The position numbers and the translations under genes were made by a program. DNA of 64,000 nt from Daejeonella oryzae DSM 19973 (lineage in GTDB: Bacteria; Bacteroidota; Bacteroidia; Sphingobacteriales; Sphingobacteriaceae), in contig NZ_AUHA01000003.1 of the NCBI RefSeq assembly GCF_000422945.1, positions 620,001 to 684,000 on the forward strand, written 5' to 3'. Shown one piece after another: positions 1 to 64,000 of this stretch (positions within the stretch are counted from its first letter, which is position 1; the number at the start of each line of letters is the position of its first letter). The notes under the pieces are model-generated. The model made no database searches. It worked only from the letters and a program-made list of their open reading frames with translations, and had not been told where the DNA came from.

Positions 1-1332
1 GTTTAAATGAATTTCAGAATATTTTAAAGACATAAATTCACGCTGTACCAACCCGATTCCATGCTCGCCTGATAAAGTTCCTCCAAGTTTTACTGTTAGT
101 TCAAAAATCTCCTGTATGCCCGATTTGAGTTTGGTGTTCCAGTCTTCATCACTCATACTGCCTTTTATAATATTTATATGAAGATTACCATCTCCGGCGT
201 GACCATAACAAACGGATTGAAATCCATAAGATTTACCTATCTGTTTTATTCCATGCATTAAAGCCGGCAGTTCTGCTCTGGGAACTACCGTATCTTCTTC
301 TTTATACACCGAATTAGATTTTACTGAAACTGCCATAGTTCTGCGGATTTTCCATAATTCTTCTTTTTGTGCGGATGAGTCCGCAAAAAGAACATCTGTA
401 CATCCATTCTCTTCCAGAACCTGATTAATAATTTCGGCTTCAGCAAAAAGCGTGTCCATATTGGTGCCGTCCACTTCTATTATCAGGAAAGCCTCAACTC
501 CATCTTTTAAATCAAATTGCAGGTGGTCAAATTCTATGACCCACTCCACTCCTCTTCTTTCCATGAATTCCAGAGCTGAGGGTGTAACGCCTGCCCTGAA
601 AATCGCTGAAACAGCCTTACATGCATCTTCATTAGTGGGGAAAGAACCCAACAATAAAATGTTATGCAATGGTCTTGAAATTAACTTCACTACAATTTTT
701 GTAATAATCCCCAGTGTTCCTTCAGAGCCAATCATTAATTGGGTAAGGTTATAACCTGAGGCATATTTAAGTGTATTTGCTCCTGTCCAGATGATTTCTC
801 CTGTTGGCAAAACCACTTCAAGGTTAAGAACATATTCACGTATAGTTCCATATTTAACAACTCTGGGGCCACCGCTTCCATGCGCAATGTTTCCGCCTAT
901 AAAACATGTTCCTTTACTCGATGGATCAACCGGATACAGCAAATTTTTATCCGCTACGGCATTCATAAACACTTCGGTTATGACACCCGGTTCTACTGTA
1001 GCCTGAAGATTTCGCTCATCAATGTCAATAATTTTATTGAATTTTTCCATGGAAATGAGCAATCCACCATGAACAGGTAAAGCTGCGCCACTTAAACCTG
1101 TGCCTCCACCCCGAGGTGTTACCGGAATAAAATGTTCATTACATAATTTCAGTAATAGAGATACTTGTTCTGAGTTTGCAGGCTTTACAACTGCTTCGGG
1201 ATAATAATGAAGATCTTCTGTTTCATCATGAGCGTATTTTTCAAGCAAATCATGTTCAATAAGCACATTTTCAATTCCGGCAATATTTCTGAACTGTTCT
1301 AAAATTTCTTCTGTAATCTTATTATAAAGCAT
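1..1332 (-). CDS. FAD-binding oxidase, GlcD/D-lactate dehydrogenase type (3' end cut by window edge)
   Basis: The reading frame is open from an ATG at 1332 to base 1 without a stop (444 codons); only the last few dozen residues should be missing for a family of roughly 460 residues. It carries the PP-loop FAD-binding motif PRGGGTGLSG near residue 70, a second FAD motif GGNIAHGSGG near 145, and the C-terminal oxidase motifs GHAGDGNLH near 377 and EHGIG near 421. These are hallmarks of the FAD-linked oxidases that oxidise glycolate, D-lactate or other 2-hydroxyacids. The substrate cannot be told from sequence. The start lies one base after the folB stop codon, so the two are probably translationally coupled. 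Confidence in the family is high and in the substrate low. Confidence 0.9.
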   Translation of the reverse strand, partial: MLYNKITEEILEQFRNIAGIENVLIEHDLLEKYAHDETEDLHYYPEAVVKPANSEQVSLLLKLCNEHFIPVTPRGGGTGLSGAALPVHGGLLISMEKFNKIIDIDERNLQATVEPGVITEVFMNAVADKNLLYPVDPSSKGTCFIGGNIAHGSGGPRVVKYGTIREYVLNLEVVLPTGEIIWTGANTLKYASGYNLTQLMIGSEGTLGIITKIVVKLISRPLHNILLLGSFPTNEDACKAVSAIFRAGVTPSALEFMERRGVEWVIEFDHLQFDLKDGVEAFLIIEVDGTNMDTLFAEAEIINQVLEENGCTDVLFADSSAQKEELWKIRRTMAVSVKSNSVYKEEDTVVPRAELPALMHGIKQIGKSYGFQSVCYGHAGDGNLHINIIKGSMSDEDWNTKLKSGIQEIFELTVKLGGTLSGEHGIGLVQREFMSLKYSEIHLN

Positions 1333-1333
1333 C

Positions 1334-1699
1334 TTATCTGTTAAATTTCAATTCTACTACTGAACTTTCTACCTCACCTGAGAGCGGCGGATGCATTTTC
1401 CTGATGCATACGCGAATATGTTTTACTGCTAAAAACTCGTGCCTGATCCTACCAAGAATACTATGAGCAACTGTTTCGAGTAATTTTCTGGGAATTTTCA
1501 TTTCTGATGTGGCGATGTCAAATAACCGTTCATAATTAACTGTTATGTTTAGCTCATCCTTTTCATGAGTAAGCACTTCCACTTCGGTTTCTATATCAAG
1601 AATGAATTCGCTGCCTAAAATTTGCTCTACAGGATAAAACCCGTGATAAGAGAAAAATCGGACGCCATGCAGTCCTACTTTTTGCTGAATAATTCCCAT
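1334..1699 (-). CDS. folB: Dihydroneopterin aldolase
   Basis: This 121-residue protein has the length and pattern of FolB, which converts 7,8-dihydroneopterin to 6-hydroxymethyl-7,8-dihydropterin in cytoplasmic folate synthesis. The N-terminal motif VRFFSYHGFYPVEQ contains the substrate-binding glutamate region and the C-terminal IRKMHPPLSG holds the conserved lysine expected for the active site. FolB acts as an octamer of small tunnel-fold subunits, so the short length is normal. It is followed by the FAD oxidase after a single base, with no evident functional link to folate, so the pairing is most likely simple operon packing. The start ATG at 1699 is the only reasonable one. Confidence 0.9.
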   Translation of the reverse strand: MGIIQQKVGLHGVRFFSYHGFYPVEQILGSEFILDIETEVEVLTHEKDELNITVNYERLFDIATSEMKIPRKLLETVAHSILGRIRHEFLAVKHIRVCIRKMHPPLSGEVESSVVELKFNR

Positions 1700-1837
1700 G
1701 ACAACAAAATTAGATTTTTACGGCATAATCTCATTACTATTGTATATCGGTTTTGATACTTCGGAAGTAATTCCTTAAAATTATCAATCTCCCTTAATCA
1801 GATAACTGATTTTGCTAATTTTGAAAAAACAAACTTT

Positions 1838-3052
1838 ATGTTAACTACTGCAGAAAAAGAAATCCAAAAGTCTTCAAAGAAAGATCTTTACGAAGCCCCG
1901 GATTACTATTTAATGGATGAACTCTTAACTGAAGAACACAAACTAGTGCGTAACAGCGTTCGGGATTGGGTTAAAAAAGAAGTTAGTCCGATTATAGAAG
2001 ATTATGCTCAGCGGGCTGAATTTCCTAAACATTTGCTTAAAGGCCTTGCTGATATTGGTGCATTTGGGCCCACTGTCCCTATTGAATATGGTGGAGCCGG
2101 TTTAGATTATATCTCTTACGGATTAATCATGCAGGAAATTGAACGGGGTGATTCCGGAATACGCTCAACTGCCTCTGTCCAGGGATCTTTGGTAATGTAT
2201 CCTATTTATGCTTACGGGTCAGAAGATCAGAAGAAAAAATATTTACCGAAGTTGGCATCAGGAGAAATGATGGGCTGCTTTGGATTAACAGAACCTGATC
2301 ATGGCTCAGATCCTTCCGCAATGTCAAGTACAATTAAAGATCAGGGAGATCATTTTTTACTTAACGGCGCTAAAATGTGGATTTCCAATGCCCCTTTTGC
2401 AGATATTGCTGTGGTATGGGCCAAGGATGATCAGGGAGATATCAGAGGAATGATTGTTGAACGCGGAATGGAAGGTTTCAGCACACCCGAAACCCATAAT
2501 AAATGGAGTTTACGTGCATCGGCTACCGGTGAATTGGTTTTTGACAATGTTAAAATCCCGAAAGAAAATATCTTCCCTAATATTAAAGGTTTAAAAGGTC
2601 CGCTGGGATGTTTGAATCAAGCTCGTTTTGGGATTGCCTGGGGAGCGCTTGGTGCCGCCATGGATTGCTATGATACCGCATTACGTTATTCAAAAGAACG
2701 CATGCAATTTGACAAACCTATCGGTCAATTTCAATTGCAGCAAAAGAAATTAGCTGAAATGATTACTGAAATAACCAAGGGTCAGTTGCTGGTTTGGAGA
2801 CTTGGAGTTTTAAAAAATGAAAACCGGGCTACTGCGGCGCAGATATCTATGGCAAAACGAAATAGTGTAGAATTGGCTTTAAACATTGCCAGAGAAGCTC
2901 GTCAGATGCTTGGAGGAATGGGAATTACCGGAGAATTCCCCATCATGCGCCATATGATGAATTTAGAATCTGTAGTAACTTACGAAGGAACTCACGACAT
3001 CCATTTATTGATTACAGGAATGGATGTTACCGGATTGAATGCCTTCAAATAA
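1838..3052 (+). CDS. Acyl-CoA dehydrogenase, glutaryl-CoA dehydrogenase type
   Basis: This 404-residue flavoprotein follows the glutaryl-CoA dehydrogenase pattern closely along its whole length: GCFGLTEPDHGSDP near residue 146, LRASATGELVFDN in the middle, the stretch RFGIAWGALGAA, and the C-terminal catalytic glutamate in TYEGTHDIH near residue 382. Glutaryl-CoA dehydrogenases oxidise and decarboxylate glutaryl-CoA to crotonyl-CoA in lysine and tryptophan degradation, passing electrons to ETF. In Bacteroidota the same subfamily is often the only annotated acyl-CoA dehydrogenase of this type, so the exact acyl substrate is inferred. The gene stands alone and ends in a strong bidirectional terminator at 3062. 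Confidence 0.88.
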   Translation: MLTTAEKEIQKSSKKDLYEAPDYYLMDELLTEEHKLVRNSVRDWVKKEVSPIIEDYAQRAEFPKHLLKGLADIGAFGPTVPIEYGGAGLDYISYGLIMQEIERGDSGIRSTASVQGSLVMYPIYAYGSEDQKKKYLPKLASGEMMGCFGLTEPDHGSDPSAMSSTIKDQGDHFLLNGAKMWISNAPFADIAVVWAKDDQGDIRGMIVERGMEGFSTPETHNKWSLRASATGELVFDNVKIPKENIFPNIKGLKGPLGCLNQARFGIAWGALGAAMDCYDTALRYSKERMQFDKPIGQFQLQQKKLAEMITEITKGQLLVWRLGVLKNENRATAAQISMAKRNSVELALNIAREARQMLGGMGITGEFPIMRHMMNLESVVTYEGTHDIHLLITGMDVTGLNAFK

Positions 3053-3061
3053 GATTTAATC

Positions 3062-3097
3062 AAATTAAAAGGAGAATTTAAATTCTCCTTTTAATTT
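3062..3097. terminator. Bidirectional Rho-independent terminator
   Basis: A perfect 18-bp inverted repeat with no spacer lies between the convergent dehydrogenase and MutS-like genes. Its core is AGGAG/CTCCT and its ends are A/T-rich, giving a T-rich tail on both strands. Confidence 0.85.
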
Positions 3098-3103
3098 TCT
3101 GAA

Positions 3104-4900
3104 TCAATCATTTATTGAGATACCCAGCTTCTTTAATAAAATAGAGGCATTAAAAGTTTTGCATTCCCCTTCTCTTATTTTATAATCAAAATGCATCTCT
3201 TCATTTATTATTTCTATATCGAAATGAAAATTTCGAATATAATCAGGGTATTCTTTTTCAAGATGGGCAATCTGCAAATCGTGGGTGGCAACAATTCCGA
3301 CAGCTTTTTTCGAGATTAATTGTTCAATAATTGCTTTTGAACCCCTGTATTTGTCAACTGAATTTGTTCCCCGAAGCATTTCATCGATCAAGAAATAAAT
3401 TTTTTGATCTTCTTTAAGTTTATTGAGCAATAATTGTAATCTGTTTAATTCTGCTTTAAATGTAGAGGTATTTTCATTTAGTGAATCCCGAATACGCATA
3501 TAGCTGAAAATGAGAATGGGTGTAATTTCCATCTGCCTGGCACAAACCGGAGCACCGCACAATGCCAAAACTGCATTAATTCCAATAGTGCGTAAAAAGG
3601 TACTCTTACCTGCCATGTTTGAACCTGTAATGATATCTATCTTAAATTCATCTCTTAAATGAAAATCATTTAACACCCGAATATCAGACTCAATTAAAGG
3701 ATGTCCAATTCCAATTGCTGACAAGGTATAATTATCAGCGTTGCTAATGGAAGGAAAAGTCCATTCCGGATGATTTGCTTTGAGGCTTGCCAGACTTGTC
3801 AAACTTTCGAATGTGGCTAAAACGTTGAATGCCTTTTCCAGATTGGAAGAATTTAATTCTTTCCATTTTTCAATTTCCAAATATTGCCTAAGCACCCAAA
3901 CAGAAGATACATTTAACACAAAACCAATCAAAATTCCGGAGCGGAGCTCAAGGCGGCTAATTAAAACCGAAAGAGCTTTTATGCCTTTAAAGAAATCGGT
4001 TTTGTTATTTGTTAATTCTCCCGTTAATTCCCTGGTTAATCCGGATTGCCAGGACTCATTTTCTATCATCTTAAATGAATAAGAAAACTTAGAGAGTAAC
4101 TTACCTGCCTTCGTCAATAATAGCTCTGTGCGTTCTATCTTAGATTCATGAGACTGAATTATAAACAGGTTTGCAATGGCCAGAATGATTAATAAAATAA
4201 AAACCTTGGGCACAAAAAAGGAAAGTGCTGCAGTTCCTAAAAAAAGAAAAGGAATCCAGCCAATATAAAGTTTTAGCAGATTGGGTATTTTAACAGGATC
4301 ATTTTTAAGATATAATAAAATTTTCTTAATTGGATCTTCTGTTATATTATTGGAGAATAACAAAATGGTTTGAAAATTCTGCCTCCATTCTGATTTTGAT
4401 GCCAATTCTTCAACAGCTTTTTGACGTCCACAAATTTGATCTCGTCCAGCCGGCGCACTTACCCAGGAAGACAGCATCAAATTACCCTGTTTTGTAGAGC
4501 AGCGGTTAGCAAGCTGAAATAATGAGTTTTCCCCAAAAATATCAAGATCTGATGTATAAATATGTTCACTATCTATAAATGGCGTACCATCCGAATAAAT
4601 ATTCTGACCTGACTCAATACTGTCAATTTCATTCTGGTTTATTTTTTTTAGATCAGCGTGAAACTGCCGATCATTTTCGTGTTTACTTTGCCGGCTTACC
4701 AGCCATGCAAATAAAATTATCAGGGCTAAAAATATTAGTTCGGTAAGCCAGATTTTTTCAAACTGAAGACTTTGATAAATTATAATAAAACCTGCGACCA
4801 GAACAACCAATCTTAATACAGAATATAGATTCGCTTTTTTAGAATTCCGGGCGATTTCCTTTTCGGCAAATTGAATACGTGATTTATAATAGGAGATCAT
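3104..4900 (-). CDS. Membrane-anchored MutS-like ATPase
   Basis: The C-terminal half is a MutS domain V ATPase: Walker A ITGSNMAGKST near residue 423, Walker B FLIDEMLRGTNS near 501 and the switch GIVATHDLQIAHLE. The N-terminal half differs from true MutS. There are two hydrophobic segments within the first 70 residues and another hydrophobic pair near residues 215-250, a basic region, and no FxE mismatch-recognition domain. At 598 residues it is much shorter than MutS (about 860). Such proteins are common in Bacteroidota next to unrelated genes and their role is not established; mismatch repair is doubtful because the recognition domain is absent. The gene stands alone. Alternatives are a MutS2-like recombination function or membrane-linked DNA handling. 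Confidence 0.85.
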   Translation of the reverse strand: MISYYKSRIQFAEKEIARNSKKANLYSVLRLVVLVAGFIIIYQSLQFEKIWLTELIFLALIILFAWLVSRQSKHENDRQFHADLKKINQNEIDSIESGQNIYSDGTPFIDSEHIYTSDLDIFGENSLFQLANRCSTKQGNLMLSSWVSAPAGRDQICGRQKAVEELASKSEWRQNFQTILLFSNNITEDPIKKILLYLKNDPVKIPNLLKLYIGWIPFLFLGTAALSFFVPKVFILLIILAIANLFIIQSHESKIERTELLLTKAGKLLSKFSYSFKMIENESWQSGLTRELTGELTNNKTDFFKGIKALSVLISRLELRSGILIGFVLNVSSVWVLRQYLEIEKWKELNSSNLEKAFNVLATFESLTSLASLKANHPEWTFPSISNADNYTLSAIGIGHPLIESDIRVLNDFHLRDEFKIDIITGSNMAGKSTFLRTIGINAVLALCGAPVCARQMEITPILIFSYMRIRDSLNENTSTFKAELNRLQLLLNKLKEDQKIYFLIDEMLRGTNSVDKYRGSKAIIEQLISKKAVGIVATHDLQIAHLEKEYPDYIRNFHFDIEIINEEMHFDYKIREGECKTFNASILLKKLGISIND

Positions 4901-5116
4901 TGGGAATATTTAAATATTTTCGAAGCCGTAAATTACAGAATCAGATATATAATCAAACCAAAATTCTTATTCAGTTTATTTGAAAGATAAGATGAGTATT
5001 ATTGAAAGGATTAATGATAATTGGAAAACCAGGAATTAAAATACTACGTTTATTAATAGGAAGTTTCTCATCATTCTTAAATGATAATTTCTATAAACAC
5101 ATTAATTAATCTAAAA

Positions 5117-5614
5117 ATGAAAAATATAGTATGTATTTCTGCTGCACTCCTGTTTATGATAGGAACTAGCTGCGGACAATCAGCAAAGACAGCTAAAAAA
5201 GAAAATAGCAATTCCAAAAAATTTCCAATTGAGAAGTCAGAAAACGAATGGAAAAAAATATTGAGCCCTATTGCATTTGAAGTAATGGTTAAGAAAGGGA
5301 CTGAAACTCCCTTTAAAAATCCCTATAATTCCAATTATCAAAAGGGAATTTATGTTAGTGCTGCAACTGGTGAACCTTTATTCAGCTCAGAAGATAAATT
5401 TGATTCGGGTACCGGATGGCCAAGTTTCACAAAACCCATTAATCCCAAAGCAGTTACAGTGGTTCAGGATAACAGCCTTGGAATGGTTCGTGGCGAAATA
5501 ATTGAAACAAGTACCGGCTTACATTTAGGCCACGTATTTGACGACGGTCCGGCAGATAAAGGTGGAAAAAGATATTGCATGAATTCTGCTGCATTTAAGT
5601 TTATTAAAAAATAA
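5117..5614 (+). CDS. msrB: Lipoprotein peptide-methionine (R)-S-oxide reductase, zinc-less
   Basis: MsrB reduces methionine-R-sulfoxide in proteins. I chose the ATG at 5117 because it begins a clean SPII signal ending in the lipobox IGTSC (lipidated Cys 19); an in-frame ATG at 5081 would add 12 residues ahead of the signal. The catalytic motif RYCMNSAAF is present at the C-terminus and the substrate motif SGTGWPSF in the middle. Both zinc CxxC pairs of canonical MsrB are replaced (SAAT and TSTG), and the usual resolving cysteine in SGCGWPSF is a threonine. The mature protein therefore has only the catalytic cysteine besides the lipid-bearing one, and would need an external reductant. It probably faces the periplasm. 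Confidence 0.88.
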   Translation: MKNIVCISAALLFMIGTSCGQSAKTAKKENSNSKKFPIEKSENEWKKILSPIAFEVMVKKGTETPFKNPYNSNYQKGIYVSAATGEPLFSSEDKFDSGTGWPSFTKPINPKAVTVVQDNSLGMVRGEIIETSTGLHLGHVFDDGPADKGGKRYCMNSAAFKFIKK

Positions 5615-5615
5615 A

Positions 5616-5957
5616 TCAGCTCATACTCCTAACAGGAACAGATACCTGCATTCCGCCAAGTAATATCTTTTCGAAATCCAGACCTATGGTCAGATCTAAC
5701 CAATCAGGGTTTACAGATCTGACCATTCTGTCTTTCTGAATCCTGGTAAATTTGCTTATTATATCAAAGCGTAACAAAGCCATATTTTCTGAATTCAACT
5801 CCTCAAAGTAAACAAGTCGGGTTAACTGTTGTCCCGAATCGAAAAACAGGTTAGGCATTTGACGGTAAAAAGTCATCGTTTTCATCAGATCAGTGCTCAT
5901 TCCAACATGTACACAACTACGATTACGATCAGTAACTAAATAAACATATTTCTTCAT
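5616..5957 (-). CDS. Degenerate GIY-YIG-family protein
   Basis: This 113-residue protein has the layout of the short GIY-YIG proteins often annotated as endonucleases (UPF0213-like): an N-terminal strand KKYVYLVTD, then VHVGMSTDL in the place of the YIG strand, a central LVYFEE, and the C-terminal NPDWLDL that typifies the group. The GIY and YIG tripeptides themselves are replaced by YVYLV and VHVG, and the basic catalytic arginine is not in its usual context, so nuclease activity is doubtful. It ends one base after msrB on the opposite strand. The family call rests on overall pattern only. Confidence 0.65.
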   Translation of the reverse strand: MKKYVYLVTDRNRSCVHVGMSTDLMKTMTFYRQMPNLFFDSGQQLTRLVYFEELNSENMALLRFDIISKFTRIQKDRMVRSVNPDWLDLTIGLDFEKILLGGMQVSVPVRSMS

Positions 5958-6040
5958 TTCAAATAAATTAAGCTCCTTTAGGAGAATGTTAAAAATTGTA
6001 TTGAACTCTAAAATTTTATTGCTAATTTTATGAGCATAAA

Positions 6041-6061
6041 AATACTAATAATTTTAGTATT
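6041..6061. promoter_or_regulatory. Palindromic operator candidate before the XRE/S24 regulator
   Basis: Perfect 8-bp arms AATACTAA and TTAGTATT are separated by 5 bases, ending 17 bases before the ATG of the LexA-like regulator at 6079. Position and symmetry suit an autoregulatory operator bound by a dimeric helix-turn-helix repressor. Function is inferred. Confidence 0.5.
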
Positions 6062-6078
6062 CACAAATTTATTTTCAA

Positions 6079-6855
6079 ATGGCAAATATTTCCTCAAACC
6101 TGAAATACCTTCGTAAGAAAAAAGGGTTAACTCAACAACAGTTCGCTGATACACTTGAAATTAAACGTTCCCTCGTGGGGGCTTATGAAGAAGAGCGTGC
6201 AGAACCTAAGTATGAATTGCTAAAAAAATTCGCAGAATTTTATGAGCTTTCTATGGATGAACTGATCAATGAAAAAATTGATGATAAGTGGAAACCAAAA
6301 CCTAAAGGAGATCCGGGTAATATTCGGGTATTAAGTATTTCTGTTGATTCTGATGACCGGGAAAATATTGAATTGGTTCCAGTAAAGGCAAGCGCAGGTT
6401 ATTTAAATGGATATTCAGATCCTGAATTTATTGGTGAGTTACCTAAATTTCACTTACCGATGTTCAGACAGGGAACATACCGGGCTTTTGAAATTAAGGG
6501 CGATTCTATGCTGCCGCTCCAATCCGGAACAATTGTAGTTGGTGAATATTTAAGCAACTGGAATGATTTGAAACCTGGAGATACATATATAGTATTAAGT
6601 AAAGGAGATGGAGTGGTTTATAAACGTATCGCCAATAAATTTAAAGAGAACAAGACTCTAAAATTGATTTCTGATAATCCGGTATATGAGCCATATTCAA
6701 TTCCGGCCGAAGATGTTTTAGAAATCTGGAAGGCGAAAGCATTTATAAGTACTGATTTCCCGGAACCTGCTCCATCCCCAACATTGGAAACACTCACATC
6801 AATGGTCTCACAAATGCAGAAATCTATCTCCAGTCTTCATGGAAATAAGTCTTAA
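6079..6855 (+). CDS. XRE-family repressor with LexA-like S24 peptidase domain
   Basis: Residues about 8-62 form an XRE helix-turn-helix (LTQQQFADTLEIKRS, then YELLKKFAEFYELSMDEL). Residues about 110-235 form an S24 domain: the catalytic serine in IKGDSMLPL near residue 142 and the catalytic lysine in GVVYKRI near residue 182. This is the architecture of CI/LexA-like repressors that self-cleave when RecA filament forms, but the exact Ala-Gly or Cys-Gly cleavage site was not assigned; the ASAGYLNGY stretch near residue 110 contains an Ala-Gly. No phage genes lie nearby, so this looks like a host stress regulator and not a prophage repressor. The 21-bp palindrome at 6041 may be its own operator. 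Confidence 0.88.
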   Translation: MANISSNLKYLRKKKGLTQQQFADTLEIKRSLVGAYEEERAEPKYELLKKFAEFYELSMDELINEKIDDKWKPKPKGDPGNIRVLSISVDSDDRENIELVPVKASAGYLNGYSDPEFIGELPKFHLPMFRQGTYRAFEIKGDSMLPLQSGTIVVGEYLSNWNDLKPGDTYIVLSKGDGVVYKRIANKFKENKTLKLISDNPVYEPYSIPAEDVLEIWKAKAFISTDFPEPAPSPTLETLTSMVSQMQKSISSLHGNKS

Positions 6856-6967
6856 CATTATTTAACATTAACCAATTAAACCCTTAATGATTAATTTGCT
6901 CTATCTGTGTATAATAACTATTGAATTAAGAATTACATTTTAATTATACACCCTTAATAAATTAAAG

Positions 6968-7375
6968 ATGAAAAAATTAATCATTGCAGCAGTTTTATGT
7001 GTGAGTTTTGCAGGTTCGGTATTTGCACAAAAAATGGAGCGTAATACAGATTTGAAATCACCTGAAGAGAGAGCAAAGCATCAAACTGAGATGTTAGAAA
7101 AAAAACTGTCTTTAACACCTGATCAGAAATCAAAAGTTTATGCTTTGAATCTGGAAAGAGCAAAGAAAATGGAAAATATGCTCAAATCAGATGAGAAAGA
7201 AAGAGCAAAAAAGATGGAGCAGCGCAAAGAGTTAATGCAGGAAAGTGATGCAAAGCTTCAGAAAATATTAAATGAAGAGCAGCGCCAAGCATTTAATGAA
7301 ATGAAATCAAATTCTAAAAATGGGATGAGAGATCATAAGAATATGAATCATTCTAAGAGGAAGCAAAAAAATTAA
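6968..7375 (+). CDS. Secreted Spy/CpxP-like LTxxQ-type helical protein
   Basis: A 20-residue signal peptide ending in SVFAQ is followed by a highly charged, almost wholly helical protein of about 115 residues. Two LTxxQ-like motifs are visible, LSLTPDQ and ILNEEQR, which define the Spy/CpxP-type periplasmic chaperones and related DUF4890 proteins. The C-terminal tail is rich in Lys, Asn, His and Met and may bind metal or simply be disordered. Function as a periplasmic chaperone or stress protein is inference from the motif. The gene is alone and has its own strong terminator at 7400. Confidence 0.75.
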   Translation: MKKLIIAAVLCVSFAGSVFAQKMERNTDLKSPEERAKHQTEMLEKKLSLTPDQKSKVYALNLERAKKMENMLKSDEKERAKKMEQRKELMQESDAKLQKILNEEQRQAFNEMKSNSKNGMRDHKNMNHSKRKQKN

Positions 7376-7399
7376 GGTTAGGTTTTGGTTTAGGTTTGG

Positions 7400-7426
7400 A
7401 AAAGCGGTTCTATTTGAACCGCTTTT
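7400..7426 (+). terminator. Rho-independent terminator after the Spy-like gene
   Basis: Perfect 11-bp arms (AAAAGCGGTTC and its complement) with a 5-base loop, followed by a T-rich stretch. Confidence 0.85.
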
Positions 7427-7618
7427 CTTATTTAAGGCAAGCCAGTTAAATAATCTCAACTAATTGAATCTTTATTTATTTTTTCATAAAATTCTTAACA
7501 AAACACCTCGATATTCAGAATTAGCTATAAAGCATACGTTATCTATAATTCTAATTTTTTATTGTTATTTGTTTAGTTTTAAATTTAACCGCAATTATAA
7601 ATATTCATTAGAATAAAT

Positions 7619-8524
7619 ATGGAAATAAAACAAATATCTGTTATTGGTTCTGGGACAATGGGAAATGGAATTGCCCATACTTTTGCTCAAAAAGGATTTT
7701 TAGTAAACCTGGTAGATATATCAGAAGATGCCCTTCAGCGGGCTTTAGTTACAGTAAGCAAAAATCTGGACAGGCAGGTTGCCAAAGGAATAATCACTGA
7801 TGATGATAAAGTTTCAACGCTAAAGAATATTAAAACATCTACGAATTTTCAGTCTGGTGTTGAGAATGCCGACGTGGTTGTTGAAGCAGCCACAGAAAAT
7901 CTAGATCTCAAATTAAAAATATTCCAGGACCTTAGTCATTTTTGTAAAGAAGATGCAATCCTGGCTTCCAATACATCTTCAATATCCATAACTAAAATAG
8001 CTTCAGTAACTGCACATCCCGAAAAGGTGATTGGAATGCATTTTATGAACCCGGTTCCGGTAATGAAACTGGTGGAAGTGATTCGTGGTTACGCAACTTC
8101 AGACGAAGTGACTAATACCGTTATGGAATTAGCACTAAAATTGGGCAAAACCCCGGTCGAAGTAAACGATTATCCCGGCTTTGTGGCTAATAGAATTTTA
8201 ATGCCAATGATCAATGAAGCTGTTTATACACTTTATGAAGGGGTTGCAGGAGTTGAAGAAATCGATACGGTAATGAAATTAGGAATGGCTCATCCGATGG
8301 GTCCGCTGCAGTTAGCCGATTTTATTGGTTTGGATGTATGTTTAGCTATTTTAAATGTTCTTTATCAGGGTTTTGGAAATCAAAAATATGCTCCATGTCC
8401 ATTATTGGTAAATATGGTTACAGCCGGTCACAAAGGGATAAAATCCGGCAACGGATTTTATGACTATTCCGGTGGTTTAAAAGATCTAAAAGTTTCTCAA
8501 AAATTTAATATAAATCGTAGTTAA
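7619..8524 (+). CDS. 3-hydroxybutyryl-CoA dehydrogenase
   Basis: At 301 residues this is a single-function 3-hydroxyacyl-CoA dehydrogenase. The NAD-binding motif GSGTMGNGIAHTFA sits at residues 9-22, the family strand ASNTSSISIT near 120, and the catalytic histidine in GMHFMNPVPVMKLVE near 140. The C-terminal helical domain contains the expected ending GHKGIKSGNGFYDY. It oxidises (S)-3-hydroxybutyryl-CoA (or reduces acetoacetyl-CoA) with NAD(P) in butyrate/fatty acid metabolism. It is monocistronic here, so the direction of the pathway is not shown by context; an enoyl-CoA hydratase lies 13 kb away. Candidate symbols hbd or paaH cannot be chosen between. Confidence 0.92.
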   Translation: MEIKQISVIGSGTMGNGIAHTFAQKGFLVNLVDISEDALQRALVTVSKNLDRQVAKGIITDDDKVSTLKNIKTSTNFQSGVENADVVVEAATENLDLKLKIFQDLSHFCKEDAILASNTSSISITKIASVTAHPEKVIGMHFMNPVPVMKLVEVIRGYATSDEVTNTVMELALKLGKTPVEVNDYPGFVANRILMPMINEAVYTLYEGVAGVEEIDTVMKLGMAHPMGPLQLADFIGLDVCLAILNVLYQGFGNQKYAPCPLLVNMVTAGHKGIKSGNGFYDYSGGLKDLKVSQKFNINRS

Positions 8525-8552
8525 ACTAAACCAAGTATCAGTAAATAAAATA

Positions 8553-8595
8553 AGCCGCAGATAAATACCATTTTAATGATGGTATGTCTGCGGCT
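8553..8595. terminator. Bidirectional terminator between hbd-like gene and argS
   Basis: A long hairpin with outer arms AGCCGCAGA/TCTGCGGCT and inner arms ATACCAT/ATGGTAT, followed by a T-rich stretch. It lies between convergent genes. Confidence 0.85.
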
Positions 8596-8641
8596 GAATT
8601 TTTATAGATTGACTACATAAACTGAATTACTGTTTGAATAG

Positions 8642-10420
8642 CTACATTTTATCTGGCACGGCAATTCCCAGCAGCTTCATAGATTTTTTAATAACTGCGG
8701 CTGTAGCTGCCGACAAACTTAACCTGAATTGCTTTACTGATTCTTCTTCGGCTTTTAGAATAGGCTCTTCATGATAAAACTTATTGTACAACTTTGCGAG
8801 CTCAAAAACATAGTTGGCAATCTGCGCAGGACTATGATCTTTTGCAGCACCCTGAATTACTTCCGGGTATTTGTGTAAAATCACAATCAAATCTCGTTCT
8901 ACAGAATTTAATGCTGAAGTATAAATTCCGGAATGTGATGTAGCCAAACTGGCCTTACTTAATACTGATTTTATACGGGCATGTGTATACTGAATAAAGG
9001 GGCCGGTATTTCCCTGAAAATCTATAGATTCATTCGGATCAAATAACAGTCTCTTTTTAGGTTCTACCTTTAACAGGAAGTATTTCAGGGCTCCTAAACC
9101 AATCATCTGGTATAATTCCTGCTTTTCCTCGATGGAAAATCCTTCTACTTTACCTAATTCTTCCGTACGGTATTTAGCAGTGTTGACCATTTCAGAAATC
9201 AAATCATCGGCGTCCACTACAGTACCTTCCCTTGATTTCATTTTTCCGGAAGGAAGATCAACCATGCCATAAGAAAGATGATACAATCCTTTAGCCCAGG
9301 TTTTTCCAAGTTTCTGGAGAATAAGAAAAAGCACTTTAAAGTGATAATCCTGCTCGTTTCCAACAACGTAAATGGATTCATCCATCTTAAAATCATTGAA
9401 CTTTAACTGGGCCGTACCTAAATCCTGAGTAATATAAACAGAAGTTCCGTCTGAGCGTAGAACCAGTTTTTCGTCCAGGCCATCTGCGGTCAGGTCGATC
9501 CAGACCGATCCATCAGGTTTTTTAAAGAATACACTTTTCTCAAGACCTTCTTCGATGATATCTTTCCCTAAAATATAGGTATCAGATTCGTAATAGAATT
9601 TTTCAAAATCAACCCCCAGTTTTTTATAGGTTTCTGCAAAACCGGAATAAACCCAACGGTTCATTTTTTTCCAGAGATTTAAAACAGCTTCATCACCCGC
9701 CTCCCATTTCTGAAGCATTTCCTGTGCCTCACGAATAATGGGCGCATTCTTTTTTGCTTCATCCTCTGTCTGACCGGCAGTCTTTAATTCTTCAATCTGT
9801 TTTTTGTATTCTTTATCAAAAATAACATAGTATTTTCCAACCAGATGATCCCCTTTTAACTGACAGCTTTCGGGAGTTTCGCCATTTCCGAATTTTTGCC
9901 ATGCAAGCATAGACTTACATATATGAATACCCCGATCATTTACCAGGTTCACTTTAACAACTTCACACCCGCTTGCTTCCAGAATTGCTGCAACCGAATA
10001 TCCCAGTAAATTATTACGAACATGGCCTAAGTGTAAGGGTTTGTTGGTATTGGGAGATGAATATTCAACCATTACTTTTTTCCCGTTGGCCGGAAACTGT
10101 CCGTAACTCTCTTTGCTGATATCGGAATACAGCTGATCAACCCAGAAATCATCAGCAATAGCAAGGTTCAGAAAACCTTTCACTACATTAAAGCCGACTA
10201 TTTTTTCAATTTTTACCTGCAGATAAGAACCCAAATCCTGGGCTGTTTGTTCCGGACTTTTCTTTGAAAATTTGATGAAAGGAAAAGTTACAATCGTAAT
10301 CTGGCCCTCAAACTCTTTTCGGGTGTCTTGTAACGCAATTTGTTCAACGGGTAATTCGGATTGATAAAGTTCCTGAATAGCCTGCTGAACTGTTTTTATA
10401 ATATTTTCTTCGAGGTTCAT
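8642..10420 (-). CDS. argS: Arginyl-tRNA synthetase
   Basis: This 592-residue class I synthetase charges tRNA-Arg. The N-terminal Add1 domain is present, then the signature SSPNTNKPLHLGHVRNN near residue 120 containing the HLGH form of the HIGH motif. The KMSKS loop appears as the diverged GKMKSREGTVV near residue 395, which is usual for ArgRS. The C-terminal anticodon-binding DALR domain contains TGPFIQYTHARI and ends in SMKLLGIAVPDKM, typical of the family. Length is normal. It is followed upstream by an arginase gene on the same strand (57-base gap), so two arginine-using enzymes are adjacent. Confidence 0.97.
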   Translation of the reverse strand: MNLEENIIKTVQQAIQELYQSELPVEQIALQDTRKEFEGQITIVTFPFIKFSKKSPEQTAQDLGSYLQVKIEKIVGFNVVKGFLNLAIADDFWVDQLYSDISKESYGQFPANGKKVMVEYSSPNTNKPLHLGHVRNNLLGYSVAAILEASGCEVVKVNLVNDRGIHICKSMLAWQKFGNGETPESCQLKGDHLVGKYYVIFDKEYKKQIEELKTAGQTEDEAKKNAPIIREAQEMLQKWEAGDEAVLNLWKKMNRWVYSGFAETYKKLGVDFEKFYYESDTYILGKDIIEEGLEKSVFFKKPDGSVWIDLTADGLDEKLVLRSDGTSVYITQDLGTAQLKFNDFKMDESIYVVGNEQDYHFKVLFLILQKLGKTWAKGLYHLSYGMVDLPSGKMKSREGTVVDADDLISEMVNTAKYRTEELGKVEGFSIEEKQELYQMIGLGALKYFLLKVEPKKRLLFDPNESIDFQGNTGPFIQYTHARIKSVLSKASLATSHSGIYTSALNSVERDLIVILHKYPEVIQGAAKDHSPAQIANYVFELAKLYNKFYHEEPILKAEEESVKQFRLSLSAATAAVIKKSMKLLGIAVPDKM

Positions 10421-10477
10421 TGTAAATTTATGAGTCTGGCAAGCCAGCTTGTTTTTATTGGGATGGAGGATATTATA

Positions 10478-11425
10478 TTAATCGTTTATAAGGGAGTTGG
10501 TTGCACGAACCAATATTTCAAAGGCATTCTCTGCCATTAAATTCTCTTTATCGAGTGTTGGATTTACTTCAACTATTTCAAAACAGCAAACCTTATCATT
10601 TGTCATCAGCCTGGCTACTAAGTTTCCTGCTTCTCGCTCGGTAATTCCGTTTGCAACCGGAGTTCCAGTTCCCTTAGAAATTCCGGCATCCATAGAATCC
10701 ACATCAAAAGAAATGTAGATTAAATCACAGTGATCAAGATATTGTAATGCATCAATGGCTACTCTCTCCACTCCTCTTTTACGAATTTCGGCAGTAGTAA
10801 AATTTTTGACCGTATTCTTCCGCAACAAATATTCTTCAGGAATTTCGGTATCACGAACAGCAATATAAACTAAATCCCGATAGGTAATTTTAGGTGCAAT
10901 ATTACCTACATTCTTTAATTGAAACCAGTAATTTACCGTTTCCTGATCAATATTATTGATTTTTGATTCATTGTTATCTTCATCTAAAACGATGGCGATA
11001 GGCATTCCGTGCAGATTGCCCGAAGGGGTGGTATATGGAGAATGAATATCCGCATGAGCGTCAATCCAGATCACGCCAAGAGTTGATTTTGGGAAAGCTT
11101 TTTTAATACCCGAAATAGTTCCGGCAGAGTTACTGTGATCTCCGGATAGAACAATTGGGAATTCATTATTCTTAAGAGTTTTAGAAACTTCTTCGGCAAC
11201 CCGCTCTACCATGGTTAGCACACCAGAAATTCGTTTTGCATATTGATTGCCGGTTGATTCAAGCAAGAGGTGATTCTCATTGGGTATTTCTACACTTTTA
11301 TATTTTTTAAAATACCTGCTTCCAAAATCGAGGGCGGCAATTTTAATAGCGTCTACGCCCATACTGGCTCCACGTGTTCCGGCGCCCAATTCTGATTTAA
11401 CTTCAATGATTTTAAGTTCTCGCAT
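10478..11425 (-). CDS. rocF: Arginase (ureohydrolase family)
   Basis: The 315-residue protein has all manganese-ligand motifs of the arginase/agmatinase superfamily: LSGDHSNSAG near residue 93, WIDAHADIH near 119, and SFDVDSMD near 240, followed by GTGTPVANGITERE, where the GTGTPV and the glutamate complete the active site. Arginase hydrolyses arginine to ornithine and urea. The N-terminus GAGTRGASMGVDAIK is the form seen in Bacteroidota arginases. Agmatinase is the main alternative, and would make sense beside the divergent arginine decarboxylase at 11544. Family membership is secure; arginase over agmatinase is a judgement. Confidence 0.83.
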   Translation of the reverse strand: MRELKIIEVKSELGAGTRGASMGVDAIKIAALDFGSRYFKKYKSVEIPNENHLLLESTGNQYAKRISGVLTMVERVAEEVSKTLKNNEFPIVLSGDHSNSAGTISGIKKAFPKSTLGVIWIDAHADIHSPYTTPSGNLHGMPIAIVLDEDNNESKINNIDQETVNYWFQLKNVGNIAPKITYRDLVYIAVRDTEIPEEYLLRKNTVKNFTTAEIRKRGVERVAIDALQYLDHCDLIYISFDVDSMDAGISKGTGTPVANGITEREAGNLVARLMTNDKVCCFEIVEVNPTLDKENLMAENAFEILVRATNSLIND

Positions 11426-11494
11426 ATAGTTCTATAATACACAATACCCGGCAAAAAAAATGAAAATGAGGAAAAATAATTTTCGACCCTCCAC

Positions 11495-11527
11495 TTTGCT
11501 CTAAGCCCTCTGCTTTTTATATCTTTG
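11495..11527 (+). promoter_or_regulatory. Bacteroidota-type promoter for the arginine decarboxylase
   Basis: A -33 TTTG at 11495-11498 and a -7 element TATCTTTG at 11520-11527, separated by 21 bases, match the Bacteroidota consensus TTTG/TAnnTTTG. It lies 17 bases before the ATG at 11544. Confidence 0.6.
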
Positions 11528-11543
11528 CCAAAATTATAAAAAA

Positions 11544-12932
11544 ATGCAAAGTTACGCGGAGTTTCTAGATTTAAGCGTTGGATTTCCTCAGGAGGGTTTT
11601 GAAGTTATCGACGATGAGCTATATTTTCACGATCTGAACCTGATGGAGATGATTGAAACTTATGGCACACCACTAAGATTTACCTATCTGCCAATTATCA
11701 GCAAGAAAATTCAGCAGGCGAAAATCCTTTTCCAGTCGGCTATAATTCGAAATAATTATAGAGGCAGTTATAAATATTGTTATTGTACTAAAAGCTCGCA
11801 TTTCAGACATATTGTTGAAGAAGCTTTAAGAAATGAGATCCACCTTGAAACCTCCTCTGCTTTTGACATGCCAATGATTGATGCTCTGGAAAAAAAAGGC
11901 GTTTTAAATAAAGATATAACGGTTATCTGTAACGGTTTTAAAACCTTCCAGTACAAGCAATATATTATTGACATGCTTCATGATGGATATAAAAACATCA
12001 TTCCGGTACTTGACAATAAAGAAGAATTCAACCTGTATGATGACGAGCTGGATATTCCATGTAATCTGGGTATCCGCATAGCTGCTGAAGAACAACCTGA
12101 TTCTCAATTTTATACCTCCCGTTTAGGAATCAGAATTGAAGATGTGATTGACTTTTACAATCACAAAATTGCACAGAATCCAAACTTTAAGGTTAAGCTG
12201 TTACACTTCTTTATAAATTCTGGTATATCAGACACACCTTATTACTGGAACGAGTTAGAAAAATACGTAACTCTCTATTGCAAGTTTAAAAAAGTTAATC
12301 CTGATTTAACTACGCTGGATATTGGCGGAGGAATGCCATTTAAAGATTCACTTGTATTTGATTTTGATTACGAATACATGGTGAATGAAATTGTAAAACG
12401 AATCAAAGAAATTTGTGCGGAAAACGAAACTGTAGAACCAGATATCATAACCGAATTCGGCAAATACACCGTTGCGGAAGCTTCAGGAATTTTATATAAA
12501 GTATTGGGAAGAAAACTTCAGAACGACCGCGAGAAATGGCTCATGCTTGACGGATCATTTATTACTAATCTGCCGGATGTGTGGGCTTTAAATCAAAAGT
12601 ATATTCTGGCGCCAATAAATAACTGGGATTCTGAATATGAGCGTGTAAATCTGGGAGGAATAACCTGCGACGGCCAGGATTATTATAATCAGGAAGCGCA
12701 TATGAACAGTGTGTTTATGCCTAAAACACGTAAAGTGCAGTACATGGGCTTTTTTCACACGGGTGCTTATCAGGAAGTTTTAAGCGGTTACGGTGGAATT
12801 CATCACTGTCTGCTTCCATCTCCAAAACATGTTATTATTCGCAGAAACCGAGATGAAACCTTCAATTTTGAAGTTTTTGGAGAAGAGCAAAATAGTAAAC
12901 AAGTTCTGAAGATCTTAGGTTATACTACCTGA
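11544..12932 (+). CDS. speA: Arginine decarboxylase, fold-III PLP enzyme
   Basis: This 462-residue protein is a PLP-dependent decarboxylase of the ornithine/arginine/diaminopimelate (alanine-racemase fold) type. The PLP lysine lies in YCYCTKSSHFRHI near residue 83 and the phosphate-binding glycine loop TLDIGGGMPF near residue 259; a C-terminal beta domain with a Tyr/Asp-rich active-site region follows. It corresponds to the short, diverged arginine decarboxylases of Bacteroidota and not to the 650-residue enterobacterial SpeA. The product would be agmatine, the entry to polyamine synthesis. It is divergent from the arginase gene across 118 bases, which supports an arginine-related substrate. 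Diaminopimelate decarboxylase is less likely. Confidence 0.8.
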   Translation: MQSYAEFLDLSVGFPQEGFEVIDDELYFHDLNLMEMIETYGTPLRFTYLPIISKKIQQAKILFQSAIIRNNYRGSYKYCYCTKSSHFRHIVEEALRNEIHLETSSAFDMPMIDALEKKGVLNKDITVICNGFKTFQYKQYIIDMLHDGYKNIIPVLDNKEEFNLYDDELDIPCNLGIRIAAEEQPDSQFYTSRLGIRIEDVIDFYNHKIAQNPNFKVKLLHFFINSGISDTPYYWNELEKYVTLYCKFKKVNPDLTTLDIGGGMPFKDSLVFDFDYEYMVNEIVKRIKEICAENETVEPDIITEFGKYTVAEASGILYKVLGRKLQNDREKWLMLDGSFITNLPDVWALNQKYILAPINNWDSEYERVNLGGITCDGQDYYNQEAHMNSVFMPKTRKVQYMGFFHTGAYQEVLSGYGGIHHCLLPSPKHVIIRRNRDETFNFEVFGEEQNSKQVLKILGYTT

Positions 12933-12970
12933 TAAAAACCAGATTAAATATAAGCTATTATTGATATGGT

Positions 12971-13009
12971 AAAGCCTTACCCGGATTAAAAATCCGGATA
13001 AGGCTTTTT
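12971..13009. terminator. Bidirectional terminator
   Basis: Arms AAAGCCTTA and TAAGGCTTT enclose inner arms CCGGATT/AATCCGG with a 3-base loop, flanked by A- and T-runs. It serves the convergent decarboxylase and pseudouridine synthase genes. Confidence 0.88.
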
Positions 13010-13011
13010 AT

Positions 13012-13731
13012 TTAGGCATCAAATTTATCCAGCAACTTAATCAGCGTAGCGAAGTCTTTTGGATAAGGGGCCTCAAAAGTCATTTGAGTGGTTTCATTAA
13101 TGTTAAAGGTCAATTGTCTTGCGTGAAGAGCAAAGCGTTTCATAATTGGCAATTCTTCCTGCTCTTTCCCAAGTCGGTAGGAACGTTTAATTTCTGACAG
13201 AAAAATTGGCTTTCCTCCATACATTTCATCTCCTGCTATACATGCACGCTGCGATGCCAAATGAATTCGGATCTGGTGCATTCTGCCCGTAATAGGGCTG
13301 CACTCCACTAATGTATAGTGCTTATAATATTTTAAAGAATTAAAAATAGTTTCAGCGGGTTTACCTTCCTGACGGCTTATAGCTACATTTTTATTACCAA
13401 GATTTAAAATCGGAAGATCAACATGAAGATTTTCGAACACATGAGTACCGGTAATTACGGCATGATATATTTTCTTAATTTTTCTGTGCTCAAACTGCAT
13501 AGAAACCAACCTGTACGCTTCCGGATTTTTAGCAATAATTAAAGCGCCGGAGGTTTCTTTATCTAAACGATGACAGATCTGCGCATCTGAAGTGTACTGA
13601 CGGGCCAGCCGCAGCAGATTTATTTCTCCGCCTTCGCGATCATCTAATGAACTTAAAAATGCAGGTTTATTAACAACGATCAGATCGTTATTTTCAAAAA
13701 GGATCAAATCCTCAAACTTCGGAAATTTCAC
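13012..13731 (-). CDS. RluA-family pseudouridine synthase
   Basis: This 239-residue enzyme isomerises uridine in RNA. The catalytic aspartate is in the family motif CHRLDKETSGALI near residue 55, followed by KIYHAVITG and the C-terminal GRMHQIRIHLA that completes the RluA active site. There is no N-terminal S4 domain, and the length equals the catalytic domain alone, as in RluA or TruC-type enzymes. The target base (rRNA or tRNA) cannot be determined from sequence. The gene follows the response regulator on the same strand with an 82-base gap. Confidence 0.9.
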   Translation of the reverse strand: MKFPKFEDLILFENNDLIVVNKPAFLSSLDDREGGEINLLRLARQYTSDAQICHRLDKETSGALIIAKNPEAYRLVSMQFEHRKIKKIYHAVITGTHVFENLHVDLPILNLGNKNVAISRQEGKPAETIFNSLKYYKHYTLVECSPITGRMHQIRIHLASQRACIAGDEMYGGKPIFLSEIKRSYRLGKEQEELPIMKRFALHARQLTFNINETTQMTFEAPYPKDFATLIKLLDKFDA

Positions 13732-13813
13732 AGCAAAAATAATAGTTAAGCCGCAAATGTACAGGAAAAATGGAGCATGGAGCCCAATTTAACCGCAAAC
13801 ATCAAAAAAAGAA

Positions 13814-14503
13814 TTATTTAGCTTCAAATTTGTATCCTACACCTTTAACAGTAGTTACGTACATTTCCCCAAGTTTTTCACGTAATTTCCGGATGTGGAC
13901 ATCGATGGTACGGTTAGTAACTACTACAGAATCTTCCCAGATGCTTTTCAAAATTACATCTCTTGTAAATACTTTTCCGGGCTTAGACGCAAGCAGGTAT
14001 AATAATTCAAATTCTTTTTTAGCCAATATAATTTTCTCACCTTTTTTGAATACGAGAAATGCATCCCGGTCAATAACAAGGTCAGCGATTTCCAGTTTAT
14101 TCTCGGTTACTTCTTCAGCCTGAGCATTTCTTCTCAAAATAGCGTTAATCCTGCTAATAAGTGACCGTGGCTTTATTGGTTTGGCTATGTAATCATCAGC
14201 GCCCACGTTAAAACCTGCAATTTCAGAATACTCTTCGCTCCGGGCAGTTAAAAAAACCATGAACGTATTCTTAAATTCGGGCATGGAACGCAAAATCCGG
14301 CAGGCTTCTATCCCGTCCATTTTAGGCATCATGATATCTAAAATAATAAGATCCGGCAGAACTCGTTTGGCTTCAGAAACGGCTTCCTGTCCATTGGTAG
14401 CAGTATAAACCTGATATCCTTCTTTATTCAGATTGTATTCAATCAGTTCAAGGATATCCGGCTCGTCATCAACTATCAGGATCTTATGCTTAGCAATACT
14501 CAT
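13814..14503 (-). CDS. OmpR/PhoB-type response regulator, orphan
   Basis: At 229 residues it has a receiver domain (acidic pocket VDDEPD at 11-16, phosphoacceptor Asp 56 in LIILDIMMPKMDG, Thr in FLTAR, Lys in IAKPIKP) and a C-terminal winged helix (KEFELLYLLASKPGKVF, then VTNRTIDVHIRKLREKLG). It should bind DNA as a dimer on phosphorylation. No histidine kinase lies in this window next to it, so its partner is encoded elsewhere. Two copies of TGTTAAC spaced 22 bases apart lie upstream of its start and could be an autoregulatory direct repeat. The nearest named relatives would be PhoB/PhoP/RprY; I do not choose one. Confidence 0.92.
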   Translation of the reverse strand: MSIAKHKILIVDDEPDILELIEYNLNKEGYQVYTATNGQEAVSEAKRVLPDLIILDIMMPKMDGIEACRILRSMPEFKNTFMVFLTARSEEYSEIAGFNVGADDYIAKPIKPRSLISRINAILRRNAQAEEVTENKLEIADLVIDRDAFLVFKKGEKIILAKKEFELLYLLASKPGKVFTRDVILKSIWEDSVVVTNRTIDVHIRKLREKLGEMYVTTVKGVGYKFEAK

Positions 14504-14512
14504 AATTTTTAT

Positions 14513-14524
14513 TTTAGCGCTAAA
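14513..14524. promoter_or_regulatory. 12-bp perfect palindrome in the response-regulator leader
   Basis: TTTAGCGCTAAA is a perfect palindrome 10 bases before the ATG of the response regulator (minus strand). It may be an operator half or chance. Confidence 0.3.
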
Positions 14525-14547
14525 GTAGCCAGTTTGTTGTCAATGTA

Positions 14548-14576
14548 TGTTAACTGTTTATTAAGATATTGTTAAC
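14548..14576. promoter_or_regulatory. TGTTAAC direct repeat, candidate response-regulator box
   Basis: TGTTAAC occurs at 14548-14554 and 14570-14576, exactly 22 bases apart (two helical turns), between the response regulator and TlpA-like genes. OmpR/PhoB-type regulators bind direct repeats at about 11-base spacing, so an autoregulatory site is plausible. Confidence 0.35.
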
Positions 14577-14592
14577 ATCTACTAATACACCA

Positions 14593-15690
14593 TTAATTTA
14601 GGGTTTTCTTTAAAAAATTTTCAAGTTCTGCCCCTCTTAAATTCTTTGCAATAATTTTCCCCTGTGGATCTAATAAAAAAGAAGATGGAATGCTTTCCAC
14701 CCTGTAAGCAATGGAAACTTTACCATCCCATTCTTTTAATTCAGATACATGAGTCCATGTTAACTTATCATCAGCAATTGCTTTTTCCCATGCACCTTTT
14801 CCTTTATCTAAAGAAACGCCCAGTACAGTAAAACCTTTATTTTTAAATGAATTATACTGTTTAACAATATTTGGATTTTCATCCCGGCAAGGTGCACACC
14901 AGGAAGCCCAGAAATCCAACAACACATATTTGCCTTTGAGATCTGAAAGTTTAATTATTTTACCTTCCGGAGTTGGCAATTCAAATTGAGGGGCTGGCTG
15001 ACCTACTGAAACCGGTTTCAACGACATCATTTTATCAGTAAAAGATTGTACCGCTTTGTTTTTAGGAAACTTAGGCTTTACTTCCTCTGCATATTTAATT
15101 AACTGAGATTCATATCTGGATTGATCAATAGTTCCAACAGCATAAAATCCGGCTAAATTATCTTTGTTTTCTTCTCCAAACTGTAATGCCTTTTGACTGT
15201 AGGCATCCATATTTTGTTGAAATTGAGGCATTAATGATTTAAATATAGAATCCTTAGCGGCAGGATTTTTACTTATCTCCTGAGAATAGGTAGCCTGAAT
15301 ATCCTGATAAATTTTACCGTACTCATTACTTACCTGATTAAATTCACGAATTTTTTCGGAATCTTTTGAACCAGAAATGGAATATGTATTTTTCGAATCT
15401 GTAAAATCAGTTTCAAAATCTATCTCATCGCCATTTCTGGCGATAATGAGAAAGTTCTTATCGCCAATTACCATGGTATAAAAATTGGGTTCGGGAGAGA
15501 TTCTTCTGAATTTAAATTCCTGATCTTCATTTAAAAAAGCAGAATCAATTAATTGATCCATTTCATAAAGCTCAACTTTTTTTATGGATCCGGCATTTTC
15601 AACTTTACCGTTAATGTTAAATTCATCATTGTTTTTGCACGATCCCAGTGCTGCTAAACATACTAATCCTACTAAAATTATTCTTTTCAA
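14593..15690 (-). CDS. TlpA-like thioredoxin lipoprotein with DUF4369 domain
   Basis: A lipoprotein signal ends in the lipobox ALGSC (Cys 18). Residues about 25-130 form a DUF4369 beta domain, residues about 130-225 a helical linker, and residues about 230-365 an AhpC/TlpA thioredoxin domain with the active site WCAPC near residue 264, preceded by GKYVLLDFWAS. The cis-proline is in VESIPSSFLLD. This architecture is widespread in Bacteroidota; the proteins are thought to act as periplasmic thiol-disulphide reductases, perhaps for cytochrome maturation or redox repair. It sits upstream of the response regulator on the same strand with an 89-base gap that contains a direct repeat. Confidence 0.9.
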   Translation of the reverse strand: MKRIILVGLVCLAALGSCKNNDEFNINGKVENAGSIKKVELYEMDQLIDSAFLNEDQEFKFRRISPEPNFYTMVIGDKNFLIIARNGDEIDFETDFTDSKNTYSISGSKDSEKIREFNQVSNEYGKIYQDIQATYSQEISKNPAAKDSIFKSLMPQFQQNMDAYSQKALQFGEENKDNLAGFYAVGTIDQSRYESQLIKYAEEVKPKFPKNKAVQSFTDKMMSLKPVSVGQPAPQFELPTPEGKIIKLSDLKGKYVLLDFWASWCAPCRDENPNIVKQYNSFKNKGFTVLGVSLDKGKGAWEKAIADDKLTWTHVSELKEWDGKVSIAYRVESIPSSFLLDPQGKIIAKNLRGAELENFLKKTLN

Positions 15691-15862
15691 AATCTTCTCT
15701 TTCTAATAAATAAAATCCGGAATTAAATATAATCCGGACTATTAAAGACATTTTTTTCAAATATAAACATTTGAAGCATTATAGCAGGTTATGGAATGTG
15801 TACAACTAATTTTGATCATGGCATAGAATTGGATAAATATGTCTCAGATTAAATTATATAAG

Positions 15863-16420
15863 ATGAAAAAGCTATTATTGGCGTTAACTGTTGCATTTGT
15901 TGCTTTTACAGCAAATTCTTCACAAGCTCAAATAAGTATAAATTTCAATGTTGGATCTCAGCCTTTATGGGGTCCGGTGGGTTATGATCGTGCAGATTAT
16001 TACTATTTGCCCGACATACAAACATATTATAGTGTTCCTAAAAGACAATATGTTTACCTGAATGATGGCCGTTGGTTATTTTCCACTAATCTTCCTTCAA
16101 GATATAGCGGATATAATCTTTACAACGGATATAAAGTTGTAATGAACTCTCCAAGACCTTATTTATACTTTAATGATCACAAAGTAAAATATGCGAAATA
16201 TAAAGGGTTAAAGGCAAAACAGAAAAGTATTAAATACAGCAATGACTCAAAATATTATATTGTTAAAGGGCATCCCAAACACGCGAAAAAATCTTACTCT
16301 TCCAACAATCAAGTACGCACAATAAAAACCTCTTCGGTTAAAAATGGTAATGTTAAAGCCCATTCAAACAGCAAGAAAAGTTCAGACGGACATGGAAAAG
16401 GTAAAGGCAAAAAGCACTAA
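15863..16420 (+). CDS. Secreted basic protein of unknown function
   Basis: I do not recognise this gene. I chose the ATG at 15863 because it opens a typical signal peptide (MKKLLLALTVAFVAF, cleaved near SSQAQ); an ATG at 15839 would add eight residues. The mature part of about 160 residues begins with a Tyr/Pro-rich region (PDIQTYYSVPKRQYVYLNDG) suggestive of small beta-structured surface proteins, and ends in a Lys/Ser/Gly/His-rich, strongly basic tail finishing GKGKGKKH. The tail could bind nucleic acid, LPS or metal. Similar Tyr-rich proteins occur in Pedobacter-like genomes. It is monocistronic, with a terminator at 16435. Confidence 0.72.
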   Translation: MKKLLLALTVAFVAFTANSSQAQISINFNVGSQPLWGPVGYDRADYYYLPDIQTYYSVPKRQYVYLNDGRWLFSTNLPSRYSGYNLYNGYKVVMNSPRPYLYFNDHKVKYAKYKGLKAKQKSIKYSNDSKYYIVKGHPKHAKKSYSSNNQVRTIKTSSVKNGNVKAHSNSKKSSDGHGKGKGKKH

Positions 16421-16434
16421 TTTTTTCAGAAAAT

Positions 16435-16460
16435 AAAAAAGCCCCTTTCGGGGCTTTTTT
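16435..16460. terminator. Rho-independent terminator
   Basis: GCCCC-TTTC-GGGGC stem-loop flanked by six A and six T, between convergent genes; works in both directions. Confidence 0.92.
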
Positions 16461-16492
16461 ATTTTTAAGTATTTTGTTCAGTTACTAAATTA

Positions 16493-19111
16493 TCAGGACA
16501 AGATAAATGCCTTCGCTTTTTCAAGAGCTGAGTCTAAGCCAGCCGGATTTTTACCTCCTGCCGTAGCATAAAATGGCTGGCCACCGCCACCACCCTGAAT
16601 TTCTTTTGCAAGCTCACGAATAATAACCCCCGCATTCAAATTACGATCCTTAATTAGATTTTCAGAAACCATTACTGTTAAATTCGGCTTTCCTTCGAAT
16701 TCTGCGGCAAGTATTAAAAACAGATCAGGAACAATTTCTTTAATTCCGAAAGCTAAATTCTTAACAGCATCGGCATTTGGCAGCTCTATCCGTTTTGCAA
16801 TAAAGTTAATACCGTTTATGTTTTCGGCTTGCTTGGCTAACTCATATTTTAAACCGGCAGATTTTTCAAGAATATTTTTCTCTGATTCTTTTCGCAAACG
16901 AGAATTCTCTTCCAGAAGATTTTCAATAGTTTTAACAAGATCAGCGGGAGTTTTTAAAATTTCCTTTAAATCGGAAAGAACTTTTTGCTGATTAACGATA
17001 TATTCTTCGGCTTTAATTCCGGTTATTGCTTCAATACGGCGCACACCTGCGGCAACTGCACTTTCAGAAATAATTTTAAAATAACCGATCTGACCTGTGG
17101 CTTTAACATGCGTCCCGCCGCAAAGTTCTTTTGAAAAATGATCATCAAAAGTTATTACACGAACATAATCGCCATACTTTTCACCAAACAATGCAGTAAC
17201 CCCAGATTGTAAAGCTTCTTCATACGGAACATTTCGCTGCTCTTTTAAACTGATATTCTGCCGAATCTTTTTGTTCACAATTGATTCAATTTCGGAGATT
17301 TCCTGAGCACTTAATTTTGAAAAATGCGAAAAATCAAACCGCAAATAATCACCGTTAACCAATGAACCTTTTTGATTGACATGTGATCCTAAAACCTGTT
17401 TCAAAGCCGCATGCATTAAATGCGTTGCCGAATGATTATTCTCTGTAGAAAGGCGTTTTTCTTCATCAACCAATGCCCAGAAAGATCCTTCAAGATCTGC
17501 AGGCAATAAATCCAGGTAATGAATAATTAATCCATTTTCTTTTTTGGTATCGGTAACTTCAAACTGAAACAGGCGTGAATGATCTTCCAGCCTTCCGGTA
17601 TCGCCTATCTGTCCGCCACTTTCGGCATAGAACGGAGTACGATCCAAAACTACCTGAAACTGCTCTTTACCCCTGGCAATTATTTTTCTGTATTTTAATA
17701 TTTTACACTCTGTTTCCAGTTCCTGATAACCTACAAATTCTACTTCTTCACCTGCATTTACAATTACCCAATCTCCGGTATCAATAGCAGTGGCCGCACG
17801 GGAACGTGTTTTTTGCTCTTGAAGTTCTTTATTGAATCCCTCCATATCAACTTCAAGTCCCTTCTCGCGGGCCATTAAATCAGTTAGGTCAATTGGAAAC
17901 CCAAACGTATCGTAAAGCTCGAAAGCAAAACTTCCTTCAATTTTGCTTGCAGTATTAGCAAATTTTTCAAAACGCTGAATACCGGTAGATAAAGTTCTTA
18001 AGAATGAGGTTTCTTCTTCTAAAACCACTTTTTGAACAAATTCTTTCTGAAAGCTTAACTCGGGGAAAACACTTTCAAATTGCCCAGCCAAAACCGGCAC
18101 AAGCTTATTTAAAAACGGATCTTTGAAATTCAGAAAGGTATAGGCATAACGAACGGCACGGCGCAAAATCCGGCGAATTACATAGCCTGCTTTGTTATTA
18201 GAAGGCAGCTGACCATCGGCGATACAGAAACTGATTGCCCTGATATGGTCGGCCATCACACGCATGGCGATATCCAGCTTTTCGTCTTCTCCATAAGTAA
18301 CCTTAGCTTCTTTGGCTATAAACTGGATTAATGGCTGAAAAACATCGGTATCATAATTGGATGATTTTTGCTGCAGTACTCTCACTAATCTTTCCAAACC
18401 CATTCCCGTGTCAACATGTTGTGCGGGTAAAGGCTGTAAAGAACCATCTTTCAGCCGATTATATTGCATAAAAACATTATTCCAGATTTCAATAACCTGC
18501 GGATGATCATTGTTAACCAGGATTTTGCCATCTACCTCTTGCTTTTCGGCCGGAGTACGGCAATCCACATGTATTTCAGAACAGGGACCACAGGGGCCGG
18601 TTTCACCCATTTCCCAGAAATTATCTTTTTTATTTCCCAACAGAATCCGGTCTTCATCGATGAGCTCTTTCCACAAATTATATGCTTCCTGATCTTTCGG
18701 CAAGCCTTCTTTTTCGTCGCCTTCAAAAACGGTAACATACAATTGATCTTTCGGAATCCGGTACACTTCGGTTAACAGTTCCCAGCTCCATGTAATAGCT
18801 TCTTTTTTGAAATAATCGCCAAAACTCCAGTTACCAAGCATTTCGAACATGGTATGATGATAGGTATCAATGCCCACTTCTTCGAGGTCATTATGCTTCC
18901 CGGAAACCCGCAGACAGCGTTGCGTATCAGCCACACGTGGATATTTAACAGGTGCATCACCAAGAAACAACTCTTTAAACTGATTCATTCCTGCATTGGT
19001 GAACATTAAGGTTGGATCGTTTTTAACAACTATTGGTGCAGACGAAACAACCTGGTGCCCTTTACTTGCAAAAAAATCCAAAAATGCCTGCCTTATCTCT
19101 ATCGTGGTCAT
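16493..19111 (-). CDS. alaS: Alanyl-tRNA synthetase
   Basis: This 872-residue class II synthetase charges tRNA-Ala. The N-terminal catalytic core shows FTNAGMNQFKELFLG and HHTMFEMLGNWSFGD. The editing domain has the zinc/editing motif HSATHLMHAAL near residue 557 and the Cys/His pair in ELCGGTHVKATG near residue 662, which clear mischarged Ser and Gly. The C-terminal DHHA1/C-Ala region ends with the glycine-rich GGGGGQPFYATAGG typical of the family. Length is normal. It is transcribed alone on the minus strand with a 211-base gap to the MerR gene. Confidence 0.97.
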   Translation of the reverse strand: MTTIEIRQAFLDFFASKGHQVVSSAPIVVKNDPTLMFTNAGMNQFKELFLGDAPVKYPRVADTQRCLRVSGKHNDLEEVGIDTYHHTMFEMLGNWSFGDYFKKEAITWSWELLTEVYRIPKDQLYVTVFEGDEKEGLPKDQEAYNLWKELIDEDRILLGNKKDNFWEMGETGPCGPCSEIHVDCRTPAEKQEVDGKILVNNDHPQVIEIWNNVFMQYNRLKDGSLQPLPAQHVDTGMGLERLVRVLQQKSSNYDTDVFQPLIQFIAKEAKVTYGEDEKLDIAMRVMADHIRAISFCIADGQLPSNNKAGYVIRRILRRAVRYAYTFLNFKDPFLNKLVPVLAGQFESVFPELSFQKEFVQKVVLEEETSFLRTLSTGIQRFEKFANTASKIEGSFAFELYDTFGFPIDLTDLMAREKGLEVDMEGFNKELQEQKTRSRAATAIDTGDWVIVNAGEEVEFVGYQELETECKILKYRKIIARGKEQFQVVLDRTPFYAESGGQIGDTGRLEDHSRLFQFEVTDTKKENGLIIHYLDLLPADLEGSFWALVDEEKRLSTENNHSATHLMHAALKQVLGSHVNQKGSLVNGDYLRFDFSHFSKLSAQEISEIESIVNKKIRQNISLKEQRNVPYEEALQSGVTALFGEKYGDYVRVITFDDHFSKELCGGTHVKATGQIGYFKIISESAVAAGVRRIEAITGIKAEEYIVNQQKVLSDLKEILKTPADLVKTIENLLEENSRLRKESEKNILEKSAGLKYELAKQAENINGINFIAKRIELPNADAVKNLAFGIKEIVPDLFLILAAEFEGKPNLTVMVSENLIKDRNLNAGVIIRELAKEIQGGGGGQPFYATAGGKNPAGLDSALEKAKAFILS

Positions 19112-19322
19112 CTGTAATTATAAATTTGAGCAAAGTTAATTTTTTGCCTGTAAAATCCGTACCCGGATTGAAATGGAAAAATGGAAATTTATTTAAATCC
19201 TTAGCAGGATTATTTTACTGCGATAATTAATTTTTTGTGCTGTATTCTGTAATTTGATAGCTTTACAAAACAATTTGTTGGCTAAAGTGCTTTAGCTTCA
19301 GCTTATCTAGTATATATACAAA

Positions 19323-19658
19323 ATGCCTTACAAGGAACGCGAAATCAATAAACTTTACTACACTATGGGCGAAGTAACCCAGATGTTTGATGTAAATGCT
19401 TCGCAGATACGCTTTTACGAGAAAGAATTTGATATCCTTCAGCCTAAAAAAAATAAAAAAGGAAATCGACTTTTTACTCCTGAAGATGTTGAAAATTTAA
19501 AAATCATCTTTAACCTGGTTAAAGAAAAAGGATTTACTTTACATGGAGCCAAAGATTTTTTAAAGAACAATAAAGGCGAAGTAAAAGAAAACCAAAAAGT
19601 AATTGATTCTTTAGAACGTTTGAAACAGTTTCTGCTTGAAGTAAAAGAACAGCTTTAA
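19323..19658 (+). CDS. MerR-family transcriptional regulator
   Basis: The 111-residue protein carries an N-terminal MerR winged helix (YYTMGEVTQMFDVNASQIRFYEKEF, split here as residues about 11-36, followed by a wing with KGNRLFTPEDVENLKII) and a helical C-terminus with no cysteines, so metal sensing of the MerR/CueR type is unlikely. Short MerR proteins like this are near-universal in Bacteroidota and often sit beside unrelated housekeeping genes. Its target promoter is not apparent. The lipid kinase gene follows after 59 bases on the same strand. Confidence 0.88.
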   Translation: MPYKEREINKLYYTMGEVTQMFDVNASQIRFYEKEFDILQPKKNKKGNRLFTPEDVENLKIIFNLVKEKGFTLHGAKDFLKNNKGEVKENQKVIDSLERLKQFLLEVKEQL

Positions 19659-19717
19659 TAACTACATTATAATCAAGATTTAAATACCTGCAATCATTAA
19701 ATAACTCCCGGAAACAT

Positions 19718-20596
19718 ATGAAGGTTTTTTTTGTAATTAACCCCGGATCCGGGACAGAAACCAATAAAATTCTTGATCCGCTGATCGAGGAGATTTCTCA
19801 AAAATTACACTTCGATTATGAGGTTTATTCAATTGAGGGTTCTGATGCCGACTCCGTGATTAAAAAGAAAATAGAAGAATTTAAACCAGATATTGTTGCC
19901 GCTGCTGGTGGGGATGGGACGGTTAATATGCTGGCCTGTATTCTCGCTTACACGGATATTACGCTTCTAATAATTCCAACGGGTTCTGCAAATGGAATGG
20001 CCCGCGAATTACAAATTGCAAATAATCCTGAACAGGCAATTCATTTATTGGAAACCGGAATTACAAAGCCCATAGATCTTATAAAAATTAATGGAAAAAT
20101 TTGCATTCATCTGGGAGATGTAGGTTTAAATGCACGGATAGTTAAACGTTTTGAGCAGGAAAAGAAAAGAGGAATGATGTCTTACGCCAGGCATCTGATG
20201 GCCGAAATATTTCTACTGAAACACTATAAATTCCGCATTAAATACGAAAACAAGGAAATTACGAGGCGGGCCGTGTCGCTTACTTTTGCAAACGCCACAA
20301 AATACGGTACCGGAGCAGTAATAAATCCAAACGGCATTATCGACGACGGCAAGTTTGAACTCGTAATTATTAAGCCATTTCCGGATATTAAAATATTATC
20401 AATAGCCTGGAAAATGTTCAGGAACACTCTTTTGACTTCAGATTATGTAGAAATAATTTCTTGCAATGAAGCACATATAAAATCAAGCAGAAAAACTACT
20501 TTACAAATTGATGGAGAAATAATTAACAGAGTGAAAGAAATTAAGGTAGAAATGATGCATAACGCATTGAAAGTTTTAGTTCCGGCTCAAACTTAA
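19718..20596 (+). CDS. YegS/BmrU-type lipid (diacylglycerol) kinase
   Basis: This 292-residue protein has the diacylglycerol-kinase catalytic domain: INPGSGTETNK at residues 7-17, AAGGDGTVNMLA near residues 62-73 (the nucleotide-binding GGDGT) and PTGSANGMARELQI near 85. The C-terminal half is the beta-rich domain of the YegS/Rv2252/BmrU group. It should phosphorylate a lipid such as diacylglycerol or undecaprenol-like lipids at the inner membrane face; the true substrate is unknown. Its stop codon overlaps that of the convergent phosphoesterase in the shared tetranucleotide TTAA. Confidence 0.9.
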   Translation: MKVFFVINPGSGTETNKILDPLIEEISQKLHFDYEVYSIEGSDADSVIKKKIEEFKPDIVAAAGGDGTVNMLACILAYTDITLLIIPTGSANGMARELQIANNPEQAIHLLETGITKPIDLIKINGKICIHLGDVGLNARIVKRFEQEKKRGMMSYARHLMAEIFLLKHYKFRIKYENKEITRRAVSLTFANATKYGTGAVINPNGIIDDGKFELVIIKPFPDIKILSIAWKMFRNTLLTSDYVEIISCNEAHIKSSRKTTLQIDGEIINRVKEIKVEMMHNALKVLVPAQT

Positions 20597-21633
20597 TTTA
20601 AAGGCTGCTCGTACACCATTTTCCCTTTATTATGACCAGGATCCAATATCCAGGCCGAAGAAACTACTGATCCGTCACTCTCAAACCTGATTTTAAAGAA
20701 TCCTTTTGCTTTCATTCCAAAGCGCAGATTCTTACCGCCTTTTAAAACATATTTCAGTTTTGATCCGGCCCCGCTGATGATGAAATGATTATGATCTTTG
20801 CTAATGTGCTGCAAATTATGCTCATGCCCTGCAGCATAAATTAAACCCGGATATTCTTTGAAAACCTCTTTTAACTTTTTTCTTAAATGCCGGTATCTAG
20901 GATGTGCAATATCTTCCTTAGCGCCAAAATATTTTCTGTACAAGGGAAGCAATGACCCAATAAGCGGTAATGGAACATACGCTTTTCTATGGTAAATGGT
21001 CATCGGAAATAAATGATGACTGAATTTATAGCGACCGCCATGAATAGCATAACTGTAAACTGGCGCATGTCCGGCCACAATTATCTGTTTACCCTTATTC
21101 TTGTCGAGTACCTTTCTTAGGTGAATAAAAAAGTCCTCTTCAGAATTAACGCGGCAACCACACTCCTTTCCGATTGGCCGGTAGCCTGATTGAAGCCACC
21201 ACTGGGTATTTATAAGAACAATGGTTATGTTATCATTTACATTGATTTCTGAAGGTCCCGGGCATCCGTTTGACGGAAACATTACCTGTGTTCCGAATAA
21301 TTTATCAAGATATTTTTGCTGACGCAAAACATATTCATATCCATCCGCTCTGCCTTTATTCCAATCATGATTACCGGAGATAAACAATACTTTGCCGTGA
21401 TAATCTTTTAATGCGTTTTTGTGGGCATTCAACGTATCCTCAGCTTCTTTCCTAAGTAAATGATCCTTTGCCGGTAATCCGCGGGGATAAATATTATCTC
21501 CTAAAAATACAATAGCCGACTCCTGATTTACATCACAATGAGCCTTCAACATTTCCAATACCTGATCTGGTTTATTGCGGGAAATACTTCCAGTATCACC
21601 AATTAAAAAAATCTCGTACGGCACATTATTCAT
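20593..21633 (-). CDS. Calcineurin-like metallophosphoesterase
   Basis: The 346-residue protein shows all the calcineurin-type metal-binding blocks in order: FLIGDTGSI (Asp 13), FLGDNIYPRGLP near residue 45, SGNHDWNKG near 87, VAGHAPVYS near 182 and AAGHEHNLQ near 270. There is no signal peptide, so it should be cytoplasmic. The substrate is unknown; similar proteins in Bacteroidota lie next to outer-membrane assembly genes but here it stands between a lipid kinase and an enoyl-CoA hydratase. An acid-phosphatase-like or diadenosine-polyphosphate-type activity is equally possible. Confidence 0.88.
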   Translation of the reverse strand: MNNVPYEIFLIGDTGSISRNKPDQVLEMLKAHCDVNQESAIVFLGDNIYPRGLPAKDHLLRKEAEDTLNAHKNALKDYHGKVLFISGNHDWNKGRADGYEYVLRQQKYLDKLFGTQVMFPSNGCPGPSEINVNDNITIVLINTQWWLQSGYRPIGKECGCRVNSEEDFFIHLRKVLDKNKGKQIIVAGHAPVYSYAIHGGRYKFSHHLFPMTIYHRKAYVPLPLIGSLLPLYRKYFGAKEDIAHPRYRHLRKKLKEVFKEYPGLIYAAGHEHNLQHISKDHNHFIISGAGSKLKYVLKGGKNLRFGMKAKGFFKIRFESDGSVVSSAWILDPGHNKGKMVYEQPLN

Positions 21634-21685
21634 TTTCAGGTAAGGAATAATTGGTTTATAAAATTATAAATGGCTCATTAGAGAT

Positions 21686-22459
21686 TTACCATTCAAGCTT
21701 TTCTTTATTTAAAAAGGCAGAAATTCCTCGTTTGCAATCATCACTTGACCGTGCCTTTGCATTTAGATGAACAGCATTCTCCAGACTTTCCTCTAGACTT
21801 AAATTCTGAGCCATGTTAAGCAACTCTTTAGTTAGAGTTACCGATTGCGCTGAAACAGAAGAAATAAATCTTTGAGCATAATGTATTACCTCTCCGCGAA
21901 TTTTATCAGCCTCGAAAATAAAATTAATGAGTCCATACTCTGCTGCTTTTTCAGCACTTATCAAATCACCGCTAAGCAATAATTCTTTAGTTCTGGCTTC
22001 ACCTAACTTTCTTACCAAAAAGCAAGCCACCAATGCGGGTATAAAACCAATTTTCACTTCGGTATATCCAAATTTTGCCTCAGGAATACTAAATACCAGG
22101 TCGCATACAGACGCAAGGCCGCAGCCACCGGCAATTGCGTGGCCTTCTACCTGTGCAATAACTAATTTGGGGGAAGTATAAATGGTATAAAAAAGCTCTT
22201 TTAAACTACCAGAATCACTTACATTCTCTTCATAAGAATTGGATTGAAGTTGTTGTAAATATGCCAAGTCTGCACCGGCACTAAAAACCTCGCCGTTTGC
22301 TGATAACACAATCACTTTAACATTTTCATCAGTATTTGCTTTCAGAAAACACGCTGTTAAAAGTTTAACCAGCTCGGGATTTAATGCATTTCTTTTTTCG
22401 GGACGGTTTAAGGTTATGAAAGAAACCCTGTTTTTAAGTTCGTAATCAATTAAAGCCAT
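21686..22459 (-). CDS. Enoyl-CoA hydratase/isomerase family protein
   Basis: At 257 residues this is a crotonase-fold enzyme. The substrate-binding and oxyanion blocks are present: LNRPEKRNALNPELV at the N-terminus, AGADLAYLQQ, GHAIAGGCGLASVCD near residue 110 and the catalytic-glutamate block FGYTEVKIGFIPALV near residue 135. The latter block resembles methylglutaconyl-CoA hydratases of leucine degradation more than fatty-acid enoyl-CoA hydratases, but that is a judgement from pattern only. It stands alone on the minus strand, separated from the glp locus by 125 bases. Confidence 0.88.
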   Translation of the reverse strand: MALIDYELKNRVSFITLNRPEKRNALNPELVKLLTACFLKANTDENVKVIVLSANGEVFSAGADLAYLQQLQSNSYEENVSDSGSLKELFYTIYTSPKLVIAQVEGHAIAGGCGLASVCDLVFSIPEAKFGYTEVKIGFIPALVACFLVRKLGEARTKELLLSGDLISAEKAAEYGLINFIFEADKIRGEVIHYAQRFISSVSAQSVTLTKELLNMAQNLSLEESLENAVHLNAKARSSDDCKRGISAFLNKEKLEW

Positions 22460-22584
22460 TACTTAATTTGTTCAGATTATATTCAAATCTAAATCAAAAA
22501 TTAAGCATAACTCTACATGAGCAGGTTTTATTTATGTTATTGGGAATTATTCTATTTCAAGGATGCTGATCTCAGGATTATAAA

Positions 22585-23268
22585 CTACTTTAAATACTTT
22601 CCGCTTTCTAATAATTCCTTCCATCGGGCATAGCCCAATAAACTTAAATGTAAGCCGTCAACGGTATACTTTTTATCCATGCGCTTTTCAGCATCCAAAA
22701 ATGCCGGATACAAGTCTATAAGAGTAATTTTTTCTATTGCAACCAGCTCTTTTAGGGCTTTGTTCAGCCATAAAATGTGCTCCTCTTTATTATAATGATT
22801 TTTGAATTTATCATACGTATTATTGGTGGGAAGCATGGTGTGGAAATAGATTTTTGTTCTTGGTGAACCCGATTTAATTCTGCTAACAATCTTCCTGTAA
22901 TTCTCAAGAATAACCTCATCAGGAATATTCCTTGAAATATCGTTTACACCTATCAGGATAAAAACCTTAGAGGGTTTTCCTTCAATTACTTCGTCGAGAC
23001 GCTCCAATACACCGAAGGTTATATCACCGGATATGCCCCTGTTCTTAATATTTTTTCGGTTTAATAATTCAGACCATTCTGTACCGGCGGTGATACTGTT
23101 TCCCAAAAAAATTATATCCTTACGGGAATTTGGGTAAGATTTAAACTCATTTACCTTATTCTGAAAATTAGACGGCCTGAAGGTGCTGTCCCATTTAGCG
23201 GTTTGGGAAAACCCCGGAACAGCCATAAAAATACAGGTGATGACTAACACAAATTTCAAATAATTCAT
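22585..23268 (-). CDS. Secreted GDSL/SGNH hydrolase
   Basis: I chose the ATG at 23268 because it opens a signal peptide (MNYLKFVLVITCIFMAVPGF, cleaved near SQ); an ATG at 23280 adds four residues. SGNH blocks are complete: catalytic Ser in FLGNSITAG, Gly in NRGISGD, Asn in IGVNDI and the His of DGLHLS near the C-terminus. Family members are esterases acting on acylated lipids or sugars (platelet-activating-factor acetylhydrolase-like). It lies 14 bases after glpT on the same strand, at the end of the glp/SusCD locus, which suggests it could remove acyl groups from phospholipids or lysophospholipids to give glycerophosphodiesters. That role is inference. Confidence 0.85.
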   Translation of the reverse strand: MNYLKFVLVITCIFMAVPGFSQTAKWDSTFRPSNFQNKVNEFKSYPNSRKDIIFLGNSITAGTEWSELLNRKNIKNRGISGDITFGVLERLDEVIEGKPSKVFILIGVNDISRNIPDEVILENYRKIVSRIKSGSPRTKIYFHTMLPTNNTYDKFKNHYNKEEHILWLNKALKELVAIEKITLIDLYPAFLDAEKRMDKKYTVDGLHLSLLGYARWKELLESGKYLK

Positions 23269-23282
23269 TTTACAGATCATAA

Positions 23283-24641
23283 TTAAGATTTCAAATCAGG
23301 TTCAGTTTGCTGACTGGCAAGATGTATTTTTTCTCTTTTCCAGGTTAATAAGGTAAAGAAGATGGAAAGTAAACAGGCTAATATTAGAACAACAAAGCCC
23401 CCATCCCATCCCCATAAATCAACAACATAGCCCATGGCGATATTGGCGAATAAAGCACCGCCCATATACCCGAACAAACCCGTTAAACCTGCGGCGGTTC
23501 CTGCAGCTTTTTTTGGAACCAGGTCGAGCGCCTGAACGCCAATTAACATTACAGGTCCATAAATTAAAAATCCAATAACAATTAAAGCAATATTATCAAT
23601 TACAATATTACCCGGAGGATTTTTCCAGTAAACAACAACGGCCAGTAAAACCAATATCATGTATATAACAATAGCTGGTGCACGCCTTCCCTTAAATACT
23701 TTATCACTAATCCAGCCGCATAAAAGCGTACCCGGAATACCTGCATATTCATAAGCGAAATAAGCCCAGCCGGTTTCTTTAACTGAAAACCCTTTTGCTT
23801 CTTCCAGGTACACAGGTGCCCAGTCTAAAATTCCGTATCGTACCAGGTAAACAAATGCATTAGCAAATGCGATGTACCAGAGTATGCGGTTATTAAAAAC
23901 GTAATCAAAGAAGATTTGCCGGGCACTCAGCTCTTTTTCATGCTCCTCTGAATAATTATTGGGATAATCGTTTTTATATTTTTCAATGGGAGGCAATCCG
24001 CATGATTGAGGCGTATCCCTGATAAATAAATAGGCAATGAAAGCAAAAATAAGGGCAACCATTCCCGGGAAATACAATTTACTTTCCCAGTCTCCAAATA
24101 TGGCAATGGCTGCAATAGCAACGGGGCCGATCAAACCGCCTCCAACATTATGTGCAACATTCCATATTGACATTTTTGTTCCTCTCTCTTTGGTAGAAAA
24201 CCAGTGAACCATAACCCTTCCACTTGGTGGCCAACCCATTCCCTGAAACCATCCGTTAACGAATAATAACACAAACATGATTAATATCGAGCTTGTAGCA
24301 ATTGGCACCAAACCCATAAAAATCATGGTGAATGCGGATAATAATAAACCCGCTGTAAGAAAAGTTCGGGCATTACTTCGGTCAGAGACGTTGCCCATCA
24401 AAAATTTGCTTAATCCATAAGCAATGGAAACTCCCGATAAGGCTAAGCCTAATTCTCCCTTAGAATACCCTAAAGCAATCAGATCCGGCATAACCAGAGA
24501 GAAGTTTTTCCGAACCAGATAATAACCGGCATATCCCAAAAATATACCCAGAAAGACTTGTAATCTTAAACGTTTGTACTCGGGATCTATACGTTCTAAG
24601 GGCAGTTGTTTTGTATGAGGAGCAGGAGGAAAAAATTTCAT
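23283..24641 (-). CDS. glpT: Glycerol-3-phosphate:phosphate antiporter
   Basis: This 452-residue MFS protein matches the GlpT pattern along its length: [16 protein letters not shown] at residues 39-54, [51 protein letters not shown] and [15 protein letters not shown]. The residues known to be critical in E. coli GlpT, Arg45, His165 and Arg269, have counterparts here (Arg 44 in YLVRKNF, the His of VAHNVGGG, the Arg of [12 protein letters not shown]). It should import glycerol-3-phosphate in exchange for phosphate across the inner membrane. It lies just after glpQ (56 bases) as in the classic glpTQ pair, in reversed order. Confidence 0.95.
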
Positions 24642-24697
24642 TCAGGATTGGTTAGGGCTATGAAAATAAAAGGCAACAGCATTTCAAATAAAAAATT

Positions 24698-25603
24698 TTA
24701 TTGGTTAAATAAATCCGGATAATCAGAAATAATCCCATCAACCCCAAATGACTTTAAGCGAGTAATTTGCTGCTTGGTGTTTACTGTCCAGGGTATTATT
24801 TTTATTCCTTTTTCATGAACCTGTTTAACCAAATCGGAAGTAACCAGTTTTGAATTGGGACTATAAATGGTTGGTGTAAATCCCAATTCCGTAAGATTAT
24901 TTTTTAAGGAATTACTTTCTACCAAATAGGCGGTTTTTATATTGGGATATTTATCATGAAGTACACGCAATGTTCGCGGATCAAAAGATTGAATAATTAC
25001 CCATGGAGTGATTTTCTTTTTTTCTAAAACATCCATTAACAGTTTTACAAATTGCTCAGGCTCCGGATGGAAACGCTTGTCACCCTCTGGTTTGGATTTG
25101 GTCTCAATATTATAAAACACCTGAGGCTTTCCATTGCTTACCAGATAATTTTGTACCGAATCAATCAGTTGAGTTAAAAGGGGAATATGAACTTTTAACT
25201 TTTGCTGTTTTGGAAATTTATCATAAAACTTTGAACCTACATCAAACTTTTTAATTGCATCATAATCCATTTGATAGAATGCAAATTTCTCAGCTTCAGC
25301 TTTGGATATTTCTTTACCATCCACACTAAGCGTAAACAATGAATTTATATGATCATCATGAGATAAAATAACCTGATTATCCCGCGATATATGAACATCC
25401 ATTTCCAAAGTAGTAACTCCAAGTTGTATGGCTTTATACATTGCAGGAATAGTATTTTCCGGCATAAGTCCTCTTGCTCCGCGATGGCCTTCGGTATCAA
25501 AAGCGGGCAGAGCAGCCTGTTGAGCAGATTTTTGAATTTTACAGCTTCCTATCATCATGAATACGAATATAGCCGGTATAAATAATTGTTGCTTTAAAGT
25601 CAT
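24698..25603 (-). CDS. glpQ: Glycerophosphodiester phosphodiesterase lipoprotein
   Basis: GlpQ hydrolyses glycerophosphodiesters to glycerol-3-phosphate and an alcohol. The GDPD signature is clear: EGHRGARGLMPENT near residue 39 with the catalytic His and Arg, then TTLEMDVHISRDNQ with the Glu and Asp metal ligands, LSHD, and the C-terminal TVNTKQQI and VDGIISDYP. A lipobox MIGSC (Cys 21 from the ATG at 25603) places it in the membrane, probably facing the periplasm; an ATG at 25609 would add two residues. The neighbouring glpT exports the same logic: product uptake. At about 301 residues the length is normal. Confidence 0.94.
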   Translation of the reverse strand: MTLKQQLFIPAIFVFMMIGSCKIQKSAQQAALPAFDTEGHRGARGLMPENTIPAMYKAIQLGVTTLEMDVHISRDNQVILSHDDHINSLFTLSVDGKEISKAEAEKFAFYQMDYDAIKKFDVGSKFYDKFPKQQKLKVHIPLLTQLIDSVQNYLVSNGKPQVFYNIETKSKPEGDKRFHPEPEQFVKLLMDVLEKKKITPWVIIQSFDPRTLRVLHDKYPNIKTAYLVESNSLKNNLTELGFTPTIYSPNSKLVTSDLVKQVHEKGIKIIPWTVNTKQQITRLKSFGVDGIISDYPDLFNQ

Positions 25604-25671
25604 CTGCATTTTAATTGCTTATCTGTAAGTTTTGTATTCTATAGAGAATTGTAACCTTTTTATTTTTTATT

Positions 25672-27090
25672 TCAGGCATTTATTTTCTGTTCGTATTTGG
25701 TGCCAAAACGATCAGTTGCTACTACTTTCACCATTTTAATCTCGGGACTAAAATGAGCCATAAACAAATGGTCAGTTCTTGATGGCTCGGCAAAGGAACG
25801 CTTTAGCGGCAATTTATCACCTTTATATAATTTAACGGCCATCGGGTCAAATCCCATCACATTTTCGAGTACACCCATGGGCTTATCATCGGCCCACCAT
25901 TCCACTTTCCATTCCGGGTCCCAGTTCCATACATTGACCAGCAATCTTTTCTGATGACTAAGCTCTTCTATATCCAGACTGATCTGGTAATTTTTATCCA
26001 ATCCGGTAGCTTTGTAATACCATTTTAAATCGGTGCCTTCCACTTCATAAACTCCATATCCGCCCGGCGTTCCGTCTCCGCAAACAGGCCCGGTCCACCA
26101 AGCACCGCAAACTGTACCATGATTATGCTCATACACTCCGTTTTGAATAACATTCTTATTAAAGTGGGTATGTCCAGACATGATATGTACTTTCTTAAAA
26201 GGTTCGAGCAGTGCATATAAATCGGTATTATTATCTACTGAATTATGTACAGGTATATGAACTGAAATAATCAACAGATTATCTTTTGGAACCATTGACA
26301 AATCCTGCTTCAGCCAGTTAAGTTGCTGACGAGAAATATATCCATCGTAATTTCTGTCCTTGCCAAGATAACGCACATCATCCAAGACTACATAATGAAC
26401 TTTACCGCGATTAAAGGAATAGTATGTAGGACCGTAATTTAAACTAAACGTTTGATCTGAAGATTCATCTCCCCCTTTATTATAGTCCATATCATGGTTT
26501 CCCAAGACCTGGAAAAAAGGGATTCCCATACCTGCAACTGCCTCATTATATCTTTTAAATAGAGAATGCTCATCCCAAACCAAATCCCCTACTCCTATTC
26601 CGTGAAATAGAGCTTCAGATCCACTTTCTTCAATTAACCGGCGAACATCCGGTACAGATTGGCTAAGCATTAATTGAACATCCCGCTCATTTTTAACCTG
26701 AGGATCAGCCCATATAATAAAATTATGCTTCGAATCATCCGCTTTTAGAGGCGTTAATTCGAAATTACAGATCTGTTTTTTTTCATCAGTGAGTGTATGA
26801 TAATGTTTTGCAAGGCCGTTTTGTTGAGGGAAAGCGTATCCGGCAGGAACAGAAATAAAAACAAACCTTGCCAGCTCATGAAAAGGCATTTCATATTTTC
26901 CCCTTGAATTTGTTTTAACCACACTAAACCCGTCTGATACAACTACATTGCTGAGTCTTTTACCAAAAGACCTAACGGTTCCTTTTATTTTTTTTCCGGA
27001 AGTTCTGACAAAAGCAAATGTTTCATTAGCCGACAGCATAAAGCCGCCGGACAACAGAAACATATTTTGTATAAAAGCTCTTCTTTTCAT
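25672..27090 (-). CDS. Secreted calcineurin-like phosphoesterase with N- and C-terminal beta domains
   Basis: The N-terminus MKRRAFIQNMFLLSGGFML has a twin-arginine-like start, so export is likely. Residues about 30-120 form a carboxypeptidase-regulatory-like beta domain. The metallophosphatase core shows WADPQVKNERDVQ near residue 127, GVGDLVWDEHSLF near 167, VLGNHDMDYNKGG near 194, SVHIPVHNS near 275 and MSGHTHFNKN near 302. A C-terminal beta domain follows to residue 472. This architecture is common in Bacteroidota phosphoesterases. Placed beside glpQ it could release phosphate from glycerol phosphates or act on diesters; the specificity is unknown. Confidence 0.87.
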   Translation of the reverse strand: MKRRAFIQNMFLLSGGFMLSANETFAFVRTSGKKIKGTVRSFGKRLSNVVVSDGFSVVKTNSRGKYEMPFHELARFVFISVPAGYAFPQQNGLAKHYHTLTDEKKQICNFELTPLKADDSKHNFIIWADPQVKNERDVQLMLSQSVPDVRRLIEESGSEALFHGIGVGDLVWDEHSLFKRYNEAVAGMGIPFFQVLGNHDMDYNKGGDESSDQTFSLNYGPTYYSFNRGKVHYVVLDDVRYLGKDRNYDGYISRQQLNWLKQDLSMVPKDNLLIISVHIPVHNSVDNNTDLYALLEPFKKVHIMSGHTHFNKNVIQNGVYEHNHGTVCGAWWTGPVCGDGTPGGYGVYEVEGTDLKWYYKATGLDKNYQISLDIEELSHQKRLLVNVWNWDPEWKVEWWADDKPMGVLENVMGFDPMAVKLYKGDKLPLKRSFAEPSRTDHLFMAHFSPEIKMVKVVATDRFGTKYEQKINA

Positions 27091-27156
27091 CAGAATAGAT
27101 TTGTGATTTGAGATAATTTGTTTGAGATAAAGTAATTGAGCAACGTATCTAAATTT

Positions 27157-28443
27157 CTAATTAGAATAAATTGCAAAATCTTCAATACTTAACCGCCCAT
27201 TAAAAATTGTGGTATTATTAGTTGTACCCAAGCCTAATTTATTAACCCTGAAACGTACAGGTCCTGAAATATCCATTAAAAAAGTTGCTGTTTTTGATCC
27301 TTCAGGAGCATCAGATATGGTATCTCCAATTTTAGTCCAGGTAATTCCAGCGTCTGTTGAATATTCTAACTGCCAAGTACTTTTAGCATCTGTATAATAG
27401 GCTCCATAAGAAACAGTCACTTTTGAAGCCCCGTTTGGAACATCAAAATTCATTTGCACATACGCATCTACTGATAAATTTTGCTGTATTCTAACGGATT
27501 GCTTTCCCGCCGGATTAAATCTGTCTCTGCCGGAAGTAGTTCCCAGTATGGCCTGAAATAATTTCCAGCTTCCTGTTTTGCCTGTAATATTATTATCAAT
27601 GGCAGCCATATTATAACTTGATTTAATTGCGGCATCCGGACTCTCAAAATCTTCTGGAAAATTTGCATACAGAGGACCGCTGGCATTTAATACATCAGCA
27701 ATACTGCGCATTCTAACCTGCTTAACAATATTCTGAGCGGTGCTTCCGCTTCCGTACATGGGAATGCCGATAAAGGTTGCGTTGGCAGGAACTCTGTTAT
27801 TTGCAAATGTGGCTGAAGCCTGTGTATGTAAATTAATTACTACTGAATCGGGTACACCGTCATTCAATCTTTTATCACCGCTGTATGTATCTCCGGATAC
27901 AGGTGCCGGTGTAATGTCAGCTCCAACTATTCTAACCAAAGTGCTTTGGTAACTATCAAAATTCTGATTCAGTTCTCCTAAAGAAACCTGTTTCGCAATT
28001 ACGGTTGCATTACTGCTGATCTTAACTATGTCAGCAATATTAACTCCTGTTATAGCTAATGTACCTTGGTTTTTAGTAAGCAAACCTGTACTCACATTTA
28101 CAAGTACAGAATCACCAATCACGTATGGAATATTGGCTGTTTCACCAACATTTAACGTAATGCCTCTGGTACGACCGCGTTTTAATTGCTGCAAAACAAT
28201 GGTGCCTTTTGGTAAATTTTGAGAGTTTGCATCCGAAATAACTATTCCGCTGATTTTGCTGGCTCCAGATAACATTTCTGTACTTAATGAAACATCAGAA
28301 CCTTTATACAATCCCTGAACATCTTCTACAGCTATATACGGACTCAATACACCTTCTGAAGGATTTGGATCATCTTTCATACAAGCTGTAAAGACAAACA
28401 TGCTTGTTAACACAGCTAAAAATGCTAAATATTTATTTTTCAT
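27157..28443 (-). CDS. DUF5689-type surface lipoprotein
   Basis: I chose the ATG at 28443 because it opens a lipoprotein signal with a lipobox FTAC (Cys 21); an in-frame ATG at 28476 would add 11 residues. Residues about 40-250 resemble the DUF5689 domain (repeats of ISGIVISDANSQNLPKGT type, with OB-like strands), and residues about 265-428 form a jelly-roll-like module beginning NFPEDFESPDAAI and ending RLSIEDFAIYSN, as in choice-of-anchor proteins. It lies 49 bases after susD. Such lipoproteins accompany SusCD pairs and probably sit on the cell surface to bind or process the substrate. The family call is by recall of pattern. Confidence 0.8.
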   Translation of the reverse strand: MKNKYLAFLAVLTSMFVFTACMKDDPNPSEGVLSPYIAVEDVQGLYKGSDVSLSTEMLSGASKISGIVISDANSQNLPKGTIVLQQLKRGRTRGITLNVGETANIPYVIGDSVLVNVSTGLLTKNQGTLAITGVNIADIVKISSNATVIAKQVSLGELNQNFDSYQSTLVRIVGADITPAPVSGDTYSGDKRLNDGVPDSVVINLHTQASATFANNRVPANATFIGIPMYGSGSTAQNIVKQVRMRSIADVLNASGPLYANFPEDFESPDAAIKSSYNMAAIDNNITGKTGSWKLFQAILGTTSGRDRFNPAGKQSVRIQQNLSVDAYVQMNFDVPNGASKVTVSYGAYYTDAKSTWQLEYSTDAGITWTKIGDTISDAPEGSKTATFLMDISGPVRFRVNKLGLGTTNNTTIFNGRLSIEDFAIYSN

Positions 28444-28492
28444 AATTTCTTCTTTTTGATATGTTTTTAGAATCAATATTCACACGCAGGAA

Positions 28493-29983
28493 TTAATTCT
28501 TTTGCCACCACATTTTTGTATTTAAATCATCTGAGCCCATTGCTGCAACGGCTGCATTATAGTTGGCTCCGTTTAAAGACTGCAGAAATATTGGGTAGTA
28601 TAACCGTGAAGGCATTTCTCCGTTATTTCTCAAACCCTCACCTTTTGGCAAGGTCGGCTTACCTGTTCTGCGGTATTCAAACCATTGCTGAAAATCAGTA
28701 AAAAACATATCATAATATTTCTGAGTCATGATTTTTTCCATTTTTACGTCTTCAAGTTCGCTATCATTCCATGCGAGTTCAGGATTGATTAAATAATCTG
28801 CAGGAACCGCATACCCCCAAAGTGTAATCCCATTAATTACGCCTGAATCATAATATGTTTTCGGACTTCCGGATATATATCCTTTAAGCGCCGCTTCAGC
28901 AAGGATAAACTGTAATTCAGGATAGTTCATGATGTTGCCAAGTAAAGCTTCTGTTTTTAAGGCAACCGGATACGTTGATCTGGCTTCCGGAACTTTAGTT
29001 TGCTCATAACCGCTTGGAATTCCTTCATACACATTCTGAGATTTTGTAGCCCATCTTTCTATTCTTGGGTCTCCCCATTCTTTCAGGTTATTTACAAAAA
29101 ATTGCCCTAAAGAAATTGAGCCATTCCAATCATAATCTCTCCATAAATAAAAGGGACTAAACAGAGGTGAAACCCCGGTAAATTTTACAATTGCAGATTC
29201 TGAATTATTGGTGAAAATTGGATAATTAGCGCTGTTTGTTTGCGCAATATCCCTGATTTTATCAGCCGGGGTCATTCCATTCGCAACTAATTCATTTTTG
29301 GCAGATACCCGCATCAGCAGTCTTAAATACAATGAATTGCCGAATTTTCTCCAGCTCGATGCATACGCGGTAGCCGAAGTTGCATTACCAAACAAAACAT
29401 CGTTCTTAATCTGGTCTAATGTTAATGTTGTTGTAGGAGTTTTCAGCAAGTTGTTTGCAGAATCCAGTTTGGCGAAAATATCTGTGTAAATATCTTTTTG
29501 TGCGTCAAACTTTGGGGTGAGCAAACCTTCTCTACCGCGATTAGCTTCTGAATAAGGAATGTCGCCAAACGTATCGGTAAGTAATGAATAAACCCATGCC
29601 TGGCAAATCAAACCAATGGCCATATAGGTTTTGCTACCGGTTGCTTCACCGCTATTATAGATATCTTTAAAATTGGTTAATTTAAGATACCAGTTGTTCC
29701 ATAAATAATCTGATTCGTTTGGACGGATGACATAACGATGTACTTCATCTCCGTCAATGCGGGTTACATGATCCTGCATCAGATCACCATTTAATCTGTG
29801 GCTGCGATTTAAATTAATTGCAAGCGTTTCATATACTGCCGGACCTATCAACTGATCTGGTGTGGCATTGGTACTATTATTAGGGTCGATATTTAATTCT
29901 CCCAATTCTTTCGTACACGATGAGATGCTGATCATCCCGGCAAGGGCTACTATAGAAAGAATATATATGTGGATCTTTTTCAT
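28493..29983 (-). CDS. SusD/RagB-type nutrient-binding outer-membrane lipoprotein
   Basis: This 496-residue protein has the SusD-like_2 layout: a lipobox ISISSC (Cys 23), then the conserved TKELGELNIDPNNS and TPDQLIGPAVYETL near the start, TPR-like helices through the middle (IGLICQAWVYSLLTDTFGDI), and a C-terminal segment with the DPELQF-like PELQFILAEAALKG. SusD proteins cap the SusC barrel and capture substrates at the cell surface. The gene lies 21 bases after susC on the same strand. The close glp genes suggest a glycerophosphate-type ligand, which is inference; classical ligands are glycans. Confidence 0.93.
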   Translation of the reverse strand: MKKIHIYILSIVALAGMISISSCTKELGELNIDPNNSTNATPDQLIGPAVYETLAINLNRSHRLNGDLMQDHVTRIDGDEVHRYVIRPNESDYLWNNWYLKLTNFKDIYNSGEATGSKTYMAIGLICQAWVYSLLTDTFGDIPYSEANRGREGLLTPKFDAQKDIYTDIFAKLDSANNLLKTPTTTLTLDQIKNDVLFGNATSATAYASSWRKFGNSLYLRLLMRVSAKNELVANGMTPADKIRDIAQTNSANYPIFTNNSESAIVKFTGVSPLFSPFYLWRDYDWNGSISLGQFFVNNLKEWGDPRIERWATKSQNVYEGIPSGYEQTKVPEARSTYPVALKTEALLGNIMNYPELQFILAEAALKGYISGSPKTYYDSGVINGITLWGYAVPADYLINPELAWNDSELEDVKMEKIMTQKYYDMFFTDFQQWFEYRRTGKPTLPKGEGLRNNGEMPSRLYYPIFLQSLNGANYNAAVAAMGSDDLNTKMWWQKN

Positions 29984-30004
29984 GAAATTTTATAATTATG
30001 ATGA

Positions 30005-33000
30005 TTAAATACCTAAGCTTAAATTAAGTCCCATGCTTCTTGTAGCAGGAAACTGACCTATTTCAAACCCGCTGGTTATACTTCCGTTATTTAATGTACC
30101 AAACTCCGGATCGTAAGAAGGCCAGTTACTAATGATGAACAGATCGCGGCCATAAAGACCTAAGGTTGCTTTTTGAAGCTTTAATTTTTTAAGAATATTG
30201 GGTTTGAAGCTGTAATCAAAACGAACCTCACGAAGCTTAATATAATCTGTGCTAAACAAATTGGATTCTACATTATCCCTTTTATAGTGTTCAGAATAAT
30301 ATGTCCAAATATTTTCAGCAACCACATCGTTGGGGCGGTAAGAACCGTCAGCATTTTGAATAACACCATTTCCGATTATACCATTATAGCGGCCCGGCAA
30401 AGTCTTGGTTAATTTTCCGCCCTCTGCTGCCGCAGAATGCGTGAGTGAATATGCCTTTGCGCCAAACTGGCTGTCGAACAATACATTTAAACGCAATTGC
30501 TTGTACCTGAATTCAGTTCCTAAACTCCCTTTCCAATCGGGTGTGGTATTGCCTAAAAGTTGCTGATTCTGATCTAAAATAGGATAACCCTGTTCGTTAT
30601 AAACAATTTGTCCGTTTGGTGAACGCAAGTATCCAAGGCCATAAATTGCCCCCATGGTACCGCCCGGACGAGCTTCAATAGATCCGCGTCCGCCAGGACC
30701 GGTTTGTAAAACCAGTGTTGAAATGCTGTCGGCAATAGTTTCTACCTGGTTTCTGTTAGCTGTAAATGTTCCGTAAATATCCCAGTTAAATCCTGATTTG
30801 CTTTTTACCGGAGTTCCTTTAGCTTCGATTTCTATACCTCTGTTTTTAACTAACCCTGAGTTCAGAATAATTGAAGACCAACCCGAAGACCTGTCAATCG
30901 GCGTACTAACAATTTGATCGGTTGTATTATTTTGGTATACCGCAATGTCAAAACTCAACCTGTCTTTGAACAATCTCAAATCAGCACCGAACTCTATACT
31001 GGTTGTCAGCTCTGATTGCAAATCAGGATTAGCAATGGCCGTCGGATTAGATAATCCGGATGGAAAGCTTGATTCAGGTCGGTATGTATAAGATGTGAAA
31101 TACGTAAAAGTTCTGGAATTACCCACCTGCGCCCATGAACCTCTTAATTTAACGAAAGAAAATGCCTCCGGTAATTTAAAAGCATCAGAAAGAATAGCGC
31201 TTAAATTAACCGATGGATAAAAGAAACCAATTTTTTTATCTACACCCGGAGTTGCCAGCGTACTGCTCCAGTCGTTACGACCAGTTATATCCAGGAAAAG
31301 AAAATCATCGTAGCTAAATGAAGCTAATCCATAAAAGCTGTTTACACCAAAATCAGACCGGTATGGGTATGATAAGGGAACATCTTTGCTGTTAGCAAAA
31401 GAAAATACTCCAGGGTAATTTAATCGCTCAGCTCTTAATTCATCTTTAAGATATCTGTTACGCATGGTGCTTCCACCTACTGCTACATTTCCCTGAAATT
31501 TTTCTGACACTTTTTTACCGTAGCGGATCAGGAAATCACTGTTTAATTCCTGTGAAAAAATGTTTTGAGTGCGAAACATTCCTTCTTTAAACTTCTCGGT
31601 ACTTTTTGGGCGTTGCTGTGAACGAGCTTCGTAGGAAAAGTCAACTGCAGTACGCATCATCACACTTAAATCCTTCGTAAAATTATAGGTTGCCTGCACA
31701 TTACCCAACACCTGATTGCGGTTAGATCTGTTTAGCATTTCATTTGCAATGAGGTATGGATTATCAATTAAAGAACTAAATGGGCCAACCTGACTAATGC
31801 CTTCCTGACCGGGAACCCAATAATCTTTATACCAGTCTAAACTGGCGTTGGGAACCTGTGCATTGATAAAATACATGATTGTTTGATTGTTGTATCCGGT
31901 AGAGGGCAAATTATCACTGAATTTATTTGTATAATTTACTTTCGTGGATATCTGAAGCTTATCAGTCAGTTTATTGCTGATTGAAGCTGCAATTGAATTC
32001 CGGCTGTAACCTGTATTTGGTATGATCCAGGTGTTTTGAAGATTTGTGTAAGATACACGAGCATTGGTTTTTTCATTTCCACCATCCACAGTTACTGTAT
32101 TGGTAAAAGTTTTTCCGGTTTCAAAAAAACCTGAACGGTTATCAGTATACGGAACCCAGGGAGTTCGTACAGTCGACCGGGTTAAGGTTAATGGATCATA
32201 TTGAAAATATTGTTCATCCGCATTAAATCTTCTTCCCCAGGCAGAACTTGTACTGCGTGTACTTGCTCCGTCTACACCTGCATTGTAAGAGTAATAATTC
32301 TCTCCGGTAAGTCCCTGACCATATTCATACTGGTAATCGGGCATCCGCGAAACAGATTCCATAGCCGTATTGGAATTAATAGTAACTCCAATACCTTTTG
32401 CTTTAGGCCGGCCTGATTTGGTAGTAATCACAATGGCACCACCTGCGCCACGTGCGCCATAAAGTGCTGTAGCTCCGGGCCCTTTTAAAACAGTTACACT
32501 TTCAATATCATCCGGATTTATATCGCTTAATCCTGAACCAAAATCAGCGGGAGACTCTGTACCTAAATAAGCATTGCTTCCCGTGCCGGTGATTCGGCTT
32601 CCTCCTCCCATCACAATTCCATCCACAACAATTAATGCTTCATCTGTACCTGTTAAAGAACCTTCACCACGAAGAATTATTCTGTTGGATCCTGAAGGAC
32701 CGCCACCTGATTTAAGCATATTTAAACCTGCAACTTTTCCCGATAAAGCATTTGTCCAGTTATTTGAAGGTGCTTCTGAAATATCTTCTCCTTTTATAGT
32801 CGACTGGGCATAACCCAGAGATTTTTCCTCCCGTTTTATTCCCAGGGCTGTTACTACTACTTCGTTAAGAGCTTTGGTATCATCTTTTAAAACAACATTA
32901 ATAACATTATTTCCAGCATAAGGAATTTCAACAGTAAGGTATCCCAAACTTCGGAATTCTAATACGTCAGCTGTTGTAAATGCTCTTCCGGCTGAGATTG

Positions 33001-33337
33001 TATAACGACCTTCTGCATCTGTAAATGCACCTTTAGTAGTTCCTTTAACCGTTACTGTAACACCCGGAACTGTTTGCCCGGCGGCATCTCTTACAATTCC
33101 GCTTACCGGTGTTTGAGCCTTAACATTTCCATACAAAAGAAACATAGTAAATACCAGCGCAAGTGCTGGTTTACAAAAAGGCTTTTTGAAAATTACATTT
33201 AAACTGTTTGTTAAACTTTCCCAAATCCGGATGGTGCCGAATCTGCTTTTTATATCGGGCATATTGAAAAATGCGGAGTAATATCCGGATAGGTTTTTTT
33301 GGTTCCCTTCCCTGATAAAAATGTAGTTTTTGTTCAT
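30005..33337 (-). CDS. SusC/RagA-type TonB-linked outer-membrane transporter
   Basis: At 1110 residues it has an unusually long pre-signal stretch of about 50 residues before the hydrophobic signal KPALALVFTMFLLYG, cleaved near NVKAQ. A CarboxypepD-reg-like beta domain follows (SGIVRDAAGQTVPGVTV), then the plug with VVVTALGIKREEKSLGYA, SGKVAGLNMLKSGGG and the TonB-dependent RIILRGEGSL, and a 22-strand barrel to the C-terminal aromatic-free ending LNLSLGI. The ATG at 33337 is the first in frame; internal starts after it would cut the signal. It pairs with the following SusD gene. Predicted to import glycerophosphodiesters or other phosphate esters, by context only. Confidence 0.94.
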   Translation of the reverse strand: MNKNYIFIREGNQKNLSGYYSAFFNMPDIKSRFGTIRIWESLTNSLNVIFKKPFCKPALALVFTMFLLYGNVKAQTPVSGIVRDAAGQTVPGVTVTVKGTTKGAFTDAEGRYTISAGRAFTTADVLEFRSLGYLTVEIPYAGNNVINVVLKDDTKALNEVVVTALGIKREEKSLGYAQSTIKGEDISEAPSNNWTNALSGKVAGLNMLKSGGGPSGSNRIILRGEGSLTGTDEALIVVDGIVMGGGSRITGTGSNAYLGTESPADFGSGLSDINPDDIESVTVLKGPGATALYGARGAGGAIVITTKSGRPKAKGIGVTINSNTAMESVSRMPDYQYEYGQGLTGENYYSYNAGVDGASTRSTSSAWGRRFNADEQYFQYDPLTLTRSTVRTPWVPYTDNRSGFFETGKTFTNTVTVDGGNEKTNARVSYTNLQNTWIIPNTGYSRNSIAASISNKLTDKLQISTKVNYTNKFSDNLPSTGYNNQTIMYFINAQVPNASLDWYKDYWVPGQEGISQVGPFSSLIDNPYLIANEMLNRSNRNQVLGNVQATYNFTKDLSVMMRTAVDFSYEARSQQRPKSTEKFKEGMFRTQNIFSQELNSDFLIRYGKKVSEKFQGNVAVGGSTMRNRYLKDELRAERLNYPGVFSFANSKDVPLSYPYRSDFGVNSFYGLASFSYDDFLFLDITGRNDWSSTLATPGVDKKIGFFYPSVNLSAILSDAFKLPEAFSFVKLRGSWAQVGNSRTFTYFTSYTYRPESSFPSGLSNPTAIANPDLQSELTTSIEFGADLRLFKDRLSFDIAVYQNNTTDQIVSTPIDRSSGWSSIILNSGLVKNRGIEIEAKGTPVKSKSGFNWDIYGTFTANRNQVETIADSISTLVLQTGPGGRGSIEARPGGTMGAIYGLGYLRSPNGQIVYNEQGYPILDQNQQLLGNTTPDWKGSLGTEFRYKQLRLNVLFDSQFGAKAYSLTHSAAAEGGKLTKTLPGRYNGIIGNGVIQNADGSYRPNDVVAENIWTYYSEHYKRDNVESNLFSTDYIKLREVRFDYSFKPNILKKLKLQKATLGLYGRDLFIISNWPSYDPEFGTLNNGSITSGFEIGQFPATRSMGLNLSLGI

Positions 33338-33475
33338 AATCTGGAAATTATATTAGGTTGTAGCTTTGGTTCAATTTTATTTAGTATCTGGCTTATTGTG
33401 ATAAATCGATTACTTATATTTTTAAATCATTTTATTCATTTTCCGATAGATCTCGATTGTAATTCTTTGGTTTTA

Positions 33476-34207
33476 TTAAATTCTTAGCCATAAATAAAGC
33501 AGCGCTGCCAATGCCGATCCAACTAAAGGACCTGCAACCGGAATCCACGAATAATTCCATTCGCTGCTTCCTTTTCCGTTTATCGGTAACAAGGCATGCA
33601 TAATTCTCGGTCCCAGATCGCGGGCCGGATTAATGGCATATCCCGTGGTACCTCCCAATGAAAGTCCGATGGCCCAAACCAGAAATGCGACTGGTATTGC
33701 CCCAAGAGAACCTAAACCAATAGGCGTTTTGTCATTACCCATTTCGGCATTGGTGAAATAGAAAATCACAAAAATGAGCACGAACGTGCCCAAAACTTCA
33801 CTGAAAAAATTAGAGGAATTATTTCTGATTGCAGGCGATGTAAAAAATGCCGCAGATTTTAAACCCTTATCGGGAGTTTTTAAAAAGTGATCTTTATAAA
33901 CCAGCCATACAGCCACAGCACCGAGCATTGCTCCGGTAAATTGAGCCAGGATAAATAAAGGGACTTTTGCCCAACTAAATTTCTGTGCCATTGCCAGAGC
34001 AAGAGTTACAGCGGGATTTAAATGAGCTCCGCTAAAAGGTGCGGCAATTACTACTCCAACAAATACGGCCAGAGCCCATCCGGTAGTTATAACTATCCAG
34101 CCTCCGTTATTTCCTTTGGTACCGTTTAATACCACATTTGCAACAACTCCATTACCAAGAAGTATTATAAAGAATGTCCCGATCATTTCGGCGGCAAATT
34201 GGGTCAT
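33476..34207 (-). CDS. glpF: Glycerol facilitator (aquaglyceroporin)
   Basis: This 243-residue MIP channel has both NPA boxes: GAHLNPAVTLALA near residue 60 and YAINPARDLGPRI near residue 192. The second box is followed by Arg-Asp, the sign that separates glycerol facilitators from water-only aquaporins. It conducts glycerol down its gradient into the cytoplasm, where GlpK traps it. It lies 34 bases after glpK on the same strand, the usual glpFK pairing in reverse order. Six membrane helices are visible. Its stop codon is 138 bases from the susC start. Confidence 0.94.
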   Translation of the reverse strand: MTQFAAEMIGTFFIILLGNGVVANVVLNGTKGNNGGWIVITTGWALAVFVGVVIAAPFSGAHLNPAVTLALAMAQKFSWAKVPLFILAQFTGAMLGAVAVWLVYKDHFLKTPDKGLKSAAFFTSPAIRNNSSNFFSEVLGTFVLIFVIFYFTNAEMGNDKTPIGLGSLGAIPVAFLVWAIGLSLGGTTGYAINPARDLGPRIMHALLPINGKGSSEWNYSWIPVAGPLVGSALAALLYLWLRI

Positions 34208-34241
34208 ATAATATTAATTTAAGATTACGTTTTAATTAAAT

Positions 34242-35738
34242 TTATGATTCAGTCCATGCAATAACGCCCTTTACAGCCTTATGCCAGCCCTTAATTAATT
34301 CATCCGTGTTGTAATTTGTATCCGGTTCAAAGCTTTTATTAATCTCCCATTGCTGCTGAATATCCTCTACACTTTTCCAGTATCCTATTCCCAGTCCAGC
34401 CAGGTAGGCAGCTCCAATAGCCGTTACCTCAACCATTTGTGGCCTTACGACCCGTGCTTTTAAAACATCAGCCTGAAACTGCATCAGAAGATCATTTGCT
34501 GTTGCTCCTCCATCCACCCGAAGTTCCTGAATAGATATCCCTGAATCTGCTTCCATCGCTTTTAGCACTTCCAGAGTTTGAAAAGCAATACTTTCCAAGG
34601 CAGCCCTGGCAATATGCGCATCGCTTGTTCCCCTTGTGATTCCGAAAATTGTACCCCTTGCATATTGATTCCAGTGTGGTGCGCCCAAACCCGCAAATGC
34701 CGGAACGAGGTAAACTCCCCCGCTATTTTCAACTTTAGCTGCAAGTTTTTCCACTTCGCTGGAGTTGGATATTATTTTGAGTTCGTCCCGCAGCCATTGT
34801 ACTACGGCTCCGGCTATAAAAATGCTTCCTTCAAGAGCGTACTGAGTATGATCGCCAATTTTCCAGGCGATAGTGGTAATCAGATTATTTTTAGATAGAA
34901 CTGGCTTGTCGCCGATATTCATCAGCATAAAACAGCCTGTACCATAGGTATTTTTAACCATGCCTGGTTGCGTGCAAAGCTGACCAAATAAAGCAGCCTG
35001 CTGATCTCCGGCTACCCCGCTTATCGGTATTTTTATTGCAAACAGATTAGCCGAAGTTTCTCCGAAAACTTCGCTGGATGATTTTACTTCAGGCAGCATA
35101 CCAGCCGGAATAGAAAATAATTTTAAAAGTTCTTCATCCCATGCAAGTGTGTTGATATTAAATAACAGGGTTCGTGAAGCATTACTCACATCAGTAACAT
35201 GCACTTTTCCAGAGGTCAGGTTCCATATCAGCCAGGAATCAATAGTTCCAAAAGCCAATTGGCCCGCTTCTGCTTTTTCTTTAGCTCCGGGTACATTATC
35301 TAAAATCCATTTTATTTTAGTTGCCGAAAAGTAAGCATCGATAACCAGCCCTGTTTTCTCACGAATCATTTGTTCCAGTCCCTGTGATTTTAGTTCATCA
35401 CAAAAGGAAGCGGTTCTGCGATCCTGCCAAACAATAGCGTTGTATATTGGTTGCCCGGTTGCCCGATCCCAGACAACGGTTGTTTCCCGCTGATTGGTAA
35501 TCCCGATAGAGGCTATATCTTTTGCATGTAAATTGGCTTTTAAAATAGCTTCTGCAGCTACTGAAACCTGACTTGACCAGATTTCTCTGGCATCATGCTC
35601 TACCCATCCCGACTGAGGATATATCTGTGTAAATTCTTTTTGGGCTACTGATACCAAACCGCCTTTGTGGTTAAATACAATTGCCCTTGAACTTGTAGTT
35701 CCCTGATCTAATGCCAGAATGAATTTCTCTTTACTCAT
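34242..35738 (-). CDS. glpK: Glycerol kinase
   Basis: This FGGY kinase phosphorylates glycerol to sn-glycerol-3-phosphate with ATP. I chose the ATG at 35738 (498 residues), which opens [19 protein letters not shown]; an ATG at 35768 would overlap the end of glpD. The family signatures are present: [37 protein letters not shown] and the FGGY-type [21 protein letters not shown] ending, quoted here in shortened form ([15 protein letters not shown]). It is followed by glpF. Distance to glpD is 10 bases, so the two are co-translated. Length is normal for GlpK. Confidence 0.96.
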
Positions 35739-35748
35739 TTTAATCTGA

Positions 35749-37374
35749 TCAATTAATAACCGGTTCATCGAAAATCTTCTTATCTGCGGAATAAGGTTCC
35801 AGTAGATACTGGCTGGCTAATGTCTCAAAATTTGATATCTGAGATTTTTCCCATTCTAAATCTAATTTTAGCTCTTTAGCCATCAAGGCAGCTACTTTCG
35901 GAGCCATTTCTATGGCAGCCCGTGCGTCTAAAAACAGAACCCTTAGTCTTCTGGCAAGAACGTCTTCTATATTGCGGGCCATTTCGTTGCGAACAGCCCA
36001 TATTACTTCTGCCTGAATGTAGGGCATGCGCTCATGAAGTTTATCTCCTAACTGAGGCTCCACATCAACTAATGCTGTAATATGAATTTTATCACTTCCA
36101 TAAATTGAAAGTGGGTTTTCATCATTTTGATTCAGAAATCCATGGATTTTTAAATTGGAAGTGTTACAGTCAACAGGATTTAAACCGGCCACCTTAATAA
36201 TTCTGTCGATGGTATCTTCTGCCATTTTTCGGTACGTGGTCCATTTCCCGCCGGTAATGGTTAGTAATCCGGATTCGGATACTATTATTTTATGGCTGCG
36301 TGAAATTTCTTTGGTGCTATCAGAATCGTTATCTGTGGCAGCCAAAGGCCGCAAGCCGGCGAATACACTTAACACATCTTTGCGGGAAGGAGCCGGAACC
36401 AGGTACTTGCTTACTGTTTCCAGAATAAATTCAATTTCCTCTTCCAGAGCGACAGGCTCGAGGCTATGATTCTGCAATGGCGTATCCGTAGTTCCAAGCA
36501 AAATATGATCATGCCATGGAACGGCAAATAATACTCTTCCATCTGGCGTTTTTGGAATCATCAATGCTTTTTGGCCATTAAGAAAAGATTTATTCAATAC
36601 CAGATGTACACCCTGACTTGGTTTAACCAACGGCTTTCGGGCGGGAGTATCCATATCAAGAATTTCATCCACAAAAACCCCTGTAGCATTTATTACGGAT
36701 TTTGAATTCAGTTTATATTCCCTGTTATTTTCAAGATCATACGCTGTAACCCCGATTATTTTTCCATTTGGTCCTTTAAGTAATCCCTTAACCTGAACAT
36801 AATTTAAAAGAACCCCTCCTTTTTCTGCACAGGTCTGAGCCAGATTAACAGCCAGCCTTGCATCATCAAACTGCCCATCATAATATTCTATTCCGCCCTT
36901 TAATCCCTTGCCGTTTATACCCGGCAATAATTGCAGTACTTTTTCTTTACCCAGATAATTTGAAGTTCCAAAGCGGAATCTGGCAGCCATCCAGTCGTAT
37001 AATTTTAATCCTACAAGATATTTTAATTCTGAAAACCAATCGTAGCAGGGAATTATAAAAGCTTGCTTTTTTACAATATGAGGGGCATTATTTAATAAAC
37101 GACCACGCTCTTTCAGTGCTTCGTAAACTAATGAAATATCACCCTGAGCCAAATACCGAACTCCCCCATGCACCAGTTTGGTACTTCGGCTGGAGGTGCC
37201 TTTTGCAAAATCAGACTGCTCCAGTAACAAGGTTTTAAATCCTCTGGCTGCCGAATCGAGGGCGGCGCCTAAACCTGTTGCTCCACCACCTATAATAATT
37301 ACATCCCAAATATTTTCCTGAGCAAGTTTTGCTAAAAATTGCTCACGATTAAAAAAATTGTTTTTATTCTTCAT
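35749..37374 (-). CDS. glpD: Aerobic glycerol-3-phosphate dehydrogenase
   Basis: This 541-residue FAD enzyme (from the ATG at 37374; an ATG at 37422 would add 16 residues and run through the operator palindrome) oxidises glycerol-3-phosphate to dihydroxyacetone phosphate at the inner membrane, passing electrons to quinone. The FAD motif [16 protein letters not shown] opens the protein, followed by [19 protein letters not shown], the classical GlpD signature. The DAO fold continues through [15 protein letters not shown] and [13 protein letters not shown]. It is the first gene of the glp/SusCD block and is preceded by the divergent glpR promoter region. Confidence 0.96.
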
Positions 37375-37388
37375 CCTCTTCGTTCCTA

Positions 37389-37413
37389 CTTTCGTTTTCT
37401 CATAAAACGAAAG
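37389..37413. promoter_or_regulatory. Candidate GlpR operator between glpD and glpR
   Basis: Perfect 10-bp arms CTTTCGTTTT and AAAACGAAAG with a 5-base spacer lie 15 bases before the glpD ATG. DeoR-family repressors commonly bind such CTTTCG/CGAAAG-type inverted repeats. Binding by the adjacent GlpR is inferred from position. Confidence 0.6.
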
Positions 37414-37545
37414 CATATACAATTATATAAAAACAAAAAGGAATAAAAGGAAAAATTTATAAATCTTAAAAAAAACTTTTCAACACATAAAAAAAATAAA
37501 AATTATCAAATTCTATAGTAAATTAGCTTCCCAAATCAAATCAAA

Positions 37546-38310
37546 ATGCTAAACCTTGCAGAGAGACATCAAATTATATTGCAAAAAATTAATCAGGAAG
37601 GCTATATAAACGTTGTTGATTTATGCAAAGAATTACAAGTTTCTTCTGTAACTATTCGAAAGGACCTGAAATTACTGGAAGACAAAAATCTTCTGTTTAA
37701 AACTCATGGTGGAGCTACCTTAAAAAGTCCTTACACGGCCGACAGACCCGTTAATGTGAAAGAAAAGCTCCAATCATCCGAAAAAATGAAAATCGGAGAA
37801 GCAGCCGCAAGACTGATTGAACCGAATGATTCAATTATTATCGGTTCCGGAACATCTGTACTGGCATTGGCGAAAAGTATACATCCGGTACAAAGTCTCA
37901 TGATAATTACGTCAGCATTGAACGTGGCACTTGAACTTATGAAGCATGCCGATATTGAAATTATTCAACTGGGCGGAATTTTAAGAAAAAGCTCCTCTTC
38001 GGTTATGGGACCCTATGCTGAAACTGTTCTGGGAGATTTTTTCTGCAGTAAGCTATTTTTGGGTGTAGACGGGATAGATTTAGAATTCGGACTCACCACT
38101 ACCAATGTATTTGAAGCACATTTAAACCGGCAAATGATGGCAGCTTCTCAAAAAACCATCATCCTGGCAGATTCTACTAAATTCGGAAAGCGTGGGTTTG
38201 GAAAAATCTGCAAGCTGGAAGAGATTGATCATATTATTACAGATAAAGGAATTTCCAAACATATAGTTGATACTTTAGAAGGAATGGGTATCCTGATGAC
38301 TATCATTTAA
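37546..38310 (+). CDS. glpR: DeoR-family repressor, GlpR type
   Basis: This 254-residue regulator has an N-terminal DeoR helix-turn-helix (LAERHQIILQKINQEGYINV, then VSSVTIRKDLKLLEDKNLL followed by KTHGGATL) and a C-terminal DeoRC sugar-phosphate-sensing domain with the inducer-site motifs GSGTSVLALAKSI near residue 104 and LFLGVDGID and ILADSTKFGKRGF. It is divergent from glpD across 171 bases and the likely ligand is glycerol-3-phosphate. Naming it GlpR rests on this context. It should repress the glp/SusCD block via the palindrome at 37389. Confidence 0.9.
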   Translation: MLNLAERHQIILQKINQEGYINVVDLCKELQVSSVTIRKDLKLLEDKNLLFKTHGGATLKSPYTADRPVNVKEKLQSSEKMKIGEAAARLIEPNDSIIIGSGTSVLALAKSIHPVQSLMIITSALNVALELMKHADIEIIQLGGILRKSSSSVMGPYAETVLGDFFCSKLFLGVDGIDLEFGLTTTNVFEAHLNRQMMAASQKTIILADSTKFGKRGFGKICKLEEIDHIITDKGISKHIVDTLEGMGILMTII

Positions 38311-38322
38311 ATTTAAAACATA

Positions 38323-38340
38323 AAAGCGACGCTTTCTTTT
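38323..38340 (+). terminator. Weak terminator after glpR
   Basis: A short AAAGC-GAC-GCTTT hairpin followed by a CTTTTTG run lies between the convergent glpR and comEC-like genes. The stem is only 5 bp. Confidence 0.45.
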
Positions 38341-38349
38341 TGTTTCGTA

Positions 38350-40440
38350 TTATAATTTAATTATGACAGCTGGATTTTTTTTCAAAATATGAGCTCTTAT
38401 TTCTAAATCATGGGCCTCCTGCTTCCAACGGGTAATGTTATAATCATAATTAGTCGCGTCTATCAATAAGAGCTCGAATTCAATATTTTTTTGAATTTGC
38501 TGAAGATTAATTTTCGGATTGGCACTAATTAAAACTGCATTTACTTTCAATTTTCGGTTAAAATTCAACCGGTTATATTCCGGAGTCCAGCGCAGTAATT
38601 TATAGTTTCCAAACTGCAGGAAACCTGCTGAAGACATAAATCCTGAAAACTGAACCGGGTCATTGTAATTAACTAATTTCGCCGGATTTGCATTCCGGCT
38701 ATCGATTGATGGCTCGACCGAAAAAAGCTTTGTTTTATCAGCTTGCTGAAAATCGCTGATCAATATGCTTTTACCTTCATAAAAATAGCCGATAGCAGAA
38801 TTTTTTCTCAGGCTGTAAAAAATCAGTTCATGCCTGTTTTTATCTAAAAATACTTTATAAGAAGTACTCAGACAAAATACCAGCACAAGCGGCGCAATAA
38901 GCTTTAAGGCAAATCTATTTTTGAGGGAGATAAAGGCAATCAGGCTTGCAAGTATGAAGTAAATTAAAATATATTGGATTGAAGTGATCCAAAGTCCGTT
39001 TAAACTGGAAAAAGGTAAATGTTCTATATAAATAAGAATTTGGTTTACCTTCAAAATCATCCAGTTAATAATAATCCCCAAGGGGTTTAATATCCATATA
39101 AACGGGATAAATAAAAATAAAATTCCGACATACATAATCAGCGCTACCGGAATGGCGATGATTAAATTTCCGAGAAGAAAATACACTGGGAATTGGTGAA
39201 AATAATATATGCTGATTGGAAAAGTTGCCAACTGTGCGGCAATGGATAATGCGGAATAATTCCAAACAGAATTTACAAATTTGTTTTTGACATGAAAAGA
39301 ATGATAGATTTTGGGATGCAGATATACCAGCCCGATTACAGCAAGATAGGATAATTGAAACCCCACATCCAATAGGTAAAATGGATTTAGCAGCAGAAGC
39401 AGGAAAGCTGAAATAGCCAAAAGATTATAAGTATTTTGATTTTTATTAAAAGCTTTTCCTGCAATTACAAAGGTTAGCATAGTTGCAGCACGGCAAACAG
39501 AGGGCGAAAAACCGGTTATTAATGAATAAAACCAAATAGCGAAAATCAAAATCAGGATTCTTAAATAATTAAAATTCTTGCTCAATGGCTTTAACAGAAA
39601 GTTTAAAAGCAAACAAACTATCCCTACATGCATCCCTGAAACCGATAACACATGCATAGTTCCGGTTTTTGAGAAGGCCTGAACAGTTTCTTTGCTCAGA
39701 TCTGCCCGATAACCCAGTATTAATGTAGAAGCTACAGATGAGGCCTCCTTATCAGGGATATACTGCTGAAATTTTGCAACCAACGTTTTTCTGAGGGCTT
39801 TTGAAAAACTCAGAAAAACGTTGCCGTCATTTTTCCGGATAAGTGAAAGCTGATCCTGATTTATAAAAGTTTGATGGTAAATCTGATTATTTGAGAGGTA
39901 CGCCTTAAAATTAAATTCGGAAGGATTAAAAGGAGGATCTATTTCATTAAATTTATTGTCAATTAGAAAAACATCACCATAATTAATTTGCAGTGGCTTA
40001 TCAGTATTTGTTTTTAATGCAATCAGCAACTTTCCTGTTGAAGGAAATGCCGTATTAAAATTTATAACCTGTAGTACCGTTGCTTCAAAACGAAGTATAT
40101 CGCCTGTAAGTTTTGGCTCTGATATGCTATTTACCACTAAAGCCTGACCTTTAATTTTACTGAAATGATCCGTATTTAGGATCTGTGTAGATTGAATGGT
40201 GATAATGAATCCGGCAAGAAAAAGAAAAATATGAATCAGTAAACCCGGGAGCCATCTTTTTTTGAATACATGCCACCTTTTATAATAAATATTCAGTATC
40301 ACAATTCCTAAAGAAGTAATGGAAAGCAGTCCAGGTATAACATTATAAAAATGCTCAAACCCCTTTTGCAACGCGAAAACAATTCCCAGGATAAATGGAA
40401 TTAATAAACGAACAAATGGTATTTCGCCTTTAAAAAACAT
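38350..40440 (-). CDS. comEC: ComEC/Rec2-type DNA uptake channel, without visible MBL domain
   Basis: This 696-residue multispanning protein has two N-terminal helices, an OB-like DUF4131 region (LVVNSISEPKLTGDILRFEA), and the Competence domain with the family motif VLSVSGMHVGIVCLLLNF near residue 270 and SLITGFSPSVCRAATMLTF. ComEC forms the inner-membrane channel that brings single-stranded DNA into the cytoplasm. The C-terminal 190 residues, which in B. subtilis-type proteins hold a metallo-beta-lactamase nuclease domain, contain no HxHxDH motif. It follows the HHH barrel protein with only a single base between stop and start. Confidence 0.9.
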   Translation of the reverse strand: MFFKGEIPFVRLLIPFILGIVFALQKGFEHFYNVIPGLLSITSLGIVILNIYYKRWHVFKKRWLPGLLIHIFLFLAGFIITIQSTQILNTDHFSKIKGQALVVNSISEPKLTGDILRFEATVLQVINFNTAFPSTGKLLIALKTNTDKPLQINYGDVFLIDNKFNEIDPPFNPSEFNFKAYLSNNQIYHQTFINQDQLSLIRKNDGNVFLSFSKALRKTLVAKFQQYIPDKEASSVASTLILGYRADLSKETVQAFSKTGTMHVLSVSGMHVGIVCLLLNFLLKPLSKNFNYLRILILIFAIWFYSLITGFSPSVCRAATMLTFVIAGKAFNKNQNTYNLLAISAFLLLLLNPFYLLDVGFQLSYLAVIGLVYLHPKIYHSFHVKNKFVNSVWNYSALSIAAQLATFPISIYYFHQFPVYFLLGNLIIAIPVALIMYVGILFLFIPFIWILNPLGIIINWMILKVNQILIYIEHLPFSSLNGLWITSIQYILIYFILASLIAFISLKNRFALKLIAPLVLVFCLSTSYKVFLDKNRHELIFYSLRKNSAIGYFYEGKSILISDFQQADKTKLFSVEPSIDSRNANPAKLVNYNDPVQFSGFMSSAGFLQFGNYKLLRWTPEYNRLNFNRKLKVNAVLISANPKINLQQIQKNIEFELLLIDATNYDYNITRWKQEAHDLEIRAHILKKNPAVIIKL

Positions 40441-40441
40441 A

Positions 40442-42505
40442 TTAAAATTGATATCGAAACTGAAATTTCACTTCAGACCGGTTGGAACCATTTATTTCAT
40501 CCAGCCCGGATCCAATTTTATCCAGATCCTTATAGTTTGTTAAACTATATTTAAACCACAGATCAACGCCACGCCTTAGTTGATAGCGGCTATTAAAATA
40601 AAATCGCACCCCGCTGTTTTGGTAGGCCATAATGGAATAACTGTATAAGACATCATTTTCATAAGCATAGATTCTGGAATTAAAGCCCTCGGTTTTAAAA
40701 AATGCTAAGCGAATGTTCCCGGATAATTTGGATTGCATGGGATCATAAATAATATCCTGATAAGCTAAATAACCTAAATCATTTATTTCACTCTTCTGAT
40801 AATTTGAGACTTCAAACCTGTTTCTTAGTGAAATCCCTTGTATAATCTTGTAATTAATTTCTAATCTTCCGCTTTGTTTACACACTTGCTCTAAACCATT
40901 TACTTCATTAATCAGATGATCATTTTCATCTTTAAGTTCTCTTTTGATGCGGGCATAGATTTTAAATTTTTTATTTGGAGAATAGGTAACCTGACTAAAG
41001 ATTTCATATCCTGAAGAAGGAGCATCAACTCCAAATTTCATCCAGGGAAATTTGAACAGGTCTGCATATGCGGCCAGCTCAAGTTTAGAATTGGGCTTAA
41101 TCAATAAACCCGAATAAAATCCCTTTTCGTTAACCGCATTACTGGCTTCTGAAAAAGCTTGATTGTAAAACGAATGATAATCTTTTTGATAATTGCGGTG
41201 AAGAAGCACCACTGAAACCTGAGGAGAAATACTGGTAATTATGCCATTTACGTAAGCATAACCACTTCCTGCACTATGCGAAGCTTCTCCAAAAATGTAT
41301 GCATTTTTAATATTGTAAGCATAATAAGTACCGAAATTACTTAATGATCTTTGTGAAAATTCAAATTTATTATACAGCAATCTGCCCGGTTCAAACTGAT
41401 AATTATAGCGGTTGTGGTATGAAACAATACCAGCCCGAATATTTTTATGCTGATATTGGAGATTAGCACCTGCAATAAACTGCGTAAGGGCATTCTTATT
41501 TTCGTTTTCATTTTTTGTTCTGTGTAAACCGCTTAATCCCAAAGATGAAACCTGAGATGTTGAATTTAAGGAATCAGTTTCTGTTAGACTTGCATCCAGG
41601 TTTTTGTAAGAAACAAAGGGAGTTATTGAAAATCTTCTGATTGAAATTTTGGCTGCTGCACCTCTAAAAAACAATATTTCATTAACCGAGGTATAGGCTT
41701 TTAATCCAAAATCTGGTTTCGCAACGGAGGTTACCAATGCGCCTTTCCCAAAACTTAAACCCGACCACATGGTTAAACCCTGGCCAAATTGCAATGAAAA
41801 ATCTCCCAGAACCAGCTTATTAATTCGGCCAATATTTTGAAATGAAAGGCTGCCTGAATAAAAATCAAATCCTTTACCGGAATTAGAAAAGAGCTGTTCT
41901 CCGGCATCCTTTTCTGCATTAAATGAAGCGGAAATATTTCTGCCATAATTATACCGGTAACGAAGCAAAAGCTTTTGAGGTGATCCAAGGTATCGGGAAC
42001 CCGTGGAACTTTCGGGAATGAGATAACCCTTCTGTCTCTCCATCAATTGGGAAAATCGGAGCATTAAATCATGATTGCCTTCTGCAATTAAAAGTTTTGC
42101 TTCAAGTCCGTTAATTGAGTTTGGAGCACTCAGATACACAAAATTCAACAGCCTTTTAATGGTCAGGAGATCGAAATCATCTATACTCTGCAATTCAAGA
42201 AGATCTATAATCTTACCGTTCTCTGCCCTGTGATTTATAAAATTATTAATCTGAACTGGACTTAGAAAAAACAGCTCTTTCAATTGATCATCAGTTATTT
42301 TGTTAATTTCTACCGGGTATTTGTGGTAATAATTTAATCTTTCTGTTATTTCTGAGAAATCAAAATCTTCAGCAAGGCTTTCTGCCAGATCTTCGATAAG
42401 TAATTCTATAATTTGATTATTTTCTACCTGTGCAAACAATTTATCCATTGAAGTTAATAGCAATAAAAAACTCATAAAGAACAGCAGGAAACCCTTAAAA
42501 TTCAT
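40442..42505 (-). CDS. Outer-membrane beta-barrel with N-terminal ComEA-like helix-hairpin-helix domain
   Basis: The 687-residue protein has a signal peptide (MNFKGFLLFFMSFLLLLTS, cleaved near LFAQ). Residues about 45-125 form a helix-hairpin-helix DNA-binding pair: YPVEINKITDDQLKELFFL followed by NHRAENGKIIDLLELQ, resembling ComEA. From about residue 140 to the C-terminal FQFRYQF the sequence alternates hydrophobic and polar residues with many Tyr and Asn, and ends in Phe, as outer-membrane barrels do. The fusion of a DNA-binding module to a barrel is notable. It overlaps the preceding PorV-like gene by 11 bases and is one base from comEC, so the three form one unit. Barrel prediction is by eye. 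Confidence 0.85.
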   Translation of the reverse strand: MNFKGFLLFFMSFLLLLTSMDKLFAQVENNQIIELLIEDLAESLAEDFDFSEITERLNYYHKYPVEINKITDDQLKELFFLSPVQINNFINHRAENGKIIDLLELQSIDDFDLLTIKRLLNFVYLSAPNSINGLEAKLLIAEGNHDLMLRFSQLMERQKGYLIPESSTGSRYLGSPQKLLLRYRYNYGRNISASFNAEKDAGEQLFSNSGKGFDFYSGSLSFQNIGRINKLVLGDFSLQFGQGLTMWSGLSFGKGALVTSVAKPDFGLKAYTSVNEILFFRGAAAKISIRRFSITPFVSYKNLDASLTETDSLNSTSQVSSLGLSGLHRTKNENENKNALTQFIAGANLQYQHKNIRAGIVSYHNRYNYQFEPGRLLYNKFEFSQRSLSNFGTYYAYNIKNAYIFGEASHSAGSGYAYVNGIITSISPQVSVVLLHRNYQKDYHSFYNQAFSEASNAVNEKGFYSGLLIKPNSKLELAAYADLFKFPWMKFGVDAPSSGYEIFSQVTYSPNKKFKIYARIKRELKDENDHLINEVNGLEQVCKQSGRLEINYKIIQGISLRNRFEVSNYQKSEINDLGYLAYQDIIYDPMQSKLSGNIRLAFFKTEGFNSRIYAYENDVLYSYSIMAYQNSGVRFYFNSRYQLRRGVDLWFKYSLTNYKDLDKIGSGLDEINGSNRSEVKFQFRYQF

Positions 42506-43289
42506 AGCCTAAAGCTAATTGAGGAGAATATCCTGTAATAGGCTGAGAGGTAGCAGCTACATCCAGTTTAAATTTTCTATAATTTAATCCAAAGCCGCCA
42601 TATTGCTTAAATGGATTGGCAGAAACTCCAGCACGAATTGCAAACCAATTTATCAAATTGTACTCCAGCCCCATTTTTAAATCCATTTCTGAATGAAGCA
42701 ACTGCTCAATTGTTCCAGCTATAATTACTTTTGAACTTGATATATAAGAAACTCCTAATTGCATCTGAACAGGAATAGTGGCATTTATATTTTTGCCAAA
42801 ATTTCCTTTACCAGGATTTGAAATATGGGCTCCGATGCGGATATTTTCCGACAAAAGATATTGAATCCCTGCTGCTGCAGAAAATGCGCTTGAGCTGCCG
42901 TAGCCTAAAATGCGAAGTTGGTGGTAATTGAAGTTTAATGCTGCAGAAAAATTAGGTCCAAAAGTGCGGGCATAGGTTATCCCGGTCTGTAAAGTATTGT
43001 AAGCTGAAAATCCATATTTCTGAAAACTGATCCCCAGGGCGCCTGCTTTAACCGGGTAAATAAGCAGTGCAGATTGAGTACTTAATTCCTGATCTGCAAA
43101 AGTTTTTTCATAAGCTATGGCAAAAGCAGCTTTTTTAGAATTGGCAATACCAGCCTGATTTTGTTGTAATGACCAAATATCCTGTAAAGAAACTCCGGTT
43201 AATGCCATTGATGTAAATCTTGGTCCCGGGCTTAACTGGGCCTGCACTTTTAAACTTATCAGGAAAATGAGACCAATTAAGAATTTCAT
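42495..43289 (-). CDS. PorV/PorQ-like outer-membrane beta-barrel protein
   Basis: I chose the ATG at 43289, which opens a signal peptide MKFLIGLIFLISLKVQAQ; upstream ATGs at 43331 and 43313 add charged residues. The mature protein of about 246 residues has a PorV/UPF0164-type start, PRFTSMALTGVSLQDIWSLQQNQAGIA (given here by its key PRFTSMALTG), with repeated short beta strands and a C-terminal aromatic GYEF. PorV/PorQ-like proteins act in outer-membrane secretion or anchoring. It is the first gene of the unit with the HHH barrel and comEC. PorV membership is by pattern and not certain. Confidence 0.75.
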   Translation of the reverse strand: MKFLIGLIFLISLKVQAQLSPGPRFTSMALTGVSLQDIWSLQQNQAGIANSKKAAFAIAYEKTFADQELSTQSALLIYPVKAGALGISFQKYGFSAYNTLQTGITYARTFGPNFSAALNFNYHQLRILGYGSSSAFSAAAGIQYLLSENIRIGAHISNPGKGNFGKNINATIPVQMQLGVSYISSSKVIIAGTIEQLLHSEMDLKMGLEYNLINWFAIRAGVSANPFKQYGGFGLNYRKFKLDVAATSQPITGYSPQLALGYEF

Positions 43290-43464
43290 CTCTATGAATT
43301 TAAAAAAAAGCATATCAAAAAATTCATACAATATTTTTCACACATAGTAACAAAACTCTCTTCTGTTCGTCTTTTAGATGTTAAATTTGATTAATAAAAA
43401 CACACGCTGATCAATTGTTCAGCTTCAATACATCAACGAACACTCCTTAAAAAAAATTAAAAAG

Positions 43465-44127
43465 ATGAAAAAACTATTTGTATGTATGGCACTGCTGCTT
43501 ACCGGATCATTCGTGTTTGCTCAGAATAAAATTGCCGAAGGAACTATTACTTATACTGTAGAATGGACAGTGCCGGCACAAATGCAGGCTATGGCTGCAA
43601 ATCTGCCTACAGAATTAAAGGTTTATTTTAAAGGTGATTCATCGAGTTTAAAATCAGAATCTGCTATGTTTTCAAGCACATCCATTCTAAATACTAAGAA
43701 GGAATATGAGCGTATGCTGCTGGATATTCCAATGATGGGAAAAAAGTTTTCGGTTATTTTTACACCGGATGATCAGGATAAAATGCTTGAAAAAATGCCT
43801 GATTTAACTTTGAAGGCCGGTACAGAAACCAAAACTGTGGCCGGATACAATGTTTTAAAGTATGACGTAAATGAGAAAAAAAGCAATCAAAATTCTGTAG
43901 CCTGGTTTACAAAAGATATTGAAGTTACTCCAAATTCTTTATCCCGTTTTTATGATAAAAGCTACGGTTTCCCGGTAGAATTCAGCACTTACATGAATGG
44001 AATGACGGTGAAAGCAGTTGTTAAAGAAATTAAAGCAGGCGCTGTTCCGGCCGGATCGTTCAGTGCTTCTAAGGATTACGAAGAGATAACTTTTGACCAG
44101 TTAATGCAAATGAGCGGCGGACGCTAA
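43465..44127 (+). CDS. Secreted DUF4412-like protein of unknown function
   Basis: A signal peptide of 19 residues ends in SFVFAQ. The 200-residue mature part begins KIAEGTITYTVEW and contains beta strands with GYNVLKYDV and FPVEFSTYMNGM, a pattern I associate with DUF4412 or LolA-like beta proteins of Bacteroidota, which are periplasmic lipid- or heme-handling candidates of unproven role. No cysteine is present in the mature part. It stands alone, with an A-rich leader and a clear terminator at 44157. Function is not assigned. Confidence 0.72.
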   Translation: MKKLFVCMALLLTGSFVFAQNKIAEGTITYTVEWTVPAQMQAMAANLPTELKVYFKGDSSSLKSESAMFSSTSILNTKKEYERMLLDIPMMGKKFSVIFTPDDQDKMLEKMPDLTLKAGTETKTVAGYNVLKYDVNEKKSNQNSVAWFTKDIEVTPNSLSRFYDKSYGFPVEFSTYMNGMTVKAVVKEIKAGAVPAGSFSASKDYEEITFDQLMQMSGGR

Positions 44128-44156
44128 ACTACATGATTTTATAGAGCATAAATTAG

Positions 44157-44187
44157 AGCACAGATTGTTAGTCTGTGCTTTTTTTTG
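44157..44187 (+). terminator. Rho-independent terminator
   Basis: Arms AGCACAGA and TCTGTGCT around a 7-base loop are followed by a run of nine T. Confidence 0.9.
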
Positions 44188-44235
44188 CCTGATTCATTTA
44201 TTCTTAACATTGCCTGATTTATTTATCTTGCAGCG

Positions 44236-46098
44236 ATGTTTCAAAGCTTCTTTATTCTACTTCGCTTTTTTGCTTTCTGGCTAATTTTCTTCTTCATAGA
44301 CCGGATCATTTTTCTTGCATATTTTCATGAAAAACTAAAAAAGGTTTCTTTCTCGGAGATAGCCCAAACAGCTTTATATGGTGTTCGGCTGGACGCCTCT
44401 ATGGCTGCATATTTATCAGTAATTCCATTATTATTTTTTATAGCACTTTGGTTTTTCCCTAAATTATCCATCAGCAAATCATTTATTAAAGGTTTTGTTC
44501 TTTTTTTTATTACGATTTTCTCCATAATCAGCATTTCAAATTTTAATATTTACAGAGAATGGGGATCTAAAATCAATTATAAAGCATTAGATTTTGCATT
44601 TAATTCTACCTCAGAGGCTATCGCCTCCGGATCTTCATCGCCAATAGTTTCTTCTTTAGCCATCTTTGCAGGATTGCTTATTTTAAGCATCTATATCTCG
44701 CGAAAGCTTATAATTTATAATAGTCCCGATGCAACTATTCCATTCTGGAAAAAGGTGGCAGCAAGTAGTGTGTTTATTGCCATTACCATACTTTTTATCC
44801 GCGGAGGATTAGGCACTTCTCCCATTAACCAGAGTATGGCCTATTTCTCTGAAAAACCCATCTTAAATCATTCGGCAGTTAATACAGAATGGAATTTGAT
44901 ACACGACGTATTAAATAACCGGTATGTAAATTCTAATCCCTTCAAATATTACAGTAAGCAAGAAGCTAAAAATATAGTTGATTCCCTATATAAAATTCCT
45001 GAAGGAGCCCCTCCCCGGATTTTAAAAGTTCATAATCCAAATATTGTATTGATCATTCTGGAAAGCTATACAGCTGATGTAATTGAACGTTTGGGAGGAG
45101 AAAAAGGGATTGCCCCTAATTTTGAAAAGCTCATTGATAAGGGATTGTTTTTTAATCAGATTTACGCTTCAGGAGACCGAACTGATAAAGGCCTGGTAGC
45201 TATTTTAAGTGCATTTCCTGCCCAGGCTATCCAAAGTATTATCAAAACAAATGATAAGCAGGAGAAACTTCCAGCAATTCCGCAAGTTTTATCCGGAACT
45301 GGATATTCTACTTCTTTTTACTACGGCGGGCAAAGCGAATTTTTTAACATTAAATCCTATATATTAAGTCACGGATTTCATAAACTGATTGACAAAAATA
45401 ATTTTGACCAATCAGATTTAAGTTCTTGGGGAGCTTATGATCATAAAGTTTTTGAAAAAAATGCAGCGGATCTCGATTTTCAAAAGCAGCCCTTCTTTTC
45501 TACAATCATGACCTTATCTAACCATGAACCATTTCAATTACCCGGTAAGCCGCATTATCCAGGTAAAAGTTCTGCAGATAAATTCAGAAGTACTTCATAT
45601 TATACAGATTCAAGTTTGGGCTCGTATTTAGAAAGTGTAAAAAATAAAGACTGGTATAAAAATACACTGTTTATTATTATTGCTGATCACGGGCACCGCT
45701 TGCCGAAAGACGTATATGAAATTTATAATCCCGGGCGTTTTCGAATTCCTTTATTATTATTTGGAGAAGTTTTAAAAGATGAATTCAGTGGTCAGACGAT
45801 TGACAAAGTTGGAAATCAAACCGATGTTGCCGCTACTTTGCTTTCACAATTAGATTTGCCGGTTGATAAATTCCGCTGGAGTCATGATCTTTTAAATCCG
45901 AAAACTCCTGAATTCAGTTTTTTTTGCTGGGATAATGGATTTGGTTTCGCAACAAAAAATCAGGTTATATCTGTCGACAATGTTTCAAAAAATATAATTT
46001 TCAAAAAATATCCAGGCAATCTGAAAGAAACAAACTCTTCTCAAAAATCAGGGAAGGCGTATATGCAGCAGGTTTTTCAGGATTATATAGATTATTAA
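44236..46098 (+). CDS. LTA-synthase-like membrane sulfatase-fold transferase
   Basis: The 620-residue protein has five N-terminal membrane helices (residues about 5-190) and a periplasmic sulfatase-type domain from about residue 255. The nucleophilic threonine lies in SGDRTDKGLVAI near residue 316, metal ligands in ILESYTADVI and IADHGHRLP, and LSNHEPFQLPG completes the site. LtaS-like enzymes transfer glycerol phosphate (lipoteichoic acid) or phosphoethanolamine to glycans. In a Gram-negative the role is unknown; it could modify membrane-derived oligosaccharide or LPS. Length fits. It is alone on the plus strand. Confidence 0.88.
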   Translation: MFQSFFILLRFFAFWLIFFFIDRIIFLAYFHEKLKKVSFSEIAQTALYGVRLDASMAAYLSVIPLLFFIALWFFPKLSISKSFIKGFVLFFITIFSIISISNFNIYREWGSKINYKALDFAFNSTSEAIASGSSSPIVSSLAIFAGLLILSIYISRKLIIYNSPDATIPFWKKVAASSVFIAITILFIRGGLGTSPINQSMAYFSEKPILNHSAVNTEWNLIHDVLNNRYVNSNPFKYYSKQEAKNIVDSLYKIPEGAPPRILKVHNPNIVLIILESYTADVIERLGGEKGIAPNFEKLIDKGLFFNQIYASGDRTDKGLVAILSAFPAQAIQSIIKTNDKQEKLPAIPQVLSGTGYSTSFYYGGQSEFFNIKSYILSHGFHKLIDKNNFDQSDLSSWGAYDHKVFEKNAADLDFQKQPFFSTIMTLSNHEPFQLPGKPHYPGKSSADKFRSTSYYTDSSLGSYLESVKNKDWYKNTLFIIIADHGHRLPKDVYEIYNPGRFRIPLLLFGEVLKDEFSGQTIDKVGNQTDVAATLLSQLDLPVDKFRWSHDLLNPKTPEFSFFCWDNGFGFATKNQVISVDNVSKNIIFKKYPGNLKETNSSQKSGKAYMQQVFQDYIDY

Positions 46099-46112
46099 AT
46101 CGGATAAAACTT

Positions 46113-46571
46113 TTAAAGAGTCTGTTCTTTATCCCATTTAATTTTCAGTAATTCCACCACTTTCTGATCAGTAGGAAAAGTCACATCTGCTGGCTCAATA
46201 TCTGCAAGATTTTTCCAGCGGAAGGATTGCAGGTTTTCTGAAATCCCATCAAAATCAAAAATTTTATCTTTAAAATCCAGGTTGAGAATTGCCGAATTTT
46301 TAACCAAATAGTAAACGCTTATGATCTGACTTTCATTAAATACAGATTGTATAAAAAAGTCGGTTGTATAAAAATGCTCTATTATTTCAACCTCTGCATT
46401 GCATTCTTCTATAAACTCTCTTTTTAGGCCCTCAATCAAACCTTCGCCAAATTCTAATCCTCCACCCGGAAATTTGCTAAACTGAAATCCCATTTCCTCC
46501 TCATCACTAATCAAAATTTGATTGTGTTCATTAATTAATAAACCGTACACCCGTACATTAAATGGATACAT
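46113..46571 (-). CDS. NUDIX hydrolase
   Basis: At 152 residues it has the NUDIX box in the form GGGLEFGEGLIEGLKREFIE plus ECNAE (G5E7REuxEE pattern complete, with Cys-Asn where a Gly often follows). It hydrolyses a nucleoside diphosphate linked to another moiety; the substrate cannot be told. It begins one base from the stop of the CDF transporter gene on the same strand, so the two are likely transcribed together. N- and C-terminal flanks show no signal peptide, so it is cytoplasmic. Confidence 0.88.
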   Translation of the reverse strand: MYPFNVRVYGLLINEHNQILISDEEEMGFQFSKFPGGGLEFGEGLIEGLKREFIEECNAEVEIIEHFYTTDFFIQSVFNESQIISVYYLVKNSAILNLDFKDKIFDFDGISENLQSFRWKNLADIEPADVTFPTDQKVVELLKIKWDKEQTL

Positions 46572-47546
46572 CTAGTTAAAATGTTTTTGGTTACGAATTA
46601 CCTTATCAGGAACCCAGGCAATATCCAAACTTTTTGGCTCACTTCTTACCGGACAGTCAGCCATTCTGCAATAATGACAACATTCAGGCACGCACGGATC
46701 AGCATGAATAAAAAATTCAGTAGGAACCCGGGCGCTTTCATTAACCAGTTTATCAACTCTGGAAACTTCTTCGTGAACACGAGTAAGATCAAAATAATAG
46801 GGCAAAGTTAGATGGCAATCAATATGGAGTTCGGCGCCATATCGCTGTGTCCGAAGATTGTGAATATCAATCCAGGAATCATCCCTTTTATCGTCTAAAA
46901 TGGTAATCACCTCATCTACCAGCTCAAAATCAGATTCATCCATTAATCCGCCAACGGATTTTCGAAGCAATTTATAGCCTGTGTAAATAATAAATAAGCC
47001 CAGGCAGGCAGAAAGTACGCTATCCAGATATGAAATTTTGGTATAATAAATTAGAATCAGGCCAACAACTAAACCCGCACTGGTATAGGCATCCGTTTGT
47101 AAATGTTTTCCGTCGGCAAATAAGGTTAACGAGTTATAAACTTTACTTTTTTCAACCAGATAATATCCTAAAATATAATTGATGATTCCGGTTACGGCAA
47201 TGATAATTGCACCGCTTAGCAAAAATTGAATTTCATGCGGATAAAAGAGATTGTATACAGACTTAAAAGTAATCAGAATTCCGGCAAGAGCAATTAAACT
47301 TCCTTCAACAAAAACAGAAAAGAATTCAACTTTACCATGACCGTAGGGATGATTCAAATCACGGGGCTGGGCAGAAAGATAAATACTGTAAAATGCAAAT
47401 GAGCTGGCCAGCACATTAACAATACTTTCTGCAGCATCGGTTAAAATTGCATTTGAAGAAGTTAAAAAATAGGCGGTAAATTTTGCAAGCATCAGAATGA
47501 TGCCTGCTACAAGAGATATGAGTATTATTTTTTTTTGTGGCTGCAC
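46572..47546 (-). CDS. Cation diffusion facilitator metal exporter with Cys-rich tail
   Basis: This 324-residue CDF protein has the metal-site motif LTDAAESIVNVLASSFA in TM2 and HPYGHGKVEFF in the loop between TM2 and TM3, and a C-terminal ferredoxin-like cytoplasmic domain ending in HIDCHLTLP. It probably exports Zn2+ or Fe2+ against protons. The odd feature is the C-terminal stretch HADPCVPECCHYCRMADC near residues 288-305, with five cysteines and two histidines, a likely extra metal-binding module. The NUDIX gene follows directly. The exact metal is unknown. Confidence 0.9.
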   Translation of the reverse strand: MQPQKKIILISLVAGIILMLAKFTAYFLTSSNAILTDAAESIVNVLASSFAFYSIYLSAQPRDLNHPYGHGKVEFFSVFVEGSLIALAGILITFKSVYNLFYPHEIQFLLSGAIIIAVTGIINYILGYYLVEKSKVYNSLTLFADGKHLQTDAYTSAGLVVGLILIYYTKISYLDSVLSACLGLFIIYTGYKLLRKSVGGLMDESDFELVDEVITILDDKRDDSWIDIHNLRTQRYGAELHIDCHLTLPYYFDLTRVHEEVSRVDKLVNESARVPTEFFIHADPCVPECCHYCRMADCPVRSEPKSLDIAWVPDKVIRNQKHFN

Positions 47547-47636
47547 GTTTAAAGGTTGATCGCAAATTTATATAATACAGCGCAGCAATTATTCAATTAG
47601 TTTATTCATTTCAATACTTTAAAAAGTAAATTTTCC

Positions 47637-47666
47637 ATTGGCTTTAGTCTCAGGTTTATATATTTG
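47637..47666 (+). promoter_or_regulatory. Bacteroidota-type promoter for the aminotransferase
   Basis: ATTG at 47637-47640 and TATATTTG at 47659-47666 are separated by 18 bases and match a -33/-7 pair of the TTG/TAnnTTTG kind, 17 bases before the ATG at 47684. Confidence 0.55.
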
Positions 47667-47683
47667 TTTTTTTCCAAATTGTT

Positions 47684-48877
47684 ATGACTGTATTATCTGA
47701 TAGAATAAACCAGCTTTCTGAATCACAAACCATACAAATGGCTAAAATGGGTCGCGAGCTGACTGCACAAGGTGTTGATGTGATCAACCTTAGTTTTGGA
47801 GAACCCGATTTCCACACTCCTGATCTCATAAAGGAAGCTGCTAAAAAAGCTCTTGACGAAAATTATACGTATTACACCCCGGTTCCGGGATATCCGGAAT
47901 TAAGGAAAGCAATAGCCGCAAAACTTAAAAGAGAAAATAATCTCGATTATAATTTCGACCAGATCGTTGTAGGAACCGGTGCGAAGCAGGCTATCGCAAA
48001 TGCGGTAATGTGTCTTGTAAATCCGGGAGATGAGGTAATTGTTCCTACTCCTTACTGGGTTTCCTATTCTGAAGTAATTAAGCTGGCTGAAGGCAAATCA
48101 GTATTTATTGACGCTACTGTGGAGGATGAATTTAAAATTAATCCGGAGCAACTTGAAGCAGCTATTACTCATAAAACCAAATTATTTTTATTCTCTTCGC
48201 CCTGCAATCCTACCGGAAGTGTTTACACCCGGGATGAGCTTGCAGCACTTGTAAAAGTTTTTGAAAAATACCCTGACATATATATCATTTCGGATGAAAT
48301 ATATGAACACATCAATTTCATAGAAAAGCATGAATCTATTGCTCAGTTTCCAAGTATTAAAGAGCGTGTTATAATTATAAATGGCTTTTCTAAAGCTTAC
48401 GCGATGACGGGTTGGAGAATCGGTTATCTTGCTGCTAACCGGGAAATTGCACAGGCCTGTGATAAAATGCAGGGACAGATCACTTCAGGAACATGTTCCA
48501 TTACCCAAAGAGCGGCCCTGGCTGCTTATGAAAATGGCCTCGAAAGTGTAATAGAAATGCGGGAAGCTTTTAAAAAGCGCCGCGATATTGTTTTTAAACT
48601 TTTGCAGGAAATTCCGGGTTTAAAAACTAATCTCCCACAGGGAGCATTTTATTTCTTTCCGGATGTTCGGTATTATCTTGGTAAAAGAAATCAGGATGAA
48701 ATTATAGAAACCGCTTCTGATCTTTGCATTTATTTACTGAATAACGCTCATGTAGCTCTGGTAACCGGCGAGGCCTTTGGCGATCCAAACTCTATTCGTA
48801 TTTCTTATGCCGCATCTGAAGAAAGACTGATTGAGGCCATGAAAAGAATTAAGCAAGCTTTAGCTGAGCTTACCTAA
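47684..48877 (+). CDS. Aspartate aminotransferase family protein
   Basis: This 397-residue class I PLP aminotransferase has the gamma-subgroup aspartate aminotransferase pattern: NLSFGEPDFHTPD near residue 35, YTYYTPVPGYPELRKAIA, and the PLP lysine in GFSKAYAMTGWRIGY near residue 236, with the substrate-arginine region SIRISYAASEERL near the end. It most likely interconverts aspartate and oxaloacetate, or a related amino acid. It is followed by the heptose kinase after 39 bases. A Bacteroidota-type promoter precedes it. Confidence 0.9.
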   Translation: MTVLSDRINQLSESQTIQMAKMGRELTAQGVDVINLSFGEPDFHTPDLIKEAAKKALDENYTYYTPVPGYPELRKAIAAKLKRENNLDYNFDQIVVGTGAKQAIANAVMCLVNPGDEVIVPTPYWVSYSEVIKLAEGKSVFIDATVEDEFKINPEQLEAAITHKTKLFLFSSPCNPTGSVYTRDELAALVKVFEKYPDIYIISDEIYEHINFIEKHESIAQFPSIKERVIIINGFSKAYAMTGWRIGYLAANREIAQACDKMQGQITSGTCSITQRAALAAYENGLESVIEMREAFKKRRDIVFKLLQEIPGLKTNLPQGAFYFFPDVRYYLGKRNQDEIIETASDLCIYLLNNAHVALVTGEAFGDPNSIRISYAASEERLIEAMKRIKQALAELT

Positions 48878-48916
48878 TTGGGTATAAATTAAACGTTCCG
48901 AATTAGCTTCAATTAA

Positions 48917-49897
48917 ATGAATAATCTTTTTAATAAGTTCAATGCATTAACTGTTCTGATCATTGGCGATGTGATGATGGACACCTATTTATGGGGAAAA
49001 GTAGAACGCATATCGCCCGAAGCTCCTGTGCCCATTGTTTCTGTTCATAAAAAAGAAAACCGTTTAGGCGGTGCTGCTAATGTGGCATTAAATATTCAGG
49101 CCCTGGGCGCTAAACCAATTATATGCTCGGTTATTGGTGATGATACCGAAGGAACAGAGTTTTTAAACTTATTGAAGAAGCAAACTTTAAGTCAGGAAGG
49201 AATAATCATTGAAAGCAATCGTCCAACTACTGTTAAAACCAGAATTATTGGACATAACCAGCAGATTGTTCGGGTAGATTCTGAAACTGATAAACAAATC
49301 ATCAATGAATCTTTTAATTCATTAATGGAAACTATTCGAAAGATTATTTCTGAACAGCACATCGATGCAATTATTTTTGAAGATTATGATAAGGGTGTAA
49401 TTTCCGAAGAACTAATCTGGGAAATTGTCACGCTTGCCAATCAAAAGAATATCATCACGGTAGTCGATCCCAAAAAACGAAATTTCTTATATTATCAAAA
49501 TGTTACTTTGTTCAAACCAAACTTAAAAGAATTGAAGGATGGTTTGAAACAGGATATTGACCCCAGAAATCCACACGAAATAGAATCTGCAGTTGCTATT
49601 TTACAAGCAAAGCTGAATGCTAAAGTTTTGATGGTTACACTTTCAGAATTGGGCGTTTTCATCAGTTCAGAAAATGAGCAAAAATTAATACCTGCTCATA
49701 TTCGTGATATAGCTGATGTATCTGGTGCCGGAGATACGGTAATTGCAACAACAGCTCTTTGCCTTGCTGCCGGTTTGGATGTATTTAAAACTGCAGCCCT
49801 GGCCAATTTAGCTGGCGGACTTGTATGTGAGCAGGTAGGCGTGGTTCCAATAAGCTTTGAACTTTTACTGAAAGAAGCTGAAAGCAGTATTATTTAA
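48917..49897 (+). CDS. rfaE1: D-glycero-beta-D-manno-heptose-7-phosphate kinase
   Basis: This 326-residue PfkB-family kinase has the HldE kinase half: LIIGDVMMDTYLWGKVERIS near residue 14, GGAANVALNIQALG near 52 and the anion-hole motif DVSGAGDTVIA near 267 with the catalytic Asp. It makes heptose-1,7-bisphosphate in LPS inner-core synthesis. The adenylyltransferase half is absent, so the HldC function must be encoded elsewhere. It follows an aspartate aminotransferase gene on the same strand. Length is that of a stand-alone HldA/RfaE1. Confidence 0.9.
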   Translation: MNNLFNKFNALTVLIIGDVMMDTYLWGKVERISPEAPVPIVSVHKKENRLGGAANVALNIQALGAKPIICSVIGDDTEGTEFLNLLKKQTLSQEGIIIESNRPTTVKTRIIGHNQQIVRVDSETDKQIINESFNSLMETIRKIISEQHIDAIIFEDYDKGVISEELIWEIVTLANQKNIITVVDPKKRNFLYYQNVTLFKPNLKELKDGLKQDIDPRNPHEIESAVAILQAKLNAKVLMVTLSELGVFISSENEQKLIPAHIRDIADVSGAGDTVIATTALCLAAGLDVFKTAALANLAGGLVCEQVGVVPISFELLLKEAESSII

Positions 49898-49932
49898 ATT
49901 TTTTTTTTAAAATTATCTATCTGATCAGGTGG

Positions 49933-51180
49933 TTATTTACTTCTGATAGCCTCCACCGGGTCAAGCCTGGAAGCCATAAAAGCCGGAATAAACCCTGATA
50001 TCAATCCGATTGCGGTAGATAAGATCAGGGTTAACAGTACTTTTCCTATATCAACCACAATTGTAAGATCAAAGAAAGTTTTGGATATAAAAGCCAATAT
50101 GTAAACAATTCCCAATCCAATAACTCCTCCCATTAAGCAAAGCAGAACTGATTCGATTAAAAATTGAAGCATGATAAAATAATTCTTGGCTCCCAGCGAT
50201 TTCTGAATCCCTATGATATTAGTCCGTTCCTTTACCGATACGAACATGATGTTTGCAATGCCAAATCCACCTACCAGGATAGAAAAACCACCTATAAATG
50301 CTCCTGCAAAATCAATTATACCGAACATCTGGTCTAACTGAGCGGTTAAAATCGTCGATTTATTGAGTGCAAAATCATCTTCATCCCTTGGATTTATCCG
50401 ATGCAATGAACGCATTACACCCCGCAGTTCGCTTTCCAGTTCGGCTATAGTAACATTTTCTTTTCCCTTAACAGTAATCTGAGGCCCATACCTATCGTCT
50501 TCCACATCTATTACGTTGCGTGCAAAATTCATGGGCAGTAAAATTGTTTTATCTGCAGAAACTCCTAACAAATCGTCGCCCTCCTTAGCAAAAACGCCTA
50601 TTACAGTCACTTTTCTTCCCAGTACATTTATAGATTTACCTATTGGATTTTCATTAGGGAATAAACCATCTGCTATTGAGTAGCCAATTAAAGTTACCGG
50701 GCTACCTCCTTTCGATTCTGATTCGGTAAAATACCGGCCTTCCTCAAAATCAAACATCCTTGTTTTATAATAATCATGGGATGCAGCTGCGAGCTGTGCC
50801 CCTTCCACGCTATTGCTTTTATATTTAACGATCCGGTTACCAATCCCTACTTCAAAAGCTACCCCTTCGGCCCCTTCAATACGGTCGGTTAATTTTTCAA
50901 AATCACGAATTTGTGGATTCGGTCTTCTCAGATATTTCCACCATGGATAATCGCCTCCAAATGCCCAGGGCCATTTTTGAACATAAATGGTATTGCTACC
51001 TAATTTTTCTACACTGCTCTGCAAATTGTTTCGCAGGGTATCCACGGCAGAAAAAACTCCGATTATGGTCATTATACCGATGGTGATCCCCAATAAGGAA
51101 AGTATTGTCCGGAGCTTATTTTGGCGCAAGGCACCAAAAGCAAAATTAAAGCTCTCCTTTACCAGTTTGAAAAATATCAT
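49933..51180 (-). CDS. MacB/FtsX-type ABC transporter permease
   Basis: The 415-residue protein has a first membrane helix at about residues 21-41 (LRTILSLLGITIGIMTIIGV), a periplasmic MacB-PCD domain through about residue 270, and three further helices ending in IGLISGFIPAFMASRLDPVEA with the conserved SRLDPVEA tail. This topology defines type VII MacB-family permeases, which drive lipoprotein, peptide or toxin transfer. No adjacent ATPase is present; the nearest is at 54495, on the same strand but separated by five genes. Substrate unknown. Confidence 0.92.
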   Translation of the reverse strand: MIFFKLVKESFNFAFGALRQNKLRTILSLLGITIGIMTIIGVFSAVDTLRNNLQSSVEKLGSNTIYVQKWPWAFGGDYPWWKYLRRPNPQIRDFEKLTDRIEGAEGVAFEVGIGNRIVKYKSNSVEGAQLAAASHDYYKTRMFDFEEGRYFTESESKGGSPVTLIGYSIADGLFPNENPIGKSINVLGRKVTVIGVFAKEGDDLLGVSADKTILLPMNFARNVIDVEDDRYGPQITVKGKENVTIAELESELRGVMRSLHRINPRDEDDFALNKSTILTAQLDQMFGIIDFAGAFIGGFSILVGGFGIANIMFVSVKERTNIIGIQKSLGAKNYFIMLQFLIESVLLCLMGGVIGLGIVYILAFISKTFFDLTIVVDIGKVLLTLILSTAIGLISGFIPAFMASRLDPVEAIRSK

Positions 51181-51308
51181 ATTACGTCTTAGACCAATAA
51201 TTTCAAACTAAGTTACAGCCGAATTAATAGCAAATGAAAATTATTATATTAGTTTAAATCTAAACAGAATCTATGCGTCAAGCGTTAACGTATTACAAAT
51301 TTTTTTAG

Positions 51309-51316
51309 TAAATTTG
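51309..51316 (+). promoter_or_regulatory. -7 element before queA
   Basis: TAAATTTG matches the TAnnTTTG -7 consensus 29 bases before the queA ATG at 51345. No clear -33 element was found. Confidence 0.35.
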
Positions 51317-51344
51317 CGCCCTGAAAGCAGAAAAAAGCACAAAT

Positions 51345-52394
51345 ATGAAATTATCCCAGTTCACTTTTAATTTACCCGAATCTTTAATAGCTCATAATCC
51401 ATCAGAAAACCGTGATGAGGCCCGTTTAATGGTTTTGGACAAAAAAACAGGAGCTATTGAGCACAAAATTTTCAAAGATATTTTAGGGTATTTTGAAGAG
51501 AAGGATGTCATGATCTTAAATAATACCAAAGTTTTTCCTGCCCGTTTATATGGTAATAAGGAAAAAACTGGTGCAACTATTGAAGTTTTTTTACTTCGTG
51601 AATTAAATAAAGAATTACGCTTATGGGATGTTTTAGTAGATCCAGCACGTAAAATTCGGGTTGGAAATAAATTATATTTCGGAGACGATGATCTTTTAGT
51701 TGCCGAAGTTGTAGATAACACTACTTCCCGAGGAAGAACAATACGTTTTTTATTCGACGGTACAGATGAAGAGTTTCGCAAAAACATTGAAATTTTAGGA
51801 GAAACTCCTCTTCCAAAATATATTAAGCGTAAAGCTACTGCAGAAGACAAAGAGCGCTATCAAACTATTTTCGCCAAAAATGAAGGTGCCGTTGCAGCTC
51901 CTACTGCTGGTATGCATTTCAGCAGAGAACTAATGAAACGCCTGGAATTAAAGGGTGTTGAATTTGCTGAAATTACACTGCACGTTGGCTTGGGAACATT
52001 TCGTTCTGTTGAAGTAGAGGATTTAACAAAGCATAAAATGGATTCTGAGCAGTTTATAATCAAGCAAAAAGATGCGGATATTGTAAATCATGCTTTGGAA
52101 GAAAAAAGAAGAATTTGTGCCGTGGGTACCACTTCAATGCGTGCTATTGAATCAGCTGTTTCTGCAGGTCATATTCTTAAAGCGGCAAATGATTGGACGA
52201 GTAAGTTCATTTTTCCTCCGTATGACTTCAGCATTGCCAATTCAATGATTACTAATTTTCATACACCACAATCAACCTTATTGATGATGGTTGCTGCCTT
52301 TGGAGGTTACGATAATGTTATGAATGCTTACGAAGTGGCTATAAAAGAAAAATATCGCTTTTTCAGCTATGGCGATGCCATGCTGATTATTTAA
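51345..52394 (+). CDS. queA: S-adenosylmethionine:tRNA ribosyltransferase-isomerase
   Basis: This 349-residue protein forms epoxyqueuosine in tRNA from preQ1-tRNA and AdoMet. Family signatures are present: [16 protein letters not shown] at the start, [15 protein letters not shown] near residue 60, [11 protein letters not shown] near residue 184, [20 protein letters not shown] near 218, and [18 protein letters not shown] near the C-terminus. Length is normal. It is followed by ispD after 80 bases, across a hairpin, and preceded by a TAnnTTTG-type promoter element. Confidence 0.96.
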
Positions 52395-52405
52395 TAGCTC
52401 AATAT

Positions 52406-52453
52406 TATTTCGCATCGGGGTTCAAAAACAGACTTGATAGCCGATGCGAAATA
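52406..52453 (+). promoter_or_regulatory. 13-bp perfect inverted repeat between queA and ispD
   Basis: Arms TATTTCGCATCGG (52406-52418) and its complement (52441-52453) enclose a 22-base loop in the queA-ispD gap. It is not followed by a T run, so it is more likely an RNA processing, stabilising or attenuating hairpin than a terminator. Confidence 0.5.
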
Positions 52454-52474
52454 TATCTCTCGTAAATATTCACA

Positions 52475-53140
52475 ATGAAGTATTACGCTATAATTGTAGG
52501 CGGAGGTTCCGGAAGCCGTATGCAATCTGATATTCCAAAGCAATTTCTCTTGCTCAATGGAAAGCCTTTAATTATGCATACCATTGAAGCGTTTTACAAT
52601 TCAAGACTGCATCCGGAAATTATTCTGGTCTTAAATATCGATTTTCATAAATATTGGGAGGATCTGTGTGATCGTTTCAATTTTGAAACACCTCATACTA
52701 TTGTAAAAGCGGGCAGACAGCGGTTTTTTTCCGTTAAAAACGGGTTAAAAATTGTTAAAGGAAATTCCATCGTTGCTATTCACGACGCCGTCAGACCAAT
52801 AGTTAGCGATACATTTATAACATCTTGTTTTCAGGAAGCAGAAAAGACCGGGTCTGCAATTCCTGCTATTGTATCGCGGGACTCTGTAAGACAAAGATCA
52901 GGAGATTCGTCATTTGCATTAAACCGGGATGACATTTTGATGGTTCAAACACCACAGGTGTTTTCTAATAAAATCTTAAATAAAGCATACAAGCAGGTTT
53001 TCAGAATTGAATTTACTGATGACGCGTCGGTAGTTGAAAAATCAGGGACACCCGTTCATTTAGTGGAAGGGGATAGTAAAAATATTAAGATTACTTATCC
53101 TGAGGATCTGATTCTTGCTCAGGCTTATCTGAAAGGATAA
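52475..53140 (+). CDS. ispD: 2-C-methyl-D-erythritol 4-phosphate cytidylyltransferase
   Basis: IspD makes CDP-methylerythritol in the MEP isoprenoid pathway. This 221-residue protein has the nucleotide-binding start YAIIVGGGSGSRMQSDIPKQ with the conserved Gly loop and Lys, the motif VAIHDAVRPIVS near residue 105 and QTPQVFSNKIL near 160, with DDASVVEKSG near 185. Length is normal. It lies 80 bases after queA with a hairpin between and ends in a bidirectional terminator at 53145. Confidence 0.95.
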   Translation: MKYYAIIVGGGSGSRMQSDIPKQFLLLNGKPLIMHTIEAFYNSRLHPEIILVLNIDFHKYWEDLCDRFNFETPHTIVKAGRQRFFSVKNGLKIVKGNSIVAIHDAVRPIVSDTFITSCFQEAEKTGSAIPAIVSRDSVRQRSGDSSFALNRDDILMVQTPQVFSNKILNKAYKQVFRIEFTDDASVVEKSGTPVHLVEGDSKNIKITYPEDLILAQAYLKG

Positions 53141-53144
53141 AAAA

Positions 53145-53176
53145 AATCCGCATTACCAATTCTGATAATGCGGATT
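53145..53176. terminator. Bidirectional terminator after ispD
   Basis: Arms AATCCGCATTA and TAATGCGGATT around a 10-base loop, flanked by an A-run and a T-rich stretch, between convergent genes. Confidence 0.88.
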
Positions 53177-53191
53177 ATTTATTTACGTGAA

Positions 53192-53347
53192 TTATACGGT
53201 ACCCCCACGAATTACTCTTAATAGAACTGCTATGATTGCAATTACTAAAAGAATGTGAATTAAGTTTCCACCAAAAGGAGAAACAAATGCACCGAAAATC
53301 CAAACAATGATTAAAATAACAGCGATTACATAAAGCAGGTTACCCAT
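53192..53347 (-). CDS. Small Lmo0937-type membrane protein (51 residues)
   Basis: An ATG at 53347 opens a 51-codon frame ending with TAA at 53192-53194. The protein starts MGNLLYVIAVILIIVWIFGA, then SPFGG, a second hydrophobic stretch NLIHILLVIAIIAVLLRV and ends IRGGTV. Two membrane helices joined by a Gly/Pro turn and an N-terminal MGNLLY match the small Lmo0937/DUF5670-like stress-associated membrane proteins. It is transcribed from the minus strand and shares the terminator at 53145 with ispD. The function is unknown. Confidence 0.75.
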   Translation of the reverse strand: MGNLLYVIAVILIIVWIFGAFVSPFGGNLIHILLVIAIIAVLLRVIRGGTV

Positions 53348-53472
53348 AATTTTAAGTTTTAAGTTTAAATGAGATATGATTTAATTTACCTGTTAAATAC
53401 TAAAACCGTACCATTTGTTTAAAATTTGTAAAAAAAAATTTTCGGGCAATAAAAAATAATGTTAAAAATTAA

Positions 53473-53497
53473 AATAGCCCTGTAAAACAGGGCTATT
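53473..53497 (-). terminator. Rho-independent terminator after the DUF2795 gene
   Basis: Arms AATAGCCCTG and CAGGGCTATT with a 5-base loop, immediately after the stop codon of the DUF2795 gene on the minus strand. Confidence 0.85.
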
Positions 53498-53498
53498 A

Positions 53499-53720
53499 TT
53501 AATATTCATCTTCATTAAAGAAGAAATCATCTTTTGTCGGATAATCCGGCCAAATCTCTTCGATATTTTCATAAGGCTCACCATCATCCTCAAGGGCCTG
53601 CAGGTTTTCAATTACTTCAACGGGAGCTCCGGAACGTATAGCGTAATCAATAAGCTCGTCTTTAGTAGCTGGCCATGGAGCGTCTTCTAAATGTGACGCT
53701 AATTCTAAAGTCCAATACAT
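53499..53720 (-). CDS. DUF2795 domain protein
   Basis: This acidic 73-residue protein matches the DUF2795 pattern: LASHLEDAPWPATKDELIDY followed by AIRSGAPVEVIENLQALEDDG and the acidic tail EEIWPDYPTKDDFFFNEDEY. DUF2795 proteins are small and single-domain in most Bacteroidota, with a proposed but unproven nucleic-acid or protein-binding role. It is a compact single gene with its own terminator, separated from the adenosyltransferase gene by 80 bases. No further function can be given. Confidence 0.85.
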   Translation of the reverse strand: MYWTLELASHLEDAPWPATKDELIDYAIRSGAPVEVIENLQALEDDGEPYENIEEIWPDYPTKDDFFFNEDEY

Positions 53721-53800
53721 ATTCTCAGAATTTTATAGTTAAATTTTGGCAAAAGTATAATAAATTAAATAAGATTATTAAAAATTTTTAAACATGTTTT

Positions 53801-54352
53801 TCAAACTCTCGGAATCCATTGATTTTCAGGCATCGAGGCATCAAAACATAGCTTTCTTGCTAAAACAAACAGGAAATCACTTAGGCGGTTTAGATAAATT
53901 GAAATTTTTTCATCTACAAAACTTTCTTCCGCTAAATGAACCGTTATACGCTCTGCCCTTCTGCAAACACATCTAGCAATATGGCAAAATGAAACTGAAG
54001 TACTTCCACCGGGTAAAATAAAATGTTTCAGATCGGGCAACTGCTCATTCATCCTGTCCATTTCAATTTCCAACAGCTCAATATCTTTTTCGTACAAGTC
54101 GGGAATTTTCATTTTTGATTTTTCAGGGTCCGAAGCAAGTGAAGATCCGATGGTGAATAATCTGTCCTGTATTTCTTTCAGGAGATCCCTGGTTTCATTT
54201 TTCAGATCGCCCTGGTCTCTGATCATACCTATGTATGAATTTAATTCATCCACAGTGCCATAACTTTCGATACGCAGATGATGTTTGGGCACACGTGTCC
54301 CGCCAATTAATGAAGTAAATCCCTTATCGCCTGTTTTAGTATAAATTTTCAT
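53801..54352 (-). CDS. Cob(I)yrinic acid a,c-diamide adenosyltransferase (PduO type)
   Basis: The 183-residue protein has the ATP-binding start KIYTKTGDKGFTSLIGGTRV, then RIESYGTVDELNSYIG and the C-terminal CVCRRAERIT and LNRLSDFLFVLAR, which are the PduO-type ATR signatures. It transfers the adenosyl group of ATP to cob(I)alamin to form coenzyme B12, for B12-dependent enzymes such as methylmalonyl-CoA mutase. No other cobalamin gene is in the window. Length is normal for the group. Confidence 0.93.
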   Translation of the reverse strand: MKIYTKTGDKGFTSLIGGTRVPKHHLRIESYGTVDELNSYIGMIRDQGDLKNETRDLLKEIQDRLFTIGSSLASDPEKSKMKIPDLYEKDIELLEIEMDRMNEQLPDLKHFILPGGSTSVSFCHIARCVCRRAERITVHLAEESFVDEKISIYLNRLSDFLFVLARKLCFDASMPENQWIPRV

Positions 54353-54494
54353 TCATTAACTTAATTTAATAACGGGATGATTTTGATGTGATTATATCCA
54401 ACCGTAAAGTATTAAAACTTCCGCTTTTACTGATAAAAAATAATGGAATTTTTTTGATCTCAATAAGCATTACAGTTATAAAATTTACCCTGAT

Positions 54495-55265
54495 TTAAAG
54501 CTGTTGATTATTGGATAGGTTGGTTGCACCACCGGTTAGTTCCGGATGATCTGAATTTATAATTTTGATCTGTTCGTTCATGTAATCGTTTTCGATTAAA
54601 CCATCCCGCATCCGGATGATCCGATGAGCGTGCTGAGCAATGTCTTCTTCATGAGTTACTATTATAATCGTATTCCCTTTTGCGTGGATATCTTCAAGTA
54701 AGCCCATTATTTCATCCGAAGTTTTTGAATCGAGGTTACCGGTGGGCTCATCTGCCAGAATAATAGAAGGATTGTTAATTAAGGCCCTTGCAATGGCTAC
54801 TCTTTGTCTTTGTCCTCCTGAAAGTTCATTTGGCTTATGACCAACCCTGTTACCCAGACCAACACTTTCAAGAGTTTTTTGAGCTCTCTCCTCTCTTTCC
54901 TCGCGATTTACACCTGCATAAACCAGAGGTAAAGCCACATTATCTAATGAAGATGATCGTGGAAGTAAATTAAAAGTTTGAAAAATAAATCCAATTTCCT
55001 TGTTCCGAACTTCTGCAAGTTCGTTATCACTCATTTCACTAACCTGTATTCCGTTTAGAATATATTCACCTTTGGTGGGAGTATCAAGGCAGCCTAAGAT
55101 ATTCATTAAAGTAGATTTTCCTGATCCGGAAGGGCCCATTAAAGCTACATATTCTCCTTTTTCGATATTCAATGTTACAGATTTCAGAGCGTGGATGGTT
55201 TCAGCTCCGATTATATATTTACGGCCAATATCTTTGATTGTGATTAAAGATTGTTTCTCGCTCAT
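54495..55265 (-). CDS. MacB/LolD-type ABC transporter ATP-binding protein
   Basis: This 256-residue ATPase has Walker [16 protein letters not shown] near residue 43, the signature [15 protein letters not shown] near 147, Walker [14 protein letters not shown] and the H-loop VTHEEDIA. It has the LolD/MacB/FtsE-type sequence and would work with an FtsX/MacB permease. The permease at 49933 is the nearest candidate, but five genes separate them, so pairing is inference. A C-terminal extension of about 30 residues ([19 protein letters not shown]) is unusual. Confidence 0.92.
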
Positions 55266-55332
55266 GTTTTGTTTTTTAGACTCTAAAGAAGCCGGAGATG
55301 TTACAGATTTTTAAATTGATAATTTGACGATT

Positions 55333-56163
55333 TTACGTTTCCAGAAATTCGTCTGTTTTTAATTCATCAATGGCTTCCTTACCCCCATTATATAAACCTG
55401 CCTGATAACTTTTTAATTTTTGATTTATGATATCGAAAACCTGATCTTTTAATGTTTCAGCATCTAAAATAGTTAGATTATCTGTTTCAATAGGTTTATG
55501 AACAAATACTTCGCTGACACCGGGCCTGGTTCCAAATTTACTTCCATCATCCCAGCATATTTTCCAGTTATTACATATAGTGACCGGAATTATTGGAATT
55601 TTTTGTTCGATTGCTAATCTGAAAGGGCCGTTTTTAAATGGATATAATTCTGGTGGATAATCATTAGAGATTAATCCCTCAGGAAAAATTGCAACAGTTA
55701 TTCCTTTTTGTAAATATTCCTCTGCCCGCTTAAAAGCCCTGTATGAAGAAAACTTACTGTTTCTGTTTAAAGGAATATCAATAGTTTTAAAATAAATTCC
55801 GGTAATAAAATTATCTAAAAGTTCATCTTTCCCCAAAAAAACAAAATTGCGTTTGCTAAGAAGAATAACAGTACTAATATCAAGATTCGAAGTATGGTTT
55901 GGACAAATTATGTACGGTTTATTCCAGTCAATCTCCTGCTCAAACTTAAACCGGTAAAATATTCCGGACAGAGAAGAAGTAAACAGGCTTAAAACATATC
56001 TCACCCTATTCATGCCATGAAATTTAACCGGAAGACGGGAATAATAATAAAGAAATGGATAAAGACTCGCAAAAACCAGTGCTACAATTATTTGATAATA
56101 ATATAAATGAGCTTTCTTCAGGAGTCTTTTCATGGCTATAAAAATAGAAAAATATGCCAGCAT
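55333..56163 (-). CDS. plsC: 1-acyl-sn-glycerol-3-phosphate acyltransferase
   Basis: This 276-residue PlsC-type acyltransferase has a membrane segment IIVALVFASLYPFLYYYS, the catalytic HX4D motif CPNHTSNLDIST near residue 88 and the acyl-acceptor motif FPEGLISND near residue 162. It makes phosphatidic acid from lysophosphatidic acid, or acts in a related acyl transfer. The longer ATG at 56163 is given; an ATG at 56133 (MKRLLKKAHLYYY) is equally possible, shortening the protein by ten residues. The plsC assignment is by motif and some members have other acceptors. Confidence 0.85.
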   Translation of the reverse strand: MLAYFSIFIAMKRLLKKAHLYYYQIIVALVFASLYPFLYYYSRLPVKFHGMNRVRYVLSLFTSSLSGIFYRFKFEQEIDWNKPYIICPNHTSNLDISTVILLSKRNFVFLGKDELLDNFITGIYFKTIDIPLNRNSKFSSYRAFKRAEEYLQKGITVAIFPEGLISNDYPPELYPFKNGPFRLAIEQKIPIIPVTICNNWKICWDDGSKFGTRPGVSEVFVHKPIETDNLTILDAETLKDQVFDIINQKLKSYQAGLYNGGKEAIDELKTDEFLET

Positions 56164-56261
56164 CTCAAGCCGGATAAACTTTGTTTAAAGTTCAGACAGG
56201 CGTTATTTAAAGCGTCGGCCAATTAAAACCCTTTCAGAAAAAATACTTACTTTCGCCACCT

Positions 56262-57257
56262 ATGGAAACTGTAGTGAGTGGTATCAGAAGCACTGGTAAA
56301 TTACATTTAGGAAATTATTATGGAGCAGTAAAAAACTTTGTGCAAATGCAGCATGAATTTAATTGCTTTTTCTTTATTGCTGATTATCATTCACTTACAA
56401 CACATCCTACTCCTTCGGATCTTCATGGAAATGTTAAACAGGTTTTAATAGAATATCTTGCTGCCGGAATTGATCCGGAAAAGGCTACCATTTATGTTCA
56501 GTCTGATGTACCTGAAATAGCTGAGCTGTATTTATATCTCAATATGAATGCTTATATGGGAGAATTGGAACGCAGTGCTTCATTTAAAGATAAAGTAAGA
56601 TCACACCCTGATAATGTAAATGCAGGTTTATTAACCTACCCGGTTTTAATGGCTGCTGATATTTTAATTCATAAAGCAACGAAAGTTCCGGTTGGGAAAG
56701 ATCAGGAGCAGCATCTGGAAATGGCCAGAACTTTTGCTAACCGGTTTAACAGATTGTACTCTAACGAGTATTTTCCAGAACCATATGCCTTTAATTTCAG
56801 CAATAATCTGGTAAAAATTCCCGGATTGGATGGAAAAGGTAAAATGGGAAAATCAGAAGGCGAAGCGAATGCGGTTTATCTTTCTGATTCACCGGAAGTA
56901 ATTCGCAAAAAGGTTATGCGGGCGGTAACAGATGCCGGCCCAACGGTAGAAAATCAGGAAAAACCAGAAGCAGTTAAAAATCTTTTCGATCTGATGAATG
57001 TTGTTTCATCAGCCGATACGCTACAGCATTTCGATCAGCTTTATAATTCCTGCCAAATCAGATATGGTGATATGAAAAAACAGCTGAGTGAAGATATGAT
57101 TATTGCTACCGAACCAATGCGCCAGCGAATTAATGACATTGCAGGCGATAGTTCGTATTTACGCCAGGTAGCTCGTCACGGAGCTTTAAAAGCACGCGAA
57201 AGTGCTTCTAAAACCATTAAAGAAGTTAGGGAAATTATAGGCTTTAGAAATTTCTAA
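56262..57257 (+). CDS. trpS: Tryptophanyl-tRNA synthetase
   Basis: This 331-residue class I synthetase charges tRNA-Trp. The HIGH region appears as STGKLHLGNYYGAVKN at the start, the motif PVGKDQEQHLEMART near residue 148 marks the tryptophan-binding fold, and the KMSKS loop is GKMGKSEGEANAV near residue 194. The protein length and C-terminal helices (EVREIIGFRNF) fit TrpRS. It starts a plus-strand run that continues with a deoxynucleoside kinase, a small DUF5808 gene and kdsB. Confidence 0.97.
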   Translation: METVVSGIRSTGKLHLGNYYGAVKNFVQMQHEFNCFFFIADYHSLTTHPTPSDLHGNVKQVLIEYLAAGIDPEKATIYVQSDVPEIAELYLYLNMNAYMGELERSASFKDKVRSHPDNVNAGLLTYPVLMAADILIHKATKVPVGKDQEQHLEMARTFANRFNRLYSNEYFPEPYAFNFSNNLVKIPGLDGKGKMGKSEGEANAVYLSDSPEVIRKKVMRAVTDAGPTVENQEKPEAVKNLFDLMNVVSSADTLQHFDQLYNSCQIRYGDMKKQLSEDMIIATEPMRQRINDIAGDSSYLRQVARHGALKARESASKTIKEVREIIGFRNF

Positions 57258-57318
57258 ATCTTCAACAGACTCTCAAAATTATCTAATCAAATATCATCAT
57301 CATTATATAACTTAATTC

Positions 57319-57933
57319 ATGCACATTGCTATCGTTGGAAATATTGGAGCCGGAAAAACAACATTAACCGAATTGCTGGCCAAACATTTGGGTTATGAAC
57401 CTCAGTTTGAGGCCGTGGATAATAATCCTTACCTGGAAGATTTTTACGGAGATATGAAAAGGTGGAGCTTTAATCTGCAGATTTATTTTTTAAACAGCCG
57501 TTTTCAGCAAATCATGGAAATCCAGAATAATAACAAGAACATAATTCAGGACAGAACCATTTATGAAGATGCGTATATTTTTGCCGAGAACCTGCATGAT
57601 ATGGGCTTAATGACATCCCGCGACTATGAAAATTATCGTGCAATTTTCGACAATATTACCTCATTTATCAAACCTCCGGATCTGTTAATTTATTTAAAAG
57701 CATCGGTTCCAACCTTGGTAAATAATATTCAACGAAGGGGTCGCGAGTATGAAGCAGGAATCAGGATTGATTACTTATCCAAACTAAACGAAAAATACAA
57801 AAACTGGATGGATCATTACACAGCCGGGAAATTATTGGTTTTAGATAAAGATAATTTAGATTTTGCCAACAATCCCGAAGATCTGGGTTTTGTAATTCAA
57901 AGTATAGACAGAGAGATACACGGATTATTTTAA
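57319..57933 (+). CDS. Deoxynucleoside kinase
   Basis: This 204-residue dNK-family protein has the P-loop GNIGAGKTTLTELLAKHLG at residues 7-25, YLEDFYGDMKRWSF, the motif QDRTIYEDAYIF near residue 76 and the lid RRGREYEAGI near residue 138. It phosphorylates deoxynucleosides, probably deoxyadenosine/deoxyguanosine as in the Bacteroidota and Gram-positive dAK/dGK groups. Nucleoside preference is not assigned. It precedes the small DUF5808 gene by 22 bases and kdsB, so the three are likely co-transcribed. Confidence 0.92.
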   Translation: MHIAIVGNIGAGKTTLTELLAKHLGYEPQFEAVDNNPYLEDFYGDMKRWSFNLQIYFLNSRFQQIMEIQNNNKNIIQDRTIYEDAYIFAENLHDMGLMTSRDYENYRAIFDNITSFIKPPDLLIYLKASVPTLVNNIQRRGREYEAGIRIDYLSKLNEKYKNWMDHYTAGKLLVLDKDNLDFANNPEDLGFVIQSIDREIHGLF

Positions 57934-57955
57934 ATTATCTAAAGCATCAACTTAT

Positions 57956-58141
57956 ATGAATAATAATAATCCCATGCATTGGAAATTGGGAATATTTTAT
58001 TACAATAAAAATGATTATCGATTTTTAGTTCCGAAGCAAATTGAGAGCCTGGGCTATACAATTAATTTTGCTCATAAAAATGCTGTTATTGGGTTTTGCC
58101 TGATTTTAATAGTGATACTCTATAGCATATACTTTTTTTAA
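57956..58141 (+). CDS. Small DUF5808-type membrane protein
   Basis: The 61-residue protein reads NPMHWKLGIFYYNKNDYRFLVPKQ, cut here to its key elements WKLGIFYYNKND and FLVPKQIESLGYTINFAHKN, followed by a single C-terminal membrane helix FCLILIVILYSIYFF. The WK-GIFYYN-x-D-R-x-FVPK pattern matches the DUF5808 domain. Its role is unknown. It sits between the deoxynucleoside kinase (22-base gap) and kdsB (3-base gap), which suggests translational coupling with kdsB. Confidence 0.8.
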   Translation: MNNNNPMHWKLGIFYYNKNDYRFLVPKQIESLGYTINFAHKNAVIGFCLILIVILYSIYFF

Positions 58142-58144
58142 AAG

Positions 58145-58897
58145 ATGAAAATTCTAGGAATTATTCCCGCACGATTTGCATCTACCCGTTTACCGGGCAA
58201 ACCTCTGCTTGATATTGGAGGTAAGTCTATGATTAAACGGGTTTACGAACAGGCTTGCAAATCAAAATTTTTAACAGATGTAATTGTTGCCACAGACGAT
58301 TACCGAATTGCAGATCATGTTAAACTATTTGGCGGTAAAGCGGAGCTAACATCAGTTTCTCATCAAAGCGGAACTGACAGATGTGCAGAAGTATCAAATA
58401 ATTATCCGGAGTATGATATTATTATAAATATTCAGGGCGATGAGCCTTTTATTGATCCCGGACAAATTGATCTCTTATGTAACTCATTTAATGATGCGAG
58501 TGTTTCTTTGGCTACGCTCATTAAATTGATAAATAATCCAGAAGAGCTTTTTGATCCCAATATTCCTAAGGTTATTGTAAATAAACTGGGGCAGGCTATT
58601 TATTTCAGCCGTGCAGCCCTTCCCTATTACCGTGGATCAGAACCTTCTAACTGGCTTAACATACATCCATACTTTAAACACATTGGAATTTATGGTTACA
58701 GAAATTTTGCCTTAAAATTGATAACGGAATTACCGGTATCTTCACTTGAAAAAGCAGAATCTCTGGAACAATTAAGATGGTTAGAAAACGGTTTAACTAT
58801 TTATGTTTCAGAAACTAATTTCGAAAGCCTTTCTATTGATACCCCTCTGGATCTTGAAAAAGCAATCAAACAAATTGAATCCAACACTGGCATTTAG
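58145..58897 (+). CDS. kdsB: 3-deoxy-manno-octulosonate cytidylyltransferase
   Basis: KdsB activates KDO as CMP-KDO for LPS synthesis. The 250-residue protein has the start GIIPARFASTRLPGKPL with the CTP-binding Arg/Lys residues, then GGKSMIKRVYEQA, NIQGDEPFIDPGQID near residue 97, and HIGIYGYRNFAL near residue 178. Length is normal. It follows the DUF5808 gene by 3 bases and the group upstream. With the heptose kinase at 48917, this supports an LPS-bearing Gram-negative. Confidence 0.96.
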   Translation: MKILGIIPARFASTRLPGKPLLDIGGKSMIKRVYEQACKSKFLTDVIVATDDYRIADHVKLFGGKAELTSVSHQSGTDRCAEVSNNYPEYDIIINIQGDEPFIDPGQIDLLCNSFNDASVSLATLIKLINNPEELFDPNIPKVIVNKLGQAIYFSRAALPYYRGSEPSNWLNIHPYFKHIGIYGYRNFALKLITELPVSSLEKAESLEQLRWLENGLTIYVSETNFESLSIDTPLDLEKAIKQIESNTGI

Positions 58898-58962
58898 CTT
58901 TTTACCTGATTTTTAAAACAGTTAAGGAGCAGGCCTGTTTATTGAGAAACAAGATTCAATAC

Positions 58963-59514
58963 ATGCAAAAGTTACTTAACATTCTTTGCATCATCCTATT
59001 TATAAGCATAAATTTTTCCTGTAACGTAGATGAAAATGATGCCGATAATAAGCCATTAACTAATCTCAATGAGGATAAACTGGATGATGATGCGAAGAAT
59101 TTTCTTAAATCAGCGGCTCAAATTTTAATTTTTGAAATTGAATTAGGCAAATTGGGCACAACCAAAAGTATTAACCCAAAGATAAAATCCTTTGCCTCTG
59201 ATATGGTGGCTGAAAATACACGAACGTATAATGAGCTTAAAAAAATATCTGCTGAAAACCGTTTGTTATTGCCCATAGATCCGGATAAAGATCAAGCAAA
59301 AAAGTTAAAAGATCTGAGTGAACTGAACAGAAAGTCCTTCGAAGTTGCCTATCTCAAACATTCTTTAAAAAATCATTCCCTGGCAATTAACCTTTATCAA
59401 AAAGCTGTTGAAAATAGAAACAAATCAATTAACTCATTTGCAATCAACAAAACACAAAATCTTAAAAAATCTTTATTAACAGCCAATAAAACTTATAAAA
59501 GCTTGCAAAACTAA
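58963..59514 (+). CDS. DUF4142 lipoprotein
   Basis: I chose the ATG at 58963 because it opens a lipoprotein signal with the lipobox INFSC (Cys 20); a TTG at 58942 is seven codons upstream. The mature part is a four-helix-bundle-like DUF4142 domain: DDDAKNFLKSAAQILIFEIE, then IKSFASDMVAENTRTYNELK and LKDLSELNRKSFEVAYLKHS. DUF4142 is related in shape to ferritin-like or exosporium proteins and its role is unknown, possibly periplasmic stress. It stands alone. Confidence 0.88.
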   Translation: MQKLLNILCIILFISINFSCNVDENDADNKPLTNLNEDKLDDDAKNFLKSAAQILIFEIELGKLGTTKSINPKIKSFASDMVAENTRTYNELKKISAENRLLLPIDPDKDQAKKLKDLSELNRKSFEVAYLKHSLKNHSLAINLYQKAVENRNKSINSFAINKTQNLKKSLLTANKTYKSLQN

Positions 59515-59535
59515 TTTTTATGGGCAATTATATTT

Positions 59536-60648
59536 TTACTGCATGGCTGTAAAACCTGCCAATTCCTTATCAATTCGCTCGTTCCAAATCTTTTGCATGG
59601 CCGGGTTAGATCCATTTTGTGTTTCTGAATCATAGAGTTTCTGCATTTTATCCAGCTCCCGAAGTGATTCGATATATTCAAAAGAAATGATTCCTTCGTA
59701 GTTTGCTACGGTTATTTGTTCCTTCAAGAGCTTACTTTTAAATCTTTCAGATATTATTTTCACGATATCAAAATGCCTTTGCTCGTGGTTAAGTGTATAA
59801 CTATTCCGTGCAAAATCTTTCACCCATGAAAAACTGCGAACTAAATAAACTTTGAGATTTATATTAAGTTCTACAATACTATTCACCAGCTCATTTTTAC
59901 TGTCAACTGCAAAAAAAGAGAAAATAGTAGCAGCATAATTACCTCCGGTTACAGGCTTGCTTTTAAAATCCAACCATGTGAGAGGATTTTTAGAATTATA
60001 AAATAAAGTATCTACAGCTTCATTATTAATATAATTTTTGAAATTGAACTTTACGCCTATTGCCAAATTTTCATCACTTTTTGACTGCGAATTAATCCAG
60101 GTGTTAAAGTAAATAAGCGATTGAGAAATAGCTTTGGCGAGTGCGTTAGTGGCTGCAAAATTATCGTTTAAGGAACGGGTATATGAAACCTTAGCCTTGT
60201 ATTCTATCAGTTTGATGTATTCTCCATCTCTGTTAAATTCAAAAGAAAAATGAATATCTAAATCTCCGGCAGCAGCGTTTTTTCCCTGACTTATTTCCGC
60301 TATGTTGTATTTGTAAACCCGTATCGATACCGGTCTTAAAGACATATTTTGATTAATACTTTTTTCAACATATTTCATCAAGGAGGTTTTAAAACCATTT
60401 TTTAAATCAAATATTACATGCTGGTTTGGATTGCCCTGAAATAATAATTTAGCAACTCCTGACTGATTAAGACGCTCATCGATGATTTTTTCAATATAAA
60501 ACTCTGTTGGAGTAATACTTTTTTTTGGCATCGGCAACTCAATAACCTGAGCCTGAGAATTATTCATCCCAAACAGTAAAAAACTGCTTATTAATACTGC
60601 ATAAATTCTGTAATATTTAATTTTTATCCAATCTGTAAAATGCCTCAT
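59536..60648 (-). CDS. DUF922-like secreted metallopeptidase-like protein
   Basis: I chose the ATG at 60648, which opens a signal-like stretch RIYAVLISSFLLFGM ending near SQAQ; an ATG at 60765 adds 39 residues. The protein of about 370 residues has an N-terminal region of unknown fold and a C-terminal part with the DUF922 pattern: NPLTWLDFKSKPVTGGNYA near residue 225 and LNHEQRHFDIVKI near residue 287. The HEQRH segment fits an HExxH zinc site. DUF922 proteins are proposed Zn-dependent secreted proteases. No protease activity is shown. It is divergent from the phosphatase gene at 60830 across about 180 bases. Confidence 0.78.
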   Translation of the reverse strand: MRHFTDWIKIKYYRIYAVLISSFLLFGMNNSQAQVIELPMPKKSITPTEFYIEKIIDERLNQSGVAKLLFQGNPNQHVIFDLKNGFKTSLMKYVEKSINQNMSLRPVSIRVYKYNIAEISQGKNAAAGDLDIHFSFEFNRDGEYIKLIEYKAKVSYTRSLNDNFAATNALAKAISQSLIYFNTWINSQSKSDENLAIGVKFNFKNYINNEAVDTLFYNSKNPLTWLDFKSKPVTGGNYAATIFSFFAVDSKNELVNSIVELNINLKVYLVRSFSWVKDFARNSYTLNHEQRHFDIVKIISERFKSKLLKEQITVANYEGIISFEYIESLRELDKMQKLYDSETQNGSNPAMQKIWNERIDKELAGFTAMQ

Positions 60649-60753
60649 TAATTGAAAAAACAGAAATCCAAAATACTTATTTACTGTTGTATAACTTAAA
60701 CATATGCTAATCACTGTCATATTATTTGTAATACAATAAAACGTTAGAATAAG

Positions 60754-60804
60754 AACGAATAACATTCGTTATTCAAATTAAGTCTAAAAACTAACCTATT
60801 AGTT
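60754..60804. promoter_or_regulatory. Two short palindromes in the divergent DUF922/phosphatase gap
   Basis: AACGAAT-AAC-ATTCGTT at 60754-60770 and AACTAA-CCTA-TTAGTT at 60789-60804 are each perfect. Both are short and could be operators of a divergent promoter pair. Confidence 0.35.
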
Positions 60805-60829
60805 ATTTATTCTATTCCATAACAGTGCA

Positions 60830-61816
60830 ATGAAAAATTTTAAGTTTGTATTCCTCATATATATATCCGTTGTCTTTTTTGCATGTAAAAAAGATAAAGA
60901 AACAAAATCCCCGGTTCTTCCTGCCATTACTTCTTCAGAGTATAAAAATGATCTGTTATTTATAAACCGGGCAGATTTTCAAATACTTACCAGCGAGCCC
61001 GCGGAATTTAGTTCAGATGATACATTGATCGATATCTCTATTGATGGTTTAATTAAAAGGATTACTTCTGCTGAAGTTGTCCCTATAAATATAACCTGGA
61101 AAAATTCTGGTAATAAACTTACGATCTATGCAGTTGGGGCAACTGATGATAGTTTTGATGCACCTTATGCCAGGTTTCACGGTGCCTTAGCTACAGATAG
61201 TTATTCGGCTTTACAGGCAGGTTGGGAAACACTTAGAAAACTTCCGTTTTCTCAGGAGACATATGTTATAGTCTTGAGACATGCTGATGCTGATCTCGGA
61301 AGAGATTATTCTATCAGTCCAACAGATCAGGGGCCGCCTGAATGGTGGAAATCATGTGATCCGGATTTAGCCAGGCAGTTAAATCAAACAGGAATCATAC
61401 GATCCACAGAACTGGGCAATATATTCAGAGATTTAGATTATTCATTTGCACGGGTTATTAGCAGTGAATTTTGCCGTTCTGTAAAAACAGCGGAACTCAT
61501 CAACGCCGGTCCGACTATTCAGATTGATGGGCGATTGAATCACCCATCATATAATAAGTCGGGATTAGGTGCCTTTGTGGGAATGAAAGAGCTTGTGCAA
61601 GAATTTCCGGTAGACAATAAAATGTCTTTAATTGTCACTCATCATCCTGTTAATGAGATAAGAACAGCGATTGCTCCGGGATTTCCTCAGGTTAGTCCTT
61701 TCAGCTGGACTGGTGGTTATATTATCAAAGTCGATCCTGATAAATCAATTAGCTATCAGGGAGCAGTTTCATTTGGAATGTTTAAATACTGGAGAAATTT
61801 AAAACTCAAAAGATAA
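60830..61816 (+). CDS. Lipoprotein histidine phosphatase with N-terminal beta domain
   Basis: A lipoprotein signal has the lipobox FFAC (Cys 19). Residues about 25-130 form a small beta domain with FINRADFQILTSEP. The histidine phosphatase core follows: catalytic YVIVLRHADADLG near residue 145, the phosphate-pocket Arg in SSEFCRSVKTAEL near 217 and the second catalytic His in VTHHPVNEI near 270. These are the RH, R and H residues of the branch-1/2 phosphoglycerate mutase-like superfamily. A secreted phosphatase of unknown substrate. It ends in a clear terminator. Confidence 0.85.
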   Translation: MKNFKFVFLIYISVVFFACKKDKETKSPVLPAITSSEYKNDLLFINRADFQILTSEPAEFSSDDTLIDISIDGLIKRITSAEVVPINITWKNSGNKLTIYAVGATDDSFDAPYARFHGALATDSYSALQAGWETLRKLPFSQETYVIVLRHADADLGRDYSISPTDQGPPEWWKSCDPDLARQLNQTGIIRSTELGNIFRDLDYSFARVISSEFCRSVKTAELINAGPTIQIDGRLNHPSYNKSGLGAFVGMKELVQEFPVDNKMSLIVTHHPVNEIRTAIAPGFPQVSPFSWTGGYIIKVDPDKSISYQGAVSFGMFKYWRNLKLKR

Positions 61817-61840
61817 TACCGCTGAAAAATTGGTCATAAA

Positions 61841-61870
61841 AAAAGCTTATTCTGGACAGAATAAGCTTTT
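61841..61870. terminator. Bidirectional terminator
   Basis: Perfect 14-bp arms AAAAGCTTATTCTG and complement with a 2-base loop between convergent genes, with A/T-rich flanks. Confidence 0.9.
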
Positions 61871-61888
61871 CAATTTAAGCAGGTTAAA

Positions 61889-62206
61889 TTATAAAATCAG
61901 AATCAATAATAAGATAATGATAATGATAGCTCCAACAGAAAGATAAACCCCACCTGAAGTAGCTGCTGCTTCTTTTTTCATTTGAACCAATTCTTTACGA
62001 AGATCTTTACGTTCCTGACGTGATAAGTTAGACTTATCCATCTCTTTGATCTCTAAAACTCTTTGCTCAATGTTTTGCAAACGAACAATTTGTTGTTCAG
62101 TTAAAGGAGCTTTATCCTTTTTTGAACTTGTTTCATTCGCCATTACTGCCGGAGAAACCACAGTAAACATTATGGCCATAGCCAATAAGTAAATTTTCTT
62201 TTTCAT
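61889..62206 (-). CDS. Small secreted coiled-coil membrane-anchored protein
   Basis: I chose the ATG at 62206 (MKKKIYLLAMAIMFTVV) because it opens a signal peptide ending near VMANE; an ATG at 62233 adds nine residues. The 80-residue mature part is a charged coiled coil (QQIVRLQNIEQRVLEIKEMD, then SRQERKDLRKELVQMKKEA) followed by a C-terminal hydrophobic helix VYLSVGAIIIIILLLILIL. The N-terminal signal and C-terminal helix suggest a hairpin in the inner membrane or a periplasmic stalk. I do not recognise the family with confidence. Confidence 0.72.
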   Translation of the reverse strand: MKKKIYLLAMAIMFTVVSPAVMANETSSKKDKAPLTEQQIVRLQNIEQRVLEIKEMDKSNLSRQERKDLRKELVQMKKEAAATSGGVYLSVGAIIIIILLLILIL

Positions 62207-62409
62207 GCGTTTTAAGTTTAGATTGTTTAACAAGAAATAATAAGATCAGTTTGAAAGAAAATTTAATCTTACAACAATTATATAACAAATATCAGTCCAT
62301 AAGATGTGTCAGCATGATCTCATATTTGTTGAAACACAACTAATTTATAATTCTTTGGCTTCCGGAGGGTTAAATTGCACTAGGGATAATTAAGGCTATC
62401 ATTTTAAAT

Positions 62410-63483
62410 ATGAGTATTTTTAATAATCAATTTCTTGACAAGTGTCGCAGTACATCAGACAACCCTGCTGACCAGTTTATACAACAAAACTTTGAAACTC
62501 TAATCAATAAAACTAAGCTTAAGCAAAATCTGGACGATTTACATGATAATGCTCATTTTTTAAAATTTCAGGACAGTTACCCCAATTCTGCGTTACTAAA
62601 AGATTTTTCAGACATGCCTTCCTGGGCAAACCAAAAAAAAATGAACATGGGATCTGCTTTTTTCGTTCGTTTTGCAGAACCCATCATGAATTTGCTCGGA
62701 CTCTTGTCCTTGCCTTATTGTTACGCTGCTGCCGATGGTGCCAGGGTTCTTTCAATGTCTGAGAGGATAAAAACAAATCCCAAAAACCGATTTTCTGAAA
62801 CTGCTGCTTTTGTGTGGGACGTAATGGCTCCCAATGCGTTCGAATCTACAGGAAAAGGATTGTCGGGTATCTTAAAAGTGCGGCTGATACATGCAAGCAT
62901 CCGGTTTTATATTAACCAAACAAATTCATGGAATCAAGAATGGGGACTTCCATTAAATCAGGAAGATATGGCCGGCACCAATCTTTCGTTCTCATTAATT
63001 ACACTTCGTGGTTTAAGAAAAATGGGCTTTGTGATCAGCTACGAAGAGCAGGACGCATACATTCATCTTTGGAATGTAATTGGCTATTTTTTAGGTTTAA
63101 ATGAACAACTATTACCCAAAAACGGATTAGATGCCAATGCATTGGAAAATAGCATCCGCCAAAGGCAGTTTAAATATTCAGAACATGGAAGCCAGCTTAG
63201 CAACCAACTAATTGATTTTATGATTAGTAACGCGGATAAAAAAGTTTCCAGAAAAGACCTATCGGGATTAATGAGGTATTTATTAACTGATGAAGTAGCC
63301 GATTTAATTGGTATTGAAGCTATCAATAATCAAACTTTTAATCCGCTGGCTATAAAATTTTTCAGCAGTTTGCAGCACCTCATGAGTTCAACAAAATCTT
63401 ATCAGTATCAGCAAAGCAAGTTTCAGCAAAAAATACAGGATGTGAAAAATCCTTTTGGCCTTCCCATGGCTTTAAGAAGTTAA
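62410..63483 (+). CDS. MpaB/Lcp-type oxygenase (DUF2236)
   Basis: This 357-residue protein shows the DUF2236 / ER-bound oxygenase mpaB family layout: AFFVRFAEPIMNLLGLLSLP near residue 80, the proposed heme-region motif KVRLIHASIRFY near residue 157, AGTNLSFSLITLRGLRKMGF near 196 and the downstream HLWNVIGYFLGLN. The family includes latex clearing protein Lcp, which cleaves rubber oxidatively. The substrate here is unknown. The stop codon overlaps that of the convergent right-edge gene. There is no signal peptide. Confidence 0.82.
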   Translation: MSIFNNQFLDKCRSTSDNPADQFIQQNFETLINKTKLKQNLDDLHDNAHFLKFQDSYPNSALLKDFSDMPSWANQKKMNMGSAFFVRFAEPIMNLLGLLSLPYCYAAADGARVLSMSERIKTNPKNRFSETAAFVWDVMAPNAFESTGKGLSGILKVRLIHASIRFYINQTNSWNQEWGLPLNQEDMAGTNLSFSLITLRGLRKMGFVISYEEQDAYIHLWNVIGYFLGLNEQLLPKNGLDANALENSIRQRQFKYSEHGSQLSNQLIDFMISNADKKVSRKDLSGLMRYLLTDEVADLIGIEAINNQTFNPLAIKFFSSLQHLMSSTKSYQYQQSKFQQKIQDVKNPFGLPMALRS

Positions 63484-64000
63484 ATTGTAAACATTAATTT
63501 CTTTTCCGGGAATTTTCCCGCATACGTTTGGATAAGGTTTCTGATATAATCATTTGCAGGATAGCTTGTGATTTGATCTTTTAATACCGAAATATCATCA
63601 GTTGAAACTTGCCGGTCTAAATATCCCATTCCATAAAAAATTCCATTTTCCATTAGAATACAGCTTTTTTCACCTTCAACCCTTCCTTCATCCACTATTG
63701 CAAAAGTTGGCAATGCTGCTTTAAGCCGGTGAATAGCATTTGTAACTCTCTGATTATATTCAATATGATTTTCCTCTCCCTGACAAGCTCCAAGGCAGGA
63801 TTTATTTTCCATTCCTGTGCATGGATTTGTATTCCTTTGAATGAAGCATAATTTAGGACAAAGATCAAATTCCCTGATCAAAACTTTAATAAGTTCATAT
63901 CCCTCTAAAACGTAATTAAACGTGTATAAGGGTGAAGAAAATTTAAGGCGCTTATCAACCGCGAGTCTTAAATATCCATTTTGATCTTCAAAAGCATATA
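63480..64000 (-). CDS. C-terminal part of an exonuclease/UvrC-like (Cho-type) protein (5' end beyond window)
   Basis: The frame is open from the right window edge to a stop at 63480, about 172 residues. It contains the pattern FDLCPKLCFIQ, then CTGMENKSCLGACQG with four cysteines spaced as in the UvrC/Cho-type domain, and YNQRVTNAIHRLKAAL. In Bacteroidota this region follows a DEDDh exonuclease and GIY-YIG domain in a protein of about 460 residues. The missing upstream part would hold those domains. A TTG at 63879-63881 is only an internal codon, not a start. Its stop overlaps the convergent MpaB stop in TTAA. Confidence 0.75.
   Translation of the reverse strand, partial: YAFEDQNGYLRLAVDKRLKFSSPLYTFNYVLEGYELIKVLIREFDLCPKLCFIQRNTNPCTGMENKSCLGACQGEENHIEYNQRVTNAIHRLKAALPTFAIVDEGRVEGEKSCILMENGIFYGMGYLDRQVSTDDISVLKDQITSYPANDYIRNLIQTYAGKFPEKKLMFTI

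Follow-up and report, generated by a model that had tools for sequence, protein, structure and literature searches.

The eleven genes at 22585..38310 of the window (the whole 64,000-nucleotide stretch of Daejeonella oryzae DSM 19973 DNA that was analysed) are likely to constitute a glycerophosphodiester utilisation locus. SusC/SusD (SusCD) pairs are abundant in the Bacteroidetes and are mostly read as glycan importers, with the RagAB-type peptide importers as an exception. Since this SusCD pair recurs in one block with genes for glycerol-phosphate breakdown, it would probably feed on phosphate esters of glycerol and not on a plain sugar polymer. The computed basis consists of gene content, conserved association, an operator motif common to glpD and, in relatives, susC, and catalytic residues; from it we infer the ligand, the role of SusCD as the uptake route and the order of the steps.

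Gene content of the block

The block encodes: an SGNH esterase, GlpT, GlpQ, a metallophosphoesterase (MPE), a DUF5689 lipoprotein, SusD, SusC, GlpF, GlpK, GlpD and a divergent DeoR-type regulator (Table 1). A first-pass annotation had described these eleven genes as SusC/SusD combined with glp genes, and all open reading frames, coordinates and families were confirmed with Pfam and NCBIfam. It had also reported that glycoside hydrolases, polysaccharide lyases and sulfatases are absent, and indeed the same searches found none among the eleven genes; sugar catabolism genes were not found in the block either.

Table 1. Positions of the block's features in the window, with the match on which each assignment is based
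Feature	Position	Strand	Basis
SGNH/GDSL esterase with signal peptide	22585..23280	-	PF13472 (Lipase_GDSL_2) 5e-29
GlpT, glycerol-3-phosphate transporter	23283..24641	-	TIGR00712 734 bits, cut-off 632.55
GlpQ-type glycerophosphodiester phosphodiesterase	24698..25609	-	GDPD PF03009 8.7e-40; lipobox by eye
Secreted calcineurin-like phosphoesterase	25672..27090	-	MetallophosN/Metallophos/MetallophosC (PF16371/PF00149/PF16370); Tat-like start by eye
DUF5689 lipoprotein, SusE position	27157..28443	-	PF18942 4.9e-19
SusD-like_2 surface lipoprotein	28493..29983	-	PF12771 9.2e-99
SusC/RagA TonB-dependent outer-membrane transporter	30005..33337	-	TIGR04056 585 bits, cut-off 368.25
glpF-susC gap	33338..33475	-	putative GlpR box not found, score 5.0
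GlpF-like MIP channel	33476..34207	-	PF00230; TIGR00861 185.5, cut-off 171.25; glycerol specificity predicted
GlpK glycerol kinase	34242..35768	-	TIGR01311 756.8 bits, cut-off 590.35
GlpD, predicted glycerol-3-phosphate dehydrogenase	35749..37422	-	PF01266 + PF16901 (DAO/DAO_C); PRK12266 294 bits, below cut-off 360
Putative operator before glpD, for the DeoR-type regulator	37433..37453	-	motif match
DeoR-family regulator, divergent	37546..38310	+	PF00455/PF08220; AgaR NF040755 237 bits, below cut-off 260

The genes glpD and glpK overlap by 20 bp, glpK and glpF are 34 bp apart, glpF and susC 138 bp, and from susC onward to the SGNH gene the gaps are 21, 49, 66, 62, 56 and 2 bp. Because of these short gaps and the overlap a single transcript is favoured; sigma-70 and terminator scans performed no better than the shuffled level and were left unused.

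Signal sequences were judged by eye, without a predictor: lipoboxes were seen in GlpQ, the DUF5689 protein and SusD, a twin-arginine-like N-terminus in the phosphoesterase and an ordinary signal peptide in the SGNH esterase. The nearest solved chains of the latter are 6njc (sialate O-acetylesterase / lysophospholipase L1) and 7pzg (lysophospholipase L1), at about 3e-51. GlpQ aligns with 3ch0 (3.4e-72) and with Bacillus subtilis GlpQ (5t91), and the catalytic His/Arg/Glu/Asp/His/Glu of the latter are kept in the alignment. The B. subtilis enzyme is described in PMC7086022 as a teichoicase that frees sn-glycerol-3-phosphate from lipid head groups and unsubstituted poly-glycerol-phosphate; the window protein shares its family and catalytic residues, but is a predicted lipoprotein within a Gram-negative SusCD operon. 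For the phosphoesterase no sequence relative was found in the PDB; its model (pLDDT 85.6) was matched by Foldseek, over the central domain, to Rv0805, the glycerophosphodiesterase GpdQ and purple acid phosphatases. The start of the DUF5689 lipoprotein, C-M-K-D-D, agrees with the lipoprotein surface export signal (LES) K-(D/E)2 given in PMC5080379. A search of this protein against PDB sequences returned only noise, and a fold assignment was dropped: mean pLDDT was 69.8 with a poor C-terminal part, and the Foldseek matches were weak, some OB-fold-like. SusD matches only PF12771/PF12741 and not PF07980, with 5j5u and 3ejn as solved relatives. GlpD contains both the DAO and DAO_C domains and matched the NCBIfam GlpD models below their cut-offs; its coding sequence may in fact begin at an ATG 48 bp further downstream.

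Association of the SusD type with GlpT across the family

GlpT is rare in the host's family (61 of 301 genomes), and the SusD type of the window lies within 12 kb of it in 46 of the 61 loci, in all 46 on the same strand. In the wider fetched stretches of about 20 kb the count rises to 50 of 61, with four longer blocks (L060-L063) added. The search for the block in relatives that had been proposed at first pass thus recovered it, with a gene order that varies (e.g. L059, L060, L070, L043) while the association is kept. Pedobacter quisquiliarum CGMCC 1.15343 (L164), an environmental relative, has the complete block. GlpQ accompanies GlpT in 57 loci. No such SusCD pair was near GlpT in 11 of the 61, so GlpT does not need SusCD. 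Outside the family, six further genomes with GlpT were found among 395 of the class, and the SusD type was present at none of these six GlpT loci (four on contigs under 12 kb). As a control within the same genome, 11 stretches around other SusCD loci were fetched, and these partners were absent from all of them.

Identity between the window and genome G004 is 92% for GlpT, 85% for GlpK and 73% for MPE, vs 48% for SusC and 38% for SusD. On the SusD tree the GlpT-adjacent label needs 18 changes, at least 14 of them forced, and the SusDs are drawn from different clades. The association of SusCD with the glycerol-3-phosphate route thus survives both rearrangement and exchange of SusCD.

Loci without GlpT were also inspected: 40 were chosen by rank, not at random, and three without a SusD open reading frame were left out. 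Among the related SusCD loci, a phosphoesterase was found within 6.5 kb in 25 of 38 and glp genes in 3 of 38; homologous SusCD pairs are not consistently neighbours of glycan enzymes, a pattern that the first-pass annotation had named as one that would make the link coincidental. The phosphoesterases were of several kinds (PF04185, PF01663, PLD, NAGPA, MPE). The best-scoring SusD relative (G067, L057) belongs to a full block. The SusD of L123, among those most like that of the window (58%), adjoins sulfatase-modifying-factor/BNR and SASA esterase genes, and a phosphoesterase was not found there.

Regulator and putative operator

The divergent gene, called glpR at first pass, does encode a DeoR-family regulator, with the AgaR model as best match, above the GlpR and DeoR models; as this match stays below the AgaR cut-off, 'GlpR' is a name by position only. 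AgaR-type regulators have a TTTC-repeat operator.

As an in-silico stand-in for co-induction of susC with the glp genes, a 22-bp, direct-repeat-like motif was learned by expectation maximisation solely from glpR-glpD promoters (21 glpD promoters). Its seeds were picked among TTTC-rich words, and the test therefore rests on upstream regions outside the training set. A score of at least 13 was reached upstream of 21/76 susC, 5/25 glpQ, 0/36 MPE and 3/580 unassigned genes, and two of the last three share an intergenic region with susC or glpD. The motif is also seen in less complete loci: L127, L128, L134 and L139 encode SusC-SusD-DUF5689 without any of the enzymes, and L118 and L136 encode GlpQ without glpTFKDR. 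Across the whole genome there are two copies of the consensus, one upstream of glpD and one inside pstB, against none for the reversed control. The DeoR-type regulator would be the protein that acts on it. An inverted-repeat GlpR operator was present in at most 4 of 21 glpD promoters vs a shuffled maximum of 3, and was not used.

In the glpF-susC gap of the window the operator was not found (score 5.0, against a shuffled 95% level of 12.8), nor was it found before susC, despite a long gap and nearby glp genes, in L065, L074, L082, L104, L106, L121, L167 and L168. Because this gap is without a GlpR box, and given the spacing of the genes, susC in the window is probably co-transcribed with glpD, by read-through from its promoter.

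Proposed function and alternative cargoes

The surface lipoproteins DUF5689 and SusD would capture a molecule with glycerol-phosphate diester bonds, which SusC would import, powered by TonB. Once in the periplasm, it would lose its acyl groups to the SGNH esterase, the GpdQ/Rv0805-like phosphoesterase would open a phosphodiester and GlpQ would free glycerol-3-phosphate, which GlpT would bring in, in exchange for phosphate, and GlpD would convert to dihydroxyacetone phosphate. Free glycerol would enter via GlpF and GlpK, and the DeoR-type regulator would govern the whole block from one promoter. Of the ligand proposed at first pass, the link with the glycerol-3-phosphate route is strongly supported, by conserved association, its persistence through rearrangement and SusCD exchange, the putative operator motif in relatives and phosphoesterase partners, and the ligand itself is our reading of that link. 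Within the glycerophosphodiester class, deacylated or lyso-phospholipid head groups are a reasonable if tentative candidate, and glycerol-phosphate polymers a somewhat doubtful one. Small glycerophosphodiesters might cross a porin without SusCD.

The enterobacterial glp regulon comprises GlpT, GlpQ, GlpK, GlpD, GlpF and GlpR, a DeoR-family repressor. Its inner-membrane and periplasmic steps and its DeoR-family regulator match the block. The block has in addition a TonB-driven importer in the outer membrane, an esterase and a second phosphodiesterase, and the AgaR model gives its regulator a higher score than the GlpR/DeoR models do. With Sus-type polysaccharide utilisation loci (PUL) the block has in common SusC, SusD, a surface lipoprotein in the SusE position, secreted hydrolases and a local regulator, but no CAZyme or other glycan enzyme was found in it.

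A more specific use, rather unlikely in our estimate, would be a Gram-negative utilisation of teichoic-acid-type polymers, with SusCD and DUF5689 taking poly-glycerol-phosphate oligomers from dead Gram-positive neighbours. The SGNH esterase would strip ester groups and, in some relatives, NAGLU, GH36 or NAGPA the sugar decorations; the phosphoesterase and GlpQ would cut the chain and GlpT would import the monomer. This fits the need of GlpQ for undecorated glycerol described in PMC7086022, and the decoration-removing enzymes of some relatives.

SusCD import of organic phosphorus is already proposed, as PusCD: Lidbury et al. 2020 (PMC8115612) describe Flavobacterium SusCD pairs, induced by low phosphate, beside phosphodiesterases. 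Both systems place SusCD beside secreted phosphodiesterases without CAZymes, and the cargo proposed for PusCD is organic phosphate including lipid head groups. The extension of the SusCD cargo range claimed at first pass is thereby partly pre-empted, and what the block adds is a glycerol-3-phosphate variant with a different SusD type: PusD1 and PusD2 are PF07980/PF14322, as given in that paper, vs PF12771 here. PusCD is induced by phosphate depletion, whereas DeoR-type control would apply to the block; and 'glp' and 'glycerol' are absent from that paper's main text, whereas the window has a glycerol-3-phosphate carbon route, DUF5689 and SGNH. Among the matches listed from open-licence PMC papers, titles and abstract openings held no pointer to this locus.

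We regard it as unlikely that the block likewise serves general organic-phosphorus scavenging, in which SusCD would take up many different phosphate esters as a phosphate source, with glycerol as a by-product. The varied phosphoesterases beside related SusCD pairs and the induction of other pairs by low phosphate (PMC8115612) agree with such a role, as does an 11-bp-spaced repeat that precedes susC in several relatives and, in three genomes, the gene of a PhoB-like response regulator; but this repeat was not found before the window susC, the block holds a carbon route, its regulator is of the DeoR and not the PhoB type, and the window response regulator falls under both PhoB model cut-offs.

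Less probable still is a glycan cargo that carries glycerol-phosphate or phosphodiester-linked sugars as decoration, with the glp genes handling nothing but the decoration. GH36 (L059, L103, L167) and NAGLU-type genes (L064, L067, L071), as well as NAGPA and Gfo/Idh genes, lie in or beside the block of some relatives, and GH2 adjoins the GlpT-less L107. The window block is without a glycosidase. In the GlpT loci, all 61 of them considered from susC to SGNH on the strand of GlpT, glycosidase-type assignments were limited to GH36 (L103) and NAGPA (L083), and a few open reading frames stayed unassigned. 'Not a glycan', as the first-pass annotation had it, may be too strict for the whole family, since a few relatives carry GH36 and NAGLU genes. 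Finally, a chance insertion of SusCD for an unrelated cargo between glpF and the glpQT genes is very improbable: the GlpT loci without SusCD and the lack of a phosphoesterase partner at L123 would suit it, but the same-strand association in 46 loci, the motif common to glpD and, in relatives, susC, the repeated gain or retention on the SusD tree and the empty control stretches argue against it.

Gene position and operator motif both connect the widespread SusCD-DUF5689 type with phosphodiester enzymes and with the catabolism of glycerol-3-phosphate. As part of a glycerophosphodiester utilisation locus, this type would form a defined importer set with a directly testable cargo. The link places DUF5689 in a functional context, and would account for the access of these bacteria to lipid- or cell-wall-bound glycerol phosphate.

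Gene content and predicted activities of the block

All eleven genes that the first-pass annotation had placed in the block were recovered as open frames, in the order it gave. GlpT, GlpK and SusC score over the cut-offs of curated models, and profile matches identify GlpQ as GDPD, SusD as SusD-like_2, the metallophosphoesterase (MPE) as MetallophosN/MetallophosC and the lipoprotein as a DUF5689 protein. GlpD and the DeoR-family regulator do not reach the thresholds set for the specific NCBIfam models, and the names GlpD and GlpR are therefore partly positional. From glpD to the SGNH gene all genes run in the same direction, with gaps of at most 66 bp, the one exception being the 138-bp glpF-susC gap. 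Beyond the regulator follow, directly adjoining, a ComEC-like gene (TIGR00360 domain over, TIGR00361 under the cut-off) and a 687-aa protein that has no match in Pfam or NCBIfam.

Features and their positions in the window
Feature	Position	Strand	Remark
PhoB-like response regulator	13814-14503	-	below both PhoB cut-offs
Triple 11-bp-spaced repeat	14549-14576	-	45 bp before the PhoB-like response regulator; sole strict match in the window's genome
Block compared with L043	22585-38310		
MPE	25672-27090	-	
DUF5689 lipoprotein	27157-28443		at the SusE position
Motif copy before glpD	37433-37453		
ComEC-like gene and 687-aa protein	38350-42505	-	

The catalytic parts of the enzymes look active. GlpQ aligns over its full length with 3ch0 and B. 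subtilis GlpQ, and keeps every position named in the teichoicase paper (PMC7086022): His-Arg, Glu-Asp, His and Glu. The MPE metal-binding motifs (GD, GNHD, H, GH.H) are kept in 10 of 10 aligned sequences, and Foldseek matches to its structure model (mean pLDDT 85.6), over the central domain, include purple acid phosphatases, Rv0805 and GpdQ, a glycerophosphodiesterase. The SGNH protein likely removes acyl or acetyl groups, because its closest chains are named sialate O-acetylesterase and lysophospholipase L1. The DUF5689 lipoprotein starts with C-M-K-D-D, in agreement with K-(D/E)2, the signal for export to the surface (PMC5080379). Aligned DUF5689 proteins at the SusE position (L154-L168, stretches from relatives, and the window) share an N-terminal domain, and their C-terminal parts are of at least two kinds, one short, as in the window, and one long. 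A Riemerella DUF5689 protein is among those reported essential for natural transformation; DNA also being a phosphodiester polymer, this link may be more than coincidence.

Conservation and rearrangement of the GlpT-SusCD association

The association of SusCD with GlpT is conserved. Four of the 20 genomes of the genus carry GlpT, all four with this SusD type within about 4 kb of it; in the Sphingobacteriaceae GlpT is found in 61 of 301. About 20 kb was taken around each of these 61 genes (for the window's genome, the window itself), and the ORF annotation places SusD within 12 kb in 46 loci, on the strand of GlpT in 46/46; SusCD farther along the same gene run (L060-L063) brings the total to 50, both counts being made inside the fetched DNA, some of it positioned toward a known SusD match. 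The other partners are GlpQ (57), DUF5689 (43), MPE (39) and SGNH (29), and all six occur together in 22 of the 61. No such SusCD was found within the fetched ~20 kb in 11 loci, among them L091, with a distant SusC (30%). A class scan retrieved GlpT in 11/395 genomes, five of them family members already counted; SusCD was not found at the six remaining loci, four of which lie on contigs shorter than 12 kb.

The block is not frozen as one unit. Gene order varies: in L059 GlpT precedes SusC, in L060-L063 GlpQ-GlpT is placed far upstream, and in L039, L042 and L067 glpFK is convergent. On a SusD tree of 100 rows, built with a quick method, the label 'GlpT adjacent' requires 18 changes, at least 14 of these being forced by well-supported branches; the window row, on a long branch, and that of the congener G004 fall in separate well-supported sets. 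In G004 SusCD appears exchanged in place: identity to the window is 92% for GlpT, 87% for GlpR, 85% for GlpK and GlpF, 73% for GlpD and MPE, 69% for GlpQ, 68% for SGNH and 71 and 74% for two flanking genes, and only 48% for SusC and 38% for SusD, while DUF5689 is missing from its block. In the comparison with L043, SusC-SusD(-DUF5689) appears swapped in place between the two congeners, the other glp/phosphoesterase genes being 68-92% identical.

Putative operator and possible phosphate control

A 22-bp motif, roughly GTTTCnTTTTATTTCGTTTTnT, was derived from 21 glpR-glpD intergenic regions as the putative operator. In untrained upstream regions it scores ≥ 13 before susC (21/76), glpQ (5/25), glpT (1/18), glpK (1/8) and MPE (0/36), against 3/580 for unassigned genes, two of the three sharing a susC or glpD intergenic region; the counts are not independent, since closely related genomes are included and a few loci enter twice (e.g. 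L052, L157). Among the susC sites are those of L118 and L136, which have GlpQ and lack glpTFKDR. The motif is missing or weak in most loci in which susC lies at most 200 bp after glpF or is preceded by a FecR-type gene, and is also missing at longer gaps (L065, L074, L082, L104, L106, L121, L167, L168). The window operon is probably driven from a single glpD promoter, since the score before its susC is 5.0 and the consensus has two copies in the genome (reversed control 0), one before glpD and the other inside pstB.

In many relatives susC is preceded by TTAA repeats spaced 11 bp, which the window susC lacks. The strict triple form was counted in 12 genomes, ten of them chosen from loci with related repeats before susC; eight of the 12 have it, at 13 places in all (reversed control 0): before PhoB-like response regulators (3), histidine kinases (2), susC (4) and other genes (4). 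L174 and L175 carry it before seemingly the same regulator as the window's (orthologous by eye). The repeat before this regulator is likely an autoregulatory box, and the pattern suggests phosphate control in some relatives.

Related SusCD loci, known systems and the ligand

Forty stretches without GlpT were collected by rank in the family SusD search, plus L034, and 38 hold a SusD ORF. In 25 of the 38 a phosphoesterase gene, assigned by BLAST to MPE, GlpQ, PF04185, PF01663, PLD or NAGPA queries, lies within 6.5 kb and on the same strand; three have glp genes. Ten have neither, and in eight of them the motif precedes susC: it scores 19.2 in L127, L128, L134 and L139, which are SusC-SusD-DUF5689 without any of the enzymes, 13.6 in L034, 13.0 in L133, 10.7 in L138 and 9.2, barely above its shuffles, in L131. 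L123 and L144, without phosphoesterase or motif, neighbour SASA esterase and sulfatase-modifying-factor/BNR genes. In six congener genomes a related SusCD is accompanied by a ~812-aa beta-propeller and PF04185 phosphoesterase-type protein (L031; L035; L036; L037 and L044, these two from one genome; L038; L040), assigned by Pfam on L031 and by clustering for the remainder; in L041 the partner is PF01663. Among L107-L146, 26 of 40 stretches have a FecR-type gene near susC (e.g. L109, L122, L135, L146; Pfam on L135 alone), most with a ~200-aa partner taken as a putative ECF sigma factor. Eleven stretches (two overlapping) that cover further SusCD loci from the same genome as the window gave no glp/phosphoesterase partners, and 0/13 distinct susC upstreams in them score ≥ 13 (best 11.9).

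As to the ligand, the PLD-type genes (9/61 GlpT loci; Pfam on two) and the SGNH esterase would be consistent with head groups derived from phospholipids. The NAGLU, GH36 and NAGPA genes inside or beside the block in some relatives, and the teichoicase activity described for B. subtilis GlpQ (PMC7086022), would be consistent with a teichoic-type polymer. Lidbury et al. 2020 (PMC8115612) reported that phosphate depletion induces SusCD pairs (PusCD) adjoining phosphodiesterases, with lipid head groups and nucleic acids proposed as likely targets. The window locus has the same SusCD-phosphodiesterase logic, yet differs in its SusD type, glycerol-3-phosphate carbon route, DUF5689, SGNH and DeoR-type regulator.
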